From a virus: DNA of 64,000 nt. Each line of letters starts with the position of its first letter. Within the stretch, counting starts at the first letter, position 1. Below, piece by piece: positions 1 through 64,000 of this stretch. A program made the position numbers and the translations under genes. Below the pieces are notes generated by a model. The model was not told the DNA's origin, did not search any database, and saw nothing but the letters and a program-made list of their open reading frames with translations. The stretch covers positions 18,345-82,344 of the IMG/VR virus record IMGVR_UViG_3300032297_000199, one strand, 5' to 3'.

Positions 1-446
1 GATCGCAAGTAAGGGCAGTTGCACTTGATTCACTCAGTACAGGGTCGTTCATTGAGGGATATTTGATTCCGACCGGAACTAACTGGACAATTATTCCTAA
101 TAATGTATTCCCTGCAAATAGTCCTACCCTAAATTACAGTAATTGGCATTTTACTATTGGTGGAACATTTACTACCTCAACAGTATTTCCTATTAGAAGT
201 TTTAGCACATCAATGTCTACAAGTACATCAACTGGTGCTATCCAATTAACTGGCGGTATTGGTATGGGTGGTAGTTTGTTTGTCGGACAATGGGTTGTTC
301 CTCAGAATGTTAGTTCTGCAACCATTAAAAACTATATTGGTACTCCAACAGGTGCCACGGTATTCTTAACAGGTGCCGGATATAACAAACCTGCATATTG
401 GGATGGTACTAAATGGTACACTATGAACGGTAACGCTCTATATTAA
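1..446 (+). CDS. C-terminal end of an adhesin/tail-fibre-like protein (5' partial)
   Basis: The frame is open from the first bases of the window, so the gene begins outside it; the TTG at 63 is internal. The visible ~147 residues contain one TSTSTGAIQLTGGIGMGG unit, the repeat that builds the large minus-strand proteins at 43559-57593, and end in a small tryptophan-rich module (YWDGTKW). This points to the distal end of a virion adhesin. It is the only copy of this repeat family on the plus strand. It is followed by a 13-bp inverted repeat and a glycan-type enzyme cassette. The exact virion position is unknown. Confidence 0.7.
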   Translation, partial: SQVRAVALDSLSTGSFIEGYLIPTGTNWTIIPNNVFPANSPTLNYSNWHFTIGGTFTTSTVFPIRSFSTSMSTSTSTGAIQLTGGIGMGGSLFVGQWVVPQNVSSATIKNYIGTPTGATVFLTGAGYNKPAYWDGTKWYTMNGNALY

Positions 447-460
447 CGCCTAGGTTGCAT

Positions 461-499
461 TGTGTACCGTAAATATGTTAAACTATTTTACGGTACACA
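461..499. promoter_or_regulatory. Perfect 13-bp inverted repeat with 13-nt loop
   Basis: TGTGTACCGTAAA (461-473) is the exact reverse complement of TTTACGGTACACA (487-499). It fills most of the gap between the adhesin stop (446) and the methyltransferase ATG (503). No T-run follows on the plus strand, so a simple intrinsic terminator is unlikely. A TAAATA core (470-475), like the late promoters elsewhere here, overlaps the left arm. It may be an operator, an mRNA processing hairpin, or a combined hairpin and promoter. Confidence 0.6.
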
Positions 500-502
500 A
501 AT

Positions 503-1180
503 ATGGCAACAATCACAAAAGAAAAATATCAAGAACACGAGTTAATTCCAAACATTGAATATTGTTTAGAACAAGCTCTTTTAGACAATTCTGAAATTCC
601 AGAATACAGTCTACAGATTCCTGGAATGAGCGGAATCAAGTATAGACACTTTATTAATAATCTACTTCGCAGTTTAGAAAATCCAAAGTACTTAGAAATT
701 GGTACATGGAAAGGATCTACTCTATGTGCTGCCATTGGCGGAATCGAAGGCGTAACAGCCTTAGCAGTTGATAACTACGGTTATGGTGGCGCAACAGAAG
801 ATGAAGTAAATGATAATGTTAATCAAGTAAAAAGCAACTCATCAAACATTACAATCTTAAATCAAGACTTTGTAGATTTTGATTTTGCAGCTCACGGTAA
901 ATTCGATGTATATCTTTATGACGGAGGTCATACACAAGAAGAACATTATGATGCTATTGTTAGAGCAGTCCCTGCATTAGAAGATATTTCCATTATTATT
1001 ATTGATGATTGGAATAATCACGATAACACTGTGTCGCATATTAAAACAGGAACTTACGACGGTTTTAAAGATGCAGGCTTAGAAATTCTTTATAAGTTTG
1101 AAGTTGAGACCGGAGTTAACCCTCCATTCCCAAGCGAGTGGCACAACGGCTACGGCGTATTTTTAGTTAAGAAATCATAA
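503..1180 (+). CDS. Class I SAM-dependent methyltransferase
   Basis: A 225-residue protein with a Rossmann methyltransferase core. Motif I is YLEIGTWKGST (about residues 63-73), an acidic ribose-binding position follows in LAVD (D90), DGGH lies at 140-143 and IIIIDDWNN at 165-172. This arrangement resembles the Methyltransf_24 group, often linked to sugar or small-molecule methylation. There is no DNA-methyltransferase NPPY/DPPY motif, so DNA modification is unlikely. The stop overlaps the next ATG (ATGA at 1180), so it is probably co-translated with the two glycosyltransferase-like genes downstream. The substrate cannot be read from sequence; a virion or cell-surface glycan is an inference from neighbours. 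Confidence 0.75.
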   Translation: MATITKEKYQEHELIPNIEYCLEQALLDNSEIPEYSLQIPGMSGIKYRHFINNLLRSLENPKYLEIGTWKGSTLCAAIGGIEGVTALAVDNYGYGGATEDEVNDNVNQVKSNSSNITILNQDFVDFDFAAHGKFDVYLYDGGHTQEEHYDAIVRAVPALEDISIIIIDDWNNHDNTVSHIKTGTYDGFKDAGLEILYKFEVETGVNPPFPSEWHNGYGVFLVKKS

Positions 1181-1950
1181 TGACAACTTTTTCACATTCA
1201 GGCACCTATGGTGATCTAATTTACTCATTGAGTATTACAAAACATCTCGGAGGTGGGGATTTTTATCTTCGTCTAAACAACATGGACGAAATGGCTCGAC
1301 GCACTTTTGGTCCACAAGCAACAGCTGGAGATCATGCTGGCGAGATGACAGAAGCTCAATTCCACGGACTAACAGAATTTATGAAAAGCCAACCGTACAT
1401 TAACAGTTGGAACATTTATAATGGTGAACACATTGACTATGCGCTAGAAGATAGCGGCAAAGAAATTGTTAAGCAACAAGGAAATTATACATTTGCTTAT
1501 GCTCGGTCTGTCGGAGTCGATCCGGCTCAGTACTACAAGGAATTTATGTTAGAACCTTGGCTAACTGTAAAGAATCCTATTAAGGTACCCGGAAAACCTA
1601 TTGTAGTTAATCGAGTCAATAGACACTTGTACGGGTGCGATCCTACTGCTAAGAACTGGCAAAATTTCTTTAATCGTGGGCTTGCAGAGTACGGAGTGTA
1701 TGTAGGTAAACCTGAAGAACACGCATGGTTTGAAGACTTCTTTAAAGTTAAGATTCAACATTACAGAACATATGACATTTTAGAATGTGCTCGTGTTATT
1801 GCAGGTGCTGAACAATTTGTCGGAAGTCAAAGTATGTGTCTAAGTCTAGCAATTGGTCTAGGTAAAACATATTTTTGTGAGTGCCGAAAAGACTTGCCCT
1901 TACAAAACAATGAATGTTATTTTGTGAGGCCAAATGGACACTACATGTAA
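1180..1950 (+). CDS. GT-B/GT9-like glycosyltransferase paralogue A
   Basis: A 256-residue protein. The N-terminus FSHSGTYGDLIYSLSITK resembles the glycine-rich GDxxxxL start of GT9 (heptosyltransferase-like) enzymes, followed by GGGDFYLRLNNMD. Near the C-terminus, EQFVGSQSMCLSLAIGLGKT matches in pattern the GT9 nucleotide-sugar signature (F-G-x-S-G...A-x-LG-K). It is a tandem paralogue of the next gene, which shares the same N- and C-terminal motifs. The start overlaps the methyltransferase stop and its end overlaps the next ORF by 17 nt. Glycosyltransferase activity is inferred from motif pattern only. The protein is shorter than typical GT9 enzymes (about 320-350 residues). Confidence 0.5.
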   Translation: MTTFSHSGTYGDLIYSLSITKHLGGGDFYLRLNNMDEMARRTFGPQATAGDHAGEMTEAQFHGLTEFMKSQPYINSWNIYNGEHIDYALEDSGKEIVKQQGNYTFAYARSVGVDPAQYYKEFMLEPWLTVKNPIKVPGKPIVVNRVNRHLYGCDPTAKNWQNFFNRGLAEYGVYVGKPEEHAWFEDFFKVKIQHYRTYDILECARVIAGAEQFVGSQSMCLSLAIGLGKTYFCECRKDLPLQNNECYFVRPNGHYM

Positions 1951-2728
1951 ATCTTTTAGCCATAGCGGTACGCTTGGCGATGTATTAACTAGTCTGTGTA
2001 TTGTAAAGATCCTCGGTGGCGGGGATTTTTACTTGAAGCTAAACAATATGGACAAAATGATTCAAGAAAAGTTAGGCTGGCCTAATGCTGGTGTTCATAG
2101 CGGTCGTATGACTCAGAAAGACTTTGATATGTTAGAGCCTCTAATGAAAAGTCAAAGTTTCATCAAGAGCTTCCAAGTATGGAACGGCGAACAAGTTACA
2201 AACGAGTTTGAAGAAGTATGTAGACATCACCAAGCAAGCGGTTGGTGGCCTAGGAATTTTAGTAATCAATATGCATCTAGTCAAGACATAAATCCAGAAG
2301 AAAATTTTGAACAGCTACAGCAACAACCTTGGTTAGAGTGCAAAGATCCTATTAAGATTCCAGGTAGGCCAGTTGTTATTAGTCGTAATGAAAAATATCT
2401 AGACGGTGCTCCAGTGTATAATCCAATCTGGAAAGAGTGGATTGATTACGGATTAGCTGATAGATGTGTATTTGTTGGACATCCTAGCGAACACGCATGG
2501 TTTGAAGATCTATACAAATGTGAAGTTGATTATTATCCCACTGAAGATATGTTACACCTAAGTCGAGTGTTAGCAGGATGTGAATTGTTTATAGGCAATC
2601 AAAGCATGCCGGGAACAATGGCTTCGATTGCCTTAGGTAAGACAAGTAGGATTGAGTTAAGGAAGAATGAAACCCAAACTAATAATGAGTTCTTCTATCC
2701 TTATCGTCTTAATGTTAGCTATTTTTAA
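1934..2728 (+). CDS. GT-B/GT9-like glycosyltransferase paralogue B
   Basis: A 264-residue paralogue of the preceding gene: FSHSGTLGDVLTSLCIVK at residues 8-25, GGGDFYLKLNNMDKM next, VGHPSEHAWFEDLYK in the middle and ELFIGNQSMPGTMASIALGKT-like text near the end. The pair looks like a tandem duplication that has diverged. Its 3' end overlaps the convergent deoxyribonucleotidase gene by 14 nt. It probably acts with paralogue A and the methyltransferase, perhaps adding and capping sugars on a fibre or host surface; this is inference from operon structure. Confidence 0.5.
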   Translation: MDTTCKSFSHSGTLGDVLTSLCIVKILGGGDFYLKLNNMDKMIQEKLGWPNAGVHSGRMTQKDFDMLEPLMKSQSFIKSFQVWNGEQVTNEFEEVCRHHQASGWWPRNFSNQYASSQDINPEENFEQLQQQPWLECKDPIKIPGRPVVISRNEKYLDGAPVYNPIWKEWIDYGLADRCVFVGHPSEHAWFEDLYKCEVDYYPTEDMLHLSRVLAGCELFIGNQSMPGTMASIALGKTSRIELRKNETQTNNEFFYPYRLNVSYF

Positions 2729-3227
2729 GTGACTCTAAAATAGCAATTACTTCGTCGAGAGCAGGTTGAGGATTTTTATATACAACACGAATAGAATGAC
2801 CGCCTGCGTCTTTCCATTGCTGACAATTATCTAATCTATCGTCTACTAATATATCGCCTGCTGTACAGTGACTTTGTTTATCAGTGCTATATGGTCCAAA
2901 CATTACAGGAATATCTGGATATCTATTTTGCACCCATAGCATCTTGTCATAGAATGCCCATGGAAAGTCATTTCCCTTAGGAATCGCAGTTAAAAACTTT
3001 AGTTGCCATCCATGATTATCTCTAAATTTTCTTGCATTGCCTACTAGTGAATCTGCCCAAGGTGTTTTCGGTAAGTCTTTAAACCAGCGTTTATTTTCTC
3101 GAATTTTAACCCAGTCGTCAAATGCCCAACGATGTGAATCTGGATCCTTCTCGAAACCAATAAACTCTTTTGCGGCCTGGTCGAAGTCTGCGACTACGCC
3201 ATCCATATCTAAATAAAATGTTTTCAT
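2715..3227 (-). CDS. 5'(3')-deoxyribonucleotidase-like HAD phosphatase
   Basis: Start chosen at the ATG at 3227, giving 170 residues and placing the HAD motif at the very N-terminus: LDMDGVVADFD (nucleophile D7, acid D9). Upstream in-frame codons would run through the preceding terminator. Motif III/IV-like DILVDDRLDNC follows near residue 135. Length and motifs match the NT5C-type deoxyribonucleotidases common in large phages, which dephosphorylate dNMPs in nucleotide salvage. TATAAT lies a few bases upstream of the start codon on this strand. It converges with and overlaps the glycosyltransferase gene by 14 nt. Confidence 0.75.
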   Translation of the reverse strand: MKTFYLDMDGVVADFDQAAKEFIGFEKDPDSHRWAFDDWVKIRENKRWFKDLPKTPWADSLVGNARKFRDNHGWQLKFLTAIPKGNDFPWAFYDKMLWVQNRYPDIPVMFGPYSTDKQSHCTAGDILVDDRLDNCQQWKDAGGHSIRVVYKNPQPALDEVIAILESLKNS

Positions 3228-3258
3228 AATGATATTATACATTCTTTTTTGAAAAAGA

Positions 3259-3282
3259 AAAAGTGGGACTATGCCCACTTTT
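3259..3282 (-). terminator. Intrinsic terminator
   Basis: A perfect 9-bp stem, AAAAGTGGG / CCCACTTTT (3259-3267 with 3274-3282), has a 6-nt loop and is followed on the minus strand by a T-rich tract (TTTTTCTTTTT). The stop codon of the upstream reading frame (3269-3271) lies inside the loop, so the terminator is embedded in the gene end. Confidence 0.8.
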
Positions 3283-3454
3283 CTCTGTACTTTGCTAATG
3301 CAAGCTGCCTTGCAAGAAACAATCTCCAACGAATATGTTCTGGTAATTCTTCATCGTCATTGACAATTTTGATATCCCGAACTAATTCTGGACGGCGATA
3401 AGCAACATGCAGATCTAATTCACCTGCAATATCGTCATCGCTGTCATCGAGATC
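3269..3454 (-). CDS. Conserved-looking phage frame without a visible start codon
   Basis: About 61 residues that look like real protein: acidic start (DLDDSDDDIAGELDLHV), then YRRPELVRDIKIVND and LPEHIRWRLFLARQ, ending in YREKWA. The part of this frame upstream of 3455 is the out-of-frame shadow of the exported-protein gene. No ATG, GTG or TTG lies in frame in the unique part. The preceding gene ends at AAG TGA and this frame continues one base later, so a +1 frameshift, a non-standard start such as ATT, a start lost when the exported gene was inserted, or a sequencing indel could each explain it. Function unknown. Confidence 0.45.
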   Translation of the reverse strand, partial: DLDDSDDDIAGELDLHVAYRRPELVRDIKIVNDDEELPEHIRWRLFLARQLALAKYREKWA

Positions 3455-3698
3455 ACTTCTTAGCTGGAGTTGGCTCAGCAGCCTTTTTGTCGTCCTTTTT
3501 AGCAGGAGCGGCTTTTGCGTCACTGCTTTTAGTGTCGGCTTTTGCAGCCGGTGCGCTGGGTGCAGGAGTACTAGCGGCAGGTGCTGGTGCTGTAACAGCA
3601 GGTTTGGCATCGGCCTTCTTTTCTTCTTTCTTAGCAGGTTCTGCGGCGAAAGCTGTAGCGGCAAACATAGTTGCGATTAAAGTTGCAATCAATTTCAT
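3453..3698 (-). CDS. Small exported Ala/Lys/Pro-rich protein
   Basis: An 81-residue protein with a clear Sec signal peptide: MKLIA, a hydrophobic stretch, then cleavage after AFA at about residue 18. The mature part is low-complexity Ala/Lys/Pro/Asp and probably disordered. A good Shine-Dalgarno (AAGGAAA) precedes the ATG. The sequence style is much like small periplasmic proteins of Betaproteobacteria, and local G+C is visibly higher than in neighbours, so I infer a host-derived passenger gene. It would act in the host periplasm; role unknown. Confidence 0.65.
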   Translation of the reverse strand: MKLIATLIATMFAATAFAAEPAKKEEKKADAKPAVTAPAPAASTPAPSAPAAKADTKSSDAKAAPAKKDDKKAAEPTPAKK

Positions 3699-3740
3699 GA
3701 TAAAGTTTCCTTTTGGTTAATGTAAGAAGAATTATTCCCC

Positions 3741-3752
3741 TACATATATATA
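3741..3752 (-). promoter_or_regulatory. Possible promoter -10 region for the exported-protein gene
   Basis: The 80-nt gap 3699-3778 holds a TA-rich block reading TTATATATATG on the minus strand, about 45 nt upstream of the ATG at 3698. No convincing -35 box is visible and the late TAAATA core is absent. Weak call based on position and composition. Confidence 0.25.
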
Positions 3753-3778
3753 ACGCGATAGCCCGGAAACTAGTTGAC

Positions 3779-4465
3779 TTAGATACTTAATTTTTTATCA
3801 AAAAGATCGCCAATTGTGTCCATTAAATCTCCGAGCTTGCCGGAGTTTCTAAGACTCTTATATGTCAAATTTTGAATACTAAATTCCCCACCGGATGCTA
3901 GTCCTACTTTACGATAGTCGGCTAACATTTCTCTTACTTTTCTACAAACTTCTAAGTTACGGCTTTTAATAGCGTGATTGATAACTTCATCCCACTTTTT
4001 AACTTCTGCTTGTACAGCACTTTTATTATAACCAGTATTATCGGATTTTGGAGGCTTTGTCCATTTTCTACTTAGGATAGAGTATGCAGAACTAACAGCG
4101 GGTTCTGCTAAATCTTCTACATAGAGTTCAACTGGTATTCCGTGTACTTTAATGTCTCGCTGTTCTTTCCAATACTTTCTTTTAGTATCGAACAATTCGC
4201 TTACAGTCATTTCACATTCGACTTCACTGTAATCTACAATTAGATGTAGATCTAAATCAGAATATGGAGAATAGTTATAGTTTGCCTGACTTCCAGAAAT
4301 TATTAAGTCTTTAACATCAACAGGAACTTCTAAAAAATCGTAAAACTCCCTGGCAATATTCAATAATGCAACTGTAACATCAGGCCGTAGATCTTTGCCA
4401 GCCCACAGTTTAGGATTAAGATCTTGGTGTATTTCTACAGGAGGAACGAATTCAAAAATATTCAT
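3779..4465 (-). CDS. Pol-beta-superfamily nucleotidyltransferase
   Basis: A 228-residue protein with the hallmark GS-x10-DLD motif: IISGSQANYNYSPYSDLDLH (G58, S59, D70, D72), and a third carboxylate probably E113 in PVELYVED. This is the minimal catalytic core of DNA-polymerase-beta-like nucleotidyltransferases, which transfer NMPs to nucleic acids, proteins or small molecules. The C-terminal half is helical and charged with no motif I recognise. A late-type promoter lies 5 nt before the ATG. The substrate is unknown; a role in modifying host RNA or protein is speculative. Confidence 0.7.
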   Translation of the reverse strand: MNIFEFVPPVEIHQDLNPKLWAGKDLRPDVTVALLNIAREFYDFLEVPVDVKDLIISGSQANYNYSPYSDLDLHLIVDYSEVECEMTVSELFDTKRKYWKEQRDIKVHGIPVELYVEDLAEPAVSSAYSILSRKWTKPPKSDNTGYNKSAVQAEVKKWDEVINHAIKSRNLEVCRKVREMLADYRKVGLASGGEFSIQNLTYKSLRNSGKLGDLMDTIGDLFDKKLSI

Positions 4466-4470
4466 ATCTA

Positions 4471-4478
4471 TATTTATT
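4471..4478 (-). promoter_or_regulatory. Late-type promoter AATAAATA, 5 nt before ATG
   Basis: On the minus strand AATAAATA ends 5 nt before the nucleotidyltransferase ATG (4465). It overlaps the stop codon of the upstream 2OG-oxygenase-like gene (4474-4476). It matches the T4 late consensus TATAAATA at 7 of 8 positions. No Shine-Dalgarno is present. Confidence 0.6.
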
Positions 4479-5004
4479 TTAACAAGTGATCAGGTGTCTG
4501 AGTAAAATAGCATGTCATACTAATACGAATATCTTTGTTAGCAGTAAACACACAATGTGGCAACTCTGTGCGCCACACTACCGGTTGTTTAAGTTCAAAT
4601 TGATCTATCTCTTCATACCTTGTATACATTAAATCCCAATATACAACCTTACCGCTTTTTCTAAGAATAGGTTTTCCTTTTGTAAATTCGTAAAGTTTAG
4701 TAACTGATCCTATACAATTAAGTATTGGCCATTGTATCCTAGCAGTAGGTGCTAGATAGTCTAAATGCACCGTTGAAGTATCCGTGTCTTTTAATATAAT
4801 AAAGGCAAACTGAGTAGGGACTAGTTCCAGCGATGCAAAGTAATCTTTTAGTTCAGGAACATAAGTTAATACTTTATTAGCGTCAAATTCGTGATTCCAA
4901 AATTCACACTTCTCTAAAAAAGTAGTCTCGTTTTTAATATAAGAATATAACTTTTCTGTTATTAGTTCCCAATTATTACATTCTAAATACCTGAAATTTG
5001 TCAT
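4474..5004 (-). CDS. 2-oxoglutarate/Fe(II) dioxygenase-like protein
   Basis: A 176-residue protein whose pattern fits the aspartyl/asparaginyl-hydroxylase-like double-stranded beta-helix. It has VHLDY (H80, D82 as metal ligands), then IQWPILNC, then LPHCVF (distal H150), and R160 ten residues later as candidate 2OG anchor. Such small phage dioxygenases hydroxylate proteins, nucleotides or other metabolites; the target cannot be told. It is divergent from the AlgH gene across a 28-nt palindromic promoter. The assignment rests on motif order, not on overall similarity. Confidence 0.55.
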   Translation of the reverse strand: MTNFRYLECNNWELITEKLYSYIKNETTFLEKCEFWNHEFDANKVLTYVPELKDYFASLELVPTQFAFIILKDTDTSTVHLDYLAPTARIQWPILNCIGSVTKLYEFTKGKPILRKSGKVVYWDLMYTRYEEIDQFELKQPVVWRTELPHCVFTANKDIRISMTCYFTQTPDHLLK

Positions 5005-5009
5005 ACCAA

Positions 5010-5027
5010 ATATTTACTGGTAAATAT
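5010..5027. promoter_or_regulatory. Palindromic bidirectional late promoter
   Basis: ATATTTAC-TG-GTAAATAT is an 8-bp inverted repeat. Each arm is a GTAAATAT-type late promoter core pointing outward. The cores end 6 nt before the ATG of the dioxygenase-like gene (5004, minus) and 6 nt before the ATG of the AlgH gene (5033, plus). The whole intergenic region is only 28 nt and has no Shine-Dalgarno sequence. Confidence 0.65.
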
Positions 5028-5032
5028 CCCGT

Positions 5033-5593
5033 ATGATAGGTTCTTTGAATTTAACAGGCCATATTTTAGCATCTCAGCCCAAGGGTCCTGACTCGTTATT
5101 TACGAGGGGTATTATAGTTGTAGCCAAGCACAATGACGAAGGTGCTTGGGGTCTCATGGTCAACAAACCGACCACAAGGATTTCTCTTAGCCAAGTAATG
5201 GCCTCTACTGGAATCGCATATTCTGGACAAGAATCAATATATGTCGGTGGCCCTGTTGACACGCATCGAGTGCATGTTATTCATTCTTTAGATTGGCAAA
5301 GTGCTGGGACAGTGCCAGTTACTTCTGAGATAGGAATTACCAGTGAAATGTCTGTAATGTTAGCAATTGCTGGCGGAGAAGGACCTAATTTGTTTAGGAC
5401 TTGTCTAGGAGTTACTGGTTGGGCAGCCGGTCAACTAGACGGAGAGTATAAAGGATTACCTCCGTGGAAGCCGGAACAACGATGGCTCGATGCTCCGGCT
5501 ACAATTGATGCTGTGTTTAATCTAAACAATGACGAACAATGGGAAAAGTGTATCGACATTGTAGCATCTAGTAAAGTATCAGCTTGGTTTTAA
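5033..5593 (+). CDS. algH: AlgH/YqgE (UPF0301) family protein
   Basis: A 186-residue protein matching the full length of the bacterial UPF0301 family: LTGHILASQP at residues 7-16, RGIIVVAKHN (25-34), GAWGLMVNKP (37-46), IYVGGPVD (69-76), then a C-terminal GWAAGQLDGE segment and a final SAWF. AlgH is named for an effect on alginate production in Pseudomonas, but its biochemical role is unsettled. The phage copy is nearly intact and sits as a lone plus-strand gene with a late-type promoter, so it is probably expressed late. It converges on gp41 with a 4-nt overlap. Acquisition from a proteobacterial host is inferred. Confidence 0.85.
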   Translation: MIGSLNLTGHILASQPKGPDSLFTRGIIVVAKHNDEGAWGLMVNKPTTRISLSQVMASTGIAYSGQESIYVGGPVDTHRVHVIHSLDWQSAGTVPVTSEIGITSEMSVMLAIAGGEGPNLFRTCLGVTGWAAGQLDGEYKGLPPWKPEQRWLDAPATIDAVFNLNNDEQWEKCIDIVASSKVSAWF

Positions 5594-7050
5594 TCCTTTT
5601 CTGAATTAATACTTTTTAATAAATCTCTAATTTTTGAAGTATTAACAGTTCCTCGAACTTTTCCAATTCCTGTTCCCTGCGATGGATCGTCATCTCTTCC
5701 AGCATTAGGTGCTGGATTAAACGGATCAAATCCTTCTTTGGGTTGCGCTCTTTCAACTGTACTTGTTTTTTTCAACCCATCTAATATCATTGCACCGGGC
5801 TTACTTGCTTGTGTTGGACCTTCTTCTTCATCTAAATCTTTAATACGAAGACTTTCAACATCAAATTCTAAGTCAACTTTTTGTCCAACGCCACTACTAG
5901 AACGAGTTTTCATAAACTGGATTTGATACCGTCCTCGTTCACGCATTGCTCTACTGGTAAAAATACCAATAACATTATCAGCAGTTTGAATCTTTGATAA
6001 ACCGCCCGAGATATGGCTGTGATCGAATTCAATTTCTTCAACAGCACTACGATTTAACTGTGCGGCAGTTACTACAACAGCTTGAGTTTCCATAGCAAAG
6101 TTACGAAGCTCTTCTGAAACATATTTGTCTTTAACAAACAAGTCACTTGGGCTAACTTTAACAGAAAGCGGCATCATTAGGTCTAAGTAGTCCACTAAAA
6201 TAACATCAGGTTTTTTGCCTGTTTTTACTTGATATTCTTTAAGATATGCTCTTAAATCATTACAATTCTTCCCGGACGGCATGTATTTTATCTGCATTCC
6301 GCCTGCTCTCTTGCCAGTGAGCTTAACCTTCATTTCAACATCATCTAAACTTTTAAAAATGTCTTTAGATGCCACACCTGTGATCATACTGTCCACACGC
6401 ATACTAACCAATTCTTCACTAAGTTCGAATGTAAAATAAATTACATTCAAGCCTGCAAGCGCAAAGTTAACTCCTAAATTTGCCAAGAACAAACTCTTAC
6501 CACCGCCTGATCCTGCACACCAAATATTCAACTCGCCTCGTTTGAATCCGCCATATAGCTTACGATCAATGCTAGGATATCCTGTACTAATCTGTCCGTT
6601 GTTATCTTTTAATTTTAATAATCGAGCTCTAGGATCTTCAAAGTAGTCTGTACCCATATCACGACTAAGACTAATCTGAATAGCATCTTTAATTAATTTT
6701 TCTACAGGTCCGTATTCTGCTTTTTCTAATAGATCTGCAGATTTAAGAATAGCCCGTTCTAATCCTTTATGCCTACTAAAGCTCTCAAACTCATTCATTA
6801 ACCAATCGTAGTTTTCTTTAGGAACTTCAATTGCTGATTTAAAGTCTGTGTTACACGAAGAATTCACAATACTAAGTTCTGGCATGACCTTGTACTTGTC
6901 CACATACTCTGTGATAAACTTTGCAGATTCTTGTAAGCCCTTATCAAAGTTTTCTGGATCAAAAATATTTTGACAGCGGACAAATGTTTCTGCGTCTGCA
7001 AGAAACATCTCAAGGTAAAGTTTTTGTATTTCTTTATTATAGTTGGACAT
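5590..7050 (-). CDS. 41: Replicative DNA helicase, T4 gp41-like (DnaB family)
   Basis: A 486-residue hexameric 5'-3' helicase. Walker A is GSGGGKS (180-186), Walker B is VILVDYLDLM (283-292), and a sensor-type QLNRSA and a glycine-rich HISGGLSKIQTADN segment follow. The N-terminal ~130 residues correspond to the primase-interacting domain. The C-terminal ~70 residues are polar and probably flexible. The primase gene lies immediately upstream and overlaps it by 14 nt, so the two primosome subunits are co-expressed. It unwinds DNA ahead of the phage replisome. Confidence 0.93.
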   Translation of the reverse strand: MSNYNKEIQKLYLEMFLADAETFVRCQNIFDPENFDKGLQESAKFITEYVDKYKVMPELSIVNSSCNTDFKSAIEVPKENYDWLMNEFESFSRHKGLERAILKSADLLEKAEYGPVEKLIKDAIQISLSRDMGTDYFEDPRARLLKLKDNNGQISTGYPSIDRKLYGGFKRGELNIWCAGSGGGKSLFLANLGVNFALAGLNVIYFTFELSEELVSMRVDSMITGVASKDIFKSLDDVEMKVKLTGKRAGGMQIKYMPSGKNCNDLRAYLKEYQVKTGKKPDVILVDYLDLMMPLSVKVSPSDLFVKDKYVSEELRNFAMETQAVVVTAAQLNRSAVEEIEFDHSHISGGLSKIQTADNVIGIFTSRAMRERGRYQIQFMKTRSSSGVGQKVDLEFDVESLRIKDLDEEEGPTQASKPGAMILDGLKKTSTVERAQPKEGFDPFNPAPNAGRDDDPSQGTGIGKVRGTVNTSKIRDLLKSINSEKD

Positions 7051-8032
7051 TCTCTAATTTCTTCTTTAATAGTTGTTGTTTAATTTCGCTCTTTTCTCGA
7101 TAGTGAAGTATCGAGAACAATGTGTAGAATTTTCCGTATTTCTTTACAGCGTCTGCTACATCTTTAATGTCTTCACTCCAGTCAGGCAAGCTAACTGTCC
7201 ACCCATGTTCTAACGCTACAGCAATCATTTTAGCACCTGGTTTGTCTCTATCCGGTACAACAATTACTTCTTTACCTAGCGCATTGATTCTAGCACATTG
7301 AGTTTCGTTCGGTTCGTTGTGCATTACTGCAACACCATCAATTGCAATGGCATCGAATTGACCTTCTACGACAATTACATATTGTTTATCACTAGTTTGT
7401 TTGTCTATGTTAAAAACATATCCAGGTTGTGTGTGCGTAAGGTACTTAGGTTTCCCGTCTACAATTTTTCGTCCAGTCCAGCCTACAATTCTACCATCTT
7501 GATAGAAAGGAATAATGACTCTATCTTTATACCCGTTTGCAGAACTCCAATGCCAATTATAATCTTCTAATGTCAGTTTTCGTTTATTAATTATATAGTC
7601 TATGACTGCTACGAATTCCTGATCTTCTAGACCGGCATTGATCCATTCTGCAACGGGTAAACAATCCTCAGGAAGTGGCCTATCCTCGAGTACAAAGCTA
7701 AGTTCTTTACTGGGCTTTGGTTGATCTTCTTTTTCTTTTAGGGCGTGGAGGCTAAGTTTTTGTATGTCTGTTTCTGGCATACCAAACCACTTGAACAATG
7801 ATTTAGTATTATTTGAAAACAACTTACCAGGAGTCCAACCTGCTTTGAAATTACAATTAAAACAATGATATTGAAATCCCTCGCCGCTCATTAATATGCC
7901 GCCGCGAAGTCGTGTATCTTGTTTCTCTCCTTTGTGTACACAGCAGGGAGCATTGAAACTAATCCAGCCACTAGGTGTCTGTTTTCGTTTAGGTGGTAAT
8001 ACTGCTTGAACTGCTGCCTGTATGAGATTCAT
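7037..8032 (-). CDS. 61: DNA primase, T4 gp61-like
   Basis: A 331-residue primase. The N-terminal zinc-binding region has CC-x-H (C30, C31, H33) and C57-x2-C60. The TOPRIM domain starts at VVEGQFDAIA (221-230, catalytic Glu) and has the VVPDRDKPG DxD motif (258-266). Length is close to T4 gp61 (342). It makes RNA primers for the lagging strand with gp41, whose gene follows with a 14-nt overlap. No late-type promoter is seen upstream, in line with early or middle expression. Confidence 0.9.
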   Translation of the reverse strand: MNLIQAAVQAVLPPKRKQTPSGWISFNAPCCVHKGEKQDTRLRGGILMSGEGFQYHCFNCNFKAGWTPGKLFSNNTKSLFKWFGMPETDIQKLSLHALKEKEDQPKPSKELSFVLEDRPLPEDCLPVAEWINAGLEDQEFVAVIDYIINKRKLTLEDYNWHWSSANGYKDRVIIPFYQDGRIVGWTGRKIVDGKPKYLTHTQPGYVFNIDKQTSDKQYVIVVEGQFDAIAIDGVAVMHNEPNETQCARINALGKEVIVVPDRDKPGAKMIAVALEHGWTVSLPDWSEDIKDVADAVKKYGKFYTLFSILHYREKSEIKQQLLKKKLENVQL

Positions 8033-8041
8033 ACAGTTATT

Positions 8042-9169
8042 TTAGCTTCTATATTGAACCTTGTCAATTTTTCCGAGCGGAAAATACTCCGTGCCAGGAG
8101 TGGGGTTACCGGGCATTGCTGGGCTATAATAATTAGAAACTCCGTCCGAATCCGGAATCCAAAGAACACGAACATCACTCCAGTTTCCTACAGCATTTTG
8201 GTAAACAATTTTTGTAGTAGGTGTAGAATAAGTTAGTTCTGCAAGAGTAGTATAATTAGCAAATGTCCCCGGGTTGTTTTCCAAAGTTGCTTGAATTTTA
8301 ATAGTACCCTTAAACGCATTTAGATGCATAGCTATAGTTGTCAACTGATTAAGCTCAGGATACCCTCTTAAATTTCCTGTGTAGAAATTATATTTTAACT
8401 GATTTTGATTGTAGTATTTTTGCCAGCTAGTAATTTCTAATGTTGGCTTAGGAGTTGGAAATACATCGTGTGTTAATCGTAATTGACCATTAATTCCGTA
8501 GTACACATTACTATAAGTAGGGAGGTCTGCTCCGTCTGCATCTGTACTAGTAACGCTAAAATTATAGTAAGTGGATTCTAAATTTCTAGTGTCATTTTCA
8601 GTCAGTGTTAATAGTGCTAATCCTCTAGAACTAGTTGTTATACCGTCATCTGTAACTTCGACATTTTTTCGAACAATTAAAGTATTGTTAGTGCTGTCAA
8701 ACATATTAAACACATAATTCTGCCCAAATACAATACTAGTACCGCTTGATATAGGTTTAAGAATAGGACTTAAGAAACTATCAGTGTCTGGATTGTATGC
8801 AGGATTTTGATTATAAACAGTCACTTGTGTTCCGTTTATTTCAGATACATAAGTGCCAGGTTGGAATGTGGGGTCATCAGCGTTGTCTGCAGAAATAGTA
8901 GGAAACATTCCCACTTTAATATTAGTTGTAGTTGTTAGATTAAGGACAAAAGTTCCTGTAGTAATAGGGCCAGCAGTTGGAGCAATACCCTTAATCCTTA
9001 CAGGTTTCTGATCAGCATTCTTAAACTGAAGTTGAACTTTGTTTTTAAGTCCTTTTTGTATTTTTAATTCGCGCTGATACATAGTGTTATAGGCTCCCCT
9101 AATCCCTTCGTCCAAACTTAGTTGCAGTTCCAGAAGATTGGAATATAAATAGATTGGTAATTTCTGCAT
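8042..9169 (-). CDS. Probable virion structural protein
   Basis: Start taken at the ATG at 9169 (375 residues), because a late-type promoter ends 7 nt before it. The N-terminus MQKLPIYLYSN is followed by a charged segment (YQRELKIQKGLKNK), then a long Thr/Asn-rich beta-type body with alternating hydrophobic residues, typical of baseplate or fibre-associated proteins. I recognise its style from aquatic T4-like phages but cannot assign a T4 counterpart. It is divergent from the 9188 gene with 18 nt between them. Confidence 0.5.
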   Translation of the reverse strand: MQKLPIYLYSNLLELQLSLDEGIRGAYNTMYQRELKIQKGLKNKVQLQFKNADQKPVRIKGIAPTAGPITTGTFVLNLTTTTNIKVGMFPTISADNADDPTFQPGTYVSEINGTQVTVYNQNPAYNPDTDSFLSPILKPISSGTSIVFGQNYVFNMFDSTNNTLIVRKNVEVTDDGITTSSRGLALLTLTENDTRNLESTYYNFSVTSTDADGADLPTYSNVYYGINGQLRLTHDVFPTPKPTLEITSWQKYYNQNQLKYNFYTGNLRGYPELNQLTTIAMHLNAFKGTIKIQATLENNPGTFANYTTLAELTYSTPTTKIVYQNAVGNWSDVRVLWIPDSDGVSNYYSPAMPGNPTPGTEYFPLGKIDKVQYRS

Positions 9170-9176
9170 AGGTATA

Positions 9177-9184
9177 TATTTATT
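9177..9184 (-). promoter_or_regulatory. Late-type promoter AATAAATA, 7 nt before ATG
   Basis: On the minus strand AATAAATA is followed by TATACCT and then the ATG at 9169. It supports the internal start for the structural gene. It lies in an 18-nt gap between divergent genes and has no Shine-Dalgarno. Confidence 0.55.
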
Positions 9185-9187
9185 GTA

Positions 9188-9571
9188 ATGACAACTAAGG
9201 ACGGCTTCGAAAAACAATTCCCTTTCATAACCTGTATTAAGACTACAGATAATGAATATATAGGAATCTTAATAAATCTAGATGACAATGTCACGAGTAT
9301 CTACGATCTAAGTACAATCAAGACTGATACAGAGCGTCAACTTTTTCTAGAAATGGGAGAAACTTGGTGGTGGGAGAGCAATAGAAAAATACCTATTAAT
9401 ATTTTTTTAAAGCAAGAAATGGTAGCATTCAGAGGGTACATCAAAACTTTTAATAGTAAAGATGTAGAGGTAGTATTCGGACCAATAGTAAATCTAAGCG
9501 AGATCGCAGAAAAAAGAGTTAAACGAAAAAGTATTCAACTCGTTAGAACTGTTAAGAAAATCCGTAGCTAA
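9188..9571 (+). CDS. Conserved hypothetical phage protein
   Basis: A 127-residue protein of mixed beta/alpha character with a distinctive GETWWWESNRKIP segment (about residues 56-68) and a basic C-terminus (KRVKRKSIQLVRTVKKIRS). No enzymatic motif is visible. The basic tail suggests nucleic-acid contact, which is inference. A lone plus-strand gene; its last 20 nt overlap the convergent mini-DnaE gene. Confidence 0.55.
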   Translation: MTTKDGFEKQFPFITCIKTTDNEYIGILINLDDNVTSIYDLSTIKTDTERQLFLEMGETWWWESNRKIPINIFLKQEMVAFRGYIKTFNSKDVEVVFGPIVNLSEIAEKRVKRKSIQLVRTVKKIRS

Positions 9572-10130
9572 TTCTTTCGCAAATTAGATTAAGTTGTAAT
9601 ACAATTAAATGGGCATAACCAACAGCATGACTTTTCTTAAAATAATAGGCGTCTTCTGTTTTAATCCAGACTTCATTGTCGAGCGCCTTGAAACCTTTTT
9701 CCTTACATACTGGGATGAGGTGCTTTTTACCAGGCCTAATCAAAGCAAGGACAATGGCTAGTTCTTCAATACTAGCAGGCTTTAATTCTTTCATCAAATT
9801 GTGATAACCGTTAATATGGAATAGTTGATCACATACTTCTTTTTCGTACATTAAATCCCACAGCGGTTCTACACTAAGCAATTGATTAATATGTTCTTCG
9901 CTAGTCACTCCCGAATAGGCGCTAACATTTAAAAAGTCTATTTTAAAATAACCTCTTTCTTCTGCTTGTTCATACGGGATAGATGCCAAACCTGTTAACG
10001 GGTTAACTGGAATTTCGTGACAATACACTCCAGTATTGTGCTTCTTTCCGTCTGGCAAACTTGCAGGAATATGCTTAATAATTTTAAGCACTTCTGTCCT
10101 ATCTCGGAAGTCAATATCGATATCAGGCAA
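9552..10130 (-). CDS. Miniature DnaE-like (C-family DNA polymerase) core
   Basis: A 192-residue protein that lines up piecewise with bacterial DNA polymerase III alpha. PDIDIDF (residues 2-8) corresponds to the PDFDVDF motif carrying two catalytic aspartates. YFKIDFLNV (61-69) corresponds to KFDFLGL with the third aspartate (D65). LWDLM...LFHINGYHNLMKELKP followed by IEELAIVLALIRPG (121-134) and KKSHAVGYAHL (165-175) match the fingers region in order. The PHP domain, tau-binding domain and most palm insertions of the ~1160-residue enzyme are missing. All three metal-binding aspartates appear kept. It overlaps the zinc-finger gene upstream by 8 nt, at the end of the replication operon. Activity is unproven. 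Confidence 0.7.
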   Translation of the reverse strand: MPDIDIDFRDRTEVLKIIKHIPASLPDGKKHNTGVYCHEIPVNPLTGLASIPYEQAEERGYFKIDFLNVSAYSGVTSEEHINQLLSVEPLWDLMYEKEVCDQLFHINGYHNLMKELKPASIEELAIVLALIRPGKKHLIPVCKEKGFKALDNEVWIKTEDAYYFKKSHAVGYAHLIVLQLNLICERISYGFS

Positions 10131-10818
10131 TTCCGGCCTCCTTACATATTTCTTTTACTAAAGCAGTGTCACCTGGATTATCTTTAAACTTCTTCAGCCA
10201 GAATGCAACATCAAATGCAGGTGTAATCAATTCTAATTGATCGTCGTTAAACTTATTCACCATTTCTTTTCCGCTCTTACAGTTAAGTACGATCCAGGGA
10301 GATACAAGACCGTTTCTAATATCCTGTACTGCTCTGTTTAAATTGACATACAAGAAGTAATGTTCAAATGCCGCTCCACTTGTATCAGCCCAATCCATCA
10401 TATGTTGTATGCTTCGTTGAACAGCAGACTCTACTGGCTCAACTTTTAGTAAGTCATACAAATACTTTTCGTAAAGTTCATCCCTGCACCAATGATCTAA
10501 TTTAACTCCACTCTTAATTACATATACAACAAATCGTTCAGGATATAGCGGATTTACATTATTGATGAAACTTCCGAATTTTACAAACGCATTATAGAAA
10601 GAACTCTTACAAAACTCTTCATATGTTTTTTGTTTTCTAGAATTTTGTGTTAATTTATAAAACTGATCAAATGCATAAAAACCTGTCTGTACTCTTTTCT
10701 CATCTTTTTGCAAGACGCGGCGTTTAGGCTCACACATGTGAGCAATTAAAGTTTTTTCTTTCATAAACTTTTTGCCACAATGTACACAGTCGTAAGGTTG
10801 ATCAGCCAAAGTTATCAC
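10123..10818 (-). CDS. Zinc-finger conserved phage protein
   Basis: A 231-residue protein that opens with a C2H2/C2HC-like finger: YDCVHCGKKFMKEKTLIAHMC (C11, C14, H27 and C29). The remaining ~200 residues are alpha/beta with no recognised motif, with charged helices (WCRDELYEKYLYDLL). It lies between the clamp-loader-like gene (4-nt overlap) and the mini-DnaE gene (8-nt overlap), so a role in replication is likely from context. DNA binding is inferred from the finger. Confidence 0.55.
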   Translation of the reverse strand: MITLADQPYDCVHCGKKFMKEKTLIAHMCEPKRRVLQKDEKRVQTGFYAFDQFYKLTQNSRKQKTYEEFCKSSFYNAFVKFGSFINNVNPLYPERFVVYVIKSGVKLDHWCRDELYEKYLYDLLKVEPVESAVQRSIQHMMDWADTSGAAFEHYFLYVNLNRAVQDIRNGLVSPWIVLNCKSGKEMVNKFNDDQLELITPAFDVAFWLKKFKDNPGDTALVKEICKEAGIA

Positions 10819-11279
10819 TCGTATTCTTTCCGTTGTTTCTTGTCAAATCCCATCTTATCAAACAACTCTTCTTTGTCTTTTTTATCCATCATCGATGCCA
10901 GTATTTTAATTTCTCCCATCTTCATAGTAGGATACAGTTCTACTAGCAATTTCTCAATCTTGTTTGCTTTTTCTTTTTTGCCGGCAGCAAGATAAGGATG
11001 ATAGAAGTTAGAACCGATTCCAGTAGCGGCAAATAGTTTCCATAGGAGAGCTTTATGATTCTTACTTAATAGCCAATGATTTTTATTAACATACTCGTTA
11101 GTAGTTTCAATAAACCATTCTTGTATATCTCTGTCTGCTTGTACATTACTAGTGTACCGCATTAAAATAAATGGACTAAATGCTTTCTTTTCTTCGTCTG
11201 TTAAGTTGTCATAAAAATTGTAGTTCTTTTGATCTACAGCATTAAGTTCTCGTTTAATATCTAGTTTTGCTGTTGCCAT
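10815..11279 (-). CDS. Possible clamp-loader small subunit (gp62-like)
   Basis: Start taken at the ATG overlapping the previous stop (TAATG at 11279), giving 154 residues. The pattern FSPFILMRYTSN (~residues 35-46) followed by helical segments and a C-terminal EIKILASMMDKKDKEEL stretch recalls the PF-x-x-x-R...S arrangement of T4-like gp62 clamp-loader subunits as I remember them. Neighbours are all replication genes. No ATPase partner gp44 is in the window. The assignment is tentative; it could be a different replisome accessory protein. Confidence 0.4.
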   Translation of the reverse strand: MATAKLDIKRELNAVDQKNYNFYDNLTDEEKKAFSPFILMRYTSNVQADRDIQEWFIETTNEYVNKNHWLLSKNHKALLWKLFAATGIGSNFYHPYLAAGKKEKANKIEKLLVELYPTMKMGEIKILASMMDKKDKEELFDKMGFDKKQRKEYE

Positions 11280-11572
11280 TATACTGGATGCCAATCTGGT
11301 GGTAGTGGATTATCTTTACTTAGATGATATATTATTATACACTGATCAAGTGCTTTTTGTAAAGCAGGATTATTCTTAGATGCTCGTCGAATCTCGCCCC
11401 ATAATTTAGCATCCATGATGTGTTCGCGTAGAGGCCTACCGTCTTCAGTTCGAGGATCGTAATCGTATCCAATTTCTTTCCTTGTGCTAGGATCGGACCC
11501 AATTTCGCGAGCATAAACAGTTCCTTTATCTCGCTCGTATATGTATGTTGCACCAGGTTTAAGACTGCCCAT
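11279..11572 (-). CDS. Conserved hypothetical phage protein
   Basis: A 97-residue protein starting MGSLKPGATYIYERD and ending in a Trp/Pro segment (LPPDWHPV). It seems to be a small mixed alpha/beta protein with no catalytic motif. It is translationally coupled to the next gene through TAATG and follows the 167-residue gene by 3 nt, inside the replication/recombination operon. Function unknown. Confidence 0.55.
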   Translation of the reverse strand: MGSLKPGATYIYERDKGTVYAREIGSDPSTRKEIGYDYDPRTEDGRPLREHIMDAKLWGEIRRASKNNPALQKALDQCIIIYHLSKDNPLPPDWHPV

Positions 11573-11575
11573 AAT

Positions 11576-12079
11576 TTACCAACATTTAGTGTAATCTACA
11601 ATCTCGCTTTGGCGGCTAACTTCTTTAACAAAGAACGCACAAGGAGGTGCCTCTCCTGCTCGAAGGGGAGTTGTTAATAGTTGTCCAGGTTTCATTTTGG
11701 GAAAATACCATTTAACATCTTGATACACATTAATGATATCAATCTCATGAAATTCTGGTCTAAAACTACTTAATGGATTAAAACAAAATGTCTTAAATCC
11801 TCTATCATTCAAACTTGTTAAAGGTAGCACTTCCATGTCCGGACCTTCCGGATCGCCAACAATAGTACACCAGTCTAACGGCATGTTAACTGTATATGGA
11901 CCTACTTTAAGTACTGCCGCCGGTGCAGTAAATGATTCTAAAAAGATTAGAGGAATATAAAAATAGTCAGGATTTTGAGGATCACTGTTATCAAATACTG
12001 AGAATCGTAAGTCGTCCTCTAATTCCTCTGGGAGGTCATTGAGATAATATGTTTTGTTTTCTAATACTAGTATTTGCAT
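11576..12079 (-). CDS. Conserved hypothetical phage protein
   Basis: A 167-residue, beta-rich, acidic protein (MQILVLENKTYYL..., MPLDWCTIVGDPEGPD, FCFNPLSSFRPEF). Its start overlaps the UvsW stop by one base, so it is probably co-translated. No motif tells its function. The compact fold and position suggest an accessory factor of the recombination or replication machinery; this is inference. Confidence 0.55.
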   Translation of the reverse strand: MQILVLENKTYYLNDLPEELEDDLRFSVFDNSDPQNPDYFYIPLIFLESFTAPAAVLKVGPYTVNMPLDWCTIVGDPEGPDMEVLPLTSLNDRGFKTFCFNPLSSFRPEFHEIDIINVYQDVKWYFPKMKPGQLLTTPLRAGEAPPCAFFVKEVSRQSEIVDYTKCW

Positions 12080-13560
12080 TAATACTTTACCTTTTCTATT
12101 GTAAATGGGTATTGAGCTTCTTTGTAGAATCTCTTTCGTTCTGTTAAGTGTTTTTTAGCATATTTCGAACTTGCTGTCAAGTCCCAGATCTGGACGAAGT
12201 CCTTGTCGTCAGCTTTTCTAATGCCTCGCCCAATACTTTGTATAACCCGTGTAAAGCTCTTTCCGGACTCCAAAAGAACCAGATTAAAAATCCTAGGAAT
12301 ATTAATGCCCACAGCGGCCACACCGTAAGTCGCCACAATAATCTTGTTAGTGCTTGTTTTAATTTCGTCATATTCTTCTTTTCGATCTTTAGTTTTTACA
12401 GACCCAGAAATAAACGCAACATCCGGTTCTTCTTTTTGTATGCTGAATAACTCACTTAAATTTGTTTGTAAAAAATTACCACTTTCAATTCTATCTACTA
12501 GAACTAGGGTGTTTCCTGAGTTAGAAATTTGTTTAATTAGTTTAGAAATCCATGTCATTCTATCAGTATCAGTGACTAGGAATTTTAATTCAGAAGCGTA
12601 ACTCTCAAATTCTTTCCACTCTGCTGTTTGAATAATGTTTACATGACATTGACTCAATACACCTTTTTCTTGTAACTCATGTGCGGCAACTCTATGAACT
12701 ACTTCACCTAAGCTAACTTTGATATTTTGGAAGTCAATATCGTCTTTAGGAATGGTACCAGTTAATCCCCAACGAATAGGCGCATTAGCAATGTTTTGTG
12801 TAAGTAATCTTTTTAAGACATCTGCCTTTGCCATGTGAACTTCGTCAACCATAACTGTAGACACGCCATCTAAGAATTCTGCTAGGCTTAACAAGTCATC
12901 ATTATCCTTGGATTTTTTGTCTAAAATATTGAGACTCTGCCAAGTACAAATAGTGTGTGTTCTTCCTAGTTCTTTTCTATCACCGTAGTACACACCTACA
13001 TCTAATTTACAGTTAATAAAGTCTTCTTCTGTTTGTTCAACTAAACTCTTGTTAGGGACAATGGTTATTGTTCGACCATATTTTTCACAGATTTTACTCA
13101 AAGTTGCAGTGGTAATTGTCTTACCAAAGCCTGTGGCAATTTCTTGAATACACTGAGGATTCTCAAGAAACTTATTTACTACTTCGACCTGATCATCACG
13201 AAGTCTAATCTTCTCTCCGGCAAATCTATGTCCTTCCGGCCATGTTTGATCACCCCAAAAATCTTCGGAAATTTTGGTGAAATTTAGTGGTACTGAAACA
13301 CGGTGATCTTCGACGATTGGATCGTAGCCAGCACTAACCAGTTCTTCTACCACCTCAGGTAATAGACTCATGTATGTTGCGCCGCCTAGACCGAAGAAGC
13401 TGGTGCATCCATCCCACCTACCTAGTTTGTAAGCAGGAAGATATCGAGCTTTTTGGTCAAAATATTTGAATTTTTTGACCAGATTTTTCCTGGTATCTAA
13501 ATCCAGGTTTTCAATTTTAACATTGACCTCGTCTTTTATGACAATTCTACATGTGGCCAC
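12079..13560 (-). CDS. uvsW: UvsW-like superfamily 2 helicase
   Basis: A 493-residue helicase close to T4 UvsW in length. The N-terminal ~115 residues match the UvsW accessory domain. Then come a Q-like RDDQ (121-124), Walker A ATGFGKT (142-148), motif II DEVH (239-242), motif III LTGTIP (266-271) and motif VI QSIGRGIRK near residue 440. UvsW unwinds branched DNA and R-loops and switches T4 from origin-dependent to recombination-dependent replication. The gene overlaps the upstream 406-residue gene by 25 nt. Confidence 0.93.
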   Translation of the reverse strand: MATCRIVIKDEVNVKIENLDLDTRKNLVKKFKYFDQKARYLPAYKLGRWDGCTSFFGLGGATYMSLLPEVVEELVSAGYDPIVEDHRVSVPLNFTKISEDFWGDQTWPEGHRFAGEKIRLRDDQVEVVNKFLENPQCIQEIATGFGKTITTATLSKICEKYGRTITIVPNKSLVEQTEEDFINCKLDVGVYYGDRKELGRTHTICTWQSLNILDKKSKDNDDLLSLAEFLDGVSTVMVDEVHMAKADVLKRLLTQNIANAPIRWGLTGTIPKDDIDFQNIKVSLGEVVHRVAAHELQEKGVLSQCHVNIIQTAEWKEFESYASELKFLVTDTDRMTWISKLIKQISNSGNTLVLVDRIESGNFLQTNLSELFSIQKEEPDVAFISGSVKTKDRKEEYDEIKTSTNKIIVATYGVAAVGINIPRIFNLVLLESGKSFTRVIQSIGRGIRKADDKDFVQIWDLTASSKYAKKHLTERKRFYKEAQYPFTIEKVKY

Positions 13561-14756
13561 TTAGTAACTCCCTTTGTTGCTTTGCTATTATACACAATTA
13601 TATCAGGGAAGTCTTGTAAAAAGGATGTCAGCGTGTAATGAGCGGTGTTCATTGAACCTAAATTGATAACACTATTAAACTGTATTCCGCTCTTGATCAC
13701 AGGCTTAGGTAATTTTTGACTCACAAACACAAATTTAGTGTCTTCGCTTATTGGACTGTTAAGTCCATAATCTTTCACTAATTCGTTAAACATCCTATCA
13801 TTACCGTTCTCAGTCCTAAACATCACAGAAACCTGATTTTTCTGGAAATTTTGTGAATTTAAGAAACTCCACCATTTTTTTAGGTTAGCAATTTCTGTGC
13901 CTGCTGGTATGATAACCAAGCAAGGACTAGCATATCTAACTATGTCTGAAAAATGTTCAATTTCATACTTTTCCGAATCAACCTCTAATCTTATCTTCCC
14001 AGTAGTAGACAAGAATTTTCTGGTTAATTTGGGAATTTCCAGGTTTTTTATGGTATCATTGATATCTTCGTCCCATACACTAATACCGTACCGTTTAGCA
14101 TGGAAAAGAGTTTCTAATAAACCTAAACCTCTCGGTTGGGGAATCGAAGGGTGTGTATTAACATATGAAAATTCTTCACCGTTTGATGTCAAACGAGGCA
14201 CATATCGGTCAAAATCTGCCGAAATTTCTTCAAGTTGAGACCATATTTCGTCAAATTTTTCACAGGTAGCAAAACCAGTAGGAACTAGTACATTCTTTAT
14301 GTAATCCACACTTCCTTCGGTTAAAGAAAACATCCAAGCCTTAGCTTCACTGTCCCAAGTAGCATTGTCCGGAGCTGACCTACTGTTCCATGCCCGTAGC
14401 TCAGATAGCAATTTTTCATCGTATGGGAAGGAAACTTTGATAGATTTCAGTCTATCTTGTTCAACCACTTCGACCTTTTTAGACTGTATGGCAATTTTTC
14501 GGATAGGTAGCCTAAAAGTTGGATTGTCAGTAAAAACAGTGATATCCTTCCCGAGGACTACTGATAGCTGGACTCTATATTTTTTACAAAATTTAACTGC
14601 TAGTGAGGATTGCTTCTCACTTAGTCCGTAACCTCGAAGAATTTGGTCAGAAAAACTGGAGAGGAGAGGTTGATCTCTGGTCTCTATGTCCAGAGGTGGT
14701 AGAAAAAGATATTGACCGCTACTTGAAAGACGATCAATTAGGTCTTCAATGTACAT
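13536..14756 (-). CDS. Unknown protein with HARP-like segment, upstream of UvsW
   Basis: A 406-residue protein. Residues ~107-157 (KVSFPYDEKLLSEL, then WDSEAKAWMFSL) resemble the HARP annealing-helicase accessory pattern of a WD...W-x-F-x-L core. No complete helicase motif set or P-loop is seen, so it is not an independent ATPase. The 25-nt overlap with UvsW and the position between UvsY and UvsW suggest it works with UvsW in fork or branch processing. It may be a degenerate helicase or a DNA-structure-binding partner. Confidence 0.5.
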   Translation of the reverse strand: MYIEDLIDRLSSSGQYLFLPPLDIETRDQPLLSSFSDQILRGYGLSEKQSSLAVKFCKKYRVQLSVVLGKDITVFTDNPTFRLPIRKIAIQSKKVEVVEQDRLKSIKVSFPYDEKLLSELRAWNSRSAPDNATWDSEAKAWMFSLTEGSVDYIKNVLVPTGFATCEKFDEIWSQLEEISADFDRYVPRLTSNGEEFSYVNTHPSIPQPRGLGLLETLFHAKRYGISVWDEDINDTIKNLEIPKLTRKFLSTTGKIRLEVDSEKYEIEHFSDIVRYASPCLVIIPAGTEIANLKKWWSFLNSQNFQKNQVSVMFRTENGNDRMFNELVKDYGLNSPISEDTKFVFVSQKLPKPVIKSGIQFNSVINLGSMNTAHYTLTSFLQDFPDIIVYNSKATKGVTKWPHVELS

Positions 14757-14764
14757 AGCGCACC

Positions 14765-15220
14765 TTAAATTGAGATATCTTCCATACCTGCTGTACGGAG
14801 TTTGATAATGTTACTCAACTGCCACTGTTTTATGTCTAAACCTTTGATAATACCTAACCATTGGTTCCTTAACAGGGCAAACTCGTTAATAATTTTTTCC
14901 ATATCAACTACATCGGCTTCACCTTCGACATATTTTTCAACATCTCGGCTACTTAATGCTCGTTGATAGTTTTCTAGATATTTTTTGAATGTCTTTGAAC
15001 GAAGCCTGCGGAGCTCAATGTTCAAATATTCTAAAATTCCTTCAATTTCTTGAAGTTGATTGAATCGTTGTTCAACAATTCCTGGAAGATTGGCGGAAGC
15101 CTTTTCTATGTTACCATATACTTTGACTTCTCGCCTTGCTTCTTCAATTTGAGTATAGTAATAATCAATACAGGCTGGAAGATGAGCAATATCCTTGCTC
15201 ACCTTTGAGTACCAATTCAT
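14765..15220 (-). CDS. uvsY: UvsY recombination mediator
   Basis: A 151-residue, helical, charged protein. Its central NYQRALSSRDVEKYVEGE and the following LRNQWLGIIKGLDIKQWQ segments follow the UvsY pattern of aquatic T4-like phages, and length is near T4 UvsY (137). UvsY loads UvsX onto gp32-coated single-stranded DNA. Its place, one small gene downstream of uvsX, agrees. It overlaps the preceding stop by one base. Confidence 0.85.
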   Translation of the reverse strand: MNWYSKVSKDIAHLPACIDYYYTQIEEARREVKVYGNIEKASANLPGIVEQRFNQLQEIEGILEYLNIELRRLRSKTFKKYLENYQRALSSRDVEKYVEGEADVVDMEKIINEFALLRNQWLGIIKGLDIKQWQLSNIIKLRTAGMEDISI

Positions 15221-15468
15221 TAATAGTCCTCGTCTTCCTCATAGTATCCGTCGTCTTCCTCAGAATCGAACTCTGCCTCTTCGTCAACAACCAATTTGAT
15301 TGCTTCGTCTAGGTGAGGATCGTATCCCATGAAACCTTCGAGTACCGATGTTTCGACATCTTTGCTCAATAAGAAATTAACATACTGATTAGCTGCCATT
15401 TCTTTATTTTTGTCAGGGATATATTCACGGAATGTATCCCATAATTCCATAATTAAACTATCATCCAT
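15220..15468 (-). CDS. Small acidic protein between UvsX and UvsY
   Basis: An 82-residue protein whose last ~20 residues are almost all Asp/Glu/Tyr (DSEEDDGYYEEDEDY). The N-terminal ~60 residues form predicted helices (MELWDTFREYIPDKNKEMA). Both ends overlap neighbours by one base, so it is translationally coupled between uvsX and uvsY. The acidic tail could mimic DNA or contact gp32/UvsX; this is inference. Confidence 0.6.
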   Translation of the reverse strand: MDDSLIMELWDTFREYIPDKNKEMAANQYVNFLLSKDVETSVLEGFMGYDPHLDEAIKLVVDEEAEFDSEEDDGYYEEDEDY

Positions 15469-16520
15469 TATGCTTCCTCGGTTTCTTCTACAATTGTGAT
15501 ATCAACAGTTGGCTCAACCCACTCATCCATGATGAGTTTTAGTTTGTCTTCAGTCCATTGCTTGCGGAAATGTGACTGAACTTCTCCTGTCGTCTTACTT
15601 ATATATTGTAGCTTATTTCCTGATTTTGTCAAGACACCTTTAGCTTCAAATAAGTCCACTAAACCGCTTGTCGGAGCCATGCCAGTTGTATATGGGATTT
15701 CAACTTGAACTGATTCAAACGGTTTTGCATAACGAGTTTTCATAATCTTACAAGCGGAACGGATACCGTTAACTGTTGTAGTCTTATTACCATCTGCGTC
15801 TGTCTTCAACTTCAACTTACGCATAGCAACTACAATAGATGATGCATAAATGAAACCTTGACCACCTGAGATCTTATCATCTGGATCAAACATATCCTGA
15901 CTAGCGTAGGTGTGGTTAGTACAAACTAAACCAACATTGTAGCTACCAAACATGTTAACACAATTACGAACAAGTGAAGTAAGTGCTTTAGGTTTACGGC
16001 CCATATCACCTTTCATTTCACCTGCTTCGAACTGATTTACATCAGTAGGAGTAAGCAACATGCCTAAAGAATCAATAACAAATAAGACCTTTGTGCGATC
16101 TTCAACCGCCATTGCTTTATATTCTTTCATGAACTCGGAAATGGTTTTAGCCACATCGTCAATCATTGCCATGTTAAGTTTTAGAAGTTTATCTTCTGTA
16201 GTTTGAACACCTAACGCATGTAACCATGCTTCGTCAAGTGCGTTTTCGCTGTCAACTAAGATAACAAAAATACCTTGTTCCTGTGCTGCCTTGATAATGT
16301 TACCAGAACAGATATAACTCTTTCCGGCGCCACTTTCTCCGGCAAACACAGTCACCTTACCCAGAGGAACTCCTTTGTTGAAGTCCCCTGAGATAAGATA
16401 GTTAAGGGCATAGTTACCAGTTGAAATCCAGTCAGTTGGATCGTTAAATCCAATACCTAAGCCGTCGATAGACTTAGTGATAGATTTACGAAACTTAGAG
16501 ATATCAAATGCTTTTGCCAT
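15468..16520 (-). CDS. uvsX: UvsX RecA-like recombinase
   Basis: A 350-residue RecA/RAD51-family strand-exchange protein. Walker A is GESGAGKS (61-68), Walker B is VLFVIDSLGMLL (~144-155), and a loop-region GGQGFIYASS follows. Length is near T4 UvsX (391). A strong Shine-Dalgarno (AAGGAGAT) precedes the ATG. It forms filaments on single-stranded DNA to drive recombination-dependent replication and repair, with gp32 encoded just upstream (11-nt gap). Confidence 0.95.
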   Translation of the reverse strand: MAKAFDISKFRKSITKSIDGLGIGFNDPTDWISTGNYALNYLISGDFNKGVPLGKVTVFAGESGAGKSYICSGNIIKAAQEQGIFVILVDSENALDEAWLHALGVQTTEDKLLKLNMAMIDDVAKTISEFMKEYKAMAVEDRTKVLFVIDSLGMLLTPTDVNQFEAGEMKGDMGRKPKALTSLVRNCVNMFGSYNVGLVCTNHTYASQDMFDPDDKISGGQGFIYASSIVVAMRKLKLKTDADGNKTTTVNGIRSACKIMKTRYAKPFESVQVEIPYTTGMAPTSGLVDLFEAKGVLTKSGNKLQYISKTTGEVQSHFRKQWTEDKLKLIMDEWVEPTVDITIVEETEEA

Positions 16521-16531
16521 TATCTATCTCC

Positions 16532-17527
16532 TTATTCAGACTTGTTGCGGTTACGAATCATTGCCAAGATATCTTGAGCACGACTACCAGCTTCTGACTT
16601 TTCTGCTACAGGAGCAGCCTCAGCAACTTTAGCGGGTGCTGATGCCGCTTGTTCAAAAGGGGGATCTTCGTCGTCCAAGTTAACAGGAGCAGGTGCTGCC
16701 TTAGAAGCAGAAGCTGCCGGTGTAGCATCGCCGCCTTTAGAGCTGTAGCCTGCTGGTTTGAAGTATTGACCCCAACGATCCATGTCAAATGCTTCACCGT
16801 CAACTGACGCTTCGAACATTTCCTTGATAACTTTGAGTTCAACATCTCCGGGCTTCTTGGGCAAGAAGTCTTTCAAGTTAAAGACACCGTGTGTCTTAAT
16901 TGCTTCATTTTCTTCATCACTCAATGCTCGTTCACGACGGGCCCAGTTTGAAGTAGAGTAGTCAGCATAACCGCCCTTGCTAGTTTTTGTGATACGGAAA
17001 TCTGTACCACGCAAGTAGTCTGTTGGCAATTCTTCCATATCTGGATCAAGTAATGCTGCCTTGATAATATTGAAGATCTGACTGCCGATGATGAATCGAC
17101 GAATTGGGTTTTCAGGAGTTTTATCTTCCTGCAATTTACTTTCAACAACAAAACCTTGGAACAAGTAACTACGCTTTTTCCAGTACTTACGACCCATTTC
17201 TTCTAATGCCTTGTCCTTGAACCAAGGACGAACCTCAGTAAGAATTGGGCAAGTCTCATTCCACATTTCCATACAAGGAACTTGTACTGTAACTGGTTTT
17301 GAGTTTGCTTCACCTTTAACACCGGCGAAAGGCAATTTGATCATTGCTCGTTCAATCCAGAAGAATGTGTTATTAGGATCTGCGTCAGGGAGGAATCGGA
17401 CTGTTGCGGATGAACCTTCTTGAATATTCCAGTGTGGAAATATTGCATTGTCACCACCACCGGATTGCCCGGTTTGTCCTGCTTGCGAAGCTTGAAGTTT
17501 TGCGCGAATTTCTGCTAAAGTTGCCAT
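16532..17527 (-). CDS. 32: Single-stranded DNA-binding protein gp32
   Basis: A 331-residue T4 gp32-like protein. The OB-type core spans about residues 30-230 (WNIQEGSSATVRFLPD, PCMEMWNETCPI, YLFQGFVV). An Ala/Pro/Glu-rich linker and acidic C-terminal region (~240-315) serve as protein-interaction tail. Only two cysteines (C85, C93) occur in the region of T4's zinc site, so the T4 His-Cys3 zinc ligand set is not kept. Shine-Dalgarno AAGGAA precedes the start. First gene of the replication/recombination operon. Confidence 0.9.
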   Translation of the reverse strand: MATLAEIRAKLQASQAGQTGQSGGGDNAIFPHWNIQEGSSATVRFLPDADPNNTFFWIERAMIKLPFAGVKGEANSKPVTVQVPCMEMWNETCPILTEVRPWFKDKALEEMGRKYWKKRSYLFQGFVVESKLQEDKTPENPIRRFIIGSQIFNIIKAALLDPDMEELPTDYLRGTDFRITKTSKGGYADYSTSNWARRERALSDEENEAIKTHGVFNLKDFLPKKPGDVELKVIKEMFEASVDGEAFDMDRWGQYFKPAGYSSKGGDATPAASASKAAPAPVNLDDEDPPFEQAASAPAKVAEAAPVAEKSEAGSRAQDILAMIRNRNKSE

Positions 17528-17591
17528 AATGTTTTTCCTTAATGTTTAATTTTATGTGCCATTTCTTTAAAGCCCACTGACTAAAAAGAAA

Positions 17592-17619
17592 AAGTGCATA
17601 TAGTTAACTATACGCACTT
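17592..17619 (-). terminator. Intrinsic terminator after the 659-residue structural gene
   Basis: AAGTGC-a-TATAG-TTAA-CTATA-c-GCACTT forms an 11-bp stem with one mismatch and a 4-nt loop. On the minus strand it is followed by TTTTTCTTTTT. It lies in the 145-nt gap between gp32 (start 17527) and the structural gene ending at 17673, so it separates packaging genes from the replication operon. Confidence 0.8.
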
Positions 17620-17672
17620 CTATTTATCTTTGCAACCTATATGGTTACTAAAATTGGTTTATTTTTGCCAAT

Positions 17673-19652
17673 TTATTTTTTCAATCGTCCGTCTTTCTCT
17701 GCACTCTGTAACATGTCAATACGATCACGGTATCCTGCAATTCCGGGTTTAATATCTTTGGCAGCTTTCTTTTCACCTGCTGTTGGATTTTTAACATGCT
17801 TCATTGTAGTTTTGGATTGATGACTTTCTTCACTCATTCCTAGTTCTTTCTTTTTACGAGCTAGGCCTGCAGAGCTAGTTGGGCTCTTTGTTTTCTCGTC
17901 ATCGAGATCTTTAGTAGACATTTTCCAGTCGCCGCCTTTTTCCTTACGCTTGAATGCAGGAATTTGACTCTTGTCTGGACCGCTTTCTTTTAGCCCGGCA
18001 AGTTTTAAAATACTTTCAAATGCTTGTTGAGTTTGACTTTGTTGTGTCAAATGTGATACTAATCGCTCTGCTAATGCACCAGCTTTGTCTCCAAATTGTT
18101 TCTTGATATGTGTAACTACACCTGTCTCACCTTTTGGAAACTTGCCAGTAGTTGAATCATAAAAACTCTTAACAACTTCAGCAATCTCTTTAGAACTAAC
18201 GCCTGGCTCTCGACGAGGCTCTTCGTTTTCCATATCCATTTGTTGAGCTGGTTCACCTGCAGGGGCTGCTGGAGCAGGAGCCGCTGGTGCAGCCGCTGCT
18301 GGAGGAGCTTCTGGAGCTGGCGCAGAACCTGCTCCGATTTCTTGCGCTGCCTGCGGGTCATTCTTTTCTAACCAAGCAAGGATAGTTTCAGTTGGTTCAG
18401 CATCTGGATTTACTTTTGATAATTCTCGTAAAGCATTTGCTAAATCTTTATCAGTAATACCTATATCAGCTAGTGCTGAAATAGCACTAGTACCATCGAT
18501 GCCTAATGTCAAACCGTCGTCTAATAACTGTTTTAAATCTGCAGGTTCAAATGTACCTTCGGCAATATGGTCAGCCCATGATTCAAACGCATCAAAAGCT
18601 TCAGCAGTGTGATCATCGCATGTGCAAGGATCTTCTTTGCACTCGGGGCAAATATCGCTACCTTCTGCAACTAAATCTTCTAGGTCTACTTCTCCACCTT
18701 CTTGCATGATAGAATATAATAGAGGAAAAATACCAGTCAAATCTTCTTCAAATTGTTTGATTGTAAATCTATCTTTATAATCTGCAATTGTAACTTCGTC
18801 TAATGCAATATCACCTACAGGTTTAAAATTTTCAACCCATTGCTGATAATAACCTTGCTTGCTTAGGTTTGTACATTCAACTCTTAATTGTTCTAATTTT
18901 TGTAAACTTTTTTCAACAATATCTTTTGTGCTTTCATTTACAAATCCTGCTCTAGCAATATGTCGTCTAAAGCTAGCTAATTGTAAAATGTTCTCGCTCA
19001 TGTTAACAATAGCACTACCGATATCATCGTACGGACGACCACCGTTTGCTACATGTCGTTGCATTGCCTTTGCACCAGCTAAATGGCTAACTGGATACTT
19101 GAATCTTTCTCCGTCACTGTTTTCGATAAACATAGCGTCAATGTGGCGGCTTCTTGCACCTGGCGATTCGTTAACCGCCTTCGAATGACGGATAATTAAT
19201 TTTGTATTTTCTAAAGTACGATAACTTGTTTTGCTGCTACCGAAGTATTGTGATTCGTTCATATTATTTTCCTTGGTTCCATTAGTGGCGAGGTATTGGA
19301 AATCGTTCTTGTTTAAATTTCCCTTCATAATGTCTCTTGTATCAAATCGCATCATTCTGCGTTTGGCAAAGAAACGCATTTCCTTTAGGAAATCGTACCA
19401 CATGCCTTTAGTGATAGAGTCACTATCTTCGGTAATTCCTTGACCGTAGTAAACTTTGAGTGTACCTACATCGTTGATGCTGATACTTACTCTGCCCAGA
19501 TTGTTACCTTCTATGGCAAAGTCAAAGTCAAAAAATCTTGCGTCTTTAGGACTGTTCGTGACATTCCCGTCCTGATCACCCATTTCTAAATTAGTAAAAC
19601 GGCTGCGAACTTTGTCAAATACATCCTGAGCTATAATTTCAATGATATTCAT
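17673..19652 (-). CDS. Large conserved protein downstream of terminase, probably virion-associated
   Basis: A 659-residue protein. The N-terminus (MNIIEIIAQDVFDKVRSRF) has mixed folds to ~residue 350. A Cys cluster CPECKEDPCTCDD (~residues 334-346) may bind metal. An Ala/Pro-rich linker (~450-475) and a lysine-rich C-terminus follow. A perfect TATAAATA promoter ends 5 nt before the ATG and overlaps the gp17 stop, so it is a late gene with its own transcription start. I cannot name a T4 counterpart; a head or packaging-associated protein is the best guess. Confidence 0.5.
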   Translation of the reverse strand: MNIIEIIAQDVFDKVRSRFTNLEMGDQDGNVTNSPKDARFFDFDFAIEGNNLGRVSISINDVGTLKVYYGQGITEDSDSITKGMWYDFLKEMRFFAKRRMMRFDTRDIMKGNLNKNDFQYLATNGTKENNMNESQYFGSSKTSYRTLENTKLIIRHSKAVNESPGARSRHIDAMFIENSDGERFKYPVSHLAGAKAMQRHVANGGRPYDDIGSAIVNMSENILQLASFRRHIARAGFVNESTKDIVEKSLQKLEQLRVECTNLSKQGYYQQWVENFKPVGDIALDEVTIADYKDRFTIKQFEEDLTGIFPLLYSIMQEGGEVDLEDLVAEGSDICPECKEDPCTCDDHTAEAFDAFESWADHIAEGTFEPADLKQLLDDGLTLGIDGTSAISALADIGITDKDLANALRELSKVNPDAEPTETILAWLEKNDPQAAQEIGAGSAPAPEAPPAAAAPAAPAPAAPAGEPAQQMDMENEEPRREPGVSSKEIAEVVKSFYDSTTGKFPKGETGVVTHIKKQFGDKAGALAERLVSHLTQQSQTQQAFESILKLAGLKESGPDKSQIPAFKRKEKGGDWKMSTKDLDDEKTKSPTSSAGLARKKKELGMSEESHQSKTTMKHVKNPTAGEKKAAKDIKPGIAGYRDRIDMLQSAEKDGRLKK

Positions 19653-19657
19653 ATGCG

Positions 19658-19665
19658 TATTTATA
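19658..19665 (-). promoter_or_regulatory. Perfect T4 late promoter TATAAATA, 5 nt before ATG
   Basis: On the minus strand the exact T4 late consensus TATAAATA is followed by CGCAT and the ATG at 19652. It overlaps the gp17 stop codon (19661-19663). No Shine-Dalgarno can fit between promoter and start. Confidence 0.75.
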
Positions 19666-21256
19666 TGAAGTTGTTTATAAAGATTGGCATGGGCATGTCA
19701 GCTTCGTCAATTTGGCCACGATCTTCTACCATTTGTTCGTAGATACTTTCGTCCCAATCTCCTAACATTCCGAACATTCTAACGGCTAAAAGTAGGCTAG
19801 CAACCAAATCGTCGTGCTCTAAGCTCTTTGCCTTAAATGTAATGCCGTGTGCAATATAAGTTTTAAGCTCAGAAATTAGACTAGCACTATGAATTTTTAG
19901 GCGTTTTTGTTCAATAAGCTGTTTAACTTTGGCACAGGCTGCAATCTTACTAATGTTAGTAGTATTGAATCCCCTGCGGAATCGTCGTACATGCCCTTTC
20001 TTAATAGGCTCGCTTAGAAACAATCCAGGAATTGTCTCCTCACCCATTTCATTAATAGCAACTAGAGCTGCTTCTCCTACTGTATTGTTTTCTACACTAT
20101 AATAAATTTGAGACATTACATCTTCGCTGTCTAATTGAGATTGTAGATACTTACAGATTTCTCTTAATATTCTAACCTGGCTTTGAATAGGTGTTGTATT
20201 ATGATGCCACTCACCTACTTGTTCAAATGTAGGTAACTCAAGAATTTGCATGGCTGCAAAATCTCCACCTGTACCTAGGCTAGGATCTAGCGCAACAATA
20301 TAGATATTCTTAGGGTCAATTTTCTTATACCAACGAACTTGCCCCATTTTCATAATAGGATTAGATGCTTCGAGACCTGCCAGCGTAACAGAGTTAATTA
20401 GCGTTTCATCAAAGATTAAGAATTCGCAATCGTGTTCTCGTTTAAATCGTTCTTCGCCAATACGGCTTCTTTCTTCGTTGGCCCATTCTTCGTCACGGTC
20501 TGGATGTTCGTTCCAGTATGCTCTAAAAGGAAAGAAACCGTTACGACCTAGTGGTGTTTCGTTACCGTGTTCATCTGTTCGTTTATTAGCTTCTAACCAA
20601 ATTTGTGCAAATTGATCTTCGTCGCTGTTCGGTGTTGATGTAATAATGGCCTTACCACCAGTTGCTAGTGTAGGCGAAATAGAAGTCCAGAATTCACTGG
20701 CAATGTTTGGTTCAACGAACGCAAATTCGTCTGCGTATAATAGTGATAGTGACAATCCTCGACCAGTAGTCTCAGTTGTAGTCTGTGCAATAATACGACT
20801 GCCGTTATCAAATTCAATACTTTGTTTATTGTAACTTGTGACGCCGCCTCGAATACTGTTAGGACATAATTCGTATGCGTAACGGATACGACTCATAATT
20901 TCTTGAGCACCTGTATATTTGTGCGCGGCAACTAGAATAGTCGAGTCCGGAATAAACATTGCATACCATAACAAATATCCAGCAGCAGTTGTTGTTTTAC
21001 CTGTTTGTCGAGGTAGTAAGTTTACATTAAATCTATGTTGATGATAACTGTCAATTAATCTTCGTTGATAATCAAATGGACTGTATAATAACTTGCCCTT
21101 AACTGGGTGTTGAATATAGAAAAAATGTTCAAGGAAGTAATGCGGTCCGTTGATAGGATCTGAACACTTCATAATGTGATCAATATCTTCTTCGGTCCAC
21201 TTTTGTTGTTGGTGGGCTCTTTTAATTAAATTTCCGTCGAGTGATTTGCTTACCAT
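19661..21256 (-). CDS. 17: Terminase large subunit gp17
   Basis: A 531-residue packaging motor. The ATPase domain has LPRQTGKT (81-88, Walker A variant as in T4) and LYADE (173-177, Walker B with catalytic Glu), with coupling motif ITSTPN (205-210). The nuclease domain has VALDPSLGTGGD (321-332, first metal-binding Asp D324). The C-terminus includes DDLVASLLLAVRM. It pumps DNA into the prohead and cuts concatemers. A late-type promoter lies 5 nt before the ATG. Confidence 0.95.
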   Translation of the reverse strand: MVSKSLDGNLIKRAHQQQKWTEEDIDHIMKCSDPINGPHYFLEHFFYIQHPVKGKLLYSPFDYQRRLIDSYHQHRFNVNLLPRQTGKTTTAAGYLLWYAMFIPDSTILVAAHKYTGAQEIMSRIRYAYELCPNSIRGGVTSYNKQSIEFDNGSRIIAQTTTETTGRGLSLSLLYADEFAFVEPNIASEFWTSISPTLATGGKAIITSTPNSDEDQFAQIWLEANKRTDEHGNETPLGRNGFFPFRAYWNEHPDRDEEWANEERSRIGEERFKREHDCEFLIFDETLINSVTLAGLEASNPIMKMGQVRWYKKIDPKNIYIVALDPSLGTGGDFAAMQILELPTFEQVGEWHHNTTPIQSQVRILREICKYLQSQLDSEDVMSQIYYSVENNTVGEAALVAINEMGEETIPGLFLSEPIKKGHVRRFRRGFNTTNISKIAACAKVKQLIEQKRLKIHSASLISELKTYIAHGITFKAKSLEHDDLVASLLLAVRMFGMLGDWDESIYEQMVEDRGQIDEADMPMPIFINNFI

Positions 21257-21261
21257 ATTTT

Positions 21262-21268
21262 TATTTAC
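21262..21268 (-). promoter_or_regulatory. Late-type promoter GTAAATA, 5 nt before gp17 ATG
   Basis: On the minus strand GTAAATA is followed by AAAAT and ATG (21256). It lies just downstream of the terminator that ends the preceding gene, so gp17 transcription is re-started here. Confidence 0.55.
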
Positions 21269-21274
21269 TGAAAA

Positions 21275-21298
21275 AAATAGGCTCCGGAGAGCCTATTT
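21275..21298 (-). terminator. Intrinsic terminator between the Met/Gly-rich gene and gp17
   Basis: A perfect 10-bp stem AAATAGGCTC / GAGCCTATTT with a 4-nt loop, followed on the minus strand by further Ts. A very stable hairpin 16 nt after the stop of the 393-residue gene. Confidence 0.9.
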
Positions 21299-21313
21299 GG
21301 ATTGACTTAGAGA

Positions 21314-22495
21314 TTAGTCATACTTATTATATTTGTCTCGAACCTTGTCTAAACTTTTGCCTTCTTTGCCTGCCTTGGCAAGTGCTTGCATACCATCTTT
21401 GCCGTATTTCATTACGCCTTTAGCGGCACGACTCATTGTTTTTTCGCCTGCTTCTTTAACAGAATATTCTTTTCCACCAACTTTAACTTTTTCGCCTTTT
21501 TGGACGCCGTCGGCTTTGGCATCACGAACTGCTTTACCAAATGCGTTGCCTTCTTTAGTTTTTGATTCGTTTACAAAAGAATTGTATTCAGAGAATAGCT
21601 TGCTAATTGCAGAAGATAGTGAGTCTTCTTCTTCAACTGGAGCTTCTACGCTTTCATTTCTTGGAATTGGGTTACTACCACTGCCGTAAGGAGTTTGATC
21701 TAAATCTTTAATCTTGTTAAACATTTGTGCAAAATCATTAGGGTTGTAATCTCTATTAGATTCTTTAGGGCTGTTAGTATATAAACGAGCACTTTCATCT
21801 GTTTTCTTTTCTTCGCCTTCGTCATCCTCTGGCTCATCATCACCACCGGCGTCAACTGCACCAGGCGCACTTCCGGCAGCACCAGGTTTAACTGGGTTAG
21901 TAGTTTTTACTTTGACTGGCATGTCTGTGCTAATCTTAACAGGCTGACCAGTGCGTAGTTTGTTCATCATATCGGCAAGTTCATCACCACCTTCTTCACC
22001 GGCGTCATCGCCAAATGTAGGACCACTGACAGGCATCTCTCCGCCCATAGCAGGAACATCATGTGCCATATCGTGCTCTGGTTCTGCAAACATCGGCTCT
22101 TTGCTTCCGCCCATTGATGGCATTGCTGGCATAGGAGCACCCATTGCTTGCATACCTGAGCTTGCTCCGCCACCGGATGCGATGTCAGCAAGGCCGCGCA
22201 TCATTGCAACAATCTCACTAGCGTTACCAGCACTCATGTTAAGACTGGCAGGCATCGATGGCATAGGAGCACCCATACCTGGCATACCACATTCTGCAAG
22301 TGTGTTGCTATATTCTCTACTTTCCATTAAACCAGATAATTGCTTTAATTGCTGCATATCTGGTTCTGGCATATTAATGTTTAATTGTTTAATACCTTCG
22401 CCTAACATAGGTACTTCAGAAATCATAGGTTTTTCAACTCTAGGATTTTTAGAATCTAATTCATTAAGGCGCTGTAATACATTGATCATGTTCAT
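21314..22495 (-). CDS. Met/Gly/Pro-rich conserved protein near terminase
   Basis: A 393-residue protein. Residues ~65-150 are low-complexity Met/Gly/Pro/Ala (repeated GAPMP and MPSM), ~180-235 are acidic and Gly-rich (GDDEPEDDEGEEKK), and the C-terminal ~100 residues are lysine-rich (KVKVGGKEYSVKEAG, then a basic helix). It looks intrinsically disordered with a folded C-terminal tail, like scaffold or decoration-type proteins. It lies 3 nt after the 22498 gene. No T4 counterpart recognised. Confidence 0.5.
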   Translation of the reverse strand: MNMINVLQRLNELDSKNPRVEKPMISEVPMLGEGIKQLNINMPEPDMQQLKQLSGLMESREYSNTLAECGMPGMGAPMPSMPASLNMSAGNASEIVAMMRGLADIASGGGASSGMQAMGAPMPAMPSMGGSKEPMFAEPEHDMAHDVPAMGGEMPVSGPTFGDDAGEEGGDELADMMNKLRTGQPVKISTDMPVKVKTTNPVKPGAAGSAPGAVDAGGDDEPEDDEGEEKKTDESARLYTNSPKESNRDYNPNDFAQMFNKIKDLDQTPYGSGSNPIPRNESVEAPVEEEDSLSSAISKLFSEYNSFVNESKTKEGNAFGKAVRDAKADGVQKGEKVKVGGKEYSVKEAGEKTMSRAAKGVMKYGKDGMQALAKAGKEGKSLDKVRDKYNKYD

Positions 22496-22497
22496 AA

Positions 22498-23088
22498 TTA
22501 TTTCCTTGGATCTTTAGCCTGTACTACAGGACTCGTTGTGTTTAGAGGAAGGGTATTTGTTGTAATGCCTTGCTCATCCCCTGGGATCTGTTCGCCACGG
22601 GCTTTTCGTTGTTCTTTCATAGTGGCATTTAATTCTTTAAGTAAACTTGAATTAAATTTGTCACCATAGTAATCTTCAAATTTTGCATTAGGAGATTCTT
22701 TGTAATCTGGGTCATCTAATAAAGCACCTGTTCTAGGCTCGCCTTGTGGCTGCTGATATTGTTCTGTTGGTTCGCCCGGAGCTCTAACTACTAATTCTTC
22801 ATTAGTAACACCAAGACCAAAACTTAGATACTCTGTTAGTTCAAACGGAGTTGTTGGATATTCTAGAGTTACTTCATAGATAGAAACATCTCTATTTTTT
22901 AATTTTGGAAAGTCTAGCGGAAAAGATTGAATAGGAGTTTTTCCAGCTTTGTTAAATCCAGCTACGCTGAAACGGTCTAGTAGGCCTCGCATACGAGACT
23001 CGTCTTCTGTGGTAAGGTCGCGGGCAACCTTCACTTTAAAGGTGTATGTTTTGGCTGATTCGGTTAGGTATTCTTTGAATGTTCTCAT
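22498..23088 (-). CDS. Conserved hypothetical protein of the packaging/tail cluster
   Basis: A 196-residue protein. The N-terminus MRTFKEYLTESAKTYTFKVKVA is followed by a ferredoxin-like alternation of strands and helices to ~residue 105, then a polar, Gln/Pro-rich tail. This N-terminal pattern is one I associate with small proteins beside the terminase of aquatic T4-like phages. A late-type promoter AATAAATA lies 17 nt upstream. Function unknown. Confidence 0.5.
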   Translation of the reverse strand: MRTFKEYLTESAKTYTFKVKVARDLTTEDESRMRGLLDRFSVAGFNKAGKTPIQSFPLDFPKLKNRDVSIYEVTLEYPTTPFELTEYLSFGLGVTNEELVVRAPGEPTEQYQQPQGEPRTGALLDDPDYKESPNAKFEDYYGDKFNSSLLKELNATMKEQRKARGEQIPGDEQGITTNTLPLNTTSPVVQAKDPRK

Positions 23089-23104
23089 AGTGGTTCTCTA
23101 TGCT

Positions 23105-23584
23105 TTATTTATTCATATTTTTAAGTTTTTCTAGTAGACTGTTACGATCTGTTACTAGATAGCCCTCGGCCTGAATAGTTTCGCCGGTTGCATCGCCAGT
23201 TTTTTTATCAATTGCATATTTTTTAATCTGCAATTCAATCATTTTTAACTTTTTGTCAATTTTATTACTTTTTGCTTGTATAGCTGCGTTCATCATATTA
23301 GCCGCCACTTCAAACATTCTAGATCCGTACCTAGCTTCTACATTCATACCTAAATCCATTAGATCATCATAGGCTTTTTCTGCTTTGCTTGCCAGTGCAT
23401 CTAGCTCTGCATCGCTAATATCACCCAATCCTTTTACCCTAGGTAATGCCGCGCTAATTTTATCGAATTCTTCTAGTTTTTCTTGTAAGTCAATTGAGGT
23501 AGATACTTCAACAGTTGATTCTTCAATCACTGGATCTTCAGAAGATGTTGGCAGGTCAAAAAGTTCTTCAAGTTTCTTAGTCAT
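23105..23584 (-). CDS. 16: Terminase small subunit gp16 (probable)
   Basis: A 159-residue helical protein. An acidic N-terminus is followed by LEEFDKISAALPRVKGLG (~35-52), then long amphipathic helices (YDDLMDLGMNVEARYG, KIDKKLKMIELQIKKYAI). Length and the central coiled-coil character fit T4 gp16 (164), which forms rings that regulate gp17. Position between gp4 and the gp17 region supports this. Sequence identity to T4 is expected to be low, so the call depends on pattern and context. Confidence 0.65.
   Translation of the reverse strand: MTKKLEELFDLPTSSEDPVIEESTVEVSTSIDLQEKLEEFDKISAALPRVKGLGDISDAELDALASKAEKAYDDLMDLGMNVEARYGSRMFEVAANMMNAAIQAKSNKIDKKLKMIELQIKKYAIDKKTGDATGETIQAEGYLVTDRNSLLEKLKNMNK
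23106..23113 (-). promoter_or_regulatory. Late-type promoter AATAAATA, 17 nt before ATG
   Basis: On the minus strand AATAAATA overlaps the last codons of the gp16 gene and precedes the ATG at 23088 by 17 nt. It is one of the longer-spaced class. Confidence 0.5.
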
Positions 23585-23592
23585 ATTTTTAC

Positions 23593-24033
23593 TTATCGTT
23601 TTTTGGATCCAGTATGGAAAATATCATCCTCGCTTACCACCCTAAATTGAAGTCCAAATCGTTTACACCAAGATTGTGCGGCTTGCCACTTGGCCATGTT
23701 TTTTATATATTGCGCCTGATTGAGTTTATTTTTACCTACAGATTCTAAGACAGCTTGATTTTTAGGTTTAATTTCTATTAGTTCTGCGTGTTTCTTTTGA
23801 TGTTTATCAATATACACAATTAAGAAATCTGGGACATATACAGTATTTTGTCCAGTTAACGGATCTCTATAAGGTATCTTTACACTTTCGCTTGCCCATT
23901 GCTCTACAGCAGGATTGTTATCACAAAACATCATAAAGGTCATTTCCCAACTTGACCTATATGTAGGTTCACCTGCTCCTACATATTTTTCTGGATTTTT
24001 TGGGCTAAATTTTCCCCTAGAGGTGTTTCTCAT
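23593..24033 (-). CDS. 4: Head-completion nuclease gp4
   Basis: A 146-residue PDDEXK/VSR-like protein as in T4 gp4 (150). The N-terminus RGKFSPKNPEKYVG is followed by TYRSSWE (E30), VYVPDF (D69) and LIEIKPKNQ (E87-x-K89), the usual catalytic acidic residues and lysine. gp4 completes the filled head before tail joining. Its start overlaps the preceding small gene by 4 nt. Confidence 0.88.
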   Translation of the reverse strand: MRNTSRGKFSPKNPEKYVGAGEPTYRSSWEMTFMMFCDNNPAVEQWASESVKIPYRDPLTGQNTVYVPDFLIVYIDKHQKKHAELIEIKPKNQAVLESVGKNKLNQAQYIKNMAKWQAAQSWCKRFGLQFRVVSEDDIFHTGSKKR

Positions 24034-24398
24034 GCCACTATATTTCTTTTTACAAAATTAACTGGCTCTACTATTGAGACTACACCTAGGCTACTAGTTT
24101 TGAATCTATTATAGTTTAAAATTTCTGCAACAATACCACTAAGTTCTGTTTGACCAATACCTTTAATAGTTTCTAAAATTTGCATTGGATTATATCCGTC
24201 TTGTTTTGCTTGTTTTAAAATTGCTATTGAAATTATTTCAGCAGTTTCTTGACTAAAATTTCTAGACTCTAAAAATCCAGTCATCATAGTTAATACTGCC
24301 GGATCGAGTTGTGTTACAAATGACGATTGTTGATTGAAAGTTTTAAGTGTTTTATCACTCGATGAAGATGATCTATCTGATGGTATATTAGTATACAT
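24030..24398 (-). CDS. Conserved hypothetical protein upstream of gp4
   Basis: A 122-residue protein: polar Ser-rich N-terminus (DRSSSSSDK), then helical body (LDPAVLTMMTGFLESRNF, ETAEIISIAILKQAKQDG, PMQILETIKGIGQTEL) and a basic end. Coupled to gp4 by a 4-nt overlap and 9 nt after the tail-tube-like gene. Probably a small virion or assembly factor; function unknown. Confidence 0.5.
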   Translation of the reverse strand: MYTNIPSDRSSSSSDKTLKTFNQQSSFVTQLDPAVLTMMTGFLESRNFSQETAEIISIAILKQAKQDGYNPMQILETIKGIGQTELSGIVAEILNYNRFKTSSLGVVSIVEPVNFVKRNIVA

Positions 24399-24407
24399 AC
24401 AAAATCC

Positions 24408-26036
24408 TTATACAAAGTATCCGTTTGTACTTATATCATCTTGAGAGTCGTTACTTGCCCAAATGGTACTATTGTAATCTTGACCGTCTAATGTAGTATT
24501 TGCATAATTGCTAGGTAATGCCTCTTCATTACTGTTTAGTGTAGGAGCGGCAGTTTCTGAACCTTTGGCATTTTCTATTTCGTTTTGTAAACTATCAATG
24601 TTTGATCTTACAACATATAATGTATCATTTAATTTTTCAGGGTCAGTATATCCTAGAGTTTGTAGGTCAGTATATAGAGATTCTAATCCAGCATCATCAC
24701 CGATTGCCTGCGCTGCACTTATTTTTGGTGCAAATGATGCATAGATATTTTTATTTTTAGATATTTGTGCATCTAACTCTAATGCTAACTGTTGTTGATT
24801 TTGTTGTATCTCTTCCAAACTTGCAGAATCAGTCGGTAACGGACTAGGTAGGTCTGAACTAACTGACACATCCCCAGAAGCACTGGCTAAAAACTGAGGT
24901 ACTTGACTAACTTGAGGATTTGCAACTTTAGCAGATTTTGCACTAATTATTCCATTAGTAGTTGAATTAGACCCTTTGAATAAATTAAGCCCGATACCAA
25001 GACCCCCAACTCCTGCAGCAATACCGCCAAGGCCAGCTGATACTCCACCTTGTATACTGCCTGTTCTTCCAATGTTACCTACTACTCCGCCTAATATACT
25101 ATACGCTTCTGCACCTATACTAGCGCCTGAAACATTCTTACCGTTTCGAATAACATTACTAATTCCTCTTGCGCTTCTTAATAATCCTAGTGGGCTAGTA
25201 TCACCTGCACCTGCAAATATTTCTCCAATACCTGGTATAATGCCGCCAGGTCCAAATAAACTATTATTGCCACCGCCAAAAATACTCAACGGGCTAGGAC
25301 TATTATCGTAATGAAATTTTGCAAATCCGGCAGGACTGTCTGCTTTTACTTTGCCAGTTCCGTACAACACTGTTTCATAACCCACTGTCATTTTATTCTC
25401 TAACAATCTAGTTTCGCCTTGTTCCATCCTATCATGGGCCCAATCTGTAATTATCGGATTGATTAAAATAAACGAAGTAAACTGTTTTCTATTCAGTTGA
25501 TATATTTCAATACTGCTAAAAAACGGACCTGTTTGACCATTGTTTAATCCGTATGCTGTATTATCTGCTCGGCTTGTTGCTTGTTGATATTTGTTGTTTC
25601 CAAAATTAGGAGGTATGCCTCCTGTTGCATCGGCTTTGCCGTCTGCAATGTAATAGTTGTAATACACTTGCCATAAACGAGTTGTTGTATTGTTATGATC
25701 ATCGTGAAATGATACGCCAACTGGTTGATATTCTATTTTGCTTTGTACAATTGTTTTTCTATTGTATTGATTTAGAGTTTCCGTTTGCATTTTATACTTA
25801 GGAAGATCAACACCTTTAACTAATAGCCCAACTTCCGAGCCGTTCTGTTGAATAAAACTTTGTATTAGCGGATTATTATTTCTATTGATGTTGAATACAA
25901 CATAATATAAAAATCCTACTTTAGGGGCTAATCTATAAAAGTCGTTAACATACAATCGACTTGCATGTTCGTAATCTTTAAGGTTATAGGGAGAGTTAAA
26001 AACTTGTCCTATAAAGTTAGTAAATTTATTAGCCAT
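24408..26036 (-). CDS. Tail-tube-fold protein, gp54/gp48-like baseplate tube initiator candidate
   Basis: A 542-residue protein. The N-terminal ~230 residues have tail-tube-like features: FLYYVVFNIN, VKGVDLPKYKMQTETLN, and FTSFILINPIITDW followed by LENKMTVGYETVLYG, resembling the gp19 family strand order. Then come Gly-rich low complexity (~245-360) and a helical, Asn/Gln-rich C-terminal region. It follows gp18 and gp19 in the same direction. In T4, gp48 and gp54 carry tube-like folds that start tube growth, so this is the favoured role. A long flexible middle is unusual. Late-type promoter 5 nt before ATG. Confidence 0.5.
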   Translation of the reverse strand: MANKFTNFIGQVFNSPYNLKDYEHASRLYVNDFYRLAPKVGFLYYVVFNINRNNNPLIQSFIQQNGSEVGLLVKGVDLPKYKMQTETLNQYNRKTIVQSKIEYQPVGVSFHDDHNNTTTRLWQVYYNYYIADGKADATGGIPPNFGNNKYQQATSRADNTAYGLNNGQTGPFFSSIEIYQLNRKQFTSFILINPIITDWAHDRMEQGETRLLENKMTVGYETVLYGTGKVKADSPAGFAKFHYDNSPSPLSIFGGGNNSLFGPGGIIPGIGEIFAGAGDTSPLGLLRSARGISNVIRNGKNVSGASIGAEAYSILGGVVGNIGRTGSIQGGVSAGLGGIAAGVGGLGIGLNLFKGSNSTTNGIISAKSAKVANPQVSQVPQFLASASGDVSVSSDLPSPLPTDSASLEEIQQNQQQLALELDAQISKNKNIYASFAPKISAAQAIGDDAGLESLYTDLQTLGYTDPEKLNDTLYVVRSNIDSLQNEIENAKGSETAAPTLNSNEEALPSNYANTTLDGQDYNSTIWASNDSQDDISTNGYFV

Positions 26037-26041
26037 GTTAT

Positions 26042-26048
26042 TATTTAG
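26042..26048 (-). promoter_or_regulatory. Late-type promoter CTAAATA, 5 nt before ATG
   Basis: On the minus strand CTAAATA is followed by ATAAC and the ATG at 26036. It lies immediately after the bidirectional terminator, so the 542-residue gene has its own late start. Confidence 0.5.
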
Positions 26049-26053
26049 TCGTA

Positions 26054-26084
26054 AAAAAAGGTCTGTTTTTACCAGACCTTTTTT
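26054..26084. terminator. Strong bidirectional intrinsic terminator after gp19
   Basis: A 12-bp perfect stem AAAAAAGGTCTG / CAGACCTTTTTT with a 7-nt loop, with T-runs at the 3' side on both strands. It closes the gp18-gp19 unit 15 nt after the gp19 stop. Confidence 0.92.
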
Positions 26085-26098
26085 AGTTAAGTTATCAA

Positions 26099-26725
26099 TT
26101 AACCTGTAGCCATAGAACCTAATGTACGGCCAACTGCTGCTCCTAGTCCTAGCGGTGTGCCAGTAGCATCTGTCTGAATAGCGTTATCATAGGTAATTGT
26201 TAAAGCAATTTCCATTGGTGTGCTTTCTGCGTATGCTAATTCGTTATAGTTAACTTGTTGTAAATAGCAACCTGAGATTTGCCAAGTTTCTAAAACTGTT
26301 GGTTCGTAGTTGCCATTACCACCATCTAACATTTCAATGCGTGTCTGGAATTTGTAATCCATACCAGATGCTGCACTAGCTTGTTCAAAAAAGTCAAACT
26401 GTTTCTGTAACTGCTCGCCAACTCTCTTGGTCACTTCGCCGCCTACATCATCACGCAAAGTAAGAGTCATGTCTTGCCATGTGTGCTTACCGGCATACTT
26501 GATTGAACTGTTGTATACATGGATAGTTTGATTTTCAAACTGAACCTGTGGTCTAGCAGCACTTACTACCTGCTTAGTTAACTCTGTAGTTGGCTTAGAG
26601 ATGCCAAAGTTTTCTAGTTGTACTCTGAAACGGTACTTTAGTTTGGGCATCAGCAAGCCTTGTACGCTTGCTGACTGGCCTGCACCTAATGGTACTGTAA
26701 ATCTGCTTAAACTTGAGATTGCCAT
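26099..26725 (-). CDS. 19: Tail tube protein gp19
   Basis: A 208-residue major tail tube subunit (T4 gp19 has 163). LMPKLKYRFRVQLENFG (~25-41) and the central IHVYNSSIKYAGKHTWQDMTLTLRDD segment follow the tube family. The C-terminal half has ETWQISGCYLQQVNYNELAY and MEIALTITYDNA, the terminal strand pair of the fold. Hexamer rings stack to form the inner tube. A Shine-Dalgarno AGGAG lies ~10 nt before the ATG, with a TAAATA promoter core 22 nt upstream. Confidence 0.92.
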   Translation of the reverse strand: MAISSLSRFTVPLGAGQSASVQGLLMPKLKYRFRVQLENFGISKPTTELTKQVVSAARPQVQFENQTIHVYNSSIKYAGKHTWQDMTLTLRDDVGGEVTKRVGEQLQKQFDFFEQASAASGMDYKFQTRIEMLDGGNGNYEPTVLETWQISGCYLQQVNYNELAYAESTPMEIALTITYDNAIQTDATGTPLGLGAAVGRTLGSMATG

Positions 26726-26747
26726 ATTATTTGCTCCTGTCTTTCTA

Positions 26748-26755
26748 TATTTACC
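26748..26755 (-). promoter_or_regulatory. Late-type promoter GGTAAATA for gp19
   Basis: GGTAAATA on the minus strand precedes the gp19 ATG by 22 nt, with an AGGAG Shine-Dalgarno in between. This is the conventional leadered class and contrasts with the 5-nt class. Confidence 0.55.
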
Positions 26756-26757
26756 AA

Positions 26758-29700
26758 TTATAATCCAGCTTTAATATCGCCAGTGTTCTTCAAGCGTAGT
26801 GGAATATAAATGAATTCCACTGCCTTGACAGGTTCAACAGCAATGTCTAGCCACAACTCAGAGCGATCAACTCTAGTCGGTGTATTGTTGCTTTCGTCAC
26901 AAACTACTAGGTAGTCGTATAAAGCTCTCTTGCCTACTAATTCTAATAAGAAACTATCAGCTGCTGCTTTAATTTCGTTACGAGTAATCTTGTCATTAGG
27001 TTCAAATAGGAACGGCTTAACTAGTAAACTCAATTGTCTGCGTAAGTAGCACACTAAACGAGCAACATTAATACGATCTAATGCACTAGCGTTTCTAGCA
27101 CGAGTGTACTGACCAAAGTTAACAATGCCTGCACCAGGTAGTGTAGCAATAGGATTAATCTTAGCAACTGCCATTACATCACGAATACTTTGTGGTAATG
27201 CAGCTCGCTTAAACTCACCGTCTTGAATATAACCAACTGCTGTGGCATTATCAACACCACCTCGGCGTGTACCAGCTGGTGCAAACCATTCGTAGCTTTG
27301 TTGATCACTAATAGCAATTGTTCTTAGCATCATATGGCTAGGAGGAACAACAATATAGTTTCCTGTATTGTCATTTGTGTAACCACTAGGGTAGAACATA
27401 GCCATATATTCGTCGTAACTTACAGAACCAGTGTCATTGTTATCTAGTGCGCCATTTGTATTGTCGCCCCACTCTTTCAATGCTGTGCCGGTTGCTGGCA
27501 ATCTAAACGGAGTGTCGCCAACTACGAACGCAGTTTGACCACGGTCCACATTGAATGCAACCATATTTTGAATTGCTTCTGGATAACCAGGTGCTGCAAT
27601 CAAATTAAAGATAACAGTATCTGTGTCACGAATAGATTGATTTGTATCAATTGTAGACTTTAGTCCAGCAACAATAAATCCTCGCTGTGCATGGCGACCA
27701 AATGATCCAGAGCCATCAGCAGCATTAGGACTTACACTAATCCAACGATCTGCAACATAGGCAGTTGTATTATTAGAACCATCCATTTGCTCGTCATTAT
27801 AACGACTGTTTTGACCGTTATTTGCATTAATGTTAATATGATTTTTTACATATTTTTTAACATTGAATCCAGAACGGCGTAGATTCCATAGCTTCATACC
27901 ACGAGGATATAATGCTGGATCCGGTGCGTCAGGATCGACATAGTCACTTAACAATAGATCAGCAATGTCGCTTGCCGCTGTTGTAGTTCCTGCGGTTGCC
28001 CAACGAGCATCAGCAAACAACCAACCATTTGGAGTTGTTTGATCAGTAACATCTTGTACTACCCACTTGCCGCCTGTGCGAACATAAATTACTTGTCCGT
28101 ATAGTTCAACATCAGCGGTGCTGATCCATAGATCATTATCTACTAAAGGATCGCCTGTGCTTTGTACTGTAGGTTCTGTTGCAGATACTAGAGGACCTGC
28201 TGGATCTGTACTTGGATAAAGTTTTCTATAACCTTTCCATGTAGTTCCATTATGTACCATAATATCAATTTCGTCAGCAACTGAATTATACCATAATTGA
28301 CCGTCTTCTGGATCTGTTGAAGGGCTGTTTGCTTTAGCTTCAAATACTAAAGGTTTCCAGTTACTAGCAACAAAATCTGCGGCGTCTGTGTCGTATTGAC
28401 CTTTATCGTATAGGTTTTTAGTACCAGTCTCTGTGCCGTCTTGTGCTCTTTCCCATGCATCAAATCCTAGTAAACTTGCTAAAGGAGTAGCAGTACCGTC
28501 ATTGAAACGAATCTCTCCACCACGAGCGTGGCTGATTGTTAGAGAAGTAGCATTGCCGTTTGTATCATAAGTAGTTGCCGCGGCAGTTACATAAGTTAAA
28601 CCAGCATTATTAATCTCTGTAATAATTGTGTCAAGAGTATCAGCGGCTGCTAGACTAATTGTAGCATAAGAACTATAGTCAGCAATACCGTTAGTACTAG
28701 TTTCTAGACCTTCCTTAATTTGGAAAGTTGAAGTTGTAGTAATTGTTGCTGTAGTAGTAATTGATTTAACTTTAGTTGCACCGGTAGCAGTTCTACGGAA
28801 TAATTTGAAATTAGCCAATTGCGGACTAGTTTCGTTTTCACCTGTACCGTGATCATAATTCTGTTCTACATATACGCTACCAACAGGAATGTCGCCTGTG
28901 GCATTAATACTGTTAATAGCAGTTTGATGATCAGCGTAAATTGGAGCTCTTACAGAATTCCAAACTTGTGAGCCTGCGCTGTATACTTTAACTGCCCAGT
29001 TTGCACCAAAGTTAGGATTTGTTGTTTTAATGTATGCAGATCCTGTAGGAGCATCAGTGAAATCAGGATACTTAGTGTGTGGTCCTTGAGACAAAGAAAC
29101 ACCAGTATAAGTACCGGCTGTTAAACCAAGTGTAGTTAGCATTCCTGCGCCGCCAGAGTCAGCAGCAATTTTAATCTTGCCGTCTTTTGTAGTGCTGCCC
29201 CCGTTAGATCTAGCAGAAGCATCTGCATAAATTTCTAAGTAGCCGCTTGCGTTAACTTTAGCACCGAAACCTTTTGTACGGCCTGCTGTATTAATAGCAG
29301 TTGCCATAGCTGTAATACTTGTACCACTAATAGTACATGTTTCGCCGTTAACAGCAATAGCTTGACCAGTAGTTAATACTGGGTTAGCTCTTGTAGATGT
29401 TACTACAGGGAAACTTGTCTGCCATGAGCTAGACTTAAATGTAGCAGTAGCATTAAAGTTAGTTTCTGAATTAGATCCTACTTCAACCCAGTTACCATCT
29501 TTATTTTTATACCAGACTCCAATCATGTTGTCGCTGGTTGCAAGAACTGCATAAGTGCCGTTAGCTCCAAAACTGGATCTAGGCAGGCCGCCTGATATTA
29601 CAACATTTACATTATCGTTATCAATAATTGCCGGAATCTTGTTAGTAAATGCGCCTGTGGTCTTATTCCACTCAAAAATACCAAATTTAGTATTAGATGT

Positions 29701-30114
29701 GTCTAACCAATATGTACCGTCAACTGCTTGGCCTTCTGGCTCACTAGCTTGTGGTAGTAATGATCCTAGGTCTAAGTCTGCACGAACAATATAGGCCTTA
29801 CTGCTAACACCTAGTAAGCTGTAAGCTGCTTGTAAACCATATTCATTTAACTCGCCGCCGTTGACAGGATTGCCACTTGCGTCTGTATAGAATATTGGTG
29901 TGCCAAATGTATCGGTAAGATCTCGTTGGCTTGTAATCAGCCATACTTTACCTGCGTTTGCAGGAGCTGTTCCTGCTGCTGTAGCTGTGCCACTAGCATT
30001 TGATTTGTTTGATGCGCTTGCAACAACGATTAACGGTACAGTGGACGGTGCCGCTGGTAAGTAAAAACTCTCGTCAACTACGGTTACTTGTACGCCTGGT
30101 GAATTTAAAGCCAT
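26758..30114 (-). CDS. 18: Tail sheath protein gp18, exceptionally long
   Basis: Start taken at ATG 30114 (1118 residues) because SPGVQVTVVDES, the usual sheath N-terminus, follows directly and GGGGAG lies upstream. The conserved C-terminal domain is clear: MLRTIAISDQQSYEWFAP, then ARNASALDRINVARL and RRQLSLLVKPFLFEPND. T4 gp18 has 659 residues, so ~450 extra residues are inserted in the surface part. They are Thr/Ala/Gly-rich with repeated short tryptophan modules (GKWVVQDV, TTWKGY, GNWVEVG). It forms the contractile sheath around gp19. Confidence 0.93.
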   Translation of the reverse strand: MALNSPGVQVTVVDESFYLPAAPSTVPLIVVASASNKSNASGTATAAGTAPANAGKVWLITSQRDLTDTFGTPIFYTDASGNPVNGGELNEYGLQAAYSLLGVSSKAYIVRADLDLGSLLPQASEPEGQAVDGTYWLDTSNTKFGIFEWNKTTGAFTNKIPAIIDNDNVNVVISGGLPRSSFGANGTYAVLATSDNMIGVWYKNKDGNWVEVGSNSETNFNATATFKSSSWQTSFPVVTSTRANPVLTTGQAIAVNGETCTISGTSITAMATAINTAGRTKGFGAKVNASGYLEIYADASARSNGGSTTKDGKIKIAADSGGAGMLTTLGLTAGTYTGVSLSQGPHTKYPDFTDAPTGSAYIKTTNPNFGANWAVKVYSAGSQVWNSVRAPIYADHQTAINSINATGDIPVGSVYVEQNYDHGTGENETSPQLANFKLFRRTATGATKVKSITTTATITTTSTFQIKEGLETSTNGIADYSSYATISLAAADTLDTIITEINNAGLTYVTAAATTYDTNGNATSLTISHARGGEIRFNDGTATPLASLLGFDAWERAQDGTETGTKNLYDKGQYDTDAADFVASNWKPLVFEAKANSPSTDPEDGQLWYNSVADEIDIMVHNGTTWKGYRKLYPSTDPAGPLVSATEPTVQSTGDPLVDNDLWISTADVELYGQVIYVRTGGKWVVQDVTDQTTPNGWLFADARWATAGTTTAASDIADLLLSDYVDPDAPDPALYPRGMKLWNLRRSGFNVKKYVKNHININANNGQNSRYNDEQMDGSNNTTAYVADRWISVSPNAADGSGSFGRHAQRGFIVAGLKSTIDTNQSIRDTDTVIFNLIAAPGYPEAIQNMVAFNVDRGQTAFVVGDTPFRLPATGTALKEWGDNTNGALDNNDTGSVSYDEYMAMFYPSGYTNDNTGNYIVVPPSHMMLRTIAISDQQSYEWFAPAGTRRGGVDNATAVGYIQDGEFKRAALPQSIRDVMAVAKINPIATLPGAGIVNFGQYTRARNASALDRINVARLVCYLRRQLSLLVKPFLFEPNDKITRNEIKAAADSFLLELVGKRALYDYLVVCDESNNTPTRVDRSELWLDIAVEPVKAVEFIYIPLRLKNTGDIKAGL

Positions 30115-30148
30115 TTTGCAATTCTCCCCATTAAATGGATTATTACAA

Positions 30149-30156
30149 CTATTTAG
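30149..30156 (-). promoter_or_regulatory. Late-type promoter for gp18
   Basis: CTAAATAG on the minus strand lies ~35 nt upstream of the gp18 ATG (30114); a GGGGAG Shine-Dalgarno is ~9 nt before the start. Leadered class. Confidence 0.5.
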
Positions 30157-30159
30157 TGC

Positions 30160-30193
30160 CAATGGTAAAAAATAGCGGTGTTAAATACCATTG
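30160..30193. repeat. 8-bp inverted repeat between divergent genes, with a plus-strand TAAATA
   Basis: CAATGGTA (30160-30167) is the exact reverse complement of TACCATTG (30186-30193), with an 18-nt loop. The plus-strand core TAAATA (30182-30187) overlaps the right arm and would serve the 30218 gene. The minus-strand gp18 promoter abuts the left arm. It could be an operator or a processing hairpin for the divergent pair. Confidence 0.45.
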
Positions 30194-30217
30194 AAAAGGG
30201 CAACAAAAAGGGCGGTT

Positions 30218-30553
30218 ATGAGAGATATTTGTAAAAAATGCAATTCTAAGCCAGTAGCAATTAATTATCGTAAAGGTGATCGTGTATTTTATAGGTCAAT
30301 GTGTGATCATTGTGCTAGAGGGTACAAAGAAACAAGGCCTCTATGGGCCTTGTCAGGGTATAAGAAAAAGACTGAATGTGACAAGTGCGGATTTACAAGC
30401 AAATTTCAAGAACAGTTTGATGTCTACTGTGTAGACGGAGATTTAACTAATAATAGATATGCTAATCTCAAAACTGTATGTGCTAACTGTCAACGAGTTC
30501 TTTATAAAGATAAAGTTAAGTGGAAACAGGGAGGTCTTCGACCAGATTTCTAA
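30218..30553 (+). CDS. Zinc-binding HNH-like protein lacking the catalytic histidine
   Basis: Start taken at ATG 30218 (111 residues), preceded by AAAAAGGG. Three Cys pairs are visible: CKKC, CDHC and CDKC, then a fourth in CANC. The end VYCVDGDLTNN then NLKTVCANCQ follows the HNH nuclease pattern (normally HHIDGDxxNN..NL..LC..CH), but the key His of the DG motif is replaced (YCVDG) and the last His is Gln. It is probably a structural Zn protein or an inactive HNH relative. Its 3' end overlaps the convergent dNMP kinase gene by 38 nt. Confidence 0.6.
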   Translation: MRDICKKCNSKPVAINYRKGDRVFYRSMCDHCARGYKETRPLWALSGYKKKTECDKCGFTSKFQEQFDVYCVDGDLTNNRYANLKTVCANCQRVLYKDKVKWKQGGLRPDF

Positions 30554-31163
30554 TCTGTGCAAACAGATCATCTATAGTTGTATTATTGTTTACAATGTGA
30601 TCAATGTCGCCACCTACCCATGCTGTTTCACTAGCGTGAATACCTAACTGCTCTAGTCGCCTGCGACCGATACTCCATCCAATTGTTTGAGGTCCTGAAT
30701 TAGCATTTACTGCGTCTTGGTACCATTCAGGATCTTCGCCTCTCTTTACACGAACTACAATACCGCCTGCGTTATGAATTGCTTTAATTTCATTAGGAAA
30801 ACGAACATCGCTAATGACAATATTATCAGCAGTTTTACGCATTTTATTTTCTACTGAAGCAATCCATATGTCGTCATGAAATCCTTTACGACAGACTTCA
30901 GTTCCCCATCGCTGTAAAACCCATCGAGGAGTTAGCTCTGGAATGCCCAATCGTGTCGCCCACCACTGATCTACTTGTTCTCGCCACTTACGGGCTTCGG
31001 CTGTACGACCCTCTAACATGATTCTATCCCAACCGAATACTGCGGCAACAGCATCTTTAAGGGTATTTGCAAATGAGTCTCGACGGAATTCGTGAAAGTT
31101 AACCAAATAATCTGCGGCAGTGTCTTTGCCAGAGCCAATAAAACCAACGAATCCAATAATCAT
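30516..31163 (-). CDS. 1: Deoxynucleoside monophosphate kinase gp1
   Basis: A 215-residue kinase close to T4 gp1 (241). The P-loop is GFIGSGKDT (7-15), an arginine-rich lid region and WVLQRWGTEVCR (~82-93) follow, and VISDVRFPNEI (~116-126) is the DxRF motif of the family. It phosphorylates dNMPs for phage DNA synthesis, complementing the deoxyribonucleotidase at 2715. An AGGAGA Shine-Dalgarno and a sigma70-like TTGACA promoter lie upstream, so early expression is plausible. Confidence 0.92.
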   Translation of the reverse strand: MIIGFVGFIGSGKDTAADYLVNFHEFRRDSFANTLKDAVAAVFGWDRIMLEGRTAEARKWREQVDQWWATRLGIPELTPRWVLQRWGTEVCRKGFHDDIWIASVENKMRKTADNIVISDVRFPNEIKAIHNAGGIVVRVKRGEDPEWYQDAVNANSGPQTIGWSIGRRRLEQLGIHASETAWVGGDIDHIVNNNTTIDDLFAQIRNLVEDLPVST

Positions 31164-31183
31164 AGCATCTCCTGGGATACTAT

Positions 31184-31212
31184 AATTTACTATAATTCTG
31201 TATAATTGTCAA
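31184..31212 (-). promoter_or_regulatory. Candidate sigma70-type promoter for gp1
   Basis: On the minus strand TTGACA (31212-31207) is followed by a 17-nt spacer and TAAATT (31189-31184, 4 of 6 match). The ATG of gp1 is ~20 nt further on with a good Shine-Dalgarno between. On the plus strand the same region contains three TATAATT copies at a 10-nt period. Confidence 0.4.
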
Positions 31213-31220
31213 TATTTTTA

Positions 31221-31979
31221 TTAGCCAATTACAAAAGTTAGTGGTTGTGCGCCATCTTTGTAATTGATTAGGTCTTGCTCTAGCATTTCCATTTCGGCTT
31301 TGCCTTCTGCTTTTAGAGCAGTACCATTTAAGCTAGTTCCACCTTGTGGACTAGCAATAGTATTAAACTTTTCACGAGCTTCACCTAGCATTAGTTTGCT
31401 AGTTGCAAGTGCGTAATCTCTAAGCCACTGACCGGCATAGTTGTCTTGAAACAGGATATAATCAGGTTTATGATTGTACATCCATAATAGCACATTTTCT
31501 TCACCTCTGGGGCGTTGTGTAATTCTTAACTTTTTAGTTGTTGGATTAAAATCAAAGTTAATAAAAGATCCGAACATTTTACCGACTTCTTTTTGGTAGC
31601 TAGCAAACATCATATATGTTGCTAGACCGCCCATGTTTGTAGAACTTAGCAAATATGTATTAGAGTATGCCAAGTTGAACGGCTCAAACAGTGTGCCGCC
31701 ATCGCCGCCGCCAGATCTACTACCAATACTTCGTCTAAAAACTTGTCTAACTTGCATAACTTCAGGAGCAAGAGTGTACTCGTTAACATCAGTTTGCAAT
31801 GTTAAGAAGCCGAAGCTTTCTTCTACACTGTTTTGACTGCGCTGACGATACTTTCGTAGTGCTCGGTCAATAGCTGTATTATAGTGTGCAGGGTCTAGTT
31901 CGACATCGACCATACCATCGCCCAGCATGGTTCTTACATACTCGACTACTTTTTGCTTTTCGGTTTCAAGTTCGTTCAT
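31221..31979 (-). CDS. 13: Neck protein gp13 (probable)
   Basis: Start taken at ATG 31979 (252 residues), 5 nt after a TAAATA core. The N-terminus TEKQKVVEYVRTMLGDGMVDVELDP is followed by a helical RALRKYRQRSQ, then VMQVRQVFRR and WMYNHKPDYILFQDNYAGQWLRDYALA, matching the gp13-like head-tail connector style of aquatic T4-like phages. gp14 is directly divergent, which supports the assignment. With gp14 it completes the neck where the tail attaches. Confidence 0.7.
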   Translation of the reverse strand: MNELETEKQKVVEYVRTMLGDGMVDVELDPAHYNTAIDRALRKYRQRSQNSVEESFGFLTLQTDVNEYTLAPEVMQVRQVFRRSIGSRSGGGDGGTLFEPFNLAYSNTYLLSSTNMGGLATYMMFASYQKEVGKMFGSFINFDFNPTTKKLRITQRPRGEENVLLWMYNHKPDYILFQDNYAGQWLRDYALATSKLMLGEAREKFNTIASPQGGTSLNGTALKAEGKAEMEMLEQDLINYKDGAQPLTFVIG

Positions 31980-31984
31980 ACAAT

Positions 31985-31999
31985 TATTTACCATAAATA
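31985..31999. promoter_or_regulatory. Divergent late promoters of gp13 and gp14
   Basis: Within the 27-nt gap, GGTAAATA on the minus strand ends 5 nt before the gp13 ATG (31979), and ATAAATA on the plus strand ends 7 nt before the gp14 ATG (32007). The two cores are almost back to back (ATTTACCATAAAT). No Shine-Dalgarno is present for either gene. Confidence 0.65.
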
Positions 32000-32006
32000 T
32001 AAGACT

Positions 32007-33209
32007 ATGCCAAGACTCTCTTTATACCGTCCCGAAAAGGGAAACGATTTCCGCTTCTTAGATCGTTCTATTAACGAGCAATTTCAAGTGGGCGGAACCG
32101 ACATTTTTGTCCACAAATACCTAGGACCAGTAGATCCTGCAGAAGGAGAAGCTACTCCCTCAACTCCAATTAATGGATCAGAAGTAGGAGAATTAGGTAT
32201 TCAAGACATACTGTTTATGGAAAACAGAGACCGTAAGTATGCTCCGGACATATACAGTGTTAGAGGCATTTATACAATGCAAGACTTAGACTTTAATCTA
32301 AGTCAATTTGGATTCTTTTTGGCCAACGATAATGTCATGATCACATTTCATCTAAGAAATTGCGTTGATACACTGGGCCGCAAGTTAATGGCGGGCGATG
32401 TATTAGAGCTTCCTCATTTAAAAGATGAATATGCGCTCGGCGATAGTATGCTGGCTCTTAAACGATTTTATGTAGTAACTGATGTTGCAAGAGCCGCAAC
32501 CGGATATAGTCAGACTTGGTATCCGCACTTAATTCGTGCCAAGTGTGAACCACTAATTGACAGTCAAGAATTTAAACAGATTCTTGACGGTGATGCAGGT
32601 GATGGCGAAAACAGTCTTAGAGATGTGCTGTCAATGTATCAAATGAATTTAAAAATTAACGATCAAATCCTTGCTCAGGCAGAAGCTGATGCTCCTACTA
32701 GCGGATATGATACTGCTCATTTCTATGTAATGCCGTTAAAAGAAGATGGTACATTAGACATTCAAGATACTAGTGACGAAACTAGAGATGCTAGCGAAGA
32801 CGACCATACGGTAGACGCTAGTTCTATCCTTGCTACACCTGATAAAAATGTCTATGTAGGATACTTAACAGGAGATGCAATACCTCCAAACGGTGCTCCT
32901 TACTCAGTTGGCGTAGAATTTCCAGCTCTTCCTACAAAAAATGCATATCATTTAAGAACAGACTACATGCCTAATAGGTTATTCAAATTTGATGGTAAGC
33001 GTTGGGTATTCATTGAAAAGAATATTAAGATGAATATGACTAACTTGCCTACAGATGGGGCGCCTGTTCCTAATAGTCAGTCTCAGCAATCATATGTTAC
33101 TAGCTTTGTTAATAATAGTACCACAGCAACAATTGCTGGCAAGGTCGTTGAAGAAAGACAGGCATTATCTAAAGTATTAAAGAAGAATAAAATTCAAGCT
33201 GATAATTAA
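32007..33209 (+). CDS. 14: Neck protein gp14
   Basis: Start taken at ATG 32007 (400 residues); earlier in-frame codons would overlap gp13. Conserved segments include GGTDIFVHKYLGP, GIQDILFMENRDRKY, MQDLDFNLSQFGFFLANDNV and LKRFYVVTDVARAA, which follow T4-like gp14. T4 gp14 has 256 residues, so a C-terminal extension of ~140 residues is present. It is acidic, with a short FKFDGKRWVF module seen in other virion proteins here. It helps form the neck and seals the head. Confidence 0.8.
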   Translation: MPRLSLYRPEKGNDFRFLDRSINEQFQVGGTDIFVHKYLGPVDPAEGEATPSTPINGSEVGELGIQDILFMENRDRKYAPDIYSVRGIYTMQDLDFNLSQFGFFLANDNVMITFHLRNCVDTLGRKLMAGDVLELPHLKDEYALGDSMLALKRFYVVTDVARAATGYSQTWYPHLIRAKCEPLIDSQEFKQILDGDAGDGENSLRDVLSMYQMNLKINDQILAQAEADAPTSGYDTAHFYVMPLKEDGTLDIQDTSDETRDASEDDHTVDASSILATPDKNVYVGYLTGDAIPPNGAPYSVGVEFPALPTKNAYHLRTDYMPNRLFKFDGKRWVFIEKNIKMNMTNLPTDGAPVPNSQSQQSYVTSFVNNSTTATIAGKVVEERQALSKVLKKNKIQADN

Positions 33210-33222
33210 AATGGAGGCTTAT

Positions 33223-33375
33223 ATGGACGATTTTGAAAACTATAAAAGATTCACATCTAAATGTAAATGCGGTTGCCCTGCACATTGTGAGCACGGTTGT
33301 AACAAATGCGAGTATTGCCCAGACTGCGAATGTTTGGAATGCCAGGAACTAGATAAAAGCAGAGGCTATAATTAA
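33223..33375 (+). CDS. 10-cysteine metallothionein-like miniprotein
   Basis: A 50-residue ORF starting at ATG 33223 with GGAGG 5 nt upstream; its TAA overlaps the gp15 ATG (TAATG). Residues 14-40 contain 10 cysteines and two histidines with CxC, CxxC and CxxxC spacing (CKCGCPAHC, CNKCEYCPDC, CECLEC). This density is typical of metallothioneins or multi-zinc miniproteins, and not of a chance ORF. It lies between gp14 and gp15, so it should be made late with the neck proteins. Role unknown: metal delivery, a virion zinc factor, or redox buffering are possible. Confidence 0.75.
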   Translation: MDDFENYKRFTSKCKCGCPAHCEHGCNKCEYCPDCECLECQELDKSRGYN

Positions 33376-34829
33376 TGGAACATTTTTATGATGGGCAGAT
33401 ACGAAGATATCTAAACCAGTTCATGCGACTAATGAGTAACTTTACTGTTAAAGACGGTAGAGGAAATCTAACAAGAATCCCTGTTAGATACGGAGATATG
33501 AATCGACAAGTCGCTAGCGTAATGAAAAAGAACAGTGAAAACATTCTTAACTCTGCTCCTTTCATTGCTTGTTATATCAAGGGTTTAGATTTAGCCCGTG
33601 ATAGATTACAAGACCCTAGTTTTGTAAGCAAAATGAACATTAGAGAGCGACAGTGGGAGTATGTAGATGAGAATCCTGATAGTCCAACCTACGGCGAAAC
33701 TATTCAAGACTACGGAAATACTCAAGGAGAGAACTATACCGTTGAAAGACTAATGCCTACTCCGTTTAATTTGCAATTTACAGCAGATATATGGACAACA
33801 AACACTGATCAAAAGTTACAAATTTTAGAACAAATTCTAGTGTTGTTTAGACCAGCATTGGAAATTCAAACAACTAGCAACTATATTGACTGGACAAGTT
33901 TAAGCTATGTAGAGTTAGCCAGCATTAACTGGTCTAGTAGAAACATTCCGCAAGGCACAGAAAACGATATTGACATTGCTAACTTATCTTTTACATGTCC
34001 TATTTGGATTAGCACTCCTGCTAAAGTTAAAAAGCTAGGAATTATTACTAAAATTATTGCCAACATTTTTACAGAACCAGAAGGTACTGTAGGCAACGGT
34101 GAGTTAATATTCGGTAATCCTAACAGCCAGGTAATTGTAACACCAGGTAATTTTTCATTATTAATAACTGATAACATAGCAAGGCTAGTTAAAAGCACAA
34201 ATATCATTAAAGGCGATGGTTTCACTGAAGTTATCACCAAGGCAGGTGTTAGAGCAAGCTGGCAAACTTTGATAGATCTGTATCCTGGACAATTTAGAAC
34301 AGGATTAAGTTATATTGAAATCACAAAACCCGACGGCGAAGTAGTCATTGGTTATCTAAATTTAAGTCCCATTGACGAAGATCAAATGGAGTTTATGAAT
34401 ATTTCCTTTGACGGTGAAACATTATTAAACACTGATATTGCAGATTTAGACAACACATACACTAGAGGAACTGTTAATGCAGTAATTGATCCTACTACTT
34501 TTAATCCAGGTATTCCGTCAGTGGATACAAGATATTTGATATTAGAGGATATTAATACAGACACTACTATCGACGAAGAAGATATGCCAGTTGCATGGAA
34601 AAAGTTTGGAGCAGGTGATGCAACTACTACGCGATTTGTAGCACATACTAACGATATCATTCAATGGGATGGGGTGCAGTGGAATGTTATCTTCGATTCT
34701 CAGACATCTACAGAAGTCATTTATATAACTAATGCTTATACAGGAACACAATACAAATGGGACGGAACAGAATGGTCCAAGAGTGTTGATGGTGAATATA
34801 CCCCTGGTCAATGGCGTTTAGTTTTATGA
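33375..34829 (+). CDS. 15: Tail sheath stabilizer/completion protein gp15
   Basis: A 484-residue protein. The N-terminal ~230 residues match gp15: FYDGQIRRYLNQFMRLM, RIPVRYGDMNRQ, NSAPFIACYIKGLDL, LMPTPFNLQFTADIWT and QKLQILEQILVLFRP. T4 gp15 has 272 residues. The C-terminal ~200 residues are additional, with two tryptophan modules (IIQWDGVQWNVI and YKWDGTEWSK). gp15 caps the tail and joins it to the neck. Coupled to the Cys-rich miniprotein by TAATG and to the Nudix gene by ATGA. Confidence 0.88.
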   Translation: MEHFYDGQIRRYLNQFMRLMSNFTVKDGRGNLTRIPVRYGDMNRQVASVMKKNSENILNSAPFIACYIKGLDLARDRLQDPSFVSKMNIRERQWEYVDENPDSPTYGETIQDYGNTQGENYTVERLMPTPFNLQFTADIWTTNTDQKLQILEQILVLFRPALEIQTTSNYIDWTSLSYVELASINWSSRNIPQGTENDIDIANLSFTCPIWISTPAKVKKLGIITKIIANIFTEPEGTVGNGELIFGNPNSQVIVTPGNFSLLITDNIARLVKSTNIIKGDGFTEVITKAGVRASWQTLIDLYPGQFRTGLSYIEITKPDGEVVIGYLNLSPIDEDQMEFMNISFDGETLLNTDIADLDNTYTRGTVNAVIDPTTFNPGIPSVDTRYLILEDINTDTTIDEEDMPVAWKKFGAGDATTTRFVAHTNDIIQWDGVQWNVIFDSQTSTEVIYITNAYTGTQYKWDGTEWSKSVDGEYTPGQWRLVL

Positions 34830-35254
34830 CATCAAAAAGAGATATTGTTTGCAGCGGTGGATTTTTCTTAGCTAAAGATACAAAAAGATTTCTTTTCTTA
34901 TTAAGGAATCAAGGGAAGACTGCTGGTACTTGGGGATTAGTAGGCGGAAAAGTTGAGAATAAAGAAACACCTGCAGAAGCTCTTATTCGTGAAATACAGG
35001 AAGAAGTTGGCGCTGTTGATTATAAAAAAATAATTCCACTAGAATTATTCACAAGTGAAGACCAACACTTCTTTTTTAATACCTATGTAATTTTAGTAGA
35101 GAATGAATTCATTCCTACGCTAAATGACGAACATGTAGGCTATGCATGGTGCAGTTACAATCAATGGCCTAAGCCGCTACACCAAGGCGTGAAAAGAAGT
35201 TTGTCAAACAAGACAAACAAAACAAAATTGGAATTGATTTTAGATCTTATCTAA
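34826..35254 (+). CDS. Nudix hydrolase
   Basis: Start taken at ATG 34826, which overlaps the gp15 stop (ATGA), giving 142 residues. The complete Nudix box Gx5Ex7REUxEExGU runs from G41 to A63 (GKVENKE, then REIQEEVGA). Such enzymes cleave nucleoside diphosphates linked to another moiety, for example oxidised dNTPs, ADP-ribose, or mRNA caps. It is translationally coupled to gp15, so it is expressed late. The substrate is not readable from sequence. Confidence 0.88.
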   Translation: MTSKRDIVCSGGFFLAKDTKRFLFLLRNQGKTAGTWGLVGGKVENKETPAEALIREIQEEVGAVDYKKIIPLELFTSEDQHFFFNTYVILVENEFIPTLNDEHVGYAWCSYNQWPKPLHQGVKRSLSNKTNKTKLELILDLI

Positions 35255-35584
35255 TTACCAAGGGCGTGCTAGTTGCGCCACTGATGGTTCGATCTGTTGA
35301 AGGACTTGAGTTTCTAAGTTCTGCTTAAATGTAGAAATAGTCTCTTCGCCTAGAGCTTGAAATACCATTTGTTCAACAGCCGGTTGTGTTAGTTGATTAA
35401 ACGGCACAAATGTCAATGGATCTGGCTCACTTAGCCCAACATTTCCAAAATATTGGGCGCCGTGACCATCTTCATCAGTTGCCGATAATATAAATTCTAT
35501 ATTATAAACAACATTGCTTAACTCATTTAATACAGGATGAGCTAAAAATCTACCAAATTCCCAAGTATAGGTTATTACTGGCAT
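35255..35584 (-). CDS. Small DUF7936-like phage protein (paralogue 1)
   Basis: A 109-residue member of a three-gene family here. Shared features: an N-terminal YTWEF-type strand, VVYNIEFILSATDEDG, a central VGLSEPDP, FVPFNQLTQ and a helical segment ending in a short Pro/Trp tail. The family is the one I remember as DUF7936, common in phage tail regions. It abuts the plus-strand Nudix gene with no spacer. Function unknown. Confidence 0.55.
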   Translation of the reverse strand: MPVITYTWEFGRFLAHPVLNELSNVVYNIEFILSATDEDGHGAQYFGNVGLSEPDPLTFVPFNQLTQPAVEQMVFQALGEETISTFKQNLETQVLQQIEPSVAQLARPW

Positions 35585-35586
35585 TA

Positions 35587-35964
35587 TTATAATCCTGGAT
35601 CACCTGCCACAAAATCGCCGGGCATTTCTGGAATCACTGAACTAGAAGTTGTATTAGTCTGAGGGGTTGCGTCAGGTAAGAAGCTTCGTGTGTAAGTGTT
35701 AGGTAAAATGCTTGCTTCAATAGCAGGAACATTTAACCAAACTTTAACCCATTCTAAAATTTGCTCTTTAGTAACTTCTTCGTACGGAACAAAATCTGGT
35801 CCTATATTACTAACTGGAAGTTCTTGAACGCCGATCATATCTTTGGTTCTTGCACCATCTGTTGCTGTACATTTCCAGACAACACGATATACAACATGTT
35901 CTTGATCTCCATGTTCTGCAATAACATCGATGCTTTGCACATCCCATTCATAAGTAACGGCCAT
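35587..35964 (-). CDS. Small DUF7936-like phage protein (paralogue 2)
   Basis: A 125-residue paralogue: VTYEWDVQSIDV, VVYRVVWKCTATDG, FVPYEEVTKEQILEWV. The C-terminus is longer and Thr/Ser/Pro-rich. A Shine-Dalgarno GGAGAT and an AATAAATA promoter 20 nt upstream support the start. Two nt separate it from paralogue 1. Confidence 0.6.
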   Translation of the reverse strand: MAVTYEWDVQSIDVIAEHGDQEHVVYRVVWKCTATDGARTKDMIGVQELPVSNIGPDFVPYEEVTKEQILEWVKVWLNVPAIEASILPNTYTRSFLPDATPQTNTTSSSVIPEMPGDFVAGDPGL

Positions 35965-35984
35965 AAACTAATCTCCTAATGTAC

Positions 35985-35992
35985 TATTTATT
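35985..35992 (-). promoter_or_regulatory. Late-type promoter AATAAATA for paralogue 2
   Basis: AATAAATA on the minus strand, 20 nt before the ATG at 35964 and overlapping the stop codon of the 72-residue gene (35988-35990). A GGAG Shine-Dalgarno lies between it and the start. Confidence 0.55.
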
Positions 35993-36206
35993 GTACAGAG
36001 TTAACATTTACACCGTCTAAATTACCATTTGGCGGTGTAGATTTTTGCATTTCTTGAATTTGTGCAGATGCTTGGATTCTAACTGTATCAACTAATTGAG
36101 CTGATGTTTCGTATGGTAACTTTACCAAACCCATCATAATTACATTGATTTCGTCAATGGTAAATTCAAGATTAATTTTTTGTTGTTGTGGTTGCTGATT
36201 TTGCAT
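35988..36206 (-). CDS. Small helical phage protein
   Basis: A 72-residue protein: Gln-rich start, INLEFTIDEINVIMMGLVKLPYE and a second helix (AQLVDTVRIQASAQIQEM). The pattern LEFTxDxxNxI...LPY recurs in small proteins of tail regions of aquatic phages. Shine-Dalgarno GGAGAT is present, with a perfect TATAAATA promoter 19 nt upstream. Probably a minor structural or assembly protein. Confidence 0.6.
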   Translation of the reverse strand: MQNQQPQQQKINLEFTIDEINVIMMGLVKLPYETSAQLVDTVRIQASAQIQEMQKSTPPNGNLDGVNVNSVQ

Positions 36207-36225
36207 AATAAATCTCCTATGATAT

Positions 36226-36233
36226 TATTTATA
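36226..36233 (-). promoter_or_regulatory. Perfect T4 late promoter TATAAATA, 19 nt upstream
   Basis: The exact consensus on the minus strand, 19 nt before the ATG at 36206, with GGAGAT in the leader. A clear example of the leadered class. Confidence 0.75.
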
Positions 36234-36241
36234 TAGGTATA

Positions 36242-36667
36242 TTATAGGGAAGGTCCTGGATTGGAATTAGTTGCCCACGGAACTTCAGTTGTTGGTGCCA
36301 CATGAATTTTAGCCAGTCTTTCGGCTAACGCTTGCATGGCCTGCGGAATAAGCAAGTCATCATCGATCCATTCTAATACCATTTCTTCAGTTAGTTCCTC
36401 GTAAGGAGTATAATTATTTGGATCAAAGTCGGCGGGTGCCGCTAGTACAGTAGCTCTGAGTGCTTTATCGTAATAATGAATATCTTTAGGTGTATAGGGT
36501 TTAGTACCATTTGTATTAACACTATGGCCGTCGGCATCAACTGCTTGTAATTTCCAGTGTACATGCGTTACTACATTTTCAATTTGATCAACTAAGGTTG
36601 TATTCAATTGGCTAATTGATAGCGTGTAAGTTATATTTGTTGAAGTATCAACAATAATTTTTGGCAT
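36242..36667 (-). CDS. Small DUF7936-like phage protein (paralogue 3)
   Basis: A 141-residue paralogue of the two downstream genes: ITYTLSISQLNT, VVTHVHWKLQAVDADGH, an insert with YTPKDIHYYDK, then YTPYEELTEEMVLEWIDDD and an Ala/Leu helix. The ATG overlaps the stop of the 2283-residue fibre by 1 nt, so it is coupled to the fibre. Perhaps a fibre-associated or assembly factor; context only. Confidence 0.55.
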   Translation of the reverse strand: MPKIIVDTSTNITYTLSISQLNTTLVDQIENVVTHVHWKLQAVDADGHSVNTNGTKPYTPKDIHYYDKALRATVLAAPADFDPNNYTPYEELTEEMVLEWIDDDLLIPQAMQALAERLAKIHVAPTTEVPWATNSNPGPSL

Positions 36668-39600
36668 TATGCTTCACCTTTTAAAAGTTTAATTTCTTCT
36701 TTAAGGGCGTCTAATTCGGCTTTCATATCTTTAAATGCTTCAATAAACAATCCTGCAAAGTTACCATAACTAACACCATATTCATCGTGTTCTTTATTAT
36801 ATGTAACAACTTCTGGGACAATTGGATCAACTTCTTGTGCAATAACACCTAAGTGCTGTTGATTTGGATTCCAATTATCGTTGTTCATTACAGGATTGTC
36901 TGTTCGTTTATAGTAAACGCCCCTTAATTGTAAAACTTTATTTAAAGCGTTATCAACTGTGACAATATCTTTTTTCTTTCTTACATCAGAGTAAGCATAA
37001 ACTTCACTGGTAGCATAGACAATACCGTCAACATAGTGGCTTCCGTTTGTTCTGGCTCTATATCCGCCTACAGTGCTCGAACCGCCAATGCCCATACAGG
37101 AATTGCCTCTTAACCAGTAAAAATGCCAACCAGTTGATGGATCCCAAGCACCTCCGTTACCGCCTGTGTCATACATACCTAATACATTGGCAGCACCATG
37201 TGTTAGCACAATACCAGTGTATCCGTTACGATATCCATTCATTACCATTGCGCCATAACTGCCGTCACCTGCGTTTGCGTACCAATGCGGAGCAGCACTT
37301 TGTCCAGACACACTAGGGAAATATAGTCCGTGAGCACCGTTACTTTGTAACCATGTATCTACTTGATAGTAACTATTACCTCGTTGACTTAATACACGAC
37401 TGCCAACATCATATAACGCTCCAGCATATAGTCCTTGGTTACCGTTACCGCCCTGACCAATTCTAATTACAGAGCTGTTAGAGTAATATACTAATTCTAA
37501 AGGATCACCGTTACTACCAGAGTTAACTGTGTCAAAATAACCGTTAGTACCAATTACTCCGTAAGCTGTATTGGTATTGTAGAAATTGCTTGCAAATATA
37601 CTAGAAGCAATTAAGTTTTCGTAGCCTGTACCTGGATTGTTAACAATACTAATACGACCACTAGATTCGATAGCAATAGAACTAGCTACAACACCTCCCC
37701 AGTGGAGACCTAGCCTAGGAGGAGTATAACTACTATTCCCACCAAAGTTAGCTTCTCGTAATTCTAAGGACGCATGATAGTATGCAGTACCGCCGTTGGT
37801 ACTATTAGCAATTTGATAGTCGCCTGCACTATTATTAGGAATGTAACCACTACCGTTACTTAACTGGTTGTTGTTAGTCAAATTACCTGTAGTCCATACC
37901 TGATTACCGCCGGCCCAAATATTGGTATTGAAGTAGAAGTTGTAACTACTGTAAATATGAGCCCACGATGAGTTTGCAGGTCCAAACTGTATATAACCTT
38001 GGTTACCAGTAAGTCTTACGCCCCAGTCGTTGTTGCCATGAAAGTAAGATCCAGTAGATGAGTTATCAAAATAGATACCTGCATCGGCCGGGTTACTTGT
38101 GCCACCGGCACCTACATGTAATTTGTTGTCGCCGCGACTTGTGTATGCTTGTGTTCCAGCACCGTTACCTACGGAGAAACTATTACCGCATGTCCAACGA
38201 GTTTCTGTATAACCGCCAGGAATTGCGCCGCCACTCCAGGTAATCGATGCTGCTCTTGCATCTAGCAAACTAATAGTCCAAGTTCCACCTGATCCAATAT
38301 AAGGTACATATATTTCTAGATATTGTTGATCATATGTACTAGCACTTAATACTCGAACATATTGAACTTGTGTGCCTGCATAACTAGATCCAGTAAGCTG
38401 ATGGAATGCAAAACCACTCCTGTCGTTAAATGCGCCACTGACAATAAATTCTGTAACACCGTGTGGGCCGCTACTATTACCGTCTTGAATAATAACACGA
38501 ACTGACCACTGGCTTGTACCTAAGTTAGCAATACGATACCAACCTACTCCTGGAGACTGTTGAGTGTTTTGTACATTCTGCAAGCCAGTTGGTACAGTCA
38601 TATAACTGCTGCCGTTGCTTAACTGTGTGTTGCTGGTTAAGTTACCTGCATGCCATACTTGGTTGCCGCGGACAAACGCATCACCGTTACCGTTTACTCG
38701 GTAAGTCCAAGTTGATCCATCATTAACCGCAATTGCATAAGTGGCACCGTTGGCAACTTGAGTATATTGTCCGTAGTCGTAACCGGCTTTATCAACTCTA
38801 ATACCCCAGTCTGCATTGCTTCTGTCACTGACTGCAAGTACAGCGTCAGTTCCTCCTAGTCCAAACGGGTTACTTGTTCTGTAGAATATTACAGAACCGT
38901 TGTCAACTCCGCCTGCAATTAATCCGCCACCGTGATTGCCGTAACCAACTGGTGTGCTAATGTGACGACCAAAAGTAGCATCATTGGTTGATAGGTTAAA
39001 TTCTAAAGGCCAGTAGCCGTTGACAGTTGACCAACTTGTACTGTTAACACCACCTCTTAGAACATAGAAAATGTTGCTGTTGTTGTGCAACATTGCACTT
39101 AACTGGTCAGTGTCTTGGAAATAGAGTGTTGGACTACTATTGTTAATAACAATATTACCAGTAAATGTCGGACTAGTACCTGAAATATATCCAGGACCGT
39201 TTGTCAGCTGATTCAAGTTGGTTAGACTGCTTGTTGTCCAATATTCAATCCAACTACTCCAACTTCCGCTGCTCATTGTTCTATATGAGGTACGGTTCTG
39301 ATAACCAGTCATACCGATAGCATGTTGGCTACCCCATGATCCGCCATCACCACTACCGCCACGATGTCTTGTATTAACTATGTGGTACCATGCTGTTCCG
39401 TATGGTGTGTTTGCCGTAGCATAGATAGAACCTACACGACTTCTGTCAGTACCCCAGGTGTTAAAATCGTTAGCACTATCACTGATGTTAGTTTGTGTGT
39501 AGTTGTGATCACCAGTTGGGCCGCCTGTAATACCGTCTGCGTATCCAGCATAGATCTTGTTCCACGCACCCCATGATCCGCCTTCGCGGAATCTGATGTT

Positions 39601-42600
39601 CATGTACGGATTGCCATACCCTGTTCTATTAATGGCAGTCATCATAGCATAACTGCTATATGCATACTCATTACCTAGACCTTGAGTCATTACATAGTAT
39701 TGATGTGCGCTACCGGGGCCGTCTGTAACACCTGTGTCTTGTCGCACATACCACATACCAAAATCAGGTATACCAGAGAAGCTGGTATATGTACTGTGAT
39801 TCTGTCCGCTATTATTCCATAATTGACTCTTGGTCAACCCGCCTAACTGTGCTGCGCTACCACTAGAAGTAATATATCCAGGACCGTTGCTCAACTGATT
39901 TAAGTTGGTCAAGCTAGTAGTTGACCAATTTCTTGCCGCTGTTACAGGACCAGCTTCAACAGTTCCAAATGATGTATCAAAGGTAATTGCCCAGTTGGCA
40001 ATCCAGTTGCTGGCAGTATATCCGCTGTAACCTAACTGAACATCAGTAACATATACTTGCGGGTAAGACCAACCGGAGCTTGTTTCTCCAATCCATATAC
40101 AGTTACGGGAGCCATCATGGCCCCAACGAATATTTAAATCGCCGCCACCATGTGTTGATTGATATGCAAAATTATTATACCAGCCACCTGGTCCATAGTT
40201 ATAACCGCCTACTTCGATAGTTCTACTTGTGCCAGCATTGCCGCCTGCGTATTCGTATATCACAATAGTCATACGCATCATGGTGCTGGTTCGGAATACA
40301 GGTAATCTAATTTTAATTGCACCTGTAATAGAACTTGTGCTAGTTACATAACTTCCGCCGCCTGGGCTAGTAATTCTTAGTCCGTTACCGGTACCGGAGT
40401 TATCTACAACAGCACCGTTAGTTGTATAAATGTTAGCAAATGTTGGACTGCTACCAGTGGTTACATAATTAGAACCGTTGGCCAATTGGTTTACATTGGT
40501 TAAGTTACCTGCATGCCATATAACATTTGATCCAACATAAGGATTGTAACCAAAAGTCATACGACCTGTGCTAGCACTGATATCAAATGCTGCATCTGAT
40601 CGAGCTGCTACAGATCCAGTGAAGCCATTTTTCATTACAGTAAACGCATCACCGTATCCACTAGTTGCTAGTTTACCTACAAACCAGGCAGTAGTCGAAT
40701 CAGCAACTACTGGGAATAAAATAGCAGAATAAGTGTTAGCACTAGGGTTAACCCTAATACCTTCACTCCAGTTACCACTTCCCGTTGTATTAATAGTCAG
40801 TGCAGGAGTACTATTTCCGCTACCGTTTAGTGTGCTACCGGCGGGCGCCCAAGTAGCAAAATTAGTTACAGTACCGCCGTTGGTACCCCAAGTATTTCCG
40901 TTACCAAAATATAATGTTCCGTTTGCAGCCTGAATAACTGAAGGGTTGTTCACGCCGGAACTATCTTGGTTACCCATTAACAGTCGTTGAGCGCCACCAG
41001 TGTTTGTAATACGGAAGTAGTCCTGTACAGCACCTGCACCAGTTACATCTAAAGCATAGGTTGGTGCAGAGCTGCCGCCAACTCTTGTTTTTCCGCCACC
41101 ACTTGCTACATATACATCACCGTTAATATAGTGATTTAAATAAACACCTTTACCGGTAGTAGATCCGTCAATGATAATTTGACCTTCGCCATAACCTTTG
41201 ATGTTCGCAACACCAGTAGTTCTATCTAATTGTAGATAGTCAGTCCGTTGATCTGCCATGTCGTAAATTGCGGCAGAACAAATAAACCATGTTACCGGAG
41301 CTGCTCCTGACGGATTTGGGCTACCACTTAGAGCAAAGAAATGTGTTGAACTAAATGTTCCTGAGTCTCCACACATTACTACATAGATATACTGCTCCCA
41401 TTTGCCTGTTCCAACATTATTAGTTGCCCAGTAACTGGCGCTGTTAGTTCCAAAACTGTTTGAATGAAAATTTAGTGTGTAACCTACTGGAATTCTTGCC
41501 TTGAACACACAGGCAATTACTGCGTTAGCTCTAGTTCCAACCGCAAAGTAGAAACCACCAAAATTTGGACTTTGGCCAGTGCCGGTATGTTGCACTTGCA
41601 TTACAAATCCACTTGTTGTAGGAGTTCCGGCAGGTGCCGCAACTCTTGTAACAGTAACCTGGCCGCTACTTGCATTATCGTAAACAGCAATTCCGTTATT
41701 TCCACTTTGGAAATTTTCATCCGGGTAGTTTGTATTTTTTCTTCCAGTTGCTCTTATAACACCATAAGATAATAGTTGAGCACCAGCTTGTGTAGTTTCT
41801 CGTTGATCCCAGTTTATGTCACCGTTGAATTTTAATGCACCACCGCTAGTAGTACCGCCGATGTTTAAACTAGTGCCGTCAAATGTCAAGTTAGCGGAAC
41901 CGGCAAATGCATTTCCGCCATCTTTATATATAACTTGGTTAGCACTACCTGCATTAATACCAGCTCCGCTAGCACCTGCAGATCCTTGTTCGCCTGATGG
42001 ACCAAATCCTACATTGGCTATACTAGAACTAGTTTCATAAAAACTACTGTCAAAGTATAATGCAGTTCCAATGGCTCTTGCCGTAGTTTTTACTAGAGTA
42101 CTGTTTTGATAGTATCTTACATTGGCACCATCGTATACAATGCTAAAAATATCTGTGTTTGCATAGCCGCCGCCGTTGTAAACGGATGCGTTATTTTCAT
42201 AAATTCGTACAACGCCAGCATCAAAATAGAATGAATAGTCAAGCGAACTGTAACTTCCATCAGCAGATGGGTCAGTATTGAGACCCCACATAACATGGGT
42301 AGTCTGTGAAGTAGGACTTGCTGTAGCAAACGCACCTCTTACATAACCTTGAACAGAATAAACTTGTCCGTCCCATGTGTTATTATTGCCTGATGACTTT
42401 GTAAAAATGCTGTAGTTGGTAGAAGACACACCACCAGTCATTACTGGAGTCCAGTGATTTGTACCTGCAATACCAGTTGCACCTGTGGCGCCAGTTGCTC
42501 CCGTTGATCCAGTACTACCGCCTACTCCACTCTGTCCAGTGGCGCCAGTAGCACCTTGCAGACCAGTAGCACCTGTACTTCCTGTTAGACCAGTGGCTCC

Positions 42601-43518
42601 TGTAGAACCAGTAGAACCTCGAATTCCGGTGGCGCCTGTAGTACCAAAAGTACCTGTGGCACCAATTGGTCCGGTTGAACCTGTACTACCTTGATTACCT
42701 TGCTGTCCTGTAGCACCAGTAGCACCTGTACTACCAACAGTACCTTGTGTTCCTGCGGCACCTGTAGCACCTTGTGGTCCAGTAGCACCTGTAGTACCTT
42801 GTAGTCCTGCTAAACTAAATGCCCAGTTAGCATAAGGACCGGCGCCAGCTGTTCCGCCAACTAAGTCCACATTAACTGTAATATCTAGCCCGCTAACTGC
42901 GGTAATATTACCTATCATAAAGTTTGTAGGAATTGCAGGATATACAATCTGTACTCTTGTTCCTACTATATAGGCATTAGCAATATTAACTGTCCAAGTT
43001 TTAGATCCTGTATTATTGGTATTACTTGTAGATGAAGTAACTTTGTAACCTAAACCAGTAGCACCTGTACCGCCAACACTACCTGCAGAACCTGCTGCTC
43101 CGGTAGAACCTTGTGGTCCTGTAGCACCTGTTGCGCCCTGCGGGCCAGTTGATCCTGTTGCTCCGCTAGCACCTGTAAATCCCGTTGAACCTGTAGCACC
43201 AGGATTACCTGATGCGCCTATACCAGTAGCACCTGTGCCTCCTTGTAAACCGGTTGCGCCTGTAGCACCTGTTGATCCAACTGGACCTGTAGATCCTGTA
43301 GCACCTGTTGATCCAACTGGACCTGTAGCACCTGTACTACCTTGTGGACCAGTTGCTCCGCTATTAGCAGCAACGAAACTTAATACACCGGTTCCGTCAG
43401 TGGATAATACATGGCCGCTAGACCCTGGTGTTTGCGGGAGGGTAAGTGTAACAGTTCCTGTAGTAGGACTTTTTAAGGTTACATTACCTTGTTGACTGGT
43501 ATCTAAATTGATTGACAT
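36667..43518 (-). CDS. Giant tail fibre with collagen-like shaft and S74 chaperone domain
   Basis: A 2283-residue fibre. Residues ~54-155 and ~238-355 are collagen-like Gly-x-y repeats ([13 protein letters not shown] type), separated by a ~80-residue beta domain. The long body has beta-structured repeats, many beginning NLNQLxNGPGYI or NLTNxNQL. The C-terminal ~107 residues are a peptidase_S74 intramolecular chaperone: SDVRKK with S2177 and K2182 as dyad, then LGVIAQEVD. This domain assists trimer folding and cuts itself off. Likely the receptor-binding long fibre. Confidence 0.9.
42453..42807 (-). repeat. Collagen-like Gly-x-y repeat block 2
   Basis: Encodes ~118 residues of mostly GATGxxG triplets in the fibre, with runs of GSTGATG. 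The DNA is nearly periodic at 9 and 18 nt, and therefore prone to slippage and length variation. Confidence 0.85.
43053..43359 (-). repeat. Collagen-like Gly-x-y repeat block 1
   Basis: Encodes ~100 residues of [10 protein letters not shown]-type triplets near the fibre N-terminus. Block 2 is separated from it by a ~80-residue beta domain. Such shafts form triple helices in phage fibres. Confidence 0.85.
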
Positions 43519-43537
43519 AGGTTAAAACTTTATCCAA

Positions 43538-43544
43538 TATTTAT
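43538..43544 (-). promoter_or_regulatory. Late-type promoter for the 2283-residue fibre
   Basis: ATAAATA on the minus strand, 19 nt before the ATG at 43518, in the 40-nt gap after the 2003-residue gene. No clear Shine-Dalgarno is visible in the leader. Confidence 0.5.
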
Positions 43545-43558
43545 CTGTTCATAATTTG

Positions 43559-46500
43559 TTAATTTGTAACTTCTGCGGTATCCACATTTGCTACAAATCT
43601 TACTGTGTTTGATCCGTCGCCCTTGCCTGTAATTTGCAATACGCCGTTAACGGTATCTGCAGATATGTTAACATCCCACGCTGCTACGCTAGACCATATC
43701 TTTGTCTTGTTTAATACTCTTAGAATAGTAGTCCCTGCTCCAGAATAACGACTTGCAACACCGTTAAATTCCCAAGCACCCTCATCGTTTGAAGTTGTTG
43801 ATCTAGCAACAACCATAACTTTAAACGAATATGTACTGTTATCAGGAATAGCAATTTGATTTGCAGCCGATGCAACTCCGTTATTAGTAGTTAATGCAGT
43901 ATACAAGTTAGAGATGTTAGAAACTCTCATTACAAATTTTCTTGTTTGTGCATCGCCTGCTGTAGAGAAACTACCATTTGCTGTAGCTCTAACGCCTGTT
44001 GTTAATCCTCGTGCAGTGGCTCCTAAGCCTTGAACTAGCGTATTTCCGCCAACATATACATCACCTGCTATACCAACACCACCGGCTACAGTTAAAGCAC
44101 CTGTTGCTGTTGAGTTTGTAGCAGTTGTGCTATTAACAAATACTTTACCGTTGGCCTTAGGAGCTAAAATAATGTCAACAATTGTTTCACTACCTTGTGC
44201 AGATAGAGTTGCACCTGTTGCTGTACTACCACCAGTTACTTGTAGGTAGTTTAATGCAGCGGCGGTATGATTAATTCTAAACTGCGGTGAACCTGAACTA
44301 GTACCTATTGTAGCATTTGTTCCAAACAATAAGCCGTTGTTACTATTGTATACAGTAGTTGTTCCGCCAGATCCTTCAAAGAACAATCTAGCACTATTAA
44401 CACCAGTAACAATATCTTGTCCTAATACTAATCCAGTAGCTCCGCCAGATGCTTGTGTAATTCTTACATTACCGTTGCCCTTGCCAGTTAAGGCTAAATC
44501 ACTAGTTGGATCGCTACCTTGTGCGGATAGTGTGGCAGGATTACCTGTTGCTGCTCCTGCTGCTCTTACATAGTTAATGTTAGCTGTGCCAAAGTTTCCG
44601 TTGTTAGAAACATTAACTTGGCCAGCAATGTATACATCTTTACCAAATCCTGCTCCGCCGCTTACAATTAATGCACCGCTGTTAGTACTAACTGCGTTAG
44701 TAATATTAGTGATTGTCATTGCAACATTAGTAGATCCGCCACGACTTGTAACACTTTGTAGTGTAGAAGTATTCCAAATTACAATAGCACCGAATGTAGA
44801 ACTAACCGCAGTATCTGTGCCGGCATTGATAGAGCTAACACCAACACCTCCTGAACCTAGACTAGATGTTGTTAGTACTTGCAGGCCATTACTGTACATG
44901 TCTCCTGCATATAATTTACCGTTAATACCAACACCGCCTTGAACAATTAATGCACCAGTTGCTGTACTTGTGGCTGCTGTTCCCGATGCTAGGTATAGAG
45001 ATCCAAATCTTGCTGGTCCAAATGTTCCTGTATTAGTAAATGTTGGAGTATATGTTTGCGTACCACCTGGGTAAACATTTGTCTTGTAGACAAATGTTTG
45101 AGTAGCATTGTCCATACCAATGAAAGCATGGTTAGACCAAGTAGTATTTGAACTAGCTGTAGTGCTGTAGTGAAGAATCAAACCTCGATCAAAGCCGTCG
45201 TTAGTTGCAAGGCTTGTGTTTCCAACACCTGCACCTAATTCTAAAATTGGGTCAATTATATAAGTCTGTGTGCTATTAACAAATGTCTGTGTTCCAAATA
45301 CTTGTAAATTTCCGTAGACAGTAGCATTGCCGCCAATAATTGCGTTCTTAGCAACACCAATTCCGCCTGCAACACTTAAGGCTCCGTTTGTAGAAGTGTT
45401 AGACTCGGTTGTACTAGTAATACTAATTGACTGATTAGTAGTCGCACCTCGACTAGTTACACTTTGAAGGGTGTCAGTTTCAGTTGTTAGTACTAATAAT
45501 CCACCTGAGAAAATTGCTCCAGTTACAGTCAGTGTGCTAAGGATCTGTGTTAAAGTACTATAGATCGAAGTAACGCCTAACGCACCTGGAACTGACGATC
45601 CAATATTAATATTAGCAATAGAAGTTGCTGTACCAGATGCACCAATGTTAACTGTTTTTAGTACTGTAGCAAGAGTTGCACCAGATGCAATATTTGCAGT
45701 TAGTGCGGCTGTGCTGTTAGATATAAAAGAGTTTGTTCCACTGTGCGTCAATGTTCCACTAACAGTAATATCTTCCCAACTATTAACATCTGCATCGTCT
45801 ACTGTGACAGTTGTACCTAAAGTAGTAACCGCTGAAGACCAGTTACTATCTGTAATAATTACAGGAACTTTAGATTTGTATGCACTATTTTCTGCAAGAA
45901 CTTCTTGCATTAATATAAATGCTCGGCCACCTATTGCCGGAGATCTTCTCCAATATTCTACAACACCTGTCGAAGTACTGTATGTTACGGAGTGATTTGA
46001 CGCTGCTGAACTTATAGCACTTTCACTTGACTCATTAAACCAATAAGTTGTTCCAGCTAAAGTTGTTGCAGAATCTCTAGTATACGACATCCAAATAATA
46101 TCATTTTCTGAATTGTCACTGAGAGACGCACTGTTAAACACTTTAACAGTACTCTTAAATTTAAATGTTGCACTATCGCCAACTGTTGGTAAGGTAAAGG
46201 ACAAACACTTAATCCACCAGTTTGCTGTAGATACTGCGCCAGCAGTTACAGAATTTTCAACATATCCTGGAAAACCATATATTTCACCACCAACCCACAG
46301 GTCTCCACCAACTCCAACTCCACCAGTTACTTTTAAAGCACCGGTGCTAGTTGATGTTGCAGTTACAAAAGAAGTAATTGTAATTGCGTTTGATGTAGCA
46401 GCTCCTCTATCAGTAACTGCCTGTAGAGTATCAGTTGTTTCAATCTTAACAATGCCAACACCGGAATCAGGTGTTACAACAATACCAGAACCGGTTGTAA

Positions 46501-49500
46501 TTTTACTAACACCATAACTACCGATTGTAGATGTTGTTAATACTTGTGCTCCGTTTGCATAGATATTATAACCTTTGATATCGCCTGCAACATCTAACCA
46601 TACAGATGGTGTGCTAGTATTGATACCAATAAAGTTACTGCTAGTTCCGGAGGCAATAGTTAACGGGCTGTTTGGACCAAGTTTTAATCCTTCGTTAACT
46701 CCGCTTCCAAAAATCCATGATCCGCTATCGTATCTTAAGTCTATATATCCAACACCATTGAACCAAGTTTGTGCAAATCCTGGACTAAAAACATTAACAG
46801 CAGAGCGTGTGTACTGTGTAGAACTGCCAACACTTAACGAACTAGTAATGTTTATTGCATTAGTAGTAGTAGATCCCCTAGTAGTAACAGATTGTAGTGT
46901 ACTTGTATTAGTTACAACCACAATACCTCTTGGCGTATTAACAGAAATATCTTCTCCGCCTTGTAACTCTGTAACTGCGTAATTAAAAATAGTACCAGTT
47001 GTTACAACTCGAGATCCAAAATCATAGACTGCATTTGCCCATACTGATCCTTCAACTCCGATGCCACCGTTAACTAATACTGCACCAGTAGTTGTCGATG
47101 TAGAATCTTGACCGTAATAGAAAGATACTTGATTAGTAGTTACTCCGCCTCGGCCAGTAACTGATTGTAGGGTACTTGTATTCCAAACAGTTACTTGGCC
47201 AGTACTAGAACTAACTGCTGTATCAGTTCCTGCAACAATTGCACTTACACCAGCAGCACCTAAACTAGCAAGAGTAAGAACTTGACTGCCGTTGCTATAC
47301 ATGTTCTGAGCGTAAATATCACCTTGAACACCAGCACCTCCAAATACTTGTAATGCACCAGTAGTAGTCGAACTTGCTGTTGTACCATTTAATATAGCAA
47401 CACTGCCTGTACTGATAGCTAATCGTGTAACTCCATCGGTGTCAATAGTAGCAACACTGCTAGTAGAGCCTAGTTTAAATCTAACAGTACCTTCTTTATC
47501 TTTGAACACAATACTGTGATTTGGAGTCAGCATTGTGTCTGTCATTTCTAAGAATGTGCTAGGGCCTGCCGTTTTAATATGCTCGCCTAATGTTAACGAT
47601 CCTGAAATATTAATATTGCCCTGGGCTCCAATGCCACCTCCAACTATTAATGCACCAGTAGTGGAATTAATAGATGTAGTAGTACTTTCTAATTTTAAGC
47701 TACCAAATCTTGCAGGTCCCCAATCACCTAGACTAGAAAAACTTGTTACATTACTAAATGGTAGACCAGTTAAAATGTTAGTTTTGAATACAAAAGTTTG
47801 AGTAGGATTATCCATACCCAAGAATGCTTGACTAGAATACGCTGTATTTGATGTAGCTGTTGTACTATAATGTAATACAAGGCCTCGATCAATTCCATCA
47901 TTGACTGAAATAGTAGTTCCGCCGATTCCGCCGCCTAATTCTAATAACGGATCAGCAACAAAAGTATTTGTACTATCTACATAAGTTGTAGATCCGTATA
48001 CTTGTAAGTTACCATATACTGCTGCATTACCACCGACAATTAGATTTCTTTCAATGCCAACACCGCCTGCTACTCTTAGAGCGCCTTGCGTAGAAGTGTT
48101 GCTATCTAAATTATTTGTAATAACAATAGTTTGATCAGTGGAGCTGCCTCGACTAGTTACACTTTGTAGTGTTGAGTTACTCCAAATAACTACAGGACCA
48201 GTTGAGGTACTAACTACTGTATCTGTTCCGGCTGTTATATTACTAACACCGTAGTTGCCCAGAGTTGCTTGTGTAATTACACGACTATCTGAATCATAAA
48301 TTCCAGAAGCATAAATGTTTCCTCCTACACCCAAGCCACCTGTAATAACTAAGGCACCTGTTGTTGTAGAACTTGCATTTGTTCCATTGGTAAACAATAA
48401 TGCATTTGATGTAACTGTGCTTCTATCAGTAATACTTTGTAAAGTAGCAATGCTCCAAACTACAACATCGCCAGTTGAAGTACTAACTGCTGTATCTGTT
48501 CCGGCTGTTAAACTAGTAGTACCAATATTATTAATTGTAAATGTAGCTGTGGTTCCGCTTGAATTTAAATTAGTAATTGAGATTGCAGTTCCAGCAACTG
48601 GTACAACTTCTGTTACTACTCTATTTCCATTATCGTATACTTGTCCGGCACGAACTGATTTTACAACAGATATGCCACCATCTACTACTACTGCACCAAT
48701 GTTAGTTGAAGAACTATCTGTGTCAATTGCGCTTGAAATTCTTAAAGAATTTGTTACAGTTAAATCAGCAATAGTTGCACTAGTTACATTTAATTCTGAA
48801 ACATTAATTTGTCCGCCAACTGATAAATTTTTACTTATGCCAACACCGCCAGCAACAACTATAGCTCCACTGTTAACATCAGTTGAATTAGTTAAATTAG
48901 TTGAGGTAAAAATTGCATTAACAATTGCAGTGTTTACTTCTATATCTCTAATATAGGCATCGCCGACGATTAGATGTTCAATAGTACCTGTACTGCGAAC
49001 AGTAATACTACCACCTACCCCAACACCACCAGCAACAATCAATGCACCAGTACTGGTACTGAAACTATCTGTGGGATTAGTTATAGTAATTGCTTGATCT
49101 GTACTGGAACTTCTACTAGTAATACTTTGTAATGTAGCAGTACTCCAAACAACTACTACACCAGTTGAACTAGATACCGCTGTGTCTGTTCCTGCAGATA
49201 AATTAGTGATACCAAAATTGCCAATGGTTGCTGTGGTAATAACTCTAGCATCAGCATCATATAAACCAACACCATATATAGTGCCTGTAGTAATAAGACT
49301 GCCAACTGTTGATGTTCCTGTTACATTGATGCTACCGCCAATTGTAACATCTCTGCCAATGCCAACTCCACCCACTACTCTTAGTGCGCCGGTGTCAGTG
49401 CTAGTAGAATTTGTGCTAGATGTTACATAAGCCGTTACAACAGTAAATGGATTAGTACTAACGATACCGCTTTGTAACTGCCAGCCGGTGCCGTTCCATA

Positions 49501-49570
49501 CCCATGTTCTAATACCAATAACATAGGTGTCGCCTATTTGTGGGTTTGAAGGAAAATTTAAATCTGCCAT
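43559..49570 (-). CDS. Giant repeat adhesin, 2003 residues
   Basis: Starts MADLNFPSNPQIGD with a WVWNGTGW module, then is built from many TSTxTGALxVxGGxGIG...VGG units of ~45-90 residues, alternating with SSTGxVVVWSTATLQSVT linkers. A larger domain (DPLLELGGGIG, DRGLVLHYSTTA, AFLGMDNPTQTF, GPARFGSLKL) occurs twice. The C-terminal ~130 residues form a different beta domain. A virion surface fibre or baseplate appendage is likely. The repeat is shared with three downstream genes and with the plus-strand fragment at 1-446. Confidence 0.75.
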   Translation of the reverse strand: MADLNFPSNPQIGDTYVIGIRTWVWNGTGWQLQSGIVSTNPFTVVTAYVTSSTNSTSTDTGALRVVGGVGIGRDVTIGGSINVTGTSTVGSLITTGTIYGVGLYDADARVITTATIGNFGITNLSAGTDTAVSSSTGVVVVWSTATLQSITSRSSSTDQAITITNPTDSFSTSTGALIVAGGVGVGGSITVRSTGTIEHLIVGDAYIRDIEVNTAIVNAIFTSTNLTNSTDVNSGAIVVAGGVGISKNLSVGGQINVSELNVTSATIADLTVTNSLRISSAIDTDSSSTNIGAVVVDGGISVVKSVRAGQVYDNGNRVVTEVVPVAGTAISITNLNSSGTTATFTINNIGTTSLTAGTDTAVSTSTGDVVVWSIATLQSITDRSTVTSNALLFTNGTNASSTTTGALVITGGLGVGGNIYASGIYDSDSRVITQATLGNYGVSNITAGTDTVVSTSTGPVVIWSNSTLQSVTSRGSSTDQTIVITNNLDSNTSTQGALRVAGGVGIERNLIVGGNAAVYGNLQVYGSTTYVDSTNTFVADPLLELGGGIGGTTISVNDGIDRGLVLHYSTTATSNTAYSSQAFLGMDNPTQTFVFKTNILTGLPFSNVTSFSSLGDWGPARFGSLKLESTTTSINSTTGALIVGGGIGAQGNINISGSLTLGEHIKTAGPSTFLEMTDTMLTPNHSIVFKDKEGTVRFKLGSTSSVATIDTDGVTRLAISTGSVAILNGTTASSTTTGALQVFGGAGVQGDIYAQNMYSNGSQVLTLASLGAAGVSAIVAGTDTAVSSSTGQVTVWNTSTLQSVTGRGGVTTNQVSFYYGQDSTSTTTGAVLVNGGIGVEGSVWANAVYDFGSRVVTTGTIFNYAVTELQGGEDISVNTPRGIVVVTNTSTLQSVTTRGSTTTNAINITSSLSVGSSTQYTRSAVNVFSPGFAQTWFNGVGYIDLRYDSGSWIFGSGVNEGLKLGPNSPLTIASGTSSNFIGINTSTPSVWLDVAGDIKGYNIYANGAQVLTTSTIGSYGVSKITTGSGIVVTPDSGVGIVKIETTDTLQAVTDRGAATSNAITITSFVTATSTSTGALKVTGGVGVGGDLWVGGEIYGFPGYVENSVTAGAVSTANWWIKCLSFTLPTVGDSATFKFKSTVKVFNSASLSDNSENDIIWMSYTRDSATTLAGTTYWFNESSESAISSAASNHSVTYSTSTGVVEYWRRSPAIGGRAFILMQEVLAENSAYKSKVPVIITDSNWSSAVTTLGTTVTVDDADVNSWEDITVSGTLTHSGTNSFISNSTAALTANIASGATLATVLKTVNIGASGTATSIANINIGSSVPGALGVTSIYSTLTQILSTLTVTGAIFSGGLLVLTTETDTLQSVTSRGATTNQSISITSTTESNTSTNGALSVAGGIGVAKNAIIGGNATVYGNLQVFGTQTFVNSTQTYIIDPILELGAGVGNTSLATNDGFDRGLILHYSTTASSNTTWSNHAFIGMDNATQTFVYKTNVYPGGTQTYTPTFTNTGTFGPARFGSLYLASGTAATSTATGALIVQGGVGINGKLYAGDMYSNGLQVLTTSSLGSGGVGVSSINAGTDTAVSSTFGAIVIWNTSTLQSVTSRGGSTNVAMTITNITNAVSTNSGALIVSGGAGFGKDVYIAGQVNVSNNGNFGTANINYVRAAGAATGNPATLSAQGSDPTSDLALTGKGNGNVRITQASGGATGLVLGQDIVTGVNSARLFFEGSGGTTTVYNSNNGLLFGTNATIGTSSGSPQFRINHTAAALNYLQVTGGSTATGATLSAQGSETIVDIILAPKANGKVFVNSTTATNSTATGALTVAGGVGIAGDVYVGGNTLVQGLGATARGLTTGVRATANGSFSTAGDAQTRKFVMRVSNISNLYTALTTNNGVASAANQIAIPDNSTYSFKVMVVARSTTSNDEGAWEFNGVASRYSGAGTTILRVLNKTKIWSSVAAWDVNISADTVNGVLQITGKGDGSNTVRFVANVDTAEVTN

Positions 49571-49573
49571 TTC

Positions 49574-52444
49574 TTATACGCCTGTAAACTGGATCCAATA
49601 ATAGTTCAATCCGTCTTTAACCCACTGATATTCAACGCCAATGCTTGGATCAATCCAAAAGTCTCCGATATTATTTGTAGCTGTTGTTGGAGGTGTTAAC
49701 GAAATGCTAACCTTAGGAGCATACACTCTTAATCCATTGCTATAAATGTCACCGCCGACATGCAATTCTTGTCCGATTCCAACTCCACCTCCGACTACTA
49801 CTGCTCCAGTAGTTGTAGATCCAGAAGTAGTAATTGAAGTAACTGCTAAATCACCAGTAAATGTTAAGTTACCATTAACTTGTAAATCACTTTCGATAAG
49901 AGTTAAACTACCGCTAGGGTTAAGTGTTAAGTTACCGCTAATTGTTCCGATAGTACCTGACGCAAATAATAAAGAACCAACTTGAATACTTGTTGGCTGC
50001 AAAATAGCAGCATTAACACCGTCACTGATTGTTAAACTTTGAATAGGTCCTAGTTTAAAGTTAGCAGTACCAAAGTCAACATTACCGGTTCTTTGATTAA
50101 TACGGAACTGGTTTCCAACTCTAAAGTCTCCTATGTGGTCAACAGTTTGATAATAAATCTTGGCTCTGTTTAACTGTATAATTTCTTGACTTTGTATAGC
50201 TAGAGTAGGATCGTTTGATAGATCTTTACCTGAACCAATATAGCTCATATTAAAGGCAATGAGTTTAAAATCAATGCCTTCTCCGTCTCCATACGCACCG
50301 TAATTGCCATATACAGCCGCACTACCAATACTTCTTAATTCTGCACCAAACTGTCTATAATCAGCTAGTGTAATTTGTTTAGAACTTGCTACTACTGTGT
50401 CGTCAAATGCTCCAGCAGTAGAATATACATTTTGTGTTCCTAGGCCGTCATCTGAAAAAACTGTACCGCCATCACCGCCGTCACAATGTAAAAGTAAAAC
50501 TGTACTTGCATCGCTGTCAAATGATTTTATAGGAGGGGTAAAAGTAGTTGTATATCTATTCACACTACTTACGCGAACTTCATCTACATAACCTTTTAGA
50601 TACTTAGAGGGATCTAACCCGTCACCACCAATAGTCAAACTGTCACCGTTGGTTATATTGGCTACACTAGAAGTAGTTGCTTCTAATAATCCGTTATAGA
50701 ATATTCTATTGTTGTTACTGGCATCTCTACTCATAGCAACATGATGCCATGTTCCCGTACTTATTGAAGTAGTACCTGTGAAGATAGTGGTACCGTGACG
50801 ACCAGTTAATCTATTGGCTGCATTTATCCATAGTCCAAATTCTGTAGAAGCTACCGAGCCTTTATCAAAAATTTGTCTTATTCTGCCACTATCTTCTAAG
50901 AAAATAAATGCTTCAAGTGTGTACGGACTAGTTTCAAACTGAATATCAGTATTGTTAACAACTTCTAACAAATCACCTGCTGTAGTAAATCGTGCAGAAC
51001 CAGTTCCATATTTTCTTTGGAAACTGCTAATAGTTGTATTTCCGTAGACATTAACAATTTTACCAGGACGGTCAGCAGCTTCTTCAAATCCGCTGGCTTT
51101 TCCTTGCAGATAAAGATAATCATTATCAACTTCGTCAATAACTCCGCTGGCCAGTACAGTACCAGTTGAACCAATATAATATAAATTATGCCCAACTACA
51201 TAAGTTCCAGTATTATTAGATACTTTTAATCTAGTACGGCCAGCACCGCCCCATCCTAGCGTACCGCTTTCTCCGTGGAATGCTTTATCTGCAAAGTAAG
51301 CAAATGTGTTTAATGCTTCTAACTTAACTCCATTGGTTAAGTAGATTGATGTTGCGCCTGGAGTGATGAATGTGGCTTCGTTCACCAACAAAGCCGGCTG
51401 AATTGAATTAGTTGTTATATTAGCACCGTCAGCATATATTCCACCACCTGCATCGTTGCTGTCATAACCGTAAGGATCGCTTGCTGTTCTAACACTACCA
51501 CGAGTTAAAACTGTAAATCTTTCAATGTATGCGCTTCGTAAAACAGTAGTTACTGTTGATGCATATTTAAAAGCATAACCAGGCTTATAAAAATTACCAA
51601 CTGTAAAGTCACTAATCGTAGTTCCGCCGTTTATTAAGAATGCTGTTTGTGTATTGGTCGCTGTAGTCGGTTCTACAAATACTTCACGAAGTCCTGCTCC
51701 ACGAATACTAACACCTTCTGGAATTAACAAAGGAAATTCTTCAGTATAGTGCCCCGGTTCAATAAAAATAGTATGGCCGTCGGACGCCTGAGCGAGGGCA
51801 TGTTTGATGGTTCTAAATGCGCTTTCAGTTCTTCTACCGTCATTTGCGTCATTGCCAGCGCCGTCAGATACAAACCAAACATGGTCGTCATAATTTAATA
51901 GATCGACACCATTAACGAATGCACTACCGTTAACAAATAAATTATTTAAAGTTGCAGTACTTAAAATATTAAGATTGTTACTGTAAATATCATTCCAGTA
52001 ATTTGTACCGTTACCTAATTTATATAAATTAGCTGTCTTAGGTAAGATGTCAGATACAACTTCTGCACCAATGTATAGTGTATCAGTTCCAGTTTGGTTA
52101 CCTAGTTGAATATTGCCATCGGCTGTAATGTTGCCAACAGCATGAATGTTTCCGCCTACAAAAACATCTTGAACTACTGCAAGGCCGCCATCTACAATAA
52201 GTGCGCCTGTAGTAGTTGAAGTAGAATTAGTTTGATTGCCCGCTGTTAATGTGCTTAATACATTTACGCTACCGAATGCTGTAACTGTTCCGGTAAACGC
52301 TGAACGGCCACCGATATTAATATTCTCAGTGACTCCTAGTCCGCCATAGACTACGGCTGCGCCGGTGATTGTGCTTGTTGATGTAGCTGTTAGCCCGTTT
52401 AAAACCACAAGGCCATTCTTAACTACAAAGTTACTTTGTGCCAT
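49574..52444 (-). CDS. Adhesin with beta-helix and LamG-type domain
   Basis: A 956-residue protein. Residues 20-110 hold TGALxVDGGL repeats. ~187-300 start a pectate-lyase-like parallel beta-helix (DDHVWFVSDGAGNDANDG, then FRTIKHALAQASDGHTIFI). ~478-655 are a LamG/concanavalin-type domain (YTLEAFIFLED, GTWHHVAMSRD, GYVDEVRVSSVNRY), typical of carbohydrate binding. The last ~100 residues have one more repeat and a tryptophan module (YQWVKDG). Glycan binding is inferred from the LamG fold. Four nt separate it from the 2003-residue gene. A late promoter and GGAAAGGG Shine-Dalgarno lie upstream. Confidence 0.8.
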   Translation of the reverse strand: MAQSNFVVKNGLVVLNGLTATSTSTITGAAVVYGGLGVTENINIGGRSAFTGTVTAFGSVNVLSTLTAGNQTNSTSTTTGALIVDGGLAVVQDVFVGGNIHAVGNITADGNIQLGNQTGTDTLYIGAEVVSDILPKTANLYKLGNGTNYWNDIYSNNLNILSTATLNNLFVNGSAFVNGVDLLNYDDHVWFVSDGAGNDANDGRRTESAFRTIKHALAQASDGHTIFIEPGHYTEEFPLLIPEGVSIRGAGLREVFVEPTTATNTQTAFLINGGTTISDFTVGNFYKPGYAFKYASTVTTVLRSAYIERFTVLTRGSVRTASDPYGYDSNDAGGGIYADGANITTNSIQPALLVNEATFITPGATSIYLTNGVKLEALNTFAYFADKAFHGESGTLGWGGAGRTRLKVSNNTGTYVVGHNLYYIGSTGTVLASGVIDEVDNDYLYLQGKASGFEEAADRPGKIVNVYGNTTISSFQRKYGTGSARFTTAGDLLEVVNNTDIQFETSPYTLEAFIFLEDSGRIRQIFDKGSVASTEFGLWINAANRLTGRHGTTIFTGTTSISTGTWHHVAMSRDASNNNRIFYNGLLEATTSSVANITNGDSLTIGGDGLDPSKYLKGYVDEVRVSSVNRYTTTFTPPIKSFDSDASTVLLLHCDGGDGGTVFSDDGLGTQNVYSTAGAFDDTVVASSKQITLADYRQFGAELRSIGSAAVYGNYGAYGDGEGIDFKLIAFNMSYIGSGKDLSNDPTLAIQSQEIIQLNRAKIYYQTVDHIGDFRVGNQFRINQRTGNVDFGTANFKLGPIQSLTISDGVNAAILQPTSIQVGSLLFASGTIGTISGNLTLNPSGSLTLIESDLQVNGNLTFTGDLAVTSITTSGSTTTGAVVVGGGVGIGQELHVGGDIYSNGLRVYAPKVSISLTPPTTATNNIGDFWIDPSIGVEYQWVKDGLNYYWIQFTGV

Positions 52445-52479
52445 TCAGATTCCCTTTCCTCTTGACGGCTGGTCTTCGA

Positions 52480-52486
52480 TATTTAT
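52480..52486 (-). promoter_or_regulatory. Late-type promoter for the LamG adhesin
   Basis: ATAAATA on the minus strand, 35 nt before the ATG at 52444, just after a strong terminator. AGGAAAGGGAA near the start is a Shine-Dalgarno. Confidence 0.5.
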
Positions 52487-52505
52487 GCTCAAACGAGTAG
52501 ATGTT

Positions 52506-52530
52506 AAAAAAGGACCTTTCGGTCCTTTTT
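52506..52530 (-). terminator. Intrinsic terminator after the 1094-residue adhesin
   Basis: AAAAAGGACC / GGTCCTTTTT is a 10-bp stem with a 4-nt loop, followed by Ts on the minus strand. Its right arm reaches the stop codon of the adhesin gene (52529-52531). Confidence 0.9.
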
Positions 52531-55500
52531 ATGATGTAATTGCTAGTCTTAGTGCTTGTACTGCCATTGCAGTAGGCGAGTAATTAGGTGTAAATGTGAC
52601 TTGTATTAGTCCACCGTTATATACGGCGTTAAATTCTCCTAACTCTCCAGTGTTAGTTACAATACCGTATTGGCTAATATAAGAACCATTAGTCTGTTCG
52701 CTACCATCGTAAGTTACCATGATTTCAACTACATGGAATTTGTTAGGAACAAATCCAGTATCAGTAATTTGTACTAGATATTTTGCTGTCCTAAAAGATC
52801 CGCCATTGAAAGAGTCAATTGTAATCTGTCCATTTGATACAATTCCTGTAGTACTAGTTGACGCAATTTGGTTATCAACTACCTGTACAGTAGCTCCTTT
52901 AATTGTCCCGCCGGCTGTAATGTTTCCACCAACTCCAACTCCGCCTACAACTTGTAATGCACCTGTGTTTGTTGTACCGTTGTTGATCGAACCTGAACCA
53001 AACTTAACTTGACCATTAGATACCCATAGCGCATATCTGTTAGTAGCACTTGCTCCGCCGATAACCGCTGGGGCATCTTCAACAAACAATGTAGCAATGT
53101 TTTGCCAAGTAGGATTTAAAGTACCAACTAAGTTAGGCTTATTAATACTATGAATAACAGCATTACCTGCATTTACTCCGGTGCTGTTTAAATCAGTGTA
53201 TGTTGATGTTGATAATTGTAAGCCAGGACCGTTAACAGTCCACTTGCCTGCTTGCACATCGCCAACTCGCTTGATACTTCCGCCAACCCATAGGCCTTCG
53301 CCAATACCAACTCCACCCCAAACTTCTAATGCGCCTGTACCAGTTGTACTTGTTACAGTATTTTGTGATAGGATGTGCGTAGATTTATCAATCCATACAT
53401 CACCCCCAATGCCTACACCACCTGCAACAGTTAAATCACCATATGCTGTACCAGTTGACACAGTACCGCTATTGATACTAGCAGTGTCTACATTGATTCT
53501 TCTGGCATTAATTGTTTCTAAAACGCCTAAACCACCTTGTACAGTCAACGCACCGCTTGTTCTATCAATACTAGGAGTAGTTCCGTCAACTTGTAAAGTA
53601 TTTTTTACAGTTAAGTTTGTACCGACTCTTGCACTTTGTCCAATATCTAGTGTTTGGCCGATGTGTACATCACCGCCAATACCAACGCCACCGTCAACAA
53701 CTAATGCACCATCAGTAGATGTAAAGTTGCTAGTAGTGCTATAAATTCTAGTATTTTCTTGGACATTTAGTGCGCCACCTATGCCTACGCCACCACCTAC
53801 TACTAATGCGCCGGAGTATGTGTTAGATGATACATCAGTTGCCCAAACATAAGCAGAACCTGTTGATACAAATGTACCACCGACATTTAAGTTCTTACCA
53901 ATACCAACACCACCGCCAACAATAACTGCACCTGTATCAGTACTTTCTGATTCAGTTTGATTGCTAAAGAAGAATGTTGCTGTAAACTCTCCACCAATGT
54001 TACTATTAACAGTACCAGTAGTAAGAATCTGTGCGCCTGCGATATAACCTGCTTCACTTACTAACAAATATTTGGCGCCAATACCACCATTAGGTACTTG
54101 GATAGTGTTGTCAGTAATTGTGGTTAGACTCCACGCACCGTTAATGTAAGTAGAAGTCGAGTTTGGACCAAAGTAGCTAGATCCTCCGACGCTAATGCCG
54201 CCTGCAACTTGTAAAGCTCCGGTTAACGCACTGTTAGAATCGTCTGTATTATGTAATACTAACTTGCCTGCTTCTAGTGTAGCCCAAGAACCAGTTGTGT
54301 ATAGTTGGCTAACATCTGTCTTACCATTAGCATCTGGAAGAATGTCAGTCTTTAAAATAAAGTGTTGGTTAGTTTGTTCAATACCAACAAATGCTCTGTA
54401 ATCAGTTAAAGTATTAACTGCGTTTTGGTAGTGAATTAACAAGCCCTTGTCATAGACATCAGGAACTTGAAGCATTGTGCTGTCAACACCACCACCAATT
54501 TCAATTACAGGGTCAACAATATATGTGTTTGTACTGTTAACAACAACTTGTGTGCCTTGGCCTAATAGTAATAAGTCACCTTTAATAACTGCATTACCGT
54601 CTACAGATAAATCTCGTCCAATAGCAACACCACCAGCAACAACTAAAGCGTTTGTAGCAGTAGTTCCTGTTGAACTATCAGTTGCGCCAATAATTAAATT
54701 CTTTGTAATTCCAACGCCGCCGGTGACAACTAAAGGTGCTGCACTTTCAGAAAGAGCTGCTGAATCGTCGTCTACAACAATGTTAAAGGCATGTAAAGTC
54801 TGACCAATACCAACACCACCTTCTACAACTAACGCTCCAGAGTATGTGTTAGATGCATCAGTGCCGTTAGCTAGAAAAACTTGTCCAGCAATGTATGCAG
54901 AACCAGCAACTCCTATACCACCATTATTTGTAACTTGTAAACTATTACCTGCAACAGATGTTAAGTTTGCATCTCCAGAAACAAAGATGCCGTTCCTAGC
55001 ATATAAATCTTGGCCTACACCTAGACCGCCCTGTATTGTTAGAGCACCTGTTGATGTACTAACTGAATTTTCTGTGCTTTGGAATGTACCTGTAGTTTGA
55101 CCAACAAATCGGCCTCCTACATATAAATTACCGGCAATTCCTGCGCCGCCGTTGGGAATTTGTAAGGCGCCAGAACCTGTACTAATAGAATTGGTATTAG
55201 TTAAAATTCTAACTTCGTTAGGAAACTCAGCTACGCCAACATTCATCGTGGCTCTAGTTATAATTTCACTATTTTCGATGTAGTAGGTACCGTAGAAATT
55301 ACCGCCACCTACACCATAAATTCCGTTGCCAAAACTCAAACCACCTACAACTTGTAATGCTTGAGATGAAGTGGTACTTGTACTACCTTTTGTCTCGCCA
55401 ATGTATACAGTACCTGAAGTAATGTAGATAGAATATGGATTAACAATTGAAAGATTTGTACTTGCTGTGCTAGGTGCGCCGCTAATAAACAAACTAGCAG

Positions 55501-55813
55501 CATTGGTTAATGTAACATTTGTGTTAGTTGTATCAACTAACGAACTACCGAAGTAATTAATTGATGTCCAAGGTATTGTACCTACACCAGCAATGTCAGT
55601 ATAAACAGAGTTGTTTAATGTTAAAGCTGCACCTTGGCTAAAATCTGTTCCGCTTACTGCGCCTACTCGCGAAATATGGCCTTGAACATTTAAATTGCCA
55701 CCTATGCCGGCGCCGCCAGCGACAATTAAAGCACCGGTTGCCGTCGAGTCTGACTGTGCAGTCCCTTCTGCAACTATGCCTTGCTTGACAATAAAATCTT
55801 TATTCAATGCCAT
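52529..55813 (-). CDS. Giant repeat adhesin, 1094 residues
   Basis: Starts MALNKDFIVKQGIVAEGT. By eye about 16 TGALxVxGGxGIGxxLxVGG units make up most of the protein, with one DPVIEIGGG...DKGLLIHY...AFVGIEQTNQHF domain like the two in the 2003-residue adhesin. The C-terminal ~110 residues (RTAKYLVQITD, KFHVVEIMVTYDG, SQYGIVTN) match the end of the 587-residue neighbour, so the two share a tip or trimerisation domain. A virion appendage is likely. Confidence 0.75.
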   Translation of the reverse strand: MALNKDFIVKQGIVAEGTAQSDSTATGALIVAGGAGIGGNLNVQGHISRVGAVSGTDFSQGAALTLNNSVYTDIAGVGTIPWTSINYFGSSLVDTTNTNVTLTNAASLFISGAPSTASTNLSIVNPYSIYITSGTVYIGETKGSTSTTSSQALQVVGGLSFGNGIYGVGGGNFYGTYYIENSEIITRATMNVGVAEFPNEVRILTNTNSISTGSGALQIPNGGAGIAGNLYVGGRFVGQTTGTFQSTENSVSTSTGALTIQGGLGVGQDLYARNGIFVSGDANLTSVAGNSLQVTNNGGIGVAGSAYIAGQVFLANGTDASNTYSGALVVEGGVGIGQTLHAFNIVVDDDSAALSESAAPLVVTGGVGITKNLIIGATDSSTGTTATNALVVAGGVAIGRDLSVDGNAVIKGDLLLLGQGTQVVVNSTNTYIVDPVIEIGGGVDSTMLQVPDVYDKGLLIHYQNAVNTLTDYRAFVGIEQTNQHFILKTDILPDANGKTDVSQLYTTGSWATLEAGKLVLHNTDDSNSALTGALQVAGGISVGGSSYFGPNSTSTYINGAWSLTTITDNTIQVPNGGIGAKYLLVSEAGYIAGAQILTTGTVNSNIGGEFTATFFFSNQTESESTDTGAVIVGGGVGIGKNLNVGGTFVSTGSAYVWATDVSSNTYSGALVVGGGVGIGGALNVQENTRIYSTTSNFTSTDGALVVDGGVGIGGDVHIGQTLDIGQSARVGTNLTVKNTLQVDGTTPSIDRTSGALTVQGGLGVLETINARRINVDTASINSGTVSTGTAYGDLTVAGGVGIGGDVWIDKSTHILSQNTVTSTTGTGALEVWGGVGIGEGLWVGGSIKRVGDVQAGKWTVNGPGLQLSTSTYTDLNSTGVNAGNAVIHSINKPNLVGTLNPTWQNIATLFVEDAPAVIGGASATNRYALWVSNGQVKFGSGSINNGTTNTGALQVVGGVGVGGNITAGGTIKGATVQVVDNQIASTSTTGIVSNGQITIDSFNGGSFRTAKYLVQITDTGFVPNKFHVVEIMVTYDGSEQTNGSYISQYGIVTNTGELGEFNAVYNGGLIQVTFTPNYSPTAMAVQALRLAITS

Positions 55814-55829
55814 TTCTTATTCCTTAGTA

Positions 55830-57593
55830 TTACCTAGTTATGCTGGTTCTTTGAACTTTTACAGTTTTGTTACTTGGGCTAGCAGCTCTAAACAATAACC
55901 TAACTAAGCCATTGCCCCCGACATTGAAATCAACATCAAAACTGCCATTTACTCCCCCAGTGGTGATTATACCGTATTCTGATTTGTAAACATTACCTGC
56001 ATTATCGTTTAACACTACAATCTCCACTACATGAAACTTTGCTGTAGGTCCGGTTCCGTCTGTTACCTGAACTAAACTCTTTGCAGTTCTGTAACTTAAG
56101 GCGGGCCAACTGTCAACTACAGTAGTACTCGTGTTATTTATGCTGGTACTGCGAGTAAACAGTTGGGCATCCCCGTATTGGATACTGCCGTTAACCTGTA
56201 ATTTATCTACAAGATTGTCTGTTTGTTGGCCAACTAGTAAATTTCCAGTAGCTTTAACTAAAATTAATCTATATTGATTGTTTCTGTCGTCATATAATGT
56301 TAAGCTACCTTCCCTTAAACTTGTTCCGCCTTGACCTGCTGCGTTATTTCCGCCTACTGCCCATGTATAACTTTGTCCGTTAGTAGCTGTGTTACGCATA
56401 CGGAAGAATACACTGTCAACTGCTACGCGACTTTCTAGTGTTAGGCTCTTACCGCCGTAAATATTACCGCCAATTCCAACTCCTCCTAGTACTTTTAAAG
56501 CACCGGTCATTGTACTAAATGATTCTTCTATGTTAGCTACATAAAAAGGACTTGAAATTTCACCGCCATTCCATAACGGTGTTTCTAACGGAACTCCGTC
56601 TACATAAACTGCTCTGGCATAAACTGCACCGTTAACTCCTAGTCCGCCAGCTACTTGTAATGCACCAGTAAATGTAGATGTTGCAGAAGTTGCATCCATT
56701 ACTGTTACAGTACCAGTGGACACTATTTGTCCTCCAATATTAACATTTCCGCCAATACCTGCTCCGCCGGCAACAATTAATGCACCAGTATCTGTACTAA
56801 TACTTGTTTCTGTGCTTAACAGTCTTAGTTTATTTGCTTGAAATGTTCCAGTAGAATATAAGTTTGTAAAATATCCTACATCGGGAATTCTAGTTCCAAT
56901 AGGACTTGAATCAATAGTCTTTGCAAATAGGTCTTGAGTTAACCCATCTCCTACAATTTGATACCAATATAACGGATCTATGTTTAATTTTTGGCTAGTT
57001 GTCCAGTCCGTAAAAAAATATCGGCCAGGACTAACAGTACCTGTACTAACTGCTACAATAGCACCAGCAAGTTCTTGTGTGGTATCTGCATCTTTTGCTC
57101 GTGCCCAAGTTCCGTTAAATCCAATACCTAAGAAAGCAACAGTATAGACACCGTTTTGTGCTGGGTTAGTTTGATTTTTAACTAGCACCCTATCGTCTAA
57201 TTTTAAATCAACTCCGCTAACTTTGTTAGGTGCTCCGCCAACTAGTGTAACATTAGATGTAGTTGCAACTCTAACAGGTCCTTTAAAGGCTGTGTTTGCT
57301 TCTAGCGCAGGAATTACAACTGGTCCGTTAATATATAATGTACCTGTTCCTTGAGGATTGATAATAATATTGCCGTTAGGGATAATACTCTGTAAAAAAG
57401 TTGCAGTATTACTAAAAGTAAAATTTAATTTACCTAAAGTAGTTTGATAAGTCGTTTGACTATTAATAGTTGAAATTGTATAACCAGTTCCAGTAGTAGG
57501 AGAATTACCTAAAGCAGCCTGTGTCTGATTAAGTGTAATGTAACCGCTAGTAGAACTGGGGTTTTTAACTTTTCCGCTTAAAAGCAATGCCAT
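55830..57593 (-). CDS. Adhesin/tail protein, 587 residues
   Basis: N-terminal ~130 residues are beta-rich. Residues ~130-235 carry a module frequent in phage tail proteins (DRVLVKNQTNPAQNGVY, then WARAKDADT). Three to four TGALxVxGGxGIGGN units follow (TGALIVAGGAGIGGNVNIGG type). The last ~110 residues (RTAKSLVQVTD, KFHVVEIVVLND, SEYGIITT) are homologous to the C-terminus of the 1094-residue adhesin. Likely a fibre or baseplate-associated subunit. One nt separates it from the giant gene upstream. Confidence 0.7.
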   Translation of the reverse strand: MALLLSGKVKNPSSTSGYITLNQTQAALGNSPTTGTGYTISTINSQTTYQTTLGKLNFTFSNTATFLQSIIPNGNIIINPQGTGTLYINGPVVIPALEANTAFKGPVRVATTSNVTLVGGAPNKVSGVDLKLDDRVLVKNQTNPAQNGVYTVAFLGIGFNGTWARAKDADTTQELAGAIVAVSTGTVSPGRYFFTDWTTSQKLNIDPLYWYQIVGDGLTQDLFAKTIDSSPIGTRIPDVGYFTNLYSTGTFQANKLRLLSTETSISTDTGALIVAGGAGIGGNVNIGGQIVSTGTVTVMDATSATSTFTGALQVAGGLGVNGAVYARAVYVDGVPLETPLWNGGEISSPFYVANIEESFSTMTGALKVLGGVGIGGNIYGGKSLTLESRVAVDSVFFRMRNTATNGQSYTWAVGGNNAAGQGGTSLREGSLTLYDDRNNQYRLILVKATGNLLVGQQTDNLVDKLQVNGSIQYGDAQLFTRSTSINNTSTTVVDSWPALSYRTAKSLVQVTDGTGPTAKFHVVEIVVLNDNAGNVYKSEYGIITTGGVNGSFDVDFNVGGNGLVRLLFRAASPSNKTVKVQRTSITR

Positions 57594-57594
57594 A

Positions 57595-60500
57595 TTATGA
57601 TCCTACCACTAAAATAAACGGTGTCATTGTAGCATACAAACTCTTCTCAAAAGTTCGTCCTGCTAATACACCTGTACTCTGGCTAATAACTAAAGTTGGA
57701 CCAATTCGGAAGTCACCATTTTGGTCAGTTGATGTAAAGAATACCTTACCATTGTTCAACTGAACAGTTTCTTTTCCTTGGTCTGGGTCAGCAGTACCAA
57801 CCTGAGGTAAAGCACCGTACTGAGTTCCTGCTCCAACATATTCGAACAAGTACCCTGAAGCTGAAATATAACTCTGTTGATAGAAGTTAACACTACATCC
57901 ATCGATAAACAATGTTGGATTTGTTACATTTTGTTCTAGTTTCACAATATGATATTGACCTTTTCTTGAGAAATAACCATTGCCTGTATTTACTGACCTG
58001 TAATTTCCGCCATACACAATATCAAAGATTACTGCATCAATAATTGCTCCTGTATCTCTATAACATTTATTTTTATCATAGTTATACTCACCTGTAAATG
58101 TTTGATCAATGTATGCAATAACTTCTGCTTTAACAAATTCCTTATTTGCCATAATCATATTATATGCATTAATTTTATTTGTACTAGGCGTTGAAGTCCC
58201 GTCAATTGGTTCTGGAGTTGGAGCAACGCTTGGTCCATTATTAATAATGTTTGTAATTAGATCAACGCCTGCGTATGCAAGTGTAGTTTCGCTGCTACTT
58301 GCAATTGGCAAATTAACAACTTGTCTTTGTTTTCTTTGATAAGTTTTATTAACTGGAGTTCCTTGAATAATATTACCAATAATTTGTCTAATAAATTCAT
58401 AGGCAGCAGTAGTCTGAGGAATTTCATTTTCAATAGCAGTTGATTCACCGTCAAAGCCGTAGTAATAAACTCCTGCATGTACACTTTGACGATTTCCGCC
58501 GTGTGTTAAATCAAATCCAATGCAATCAATTACATATCCAATATCTCTCTTACATTTAACATCATCAAATGCCCAACCATCATTGTCTAAACTAATTCTA
58601 GCAACAACTTCATCTTCGATGAATGTTTTGTTAGCAACAAGAATATCAAATGAATCTAACAATCCTGTATCAGTTGTAATAAGTCCGTTTGGTACAATAA
58701 TGTCACTTACTCCACCTGTGCCATTTTCTAATATGTTAATAATTACACTCATATTAGAGTTAAGTAGAGTAGCTGCTTCTTGAGTACCTGTAGTTAAATT
58801 AACAACTTGTGTGGTTACATTTCCTGTTGATACAGACACTGTTTCATTTAGCACAATTTTCTCTACTATTTCTTTCATGTAACTGAAAGCATTTGTAGTC
58901 GTAGTAATTTCATTACTTATATCGCCAGTGTATCCACTTTGATTCCAATATTGTAATCCTGCAAATGCGCTTTGCGTATTACTATCATATAAGATATCCA
59001 TTGCAATACTATCTAAGATTAGTCCAGTATCTCGTTTGCATTTTGTCTTATCGTATAAGAATCCAGTATTGAATGTATTATTAATATATGCAATAGTTTC
59101 TGCTACAATGAAAGACCTGTTTGCATTTAGTAGTTTAGCACCATTTAATGTGCTTAAAGTTGCACTAGGTACTAGTCCAATTGAGCTAGGTTCAGGAGCA
59201 ACAGTAGGACCATTGCTAATAATATTAGTAATGATATCAATGTTGTTTCTTACATTTTCAACTTCAGTATCAGTTCCTGCTAGATATGTATAATTTACAT
59301 AGTTAACAATTTCTTCTTGAATAAATTCTCTGTTTGCTGCAAGAATACTTGCCGCACGACTTACATTTGTAGAAGTAGACCTTGCTTGACCTACTGGTAA
59401 CTGTGGTTGAGACGCTGTAGGACCGTTGTAAATAATTCCTGTTATTAAATCTACCATGTTACCTAACAAGTTACTTTCACTAACTGTTGCGGTAGCCAAA
59501 TTCTTAACTTGTGCAATAGTATTATTTGGAGAAACAACCACAGTTTGATTTGTAACAATGTCTGATAAGATATCTTTCAGTCTGTTATATGCTGCAATTG
59601 TTTGATCTCTTTCTCCCGGGATAGCAGATGCAGTATCTGAGAATCCGTAATAGTACACGCCACTTTGAATAGCTTGTCTATTTCCGCCGTATAAAATATC
59701 AAATGCAACACTATCAATTATGTATCCAACATCTCGATAGCATTTATCTCTATCAAACTCAAATACATATTTGTTGTTAATGTATGCAACAACCTCTGCT
59801 TTAATAAACTCTTTGTTAGATAACAATAACTGTGTAGCATTTAATCTACCTTCATCAGTTGTTTTTGTTAAACTAATAGGTTCTACACTAGTAATAGTCT
59901 GAGGACCGTCGTTAATAATACTATTAATTAAATTAATTTCGTCTGCAACAAAATCAACTTCAGCAGGAGTCGATGATGCGTCATTAATAACCTGAGTCAC
60001 ACTGGTTTGTGCAGGATTAGTAATTAGCGTATTTGTAATAATTTTCTGTGCAATTGTCTTAATATAATTAAATGCATCAGTCGTCTGTGGAACTTCAGTA
60101 GGAATTGCACTCGAATTAGAATTAAACGAGTAATAATAAACACCGCTAGTTATAGCTTGTCTATTACCTCCATACAACAAATCAAATGCAACACTGTCTA
60201 ACATGTATCCAGCATCTCTCAAACATTTGGCTTGATCATAATCAAAGCCAATTGGTTTAATACTTTCGACATAAGCAACTACTTCAGCTTGAATATATTC
60301 TCTGTTTGCTACTAATAAATCATAAGCAGTTTGTACAGTAGAAGTTGAGCTGGCAGTAGTACCTTCTGTAACTATTAAATCTGATACGCCTGCTGTACCG
60401 TTCAACAATATATCTGTAATTATTGTAAAATCTGCGCTAATGGATGCTGTTTCAAATACAGTCGCAGTAGTTGTAAAGACTGTCTGAGTTGCAGTGCTTT

Positions 60501-63500
60501 GATATCGAGGACCACTAGTATCGTTAATTGCAATTTTTTGTGCTAACTGACTTAGATAATTAGTTGCACTAACTGTTACATTTAATTCAGATAAAATATC
60601 TCCGGTATATCCGTCTTGATTCCAGTATTGTAATCCAGCAAAAGTACTTTGACTCTTAGAAGCTGTCGGAAATGCTAAATCTAGTGCCATTGCTTCAACA
60701 ACAAGACCTGTATCACGAGCACATTTAACTGGATCGTAACTAAATCCTTTTGCTTCTTCTACATAAGCAAGTGTTTCTGCTTGCAGATATGCTTTGTTAG
60801 CCATTAATATATTGTAAGCATTTTGAGCATCAACTGAAGTTGCAGTTGTTCCGTTTGCAACAATAATATCACTTACTCCGGCTGTTCCGTTCGTCAAGAT
60901 ATTTGTAATAACTTTAAAATCTGCTCTCAACGCCAATGATTGTGTGGTAGTTGCAGAAGTTAAGTTTGTGATTTGACTCACTGTATTCTGAAATCTTACG
61001 ACCGTTGAAGTGTTGTTTAATACAACTTGTTGCGCCAATGAGCTTAGGTACTTAATTGCATTAGTAGTAGTAGTTAACTGGTTAGCAATGTCTCCTGTGT
61101 AGCCTGCTTGATTCCAGTATTGTAACCCGGAAAAATTACTTTGCGTATATCCGTTACCTTGAAATAGTAGGTCAGTGATAAACGAATCTACAATGATTCC
61201 GGTATCTCTGAAGCATTTGTCTTCGTTATAACTGCTCAAAGTAGACTGGACAACACTAGTTTGTTGAGGAATAATAATTTGCCCTGTTACAATATCACCT
61301 ACAATGTCTTTGATAAATTCATAGGCCGCAGTAGTTTGTGGGATTTCATTAGGAATAGCTGTACTATATTGATCAAAGCCGTAGTAGTACACGCCACTTT
61401 GAATAGCTTGTCTATTACCGCCATACAATAAATCATAACTTACACTATCTACCATGTAGCCAACATCTCTGTAGCACTTATTCTGGTCGTATTCAAATCC
61501 AGTAAATGTAGAATTAATGTATGCAATTACTTCGGCAGCAATAAAATCTCGGTTAGCTAATAATAAATCAAACGCTTTATCTACATTAGGGTCTGCACTT
61601 TCTGTTAAGCTAATAGGAGTAGGAGCCGCAGCAACACTTGGACCATTATTAATAATATTTGTAATTGTAGTAATAAATCGTTGTGCCTTAACAACTTCAG
61701 AAATAGTTGCAGGTCGCATGTATGTAACTTGGTCTGCTGTATTTCCTGGACTCTTTGTAATCGGAGTGCTCTGTAAAATGCTTGTTATAATAGAACTAAT
61801 ATGATTATATGCCGCAGTAGTCTGTGGAATTTCTCCAACAATTGCTGTTGAAGTTGAATTATACCCATAGTAGTATACACCACTTTGAATAGCTTGTCTA
61901 TTACCACCGTGTAACAAGTCAAACGCTACACTATCAATCATATATCGCATATCTCGGCGGCATTTTTCTTGATCATAATCGAACAATGCTGGACGAGTAG
62001 CTTCAATAGACGCAATAACTTCTTCAACCATGAAAGTTTTATTAGCTATCAATAAATTGTATGCCTTGCCAATATTTTCATCGTATGTTTTTTGTCCGTT
62101 AGGAATAATAATATCAGTTATTCCTTCAGTTCCGTTTTGTAATATATCTATGATGTATCCAAAACCAGTTCCTGCTTTGGCAGATTCAGTTGCAGTTGCG
62201 GGTTCTAACTCTAATTCTTGTGCGACTGCGTACTGATAACGAGTTCCTGTTGAATTAACAATAACTTGTTGTGCTAATTGTCCTAGATAGATAATAGCAT
62301 TTGTAGTGGTAGTTAATTCGCTTTGAATTGTGCCAACATATCCGTTTTGATTCCAGTACTGTATACCTGCAAAAGTACTTTGACTATTATTTGTAGTTGG
62401 GTACTTTAGGTCAAATGCAATCGCATCAACAATTAATTTTGTATCTCGTAAGCACTTAGCTTGATCGTATTGAAAGTCAGCAATAGAATTAACATAGGCT
62501 ATTGTTTCTGCCTGAATAAATTCTTTGTTAGCTTGCAATGCTGTGTATGCATTATTAGTACTAGTAGAAGAACTTGCAGTTAGACTATTAGGAATAATCC
62601 TATCTGTTACTCCCTCGGTCCCGTTATCAATAATATCAACAATTAAATTAAATTCAGAAATAACTCTATTTGAATCTGCTTCAGATGCTGAGGGAGTATC
62701 TAAATTCTGTGTTACTGAAGTTTGATATGTATAACCAACACTTTGATTTTTAACAATCTTGGAAGAAATATCTCTTACAAATTTAATTGCATTGGTTGTG
62801 GTAGTTAACTGTCCGCCAATTCCGTCAACATATCCGCTTTGGTTCCAGTATTGAACGCCAGCAAAAGTACTTTGGCTCGAAGTATTGAATAATAAATCTT
62901 GTGCCAATGCATCAACAATTAATCCTGTATCTCGAGCACATTTAACCGGATCGTAACTAAACTTACTAGGCCATATTGAATCAACATAAGCAACTGTTTC
63001 TGCTTGAATAAAGTTTCTATTCTTTTCAAGTAATTTCTTTGCAGATTTAATTTCGTTACTAGGCTGAATATATTGTCTAGCTGGAATAATTTCAGGAGCA
63101 CTATCAGGACCTTTCCTAACGATATCTGCAATAATATTAAATTTTTCTTGTAAACTATCTATTGCTACTTCACCGCCTGGGAAAGTAGGATCAATAGTTT
63201 GAGAATATATTGATTGATAAGTTCCAGTAATTAAACTATTAGCAACAATTTGTGTAGCTAAGTCTCTGGCATATAAAATTGCCAAACTAGTAGTTGTTTC
63301 TTCACCGGGAATTAAAGTAGTTTTTGTAGTCGTAGTTGAACTTAAACTTTCGTCAACTACACTAGAAAGCACTGTGTAATATGCATTTCCGCTAAAGAAT
63401 AAATTTAAGAAATTTGGATTTGTAGGATCGCTAACGCCATTTAAAATAGGTCTGCTTAAATGTACTGTTTGATATGTAACATCAACTACTTCTGTATCGT

Positions 63501-64000
63501 TATTTAGATACTTAAGACCGGGTGCAGGGCCTTCTTCTCCGTAAATATCACGAATGTTTAATGTATGACCAATTGCAATATTGCTTACATCAATGCCGCT
63601 AATAGTATAGCTACCTGTAGTAAGTGTTCCGGTATTAGAAGTAGCAGCTAGGTAACCAGGATACCCTTGTTCGTTAACAAAAGGAACACGCTTACCTTCG
63701 TAGTCAAGATAAGTGTCCGGCGGAACTACTTCCATAACTAATCCAATGTGAGGACGATTTGCAGTATCAGGTACAAATACTTCCATTCTTTGGTCTTGTG
63801 GCCAGTATCCTATTGGATAAAATTCACTATTTGGAATATTTGAAGGGTATGGAGGGTTATGAATAATACCAGAGAATTCATTAACTCCAATACCTTTAGC
63901 AACTAAACACAAATCACCGAAGTTAGCGTTGGAGTTGGTAATAGAAGCAATGCCGCCGTTCTCTACAATAACAGCTTCTGAACAGAAAATTGTAAACACA
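57595..64000 (-). CDS. Giant KCxRD-repeat virion protein (5' partial)
   Basis: At least 2134 residues; the frame is open through the window edge (the GTG at 63999 is internal), so the N-terminus is missing. Eleven KCxRD units occur about every 150-190 residues, of two types: type A continues with LQYWNQxGYxGD, type B with LLYGGNRQ...SGVYYYGF. From N to C the order is A A B B A A B B A B, then a divergent last unit. Each is followed by an AxTxxKAYxLLxANKxFIxAExxAYI-like helical stretch. The C-terminal ~130 residues (GQYHIVKLEQNVTNPT, YGALPQVGTAD) are a separate domain. Similar giants occur in aquatic T4-like phages; a long appendage is likely. Confidence 0.7.
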   Translation of the reverse strand, partial: VFTIFCSEAVIVENGGIASITNSNANFGDLCLVAKGIGVNEFSGIIHNPPYPSNIPNSEFYPIGYWPQDQRMEVFVPDTANRPHIGLVMEVVPPDTYLDYEGKRVPFVNEQGYPGYLAATSNTGTLTTGSYTISGIDVSNIAIGHTLNIRDIYGEEGPAPGLKYLNNDTEVVDVTYQTVHLSRPILNGVSDPTNPNFLNLFFSGNAYYTVLSSVVDESLSSTTTTKTTLIPGEETTTSLAILYARDLATQIVANSLITGTYQSIYSQTIDPTFPGGEVAIDSLQEKFNIIADIVRKGPDSAPEIIPARQYIQPSNEIKSAKKLLEKNRNFIQAETVAYVDSIWPSKFSYDPVKCARDTGLIVDALAQDLLFNTSSQSTFAGVQYWNQSGYVDGIGGQLTTTTNAIKFVRDISSKIVKNQSVGYTYQTSVTQNLDTPSASEADSNRVISEFNLIVDIIDNGTEGVTDRIIPNSLTASSSTSTNNAYTALQANKEFIQAETIAYVNSIADFQYDQAKCLRDTKLIVDAIAFDLKYPTTNNSQSTFAGIQYWNQNGYVGTIQSELTTTTNAIIYLGQLAQQVIVNSTGTRYQYAVAQELELEPATATESAKAGTGFGYIIDILQNGTEGITDIIIPNGQKTYDENIGKAYNLLIANKTFMVEEVIASIEATRPALFDYDQEKCRRDMRYMIDSVAFDLLHGGNRQAIQSGVYYYGYNSTSTAIVGEIPQTTAAYNHISSIITSILQSTPITKSPGNTADQVTYMRPATISEVVKAQRFITTITNIINNGPSVAAAPTPISLTESADPNVDKAFDLLLANRDFIAAEVIAYINSTFTGFEYDQNKCYRDVGYMVDSVSYDLLYGGNRQAIQSGVYYYGFDQYSTAIPNEIPQTTAAYEFIKDIVGDIVTGQIIIPQQTSVVQSTLSSYNEDKCFRDTGIIVDSFITDLLFQGNGYTQSNFSGLQYWNQAGYTGDIANQLTTTTNAIKYLSSLAQQVVLNNTSTVVRFQNTVSQITNLTSATTTQSLALRADFKVITNILTNGTAGVSDIIVANGTTATSVDAQNAYNILMANKAYLQAETLAYVEEAKGFSYDPVKCARDTGLVVEAMALDLAFPTASKSQSTFAGLQYWNQDGYTGDILSELNVTVSATNYLSQLAQKIAINDTSGPRYQSTATQTVFTTTATVFETASISADFTIITDILLNGTAGVSDLIVTEGTTASSTSTVQTAYDLLVANREYIQAEVVAYVESIKPIGFDYDQAKCLRDAGYMLDSVAFDLLYGGNRQAITSGVYYYSFNSNSSAIPTEVPQTTDAFNYIKTIAQKIITNTLITNPAQTSVTQVINDASSTPAEVDFVADEINLINSIINDGPQTITSVEPISLTKTTDEGRLNATQLLLSNKEFIKAEVVAYINNKYVFEFDRDKCYRDVGYIIDSVAFDILYGGNRQAIQSGVYYYGFSDTASAIPGERDQTIAAYNRLKDILSDIVTNQTVVVSPNNTIAQVKNLATATVSESNLLGNMVDLITGIIYNGPTASQPQLPVGQARSTSTNVSRAASILAANREFIQEEIVNYVNYTYLAGTDTEVENVRNNIDIITNIISNGPTVAPEPSSIGLVPSATLSTLNGAKLLNANRSFIVAETIAYINNTFNTGFLYDKTKCKRDTGLILDSIAMDILYDSNTQSAFAGLQYWNQSGYTGDISNEITTTTNAFSYMKEIVEKIVLNETVSVSTGNVTTQVVNLTTGTQEAATLLNSNMSVIINILENGTGGVSDIIVPNGLITTDTGLLDSFDILVANKTFIEDEVVARISLDNDGWAFDDVKCKRDIGYVIDCIGFDLTHGGNRQSVHAGVYYYGFDGESTAIENEIPQTTAAYEFIRQIIGNIIQGTPVNKTYQRKQRQVVNLPIASSSETTLAYAGVDLITNIINNGPSVAPTPEPIDGTSTPSTNKINAYNMIMANKEFVKAEVIAYIDQTFTGEYNYDKNKCYRDTGAIIDAVIFDIVYGGNYRSVNTGNGYFSRKGQYHIVKLEQNVTNPTLFIDGCSVNFYQQSYISASGYLFEYVGAGTQYGALPQVGTADPDQGKETVQLNNGKVFFTSTDQNGDFRIGPTLVISQSTGVLAGRTFEKSLYATMTPFILVVGS

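Follow-up and report, generated by a model that had tools for sequence, protein, structure and literature searches.

The repeat gene and its units

The window, i.e., the whole analyzed stretch of 64,000 nucleotides of viral DNA, terminates with the gene of a giant repeat tail protein, in which 2134 codons are read without a stop. The 5' end of this gene is cut by the contig end, and the N-terminus of the protein is missing because the end of the window is also the end of the 82,344-base virus record. A full frame of 3395 codons was found in contig L006 (positions 3531-13715), where 2106 of the 2134 residues of the window protein (99%) are identical. Five further units, in the order AABBA, lie there upstream of the stretch covered by the window. 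No DNA-level tandem repeats were reported in the window by Tandem Repeats Finder. Among the IMG/VR contigs sampled by terminase, only 2 of 80 were longer than 100 kb.

According to the original prediction, eleven units with a KCxRD motif follow one another as A A B B A A B B A B and end in a divergent unit, and this was confirmed by the motif positions and by typing (QYWNQ for A, GGNRQ..YYYG for B, and GGNYRSV..GYFSR in the last unit). The 11 motifs start at residues 353, 515, 679, 841, 928, 1092, 1258, 1419, 1653, 1815, and 1978, which makes their spacing uneven (162, 164, 162, 87, 164, 166, 161, 234, 162, and 163 residues). The features, from the N-terminal side, are listed below; units 1-10 are each based on the motif, an HMM match, and typing.

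57595..63999, minus strand: giant repeat tail protein, 5' end cut
63331..63999, minus strand: linker part between two arrays, residues 1-223 (preceded in L006 by the upstream array AABBA)
63190..63330, minus strand: C-terminal unit fragment, residues 224-270 (HMM match, profile positions 115-161)
62698..63180, minus strand: unit 1, type A, KC at 353
62209..62691, minus strand: unit 2, type A, KC at 515
61720..62202, minus strand: unit 3, type B, KC at 679
61240..61713, minus strand: unit 4, type B, KC at 841
60961..61236, minus strand: unit 5, type A, KC at 928, without the half that normally precedes KCxRD
60478..60960, minus strand: unit 6, type A, KC at 1092
59983..60471, minus strand: unit 7, type B, KC at 1258, central unit of the AlphaFold model (residues 1174-1416)
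59497..59976, minus strand: unit 8, type B, KC at 1419
59284..59493, minus strand: orphan half-unit of NGP type that lacks a KCxRD half (profile positions 2-71 by HMM match)
58795..59280, minus strand: unit 9, type A, KC at 1653
58309..58794, minus strand: unit 10, type B, KC at 1815
57922..58302, minus strand: unit 11, divergent last, KC at 1978 (HMM match, identity comparison)
57604..57915, minus strand: C-terminal domain of about 100 residues, residues 2029-2132 (phrog_3442)

The half absent from unit 5 thus has an orphan copy between units 8 and 9. The closest relatives of unit 11 in other contigs are last units too (79% identity), and the C-terminal domain that follows it is common to other phage tail proteins (in L006, it also matches phrog_17885). 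The whole window protein matched phrog_5342 over 11 stretches (E-value 1.1e-89) and phrog_4527 over 10 (1.2e-88). Genes of a baseplate wedge subunit (49574-52444, phrog_13163) and a tail sheath protein (26758-30162) are localized in the same region and on the same strand.

Two classes of modules and their order

The identity among the window units amounts to 41-52% within A and 41-57% within B, and does not exceed 36% between A and B. In a tree of 201 units originating from many phage contigs, computed without the typing columns, a single A/B change was sufficient, whereas at least 57 were required in 200 label shuffles. The predicted A/B grouping, for which this phylogeny had been set beforehand as the refuting test, is therefore strongly supported, and the sequences indicate that A and B diverged a single time, prior to the split of the sampled contigs. 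Units without a clear A/B motif, near-duplicates (at least 80%), and gappy rows were omitted from the typing used for the tree and the order test.

From the class of a KCxRD half, one can predict whether the next half is of type T or P (A-T 125, A-P 12, B-P 124, B-T 1), while the preceding half is not predicted in a like manner (B-T 90, B-P 40, A-P 77, A-T 42), and the mutual information crosses over at column 72 (221 unit pairs). Judging from these counts, A/B identity resides in a module whose start lies in the loop immediately ahead of the KCxRD helix and which spans the next ~160 residues. At the sequence level, the window protein is a chain of ~162-residue modules of two classes.

How the array grew is another matter, as duplication of an AABB block, proposed originally, found no support in either identities or nearest neighbors. 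Units four apart are 46, 47, 52, 57, and 46% identical, compared with same-type means of 46% (A) and 50% (B), and the best match of every window unit is higher in another contig than inside the array.

The original prediction also considered a structural period of four units. In 16 proteins, one per group (the groups being hand-picked from the order strings as less alike), AABB occurs 18 times, whereas 1000 shuffles gave a mean of 6.7 and a maximum of 13, and runs of at least three units of the same type occur 5 times, compared with a mean of 18.4 and a minimum of 9 in the shuffles. AABB is therefore favored across contigs, but a strict period of four is absent, since singlets are common: in 37 distinct order strings, single A and B runs (90 and 78) outnumber doublets (53 and 38). 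This frequency of singlets would also fit a history merely shared by a few related phages, with no structural meaning of the AABB order, and the arrays of related contigs (e.g., L015, L016, and L019) do have position-specific units in common. We consider this explanation possible, though rather doubtful, as the order strings vary widely among contigs, and both the AABB excess and the depletion of longer runs still hold in the 16 proteins.

Predicted fold and resemblance to phycobiliproteins

The AlphaFold model of residues 1174-1416, with unit 7 in its center, reached pLDDT 92.1 and pTM 0.85, and each unit is predicted to form an all-helical domain. The globin-like fold of phycobiliproteins comprises helices X, Y, A, B, E, F', F, G, and H. 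In the structural realignment of the single-unit model, the best 50 entries consisted exclusively of phycobiliproteins and their derivatives (Z 5.0-5.7, where the tool warns that Z 5-6 is weak for helical proteins), superposed mostly at ~2-3 Å over 68-82 residues. The two predicted helices ahead of KCxRD, the KCxRD helix, and the next short helix superpose on A, B, E, and F', and the other phycobiliprotein helices are not superposed. In a Foldseek comparison with the PDB, there was no match at E-value ≤0.001 and phycoerythrins held ranks 6-8; against viral models, the only strong matches were other phage tail proteins.

For an AABB segment modelled with AlphaFold, the mean pLDDT was 84 and the pTM only 0.57, and hence the model does not fix the long-range arrangement of the units. 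In contrast to the single-unit model, it shows a single short strand in each unit, and neighboring units thus probably pair by strands; this pairing and the rod shape are suggested solely by the secondary-structure string of the AABB model. Realignment of the four-unit model yielded no phycobiliprotein in 50 rows, although the tool warns about models of more than 400 residues.

Phycobiliproteins are thus indicated, as a new observation, both by the profile of the unit and by its AlphaFold model, and more specifically the KCxRD helix aligns with their bilin-attachment helix. In a search of all PDB chains with the unit profile, phycobiliproteins were ranked first and accounted for 37 of the 42 rows at E-value ≤10 (best 3.6e-4). 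The Pfam family PF00502 was found in 18 of 74 single units at E-value ≤1 (best 2.1e-4), compared with 3 of 74 for the next family; against the whole window protein, it gave 34 bits (cut-off 22.2) as a sum over the repeats, with no single stretch passing 0.1, and in the genome scan its best value of 16.7 bits was under the cut-off.

We put common descent of the units and phycobiliproteins at about even odds. The likeness may instead be convergent, i.e., a short C-x-R-D helix start in a common helical arrangement of an unrelated phage fold, a reading that we hold slightly short of an even chance and that would leave a structural-rod function unchanged. In agreement with it, masking of C, R, and D lowered the hhalign score from 43.8 (probability 91) to 18.4 (probability 1.7), near the best of 30 column shuffles, which is slightly below it (16.0); moreover, the superposition is confined to the A-B-E-F' part, distant cyanophage units lack the Arg, and phycobiliproteins were missing from the rows of the four-unit model. 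On the other hand, the masked alignment kept its register unchanged over 98 columns, and with the masked profile phycobiliproteins outscored unrelated cyanobacterial frames (AUC 0.958), reversed copies (0.784), and shuffled ones (0.885); their leading position in the PDB-wide ranking and the PF00502 counts likewise speak against convergence. Much of the phycobiliprotein signal thus stems from the C/R/D motif itself, and a part of it survives masking. The unit profile A1 was found in 0 of 291 cyanobacterial genomes, a search run with no positive control, so that it shows little. Searches of the open-licence PMC literature yielded no report of a phage tail domain resembling phycobiliproteins.

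The conserved cysteine and the role of the array

The C, R, and D residues are conserved in 99, 99, and 100% of 411 distinct units, respectively, and in all 11 units of the window. The original suggestion that the Cys forms crosslinks or binds metal along the appendage gains from this conservation, yet it found no support beyond it and we consider it very unlikely: each unit has one conserved Cys, neither a His nor another Cys is conserved next to it, and a few cyanophage units have the Cys replaced. Moreover, phage assembly occurs in the reducing cytoplasm.

A better lead is that C-x-R-D falls where phycobiliproteins have their bilin-attachment Cys, with the unit C, R, and D placed as in the bilin site. 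In marine cyanophages at least, the Cys might then carry a tetrapyrrole such as a bilin, attached by a phage CpeT-type lyase. The unit was found by profile in 15 of the 24 phage records searched, and CpeT in 13, all of them among these 15; the one-sided p for this co-occurrence within 18 T4-like cyanophages is 0.012, with clade as a confounder. In S-WAM2, Syn1, S-PM2, and S-RSM4, a full-length CpeT gene is localized on the same strand, ~1.3 to 3.3 kb from the nearest listed unit, but in Syn19 and P-HM1 it is not adjacent to the unit gene. The bilin reductase PF05996, present in 6 of 24 records, does not track the unit, as two of these records (P-SSM2 and S-SSM7) lack the latter. In a passage of PMC3037559, the role of phage CpeT is termed unresolved.

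Against such a pigment, neither psbA nor CpeT was found in 38 unit-bearing related records, NblA was absent from 18 records (the window's own included), and the core genes are nearest to those of jumbo phages of Pseudomonas, Agrobacterium, and Sinorhizobium, yet it is in that group that Cys-Arg-Asp is strictest. Conversely, C-x-R-D is absent from 29 of 63 cyanophage unit pieces, CpeT-bearing phages included (at least three of the 29 end before the motif, and the count covers 30 profile-search loci and 4 earlier ones, a part of all places listed). Bilin binding is unlikely given the non-cyanophage core genes, the lack of a cyanobacterial marker in related contigs, and this motif loss; a bilin function in the window phage was rejected as the main reading on the host evidence and the motif erosion, and a present-day pigment there is unlikely. 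We regard a bilin-carrying Cys as highly improbable even for the cyanophages. Just as faint is the chance that cyanophage and jumbo tail proteins are phycobiliprotein-descended strings, some of which, in cyanophages, keep a bilin where a CpeT-type lyase adjoins the gene and acts on the phage's own tail.

We therefore favor, with somewhat better than even confidence, the interpretation that the window protein is structural, being a tail appendage or a baseplate-associated protein of a jumbo-type myophage, and forms a rod or spacer of two-class helical modules. As the repetition suggests, the array would keep a baseplate part or a tail fibre at a fixed distance, with adjoining units probably paired by strands. 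C, R, and D may be retained as core residues for domain packing, the A/B alternation could provide two interface types, and module number and order might tune length and shape. The phycobiliprotein-like blocks would then probably serve as building material, not as pigment holders. Descent from an antenna protein, if true, would mean that a photosynthetic fold of the host was made into virion structure, which is rare, and would also suggest, in a concrete and testable form, a target of cyanophage CpeT. The A/B arrays offer a natural test of length setting in tail proteins by module order.

Three known systems come closest to the window protein. The families phrog_5342 and phrog_4527, tail fibre and short tail fibre proteins, match the window protein over many stretches, but they describe whole proteins, with no domain, A/B classes, or fold given. 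In T4-like cyanophages, the unit is present in proteins annotated as the gp7 baseplate wedge (P-HM1), a short tail fibre (Syn1), or a tail fibre-like protein (S-WAM2). The units are fewer there, scattered, and divergent, with no AABB array seen; C is kept in 92% and D in 97% of 60 aligned pieces, and in marine cyanophages the Arg is often lost and the Cys sometimes. Since the unit is widespread in marine cyanophage tail proteins that carry no annotation beyond structural or hypothetical, knowing its fold would explain a part of these virions. Finally, phycobiliproteins (PF00502; phycocyanin, allophycocyanin, and phycoerythrin) share with the phage units the C-x-R-D helix, its spacing to G-G (+18/+19), and, as in the unit model, a helix pair ahead of it; their loop before the Cys is longer (9 residues), the fold superposes only in part, and the phage units differ in being arranged in tandem within one tail-protein chain.

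Unit classes and layout of the repeat array

The KCxRD units (modules of ~162 residues) of the window belong to the following tail protein:

57595-63999, minus strand: giant repeat tail protein, open frame of 2134 codons

This protein belongs to a tail family and shows two module classes, a bias in their order and a defined module phase. The family is already present in PHROGs, where it has no domain description, and neither the A/B module system nor the phycobiliprotein resemblance considered below was found in the open-licence PMC papers searched. Motif counting and unit typing confirmed the eleven KC.RD motifs and the originally described order of A (QYWNQ) and B (GGNRQ..YYYG) units, i.e., AABBAABBAB plus a divergent last unit. 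The N-terminus is missing, because the window end is the end of the 82,344-base virus record; the N-terminal continuation was found in the related viral contig L006, which carries a complete copy (3395-codon frame, 2106/2134 residues identical). There, AABBA and a linker precede the window-type array, composed of AABBAABB, an orphan half and AB plus the divergent last unit.

The KCxRD distances between units 4 and 5 (87 residues) and 8 and 9 (234 residues), numbered from the N-terminus, are odd because unit 5 lacks the half-unit that should precede it and an additional half-unit lies ahead of unit 9. No DNA-level tandem repeats were reported for the array by the DNA repeat check, and the array is therefore old.

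Gain or loss of half-units is recurrent, as KCxRD spacings of 82-90 and 233-234 residues were observed in the window and in the related loci L015, L016, and L019. A second, shorter KCxRD protein is encoded directly upstream of the large one (L006:2-3127), and the same pair was seen in L007, L028, L017, and L019.

A scan of viral contigs revealed 38 loci with related proteins, which together with the window gave 551 HMM unit matches (456 distinct in aligned form). Among the window units, identity is 41-57% within a type and at most 36% between A and B. In the unit phylogeny (201 units, computed without the typing columns), named originally as a possible refutation, the A/B label changes once, compared with at least 57 changes in 200 label shuffles, which upholds the A/B grouping.

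Unit order, inherited module and array growth

Although the order counts are not independent draws, since the contigs share descent, AABB was over-represented in 16 proteins (18 occurrences vs. a shuffle maximum of 13) and runs of at least three units of one type were rare (5 vs. a shuffle minimum of 9). The same trend was visible in all 37 distinct order strings, with 27 AABB occurrences (shuffle mean 11.6, maximum 23) and nine such runs (mean 31.5, minimum 19); single A or B runs were commoner than doublets.

The half-unit following a KCxRD half agrees with its class in 249/262 cases; the preceding one shows no class agreement (opposite pairing in 167 of 249 cases). In the column-wise analysis (221 pairs), column 72, which lies in the loop preceding KCxRD, is where the dependence switches. 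Judged from these sequence patterns, the inherited module thus begins at the KCxRD helix.

The growth by duplication of an AABB block proposed in the original prediction is not visible, since window units four apart are no closer than other same-type units, and for every window unit, the match in another contig is closer than any inside its own array.

Putative role in the tail and neighbouring genes

Within a tail appendage or the baseplate, the array would probably act as a rod or spacer, with Cys, Arg, and Asp of KCxRD as the packing core of the unit and A and B as two interface types. Such a role accords with the P-HM1 and DSL-LC03 annotations, which name the unit protein gp7 baseplate wedge or wedge initiator and place its gene next to other wedge genes. 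Among 411 contig units, Cys, Arg, and Asp are conserved in 99%, 99%, and 100%, respectively, and Asp at +14 and Tyr at +30 equally so. Strand elements are predicted only when units are modelled together, not in the single-unit model. The model of an AABB segment, for which a structural period of four units had been envisaged, reached pLDDT 84.3, but pTM only 0.57.

Other tail genes of the window are:

26758-30162: tail sheath protein, 1134 residues
49574-52444: baseplate wedge protein, 956 residues, with a laminin-G/concanavalin-like lectin domain (PF13385, E 1.2e-16)
52529-57593: two tail proteins in which 'TGALxVxGGxGIGxxLxVGG'-like stretches recur

Alignments with the nearest phage sheaths cover no more than ~60% of the sheath protein, which suggests a large extra domain. 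The lectin domain may bind host glycans. The 'TGALxVxGGxGIGxxLxVGG'-like repeats are a different system from the helical units, which they adjoin.

Host signals and likeness to phycobiliproteins

With one unit as query, 242 of the 243 matching isolated phage records were cyanophages by name and one was 'Marine'; the whole window protein gave 256/265 cyanophages, eight 'Marine' and one 'uncultured'. One 'Marine' unit-bearing record is a single-cell virus filed in Kyanoviridae. A reading of low probability is that the unit Cys carries a bilin, attached in cyanophages by a CpeT-type lyase. Among 24 hand-chosen phage records, units were present in 15 and CpeT in 13, all within the 15 (p 0.012 for 18 records, valid only if these are independent); clade can explain this co-occurrence, because CpeT is likewise missing from all three T4-like cyanophages that have no unit. 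Full-length CpeT lies just upstream of a unit gene, on the same strand, in S-WAM2, Syn1, S-PM2, and S-RSM4, and not so in Syn19 and P-HM1. The pigment reading is unlikely for the window phage, which is no obvious cyanophage: its terminase, helicase, and sheath have their nearest counterparts in phages of Pseudomonas, Agrobacterium, and Sinorhizobium. Moreover, C-x-R-D is absent from 29/63 unit pieces of the cyanophages examined, while Cys is kept in 92% and Asp in 97% of 60 pieces. Among records of which many are fragments, psbA and CpeT were each found in 0/38 related ones (the window's own record being outside both searches) and NblA in 0/18, the window's own included. PMC3037559 regards what phage bilin genes and CpeT do as unresolved; PMC10452541 and PMC10665884 suggest that they aid host light harvesting.

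Immediately ahead of a unit-bearing tail fibre gene (~4017 residues), the Syn1 record (19938-33236, L291) has cpeT (position read from annotation), a tRNA-Leu, and a gene for a 2OG-Fe(II) oxygenase.

Common descent of the units and phycobiliproteins appears evenly balanced. Pfam PF00502 (phycobilisome protein) scored 34 bits against the window protein, as a sum of weak stretches. Phycocyanin was the best PDB match for a profile of nine window units (E 0.09) and reached E 0.0033 with 120 longer rows, beside chance-looking matches to other families. With 74 trimmed rows, the first 37 of 42 PDB rows were phycobiliproteins (best E 3.6e-4), the remaining five being two smURFP (an allophycocyanin derivative), two antibody chains, and one neuraminidase. 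By hhalign, the unit profile matched phycobiliproteins with probability 91 over 99 columns, Cys on Cys (at most 0.76 in 30 column shuffles); masking of Cys, Arg, and Asp left the register unchanged, with score 18.4 and probability 1.7. With a masked HMMER profile, 179 phycobiliproteins, which are kin of one another, still outranked 220 other frames from cyanobacteria (AUC 0.958) as well as reversed (0.784) and shuffled (0.885) copies.

The AlphaFold model centred on a single unit (residues 1174-1416, alignment of 119 related rows) is all-helical (pLDDT 92.1, pTM 0.85), and the unit is predicted to be helical with a phycobiliprotein-like core. Foldseek against PDB gave nothing at E<=0.001, with phycoerythrins at ranks 6-8. 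After structural realignment of 987 of the top 1000 Foldseek chains, all 50 rows listed were phycobiliproteins or derivatives, with Z of 5.0-5.7, modest values on which the tool itself cautions; no phycobiliprotein was among the rows listed for the four-unit model. The single-unit model superposes on phycobiliproteins mostly at 2-3 Å over 68-82 residues (5.4 Å in one row), and the part shared with them extends from the pair of helices ahead of KCxRD through the KCxRD helix to the short helix that follows it.
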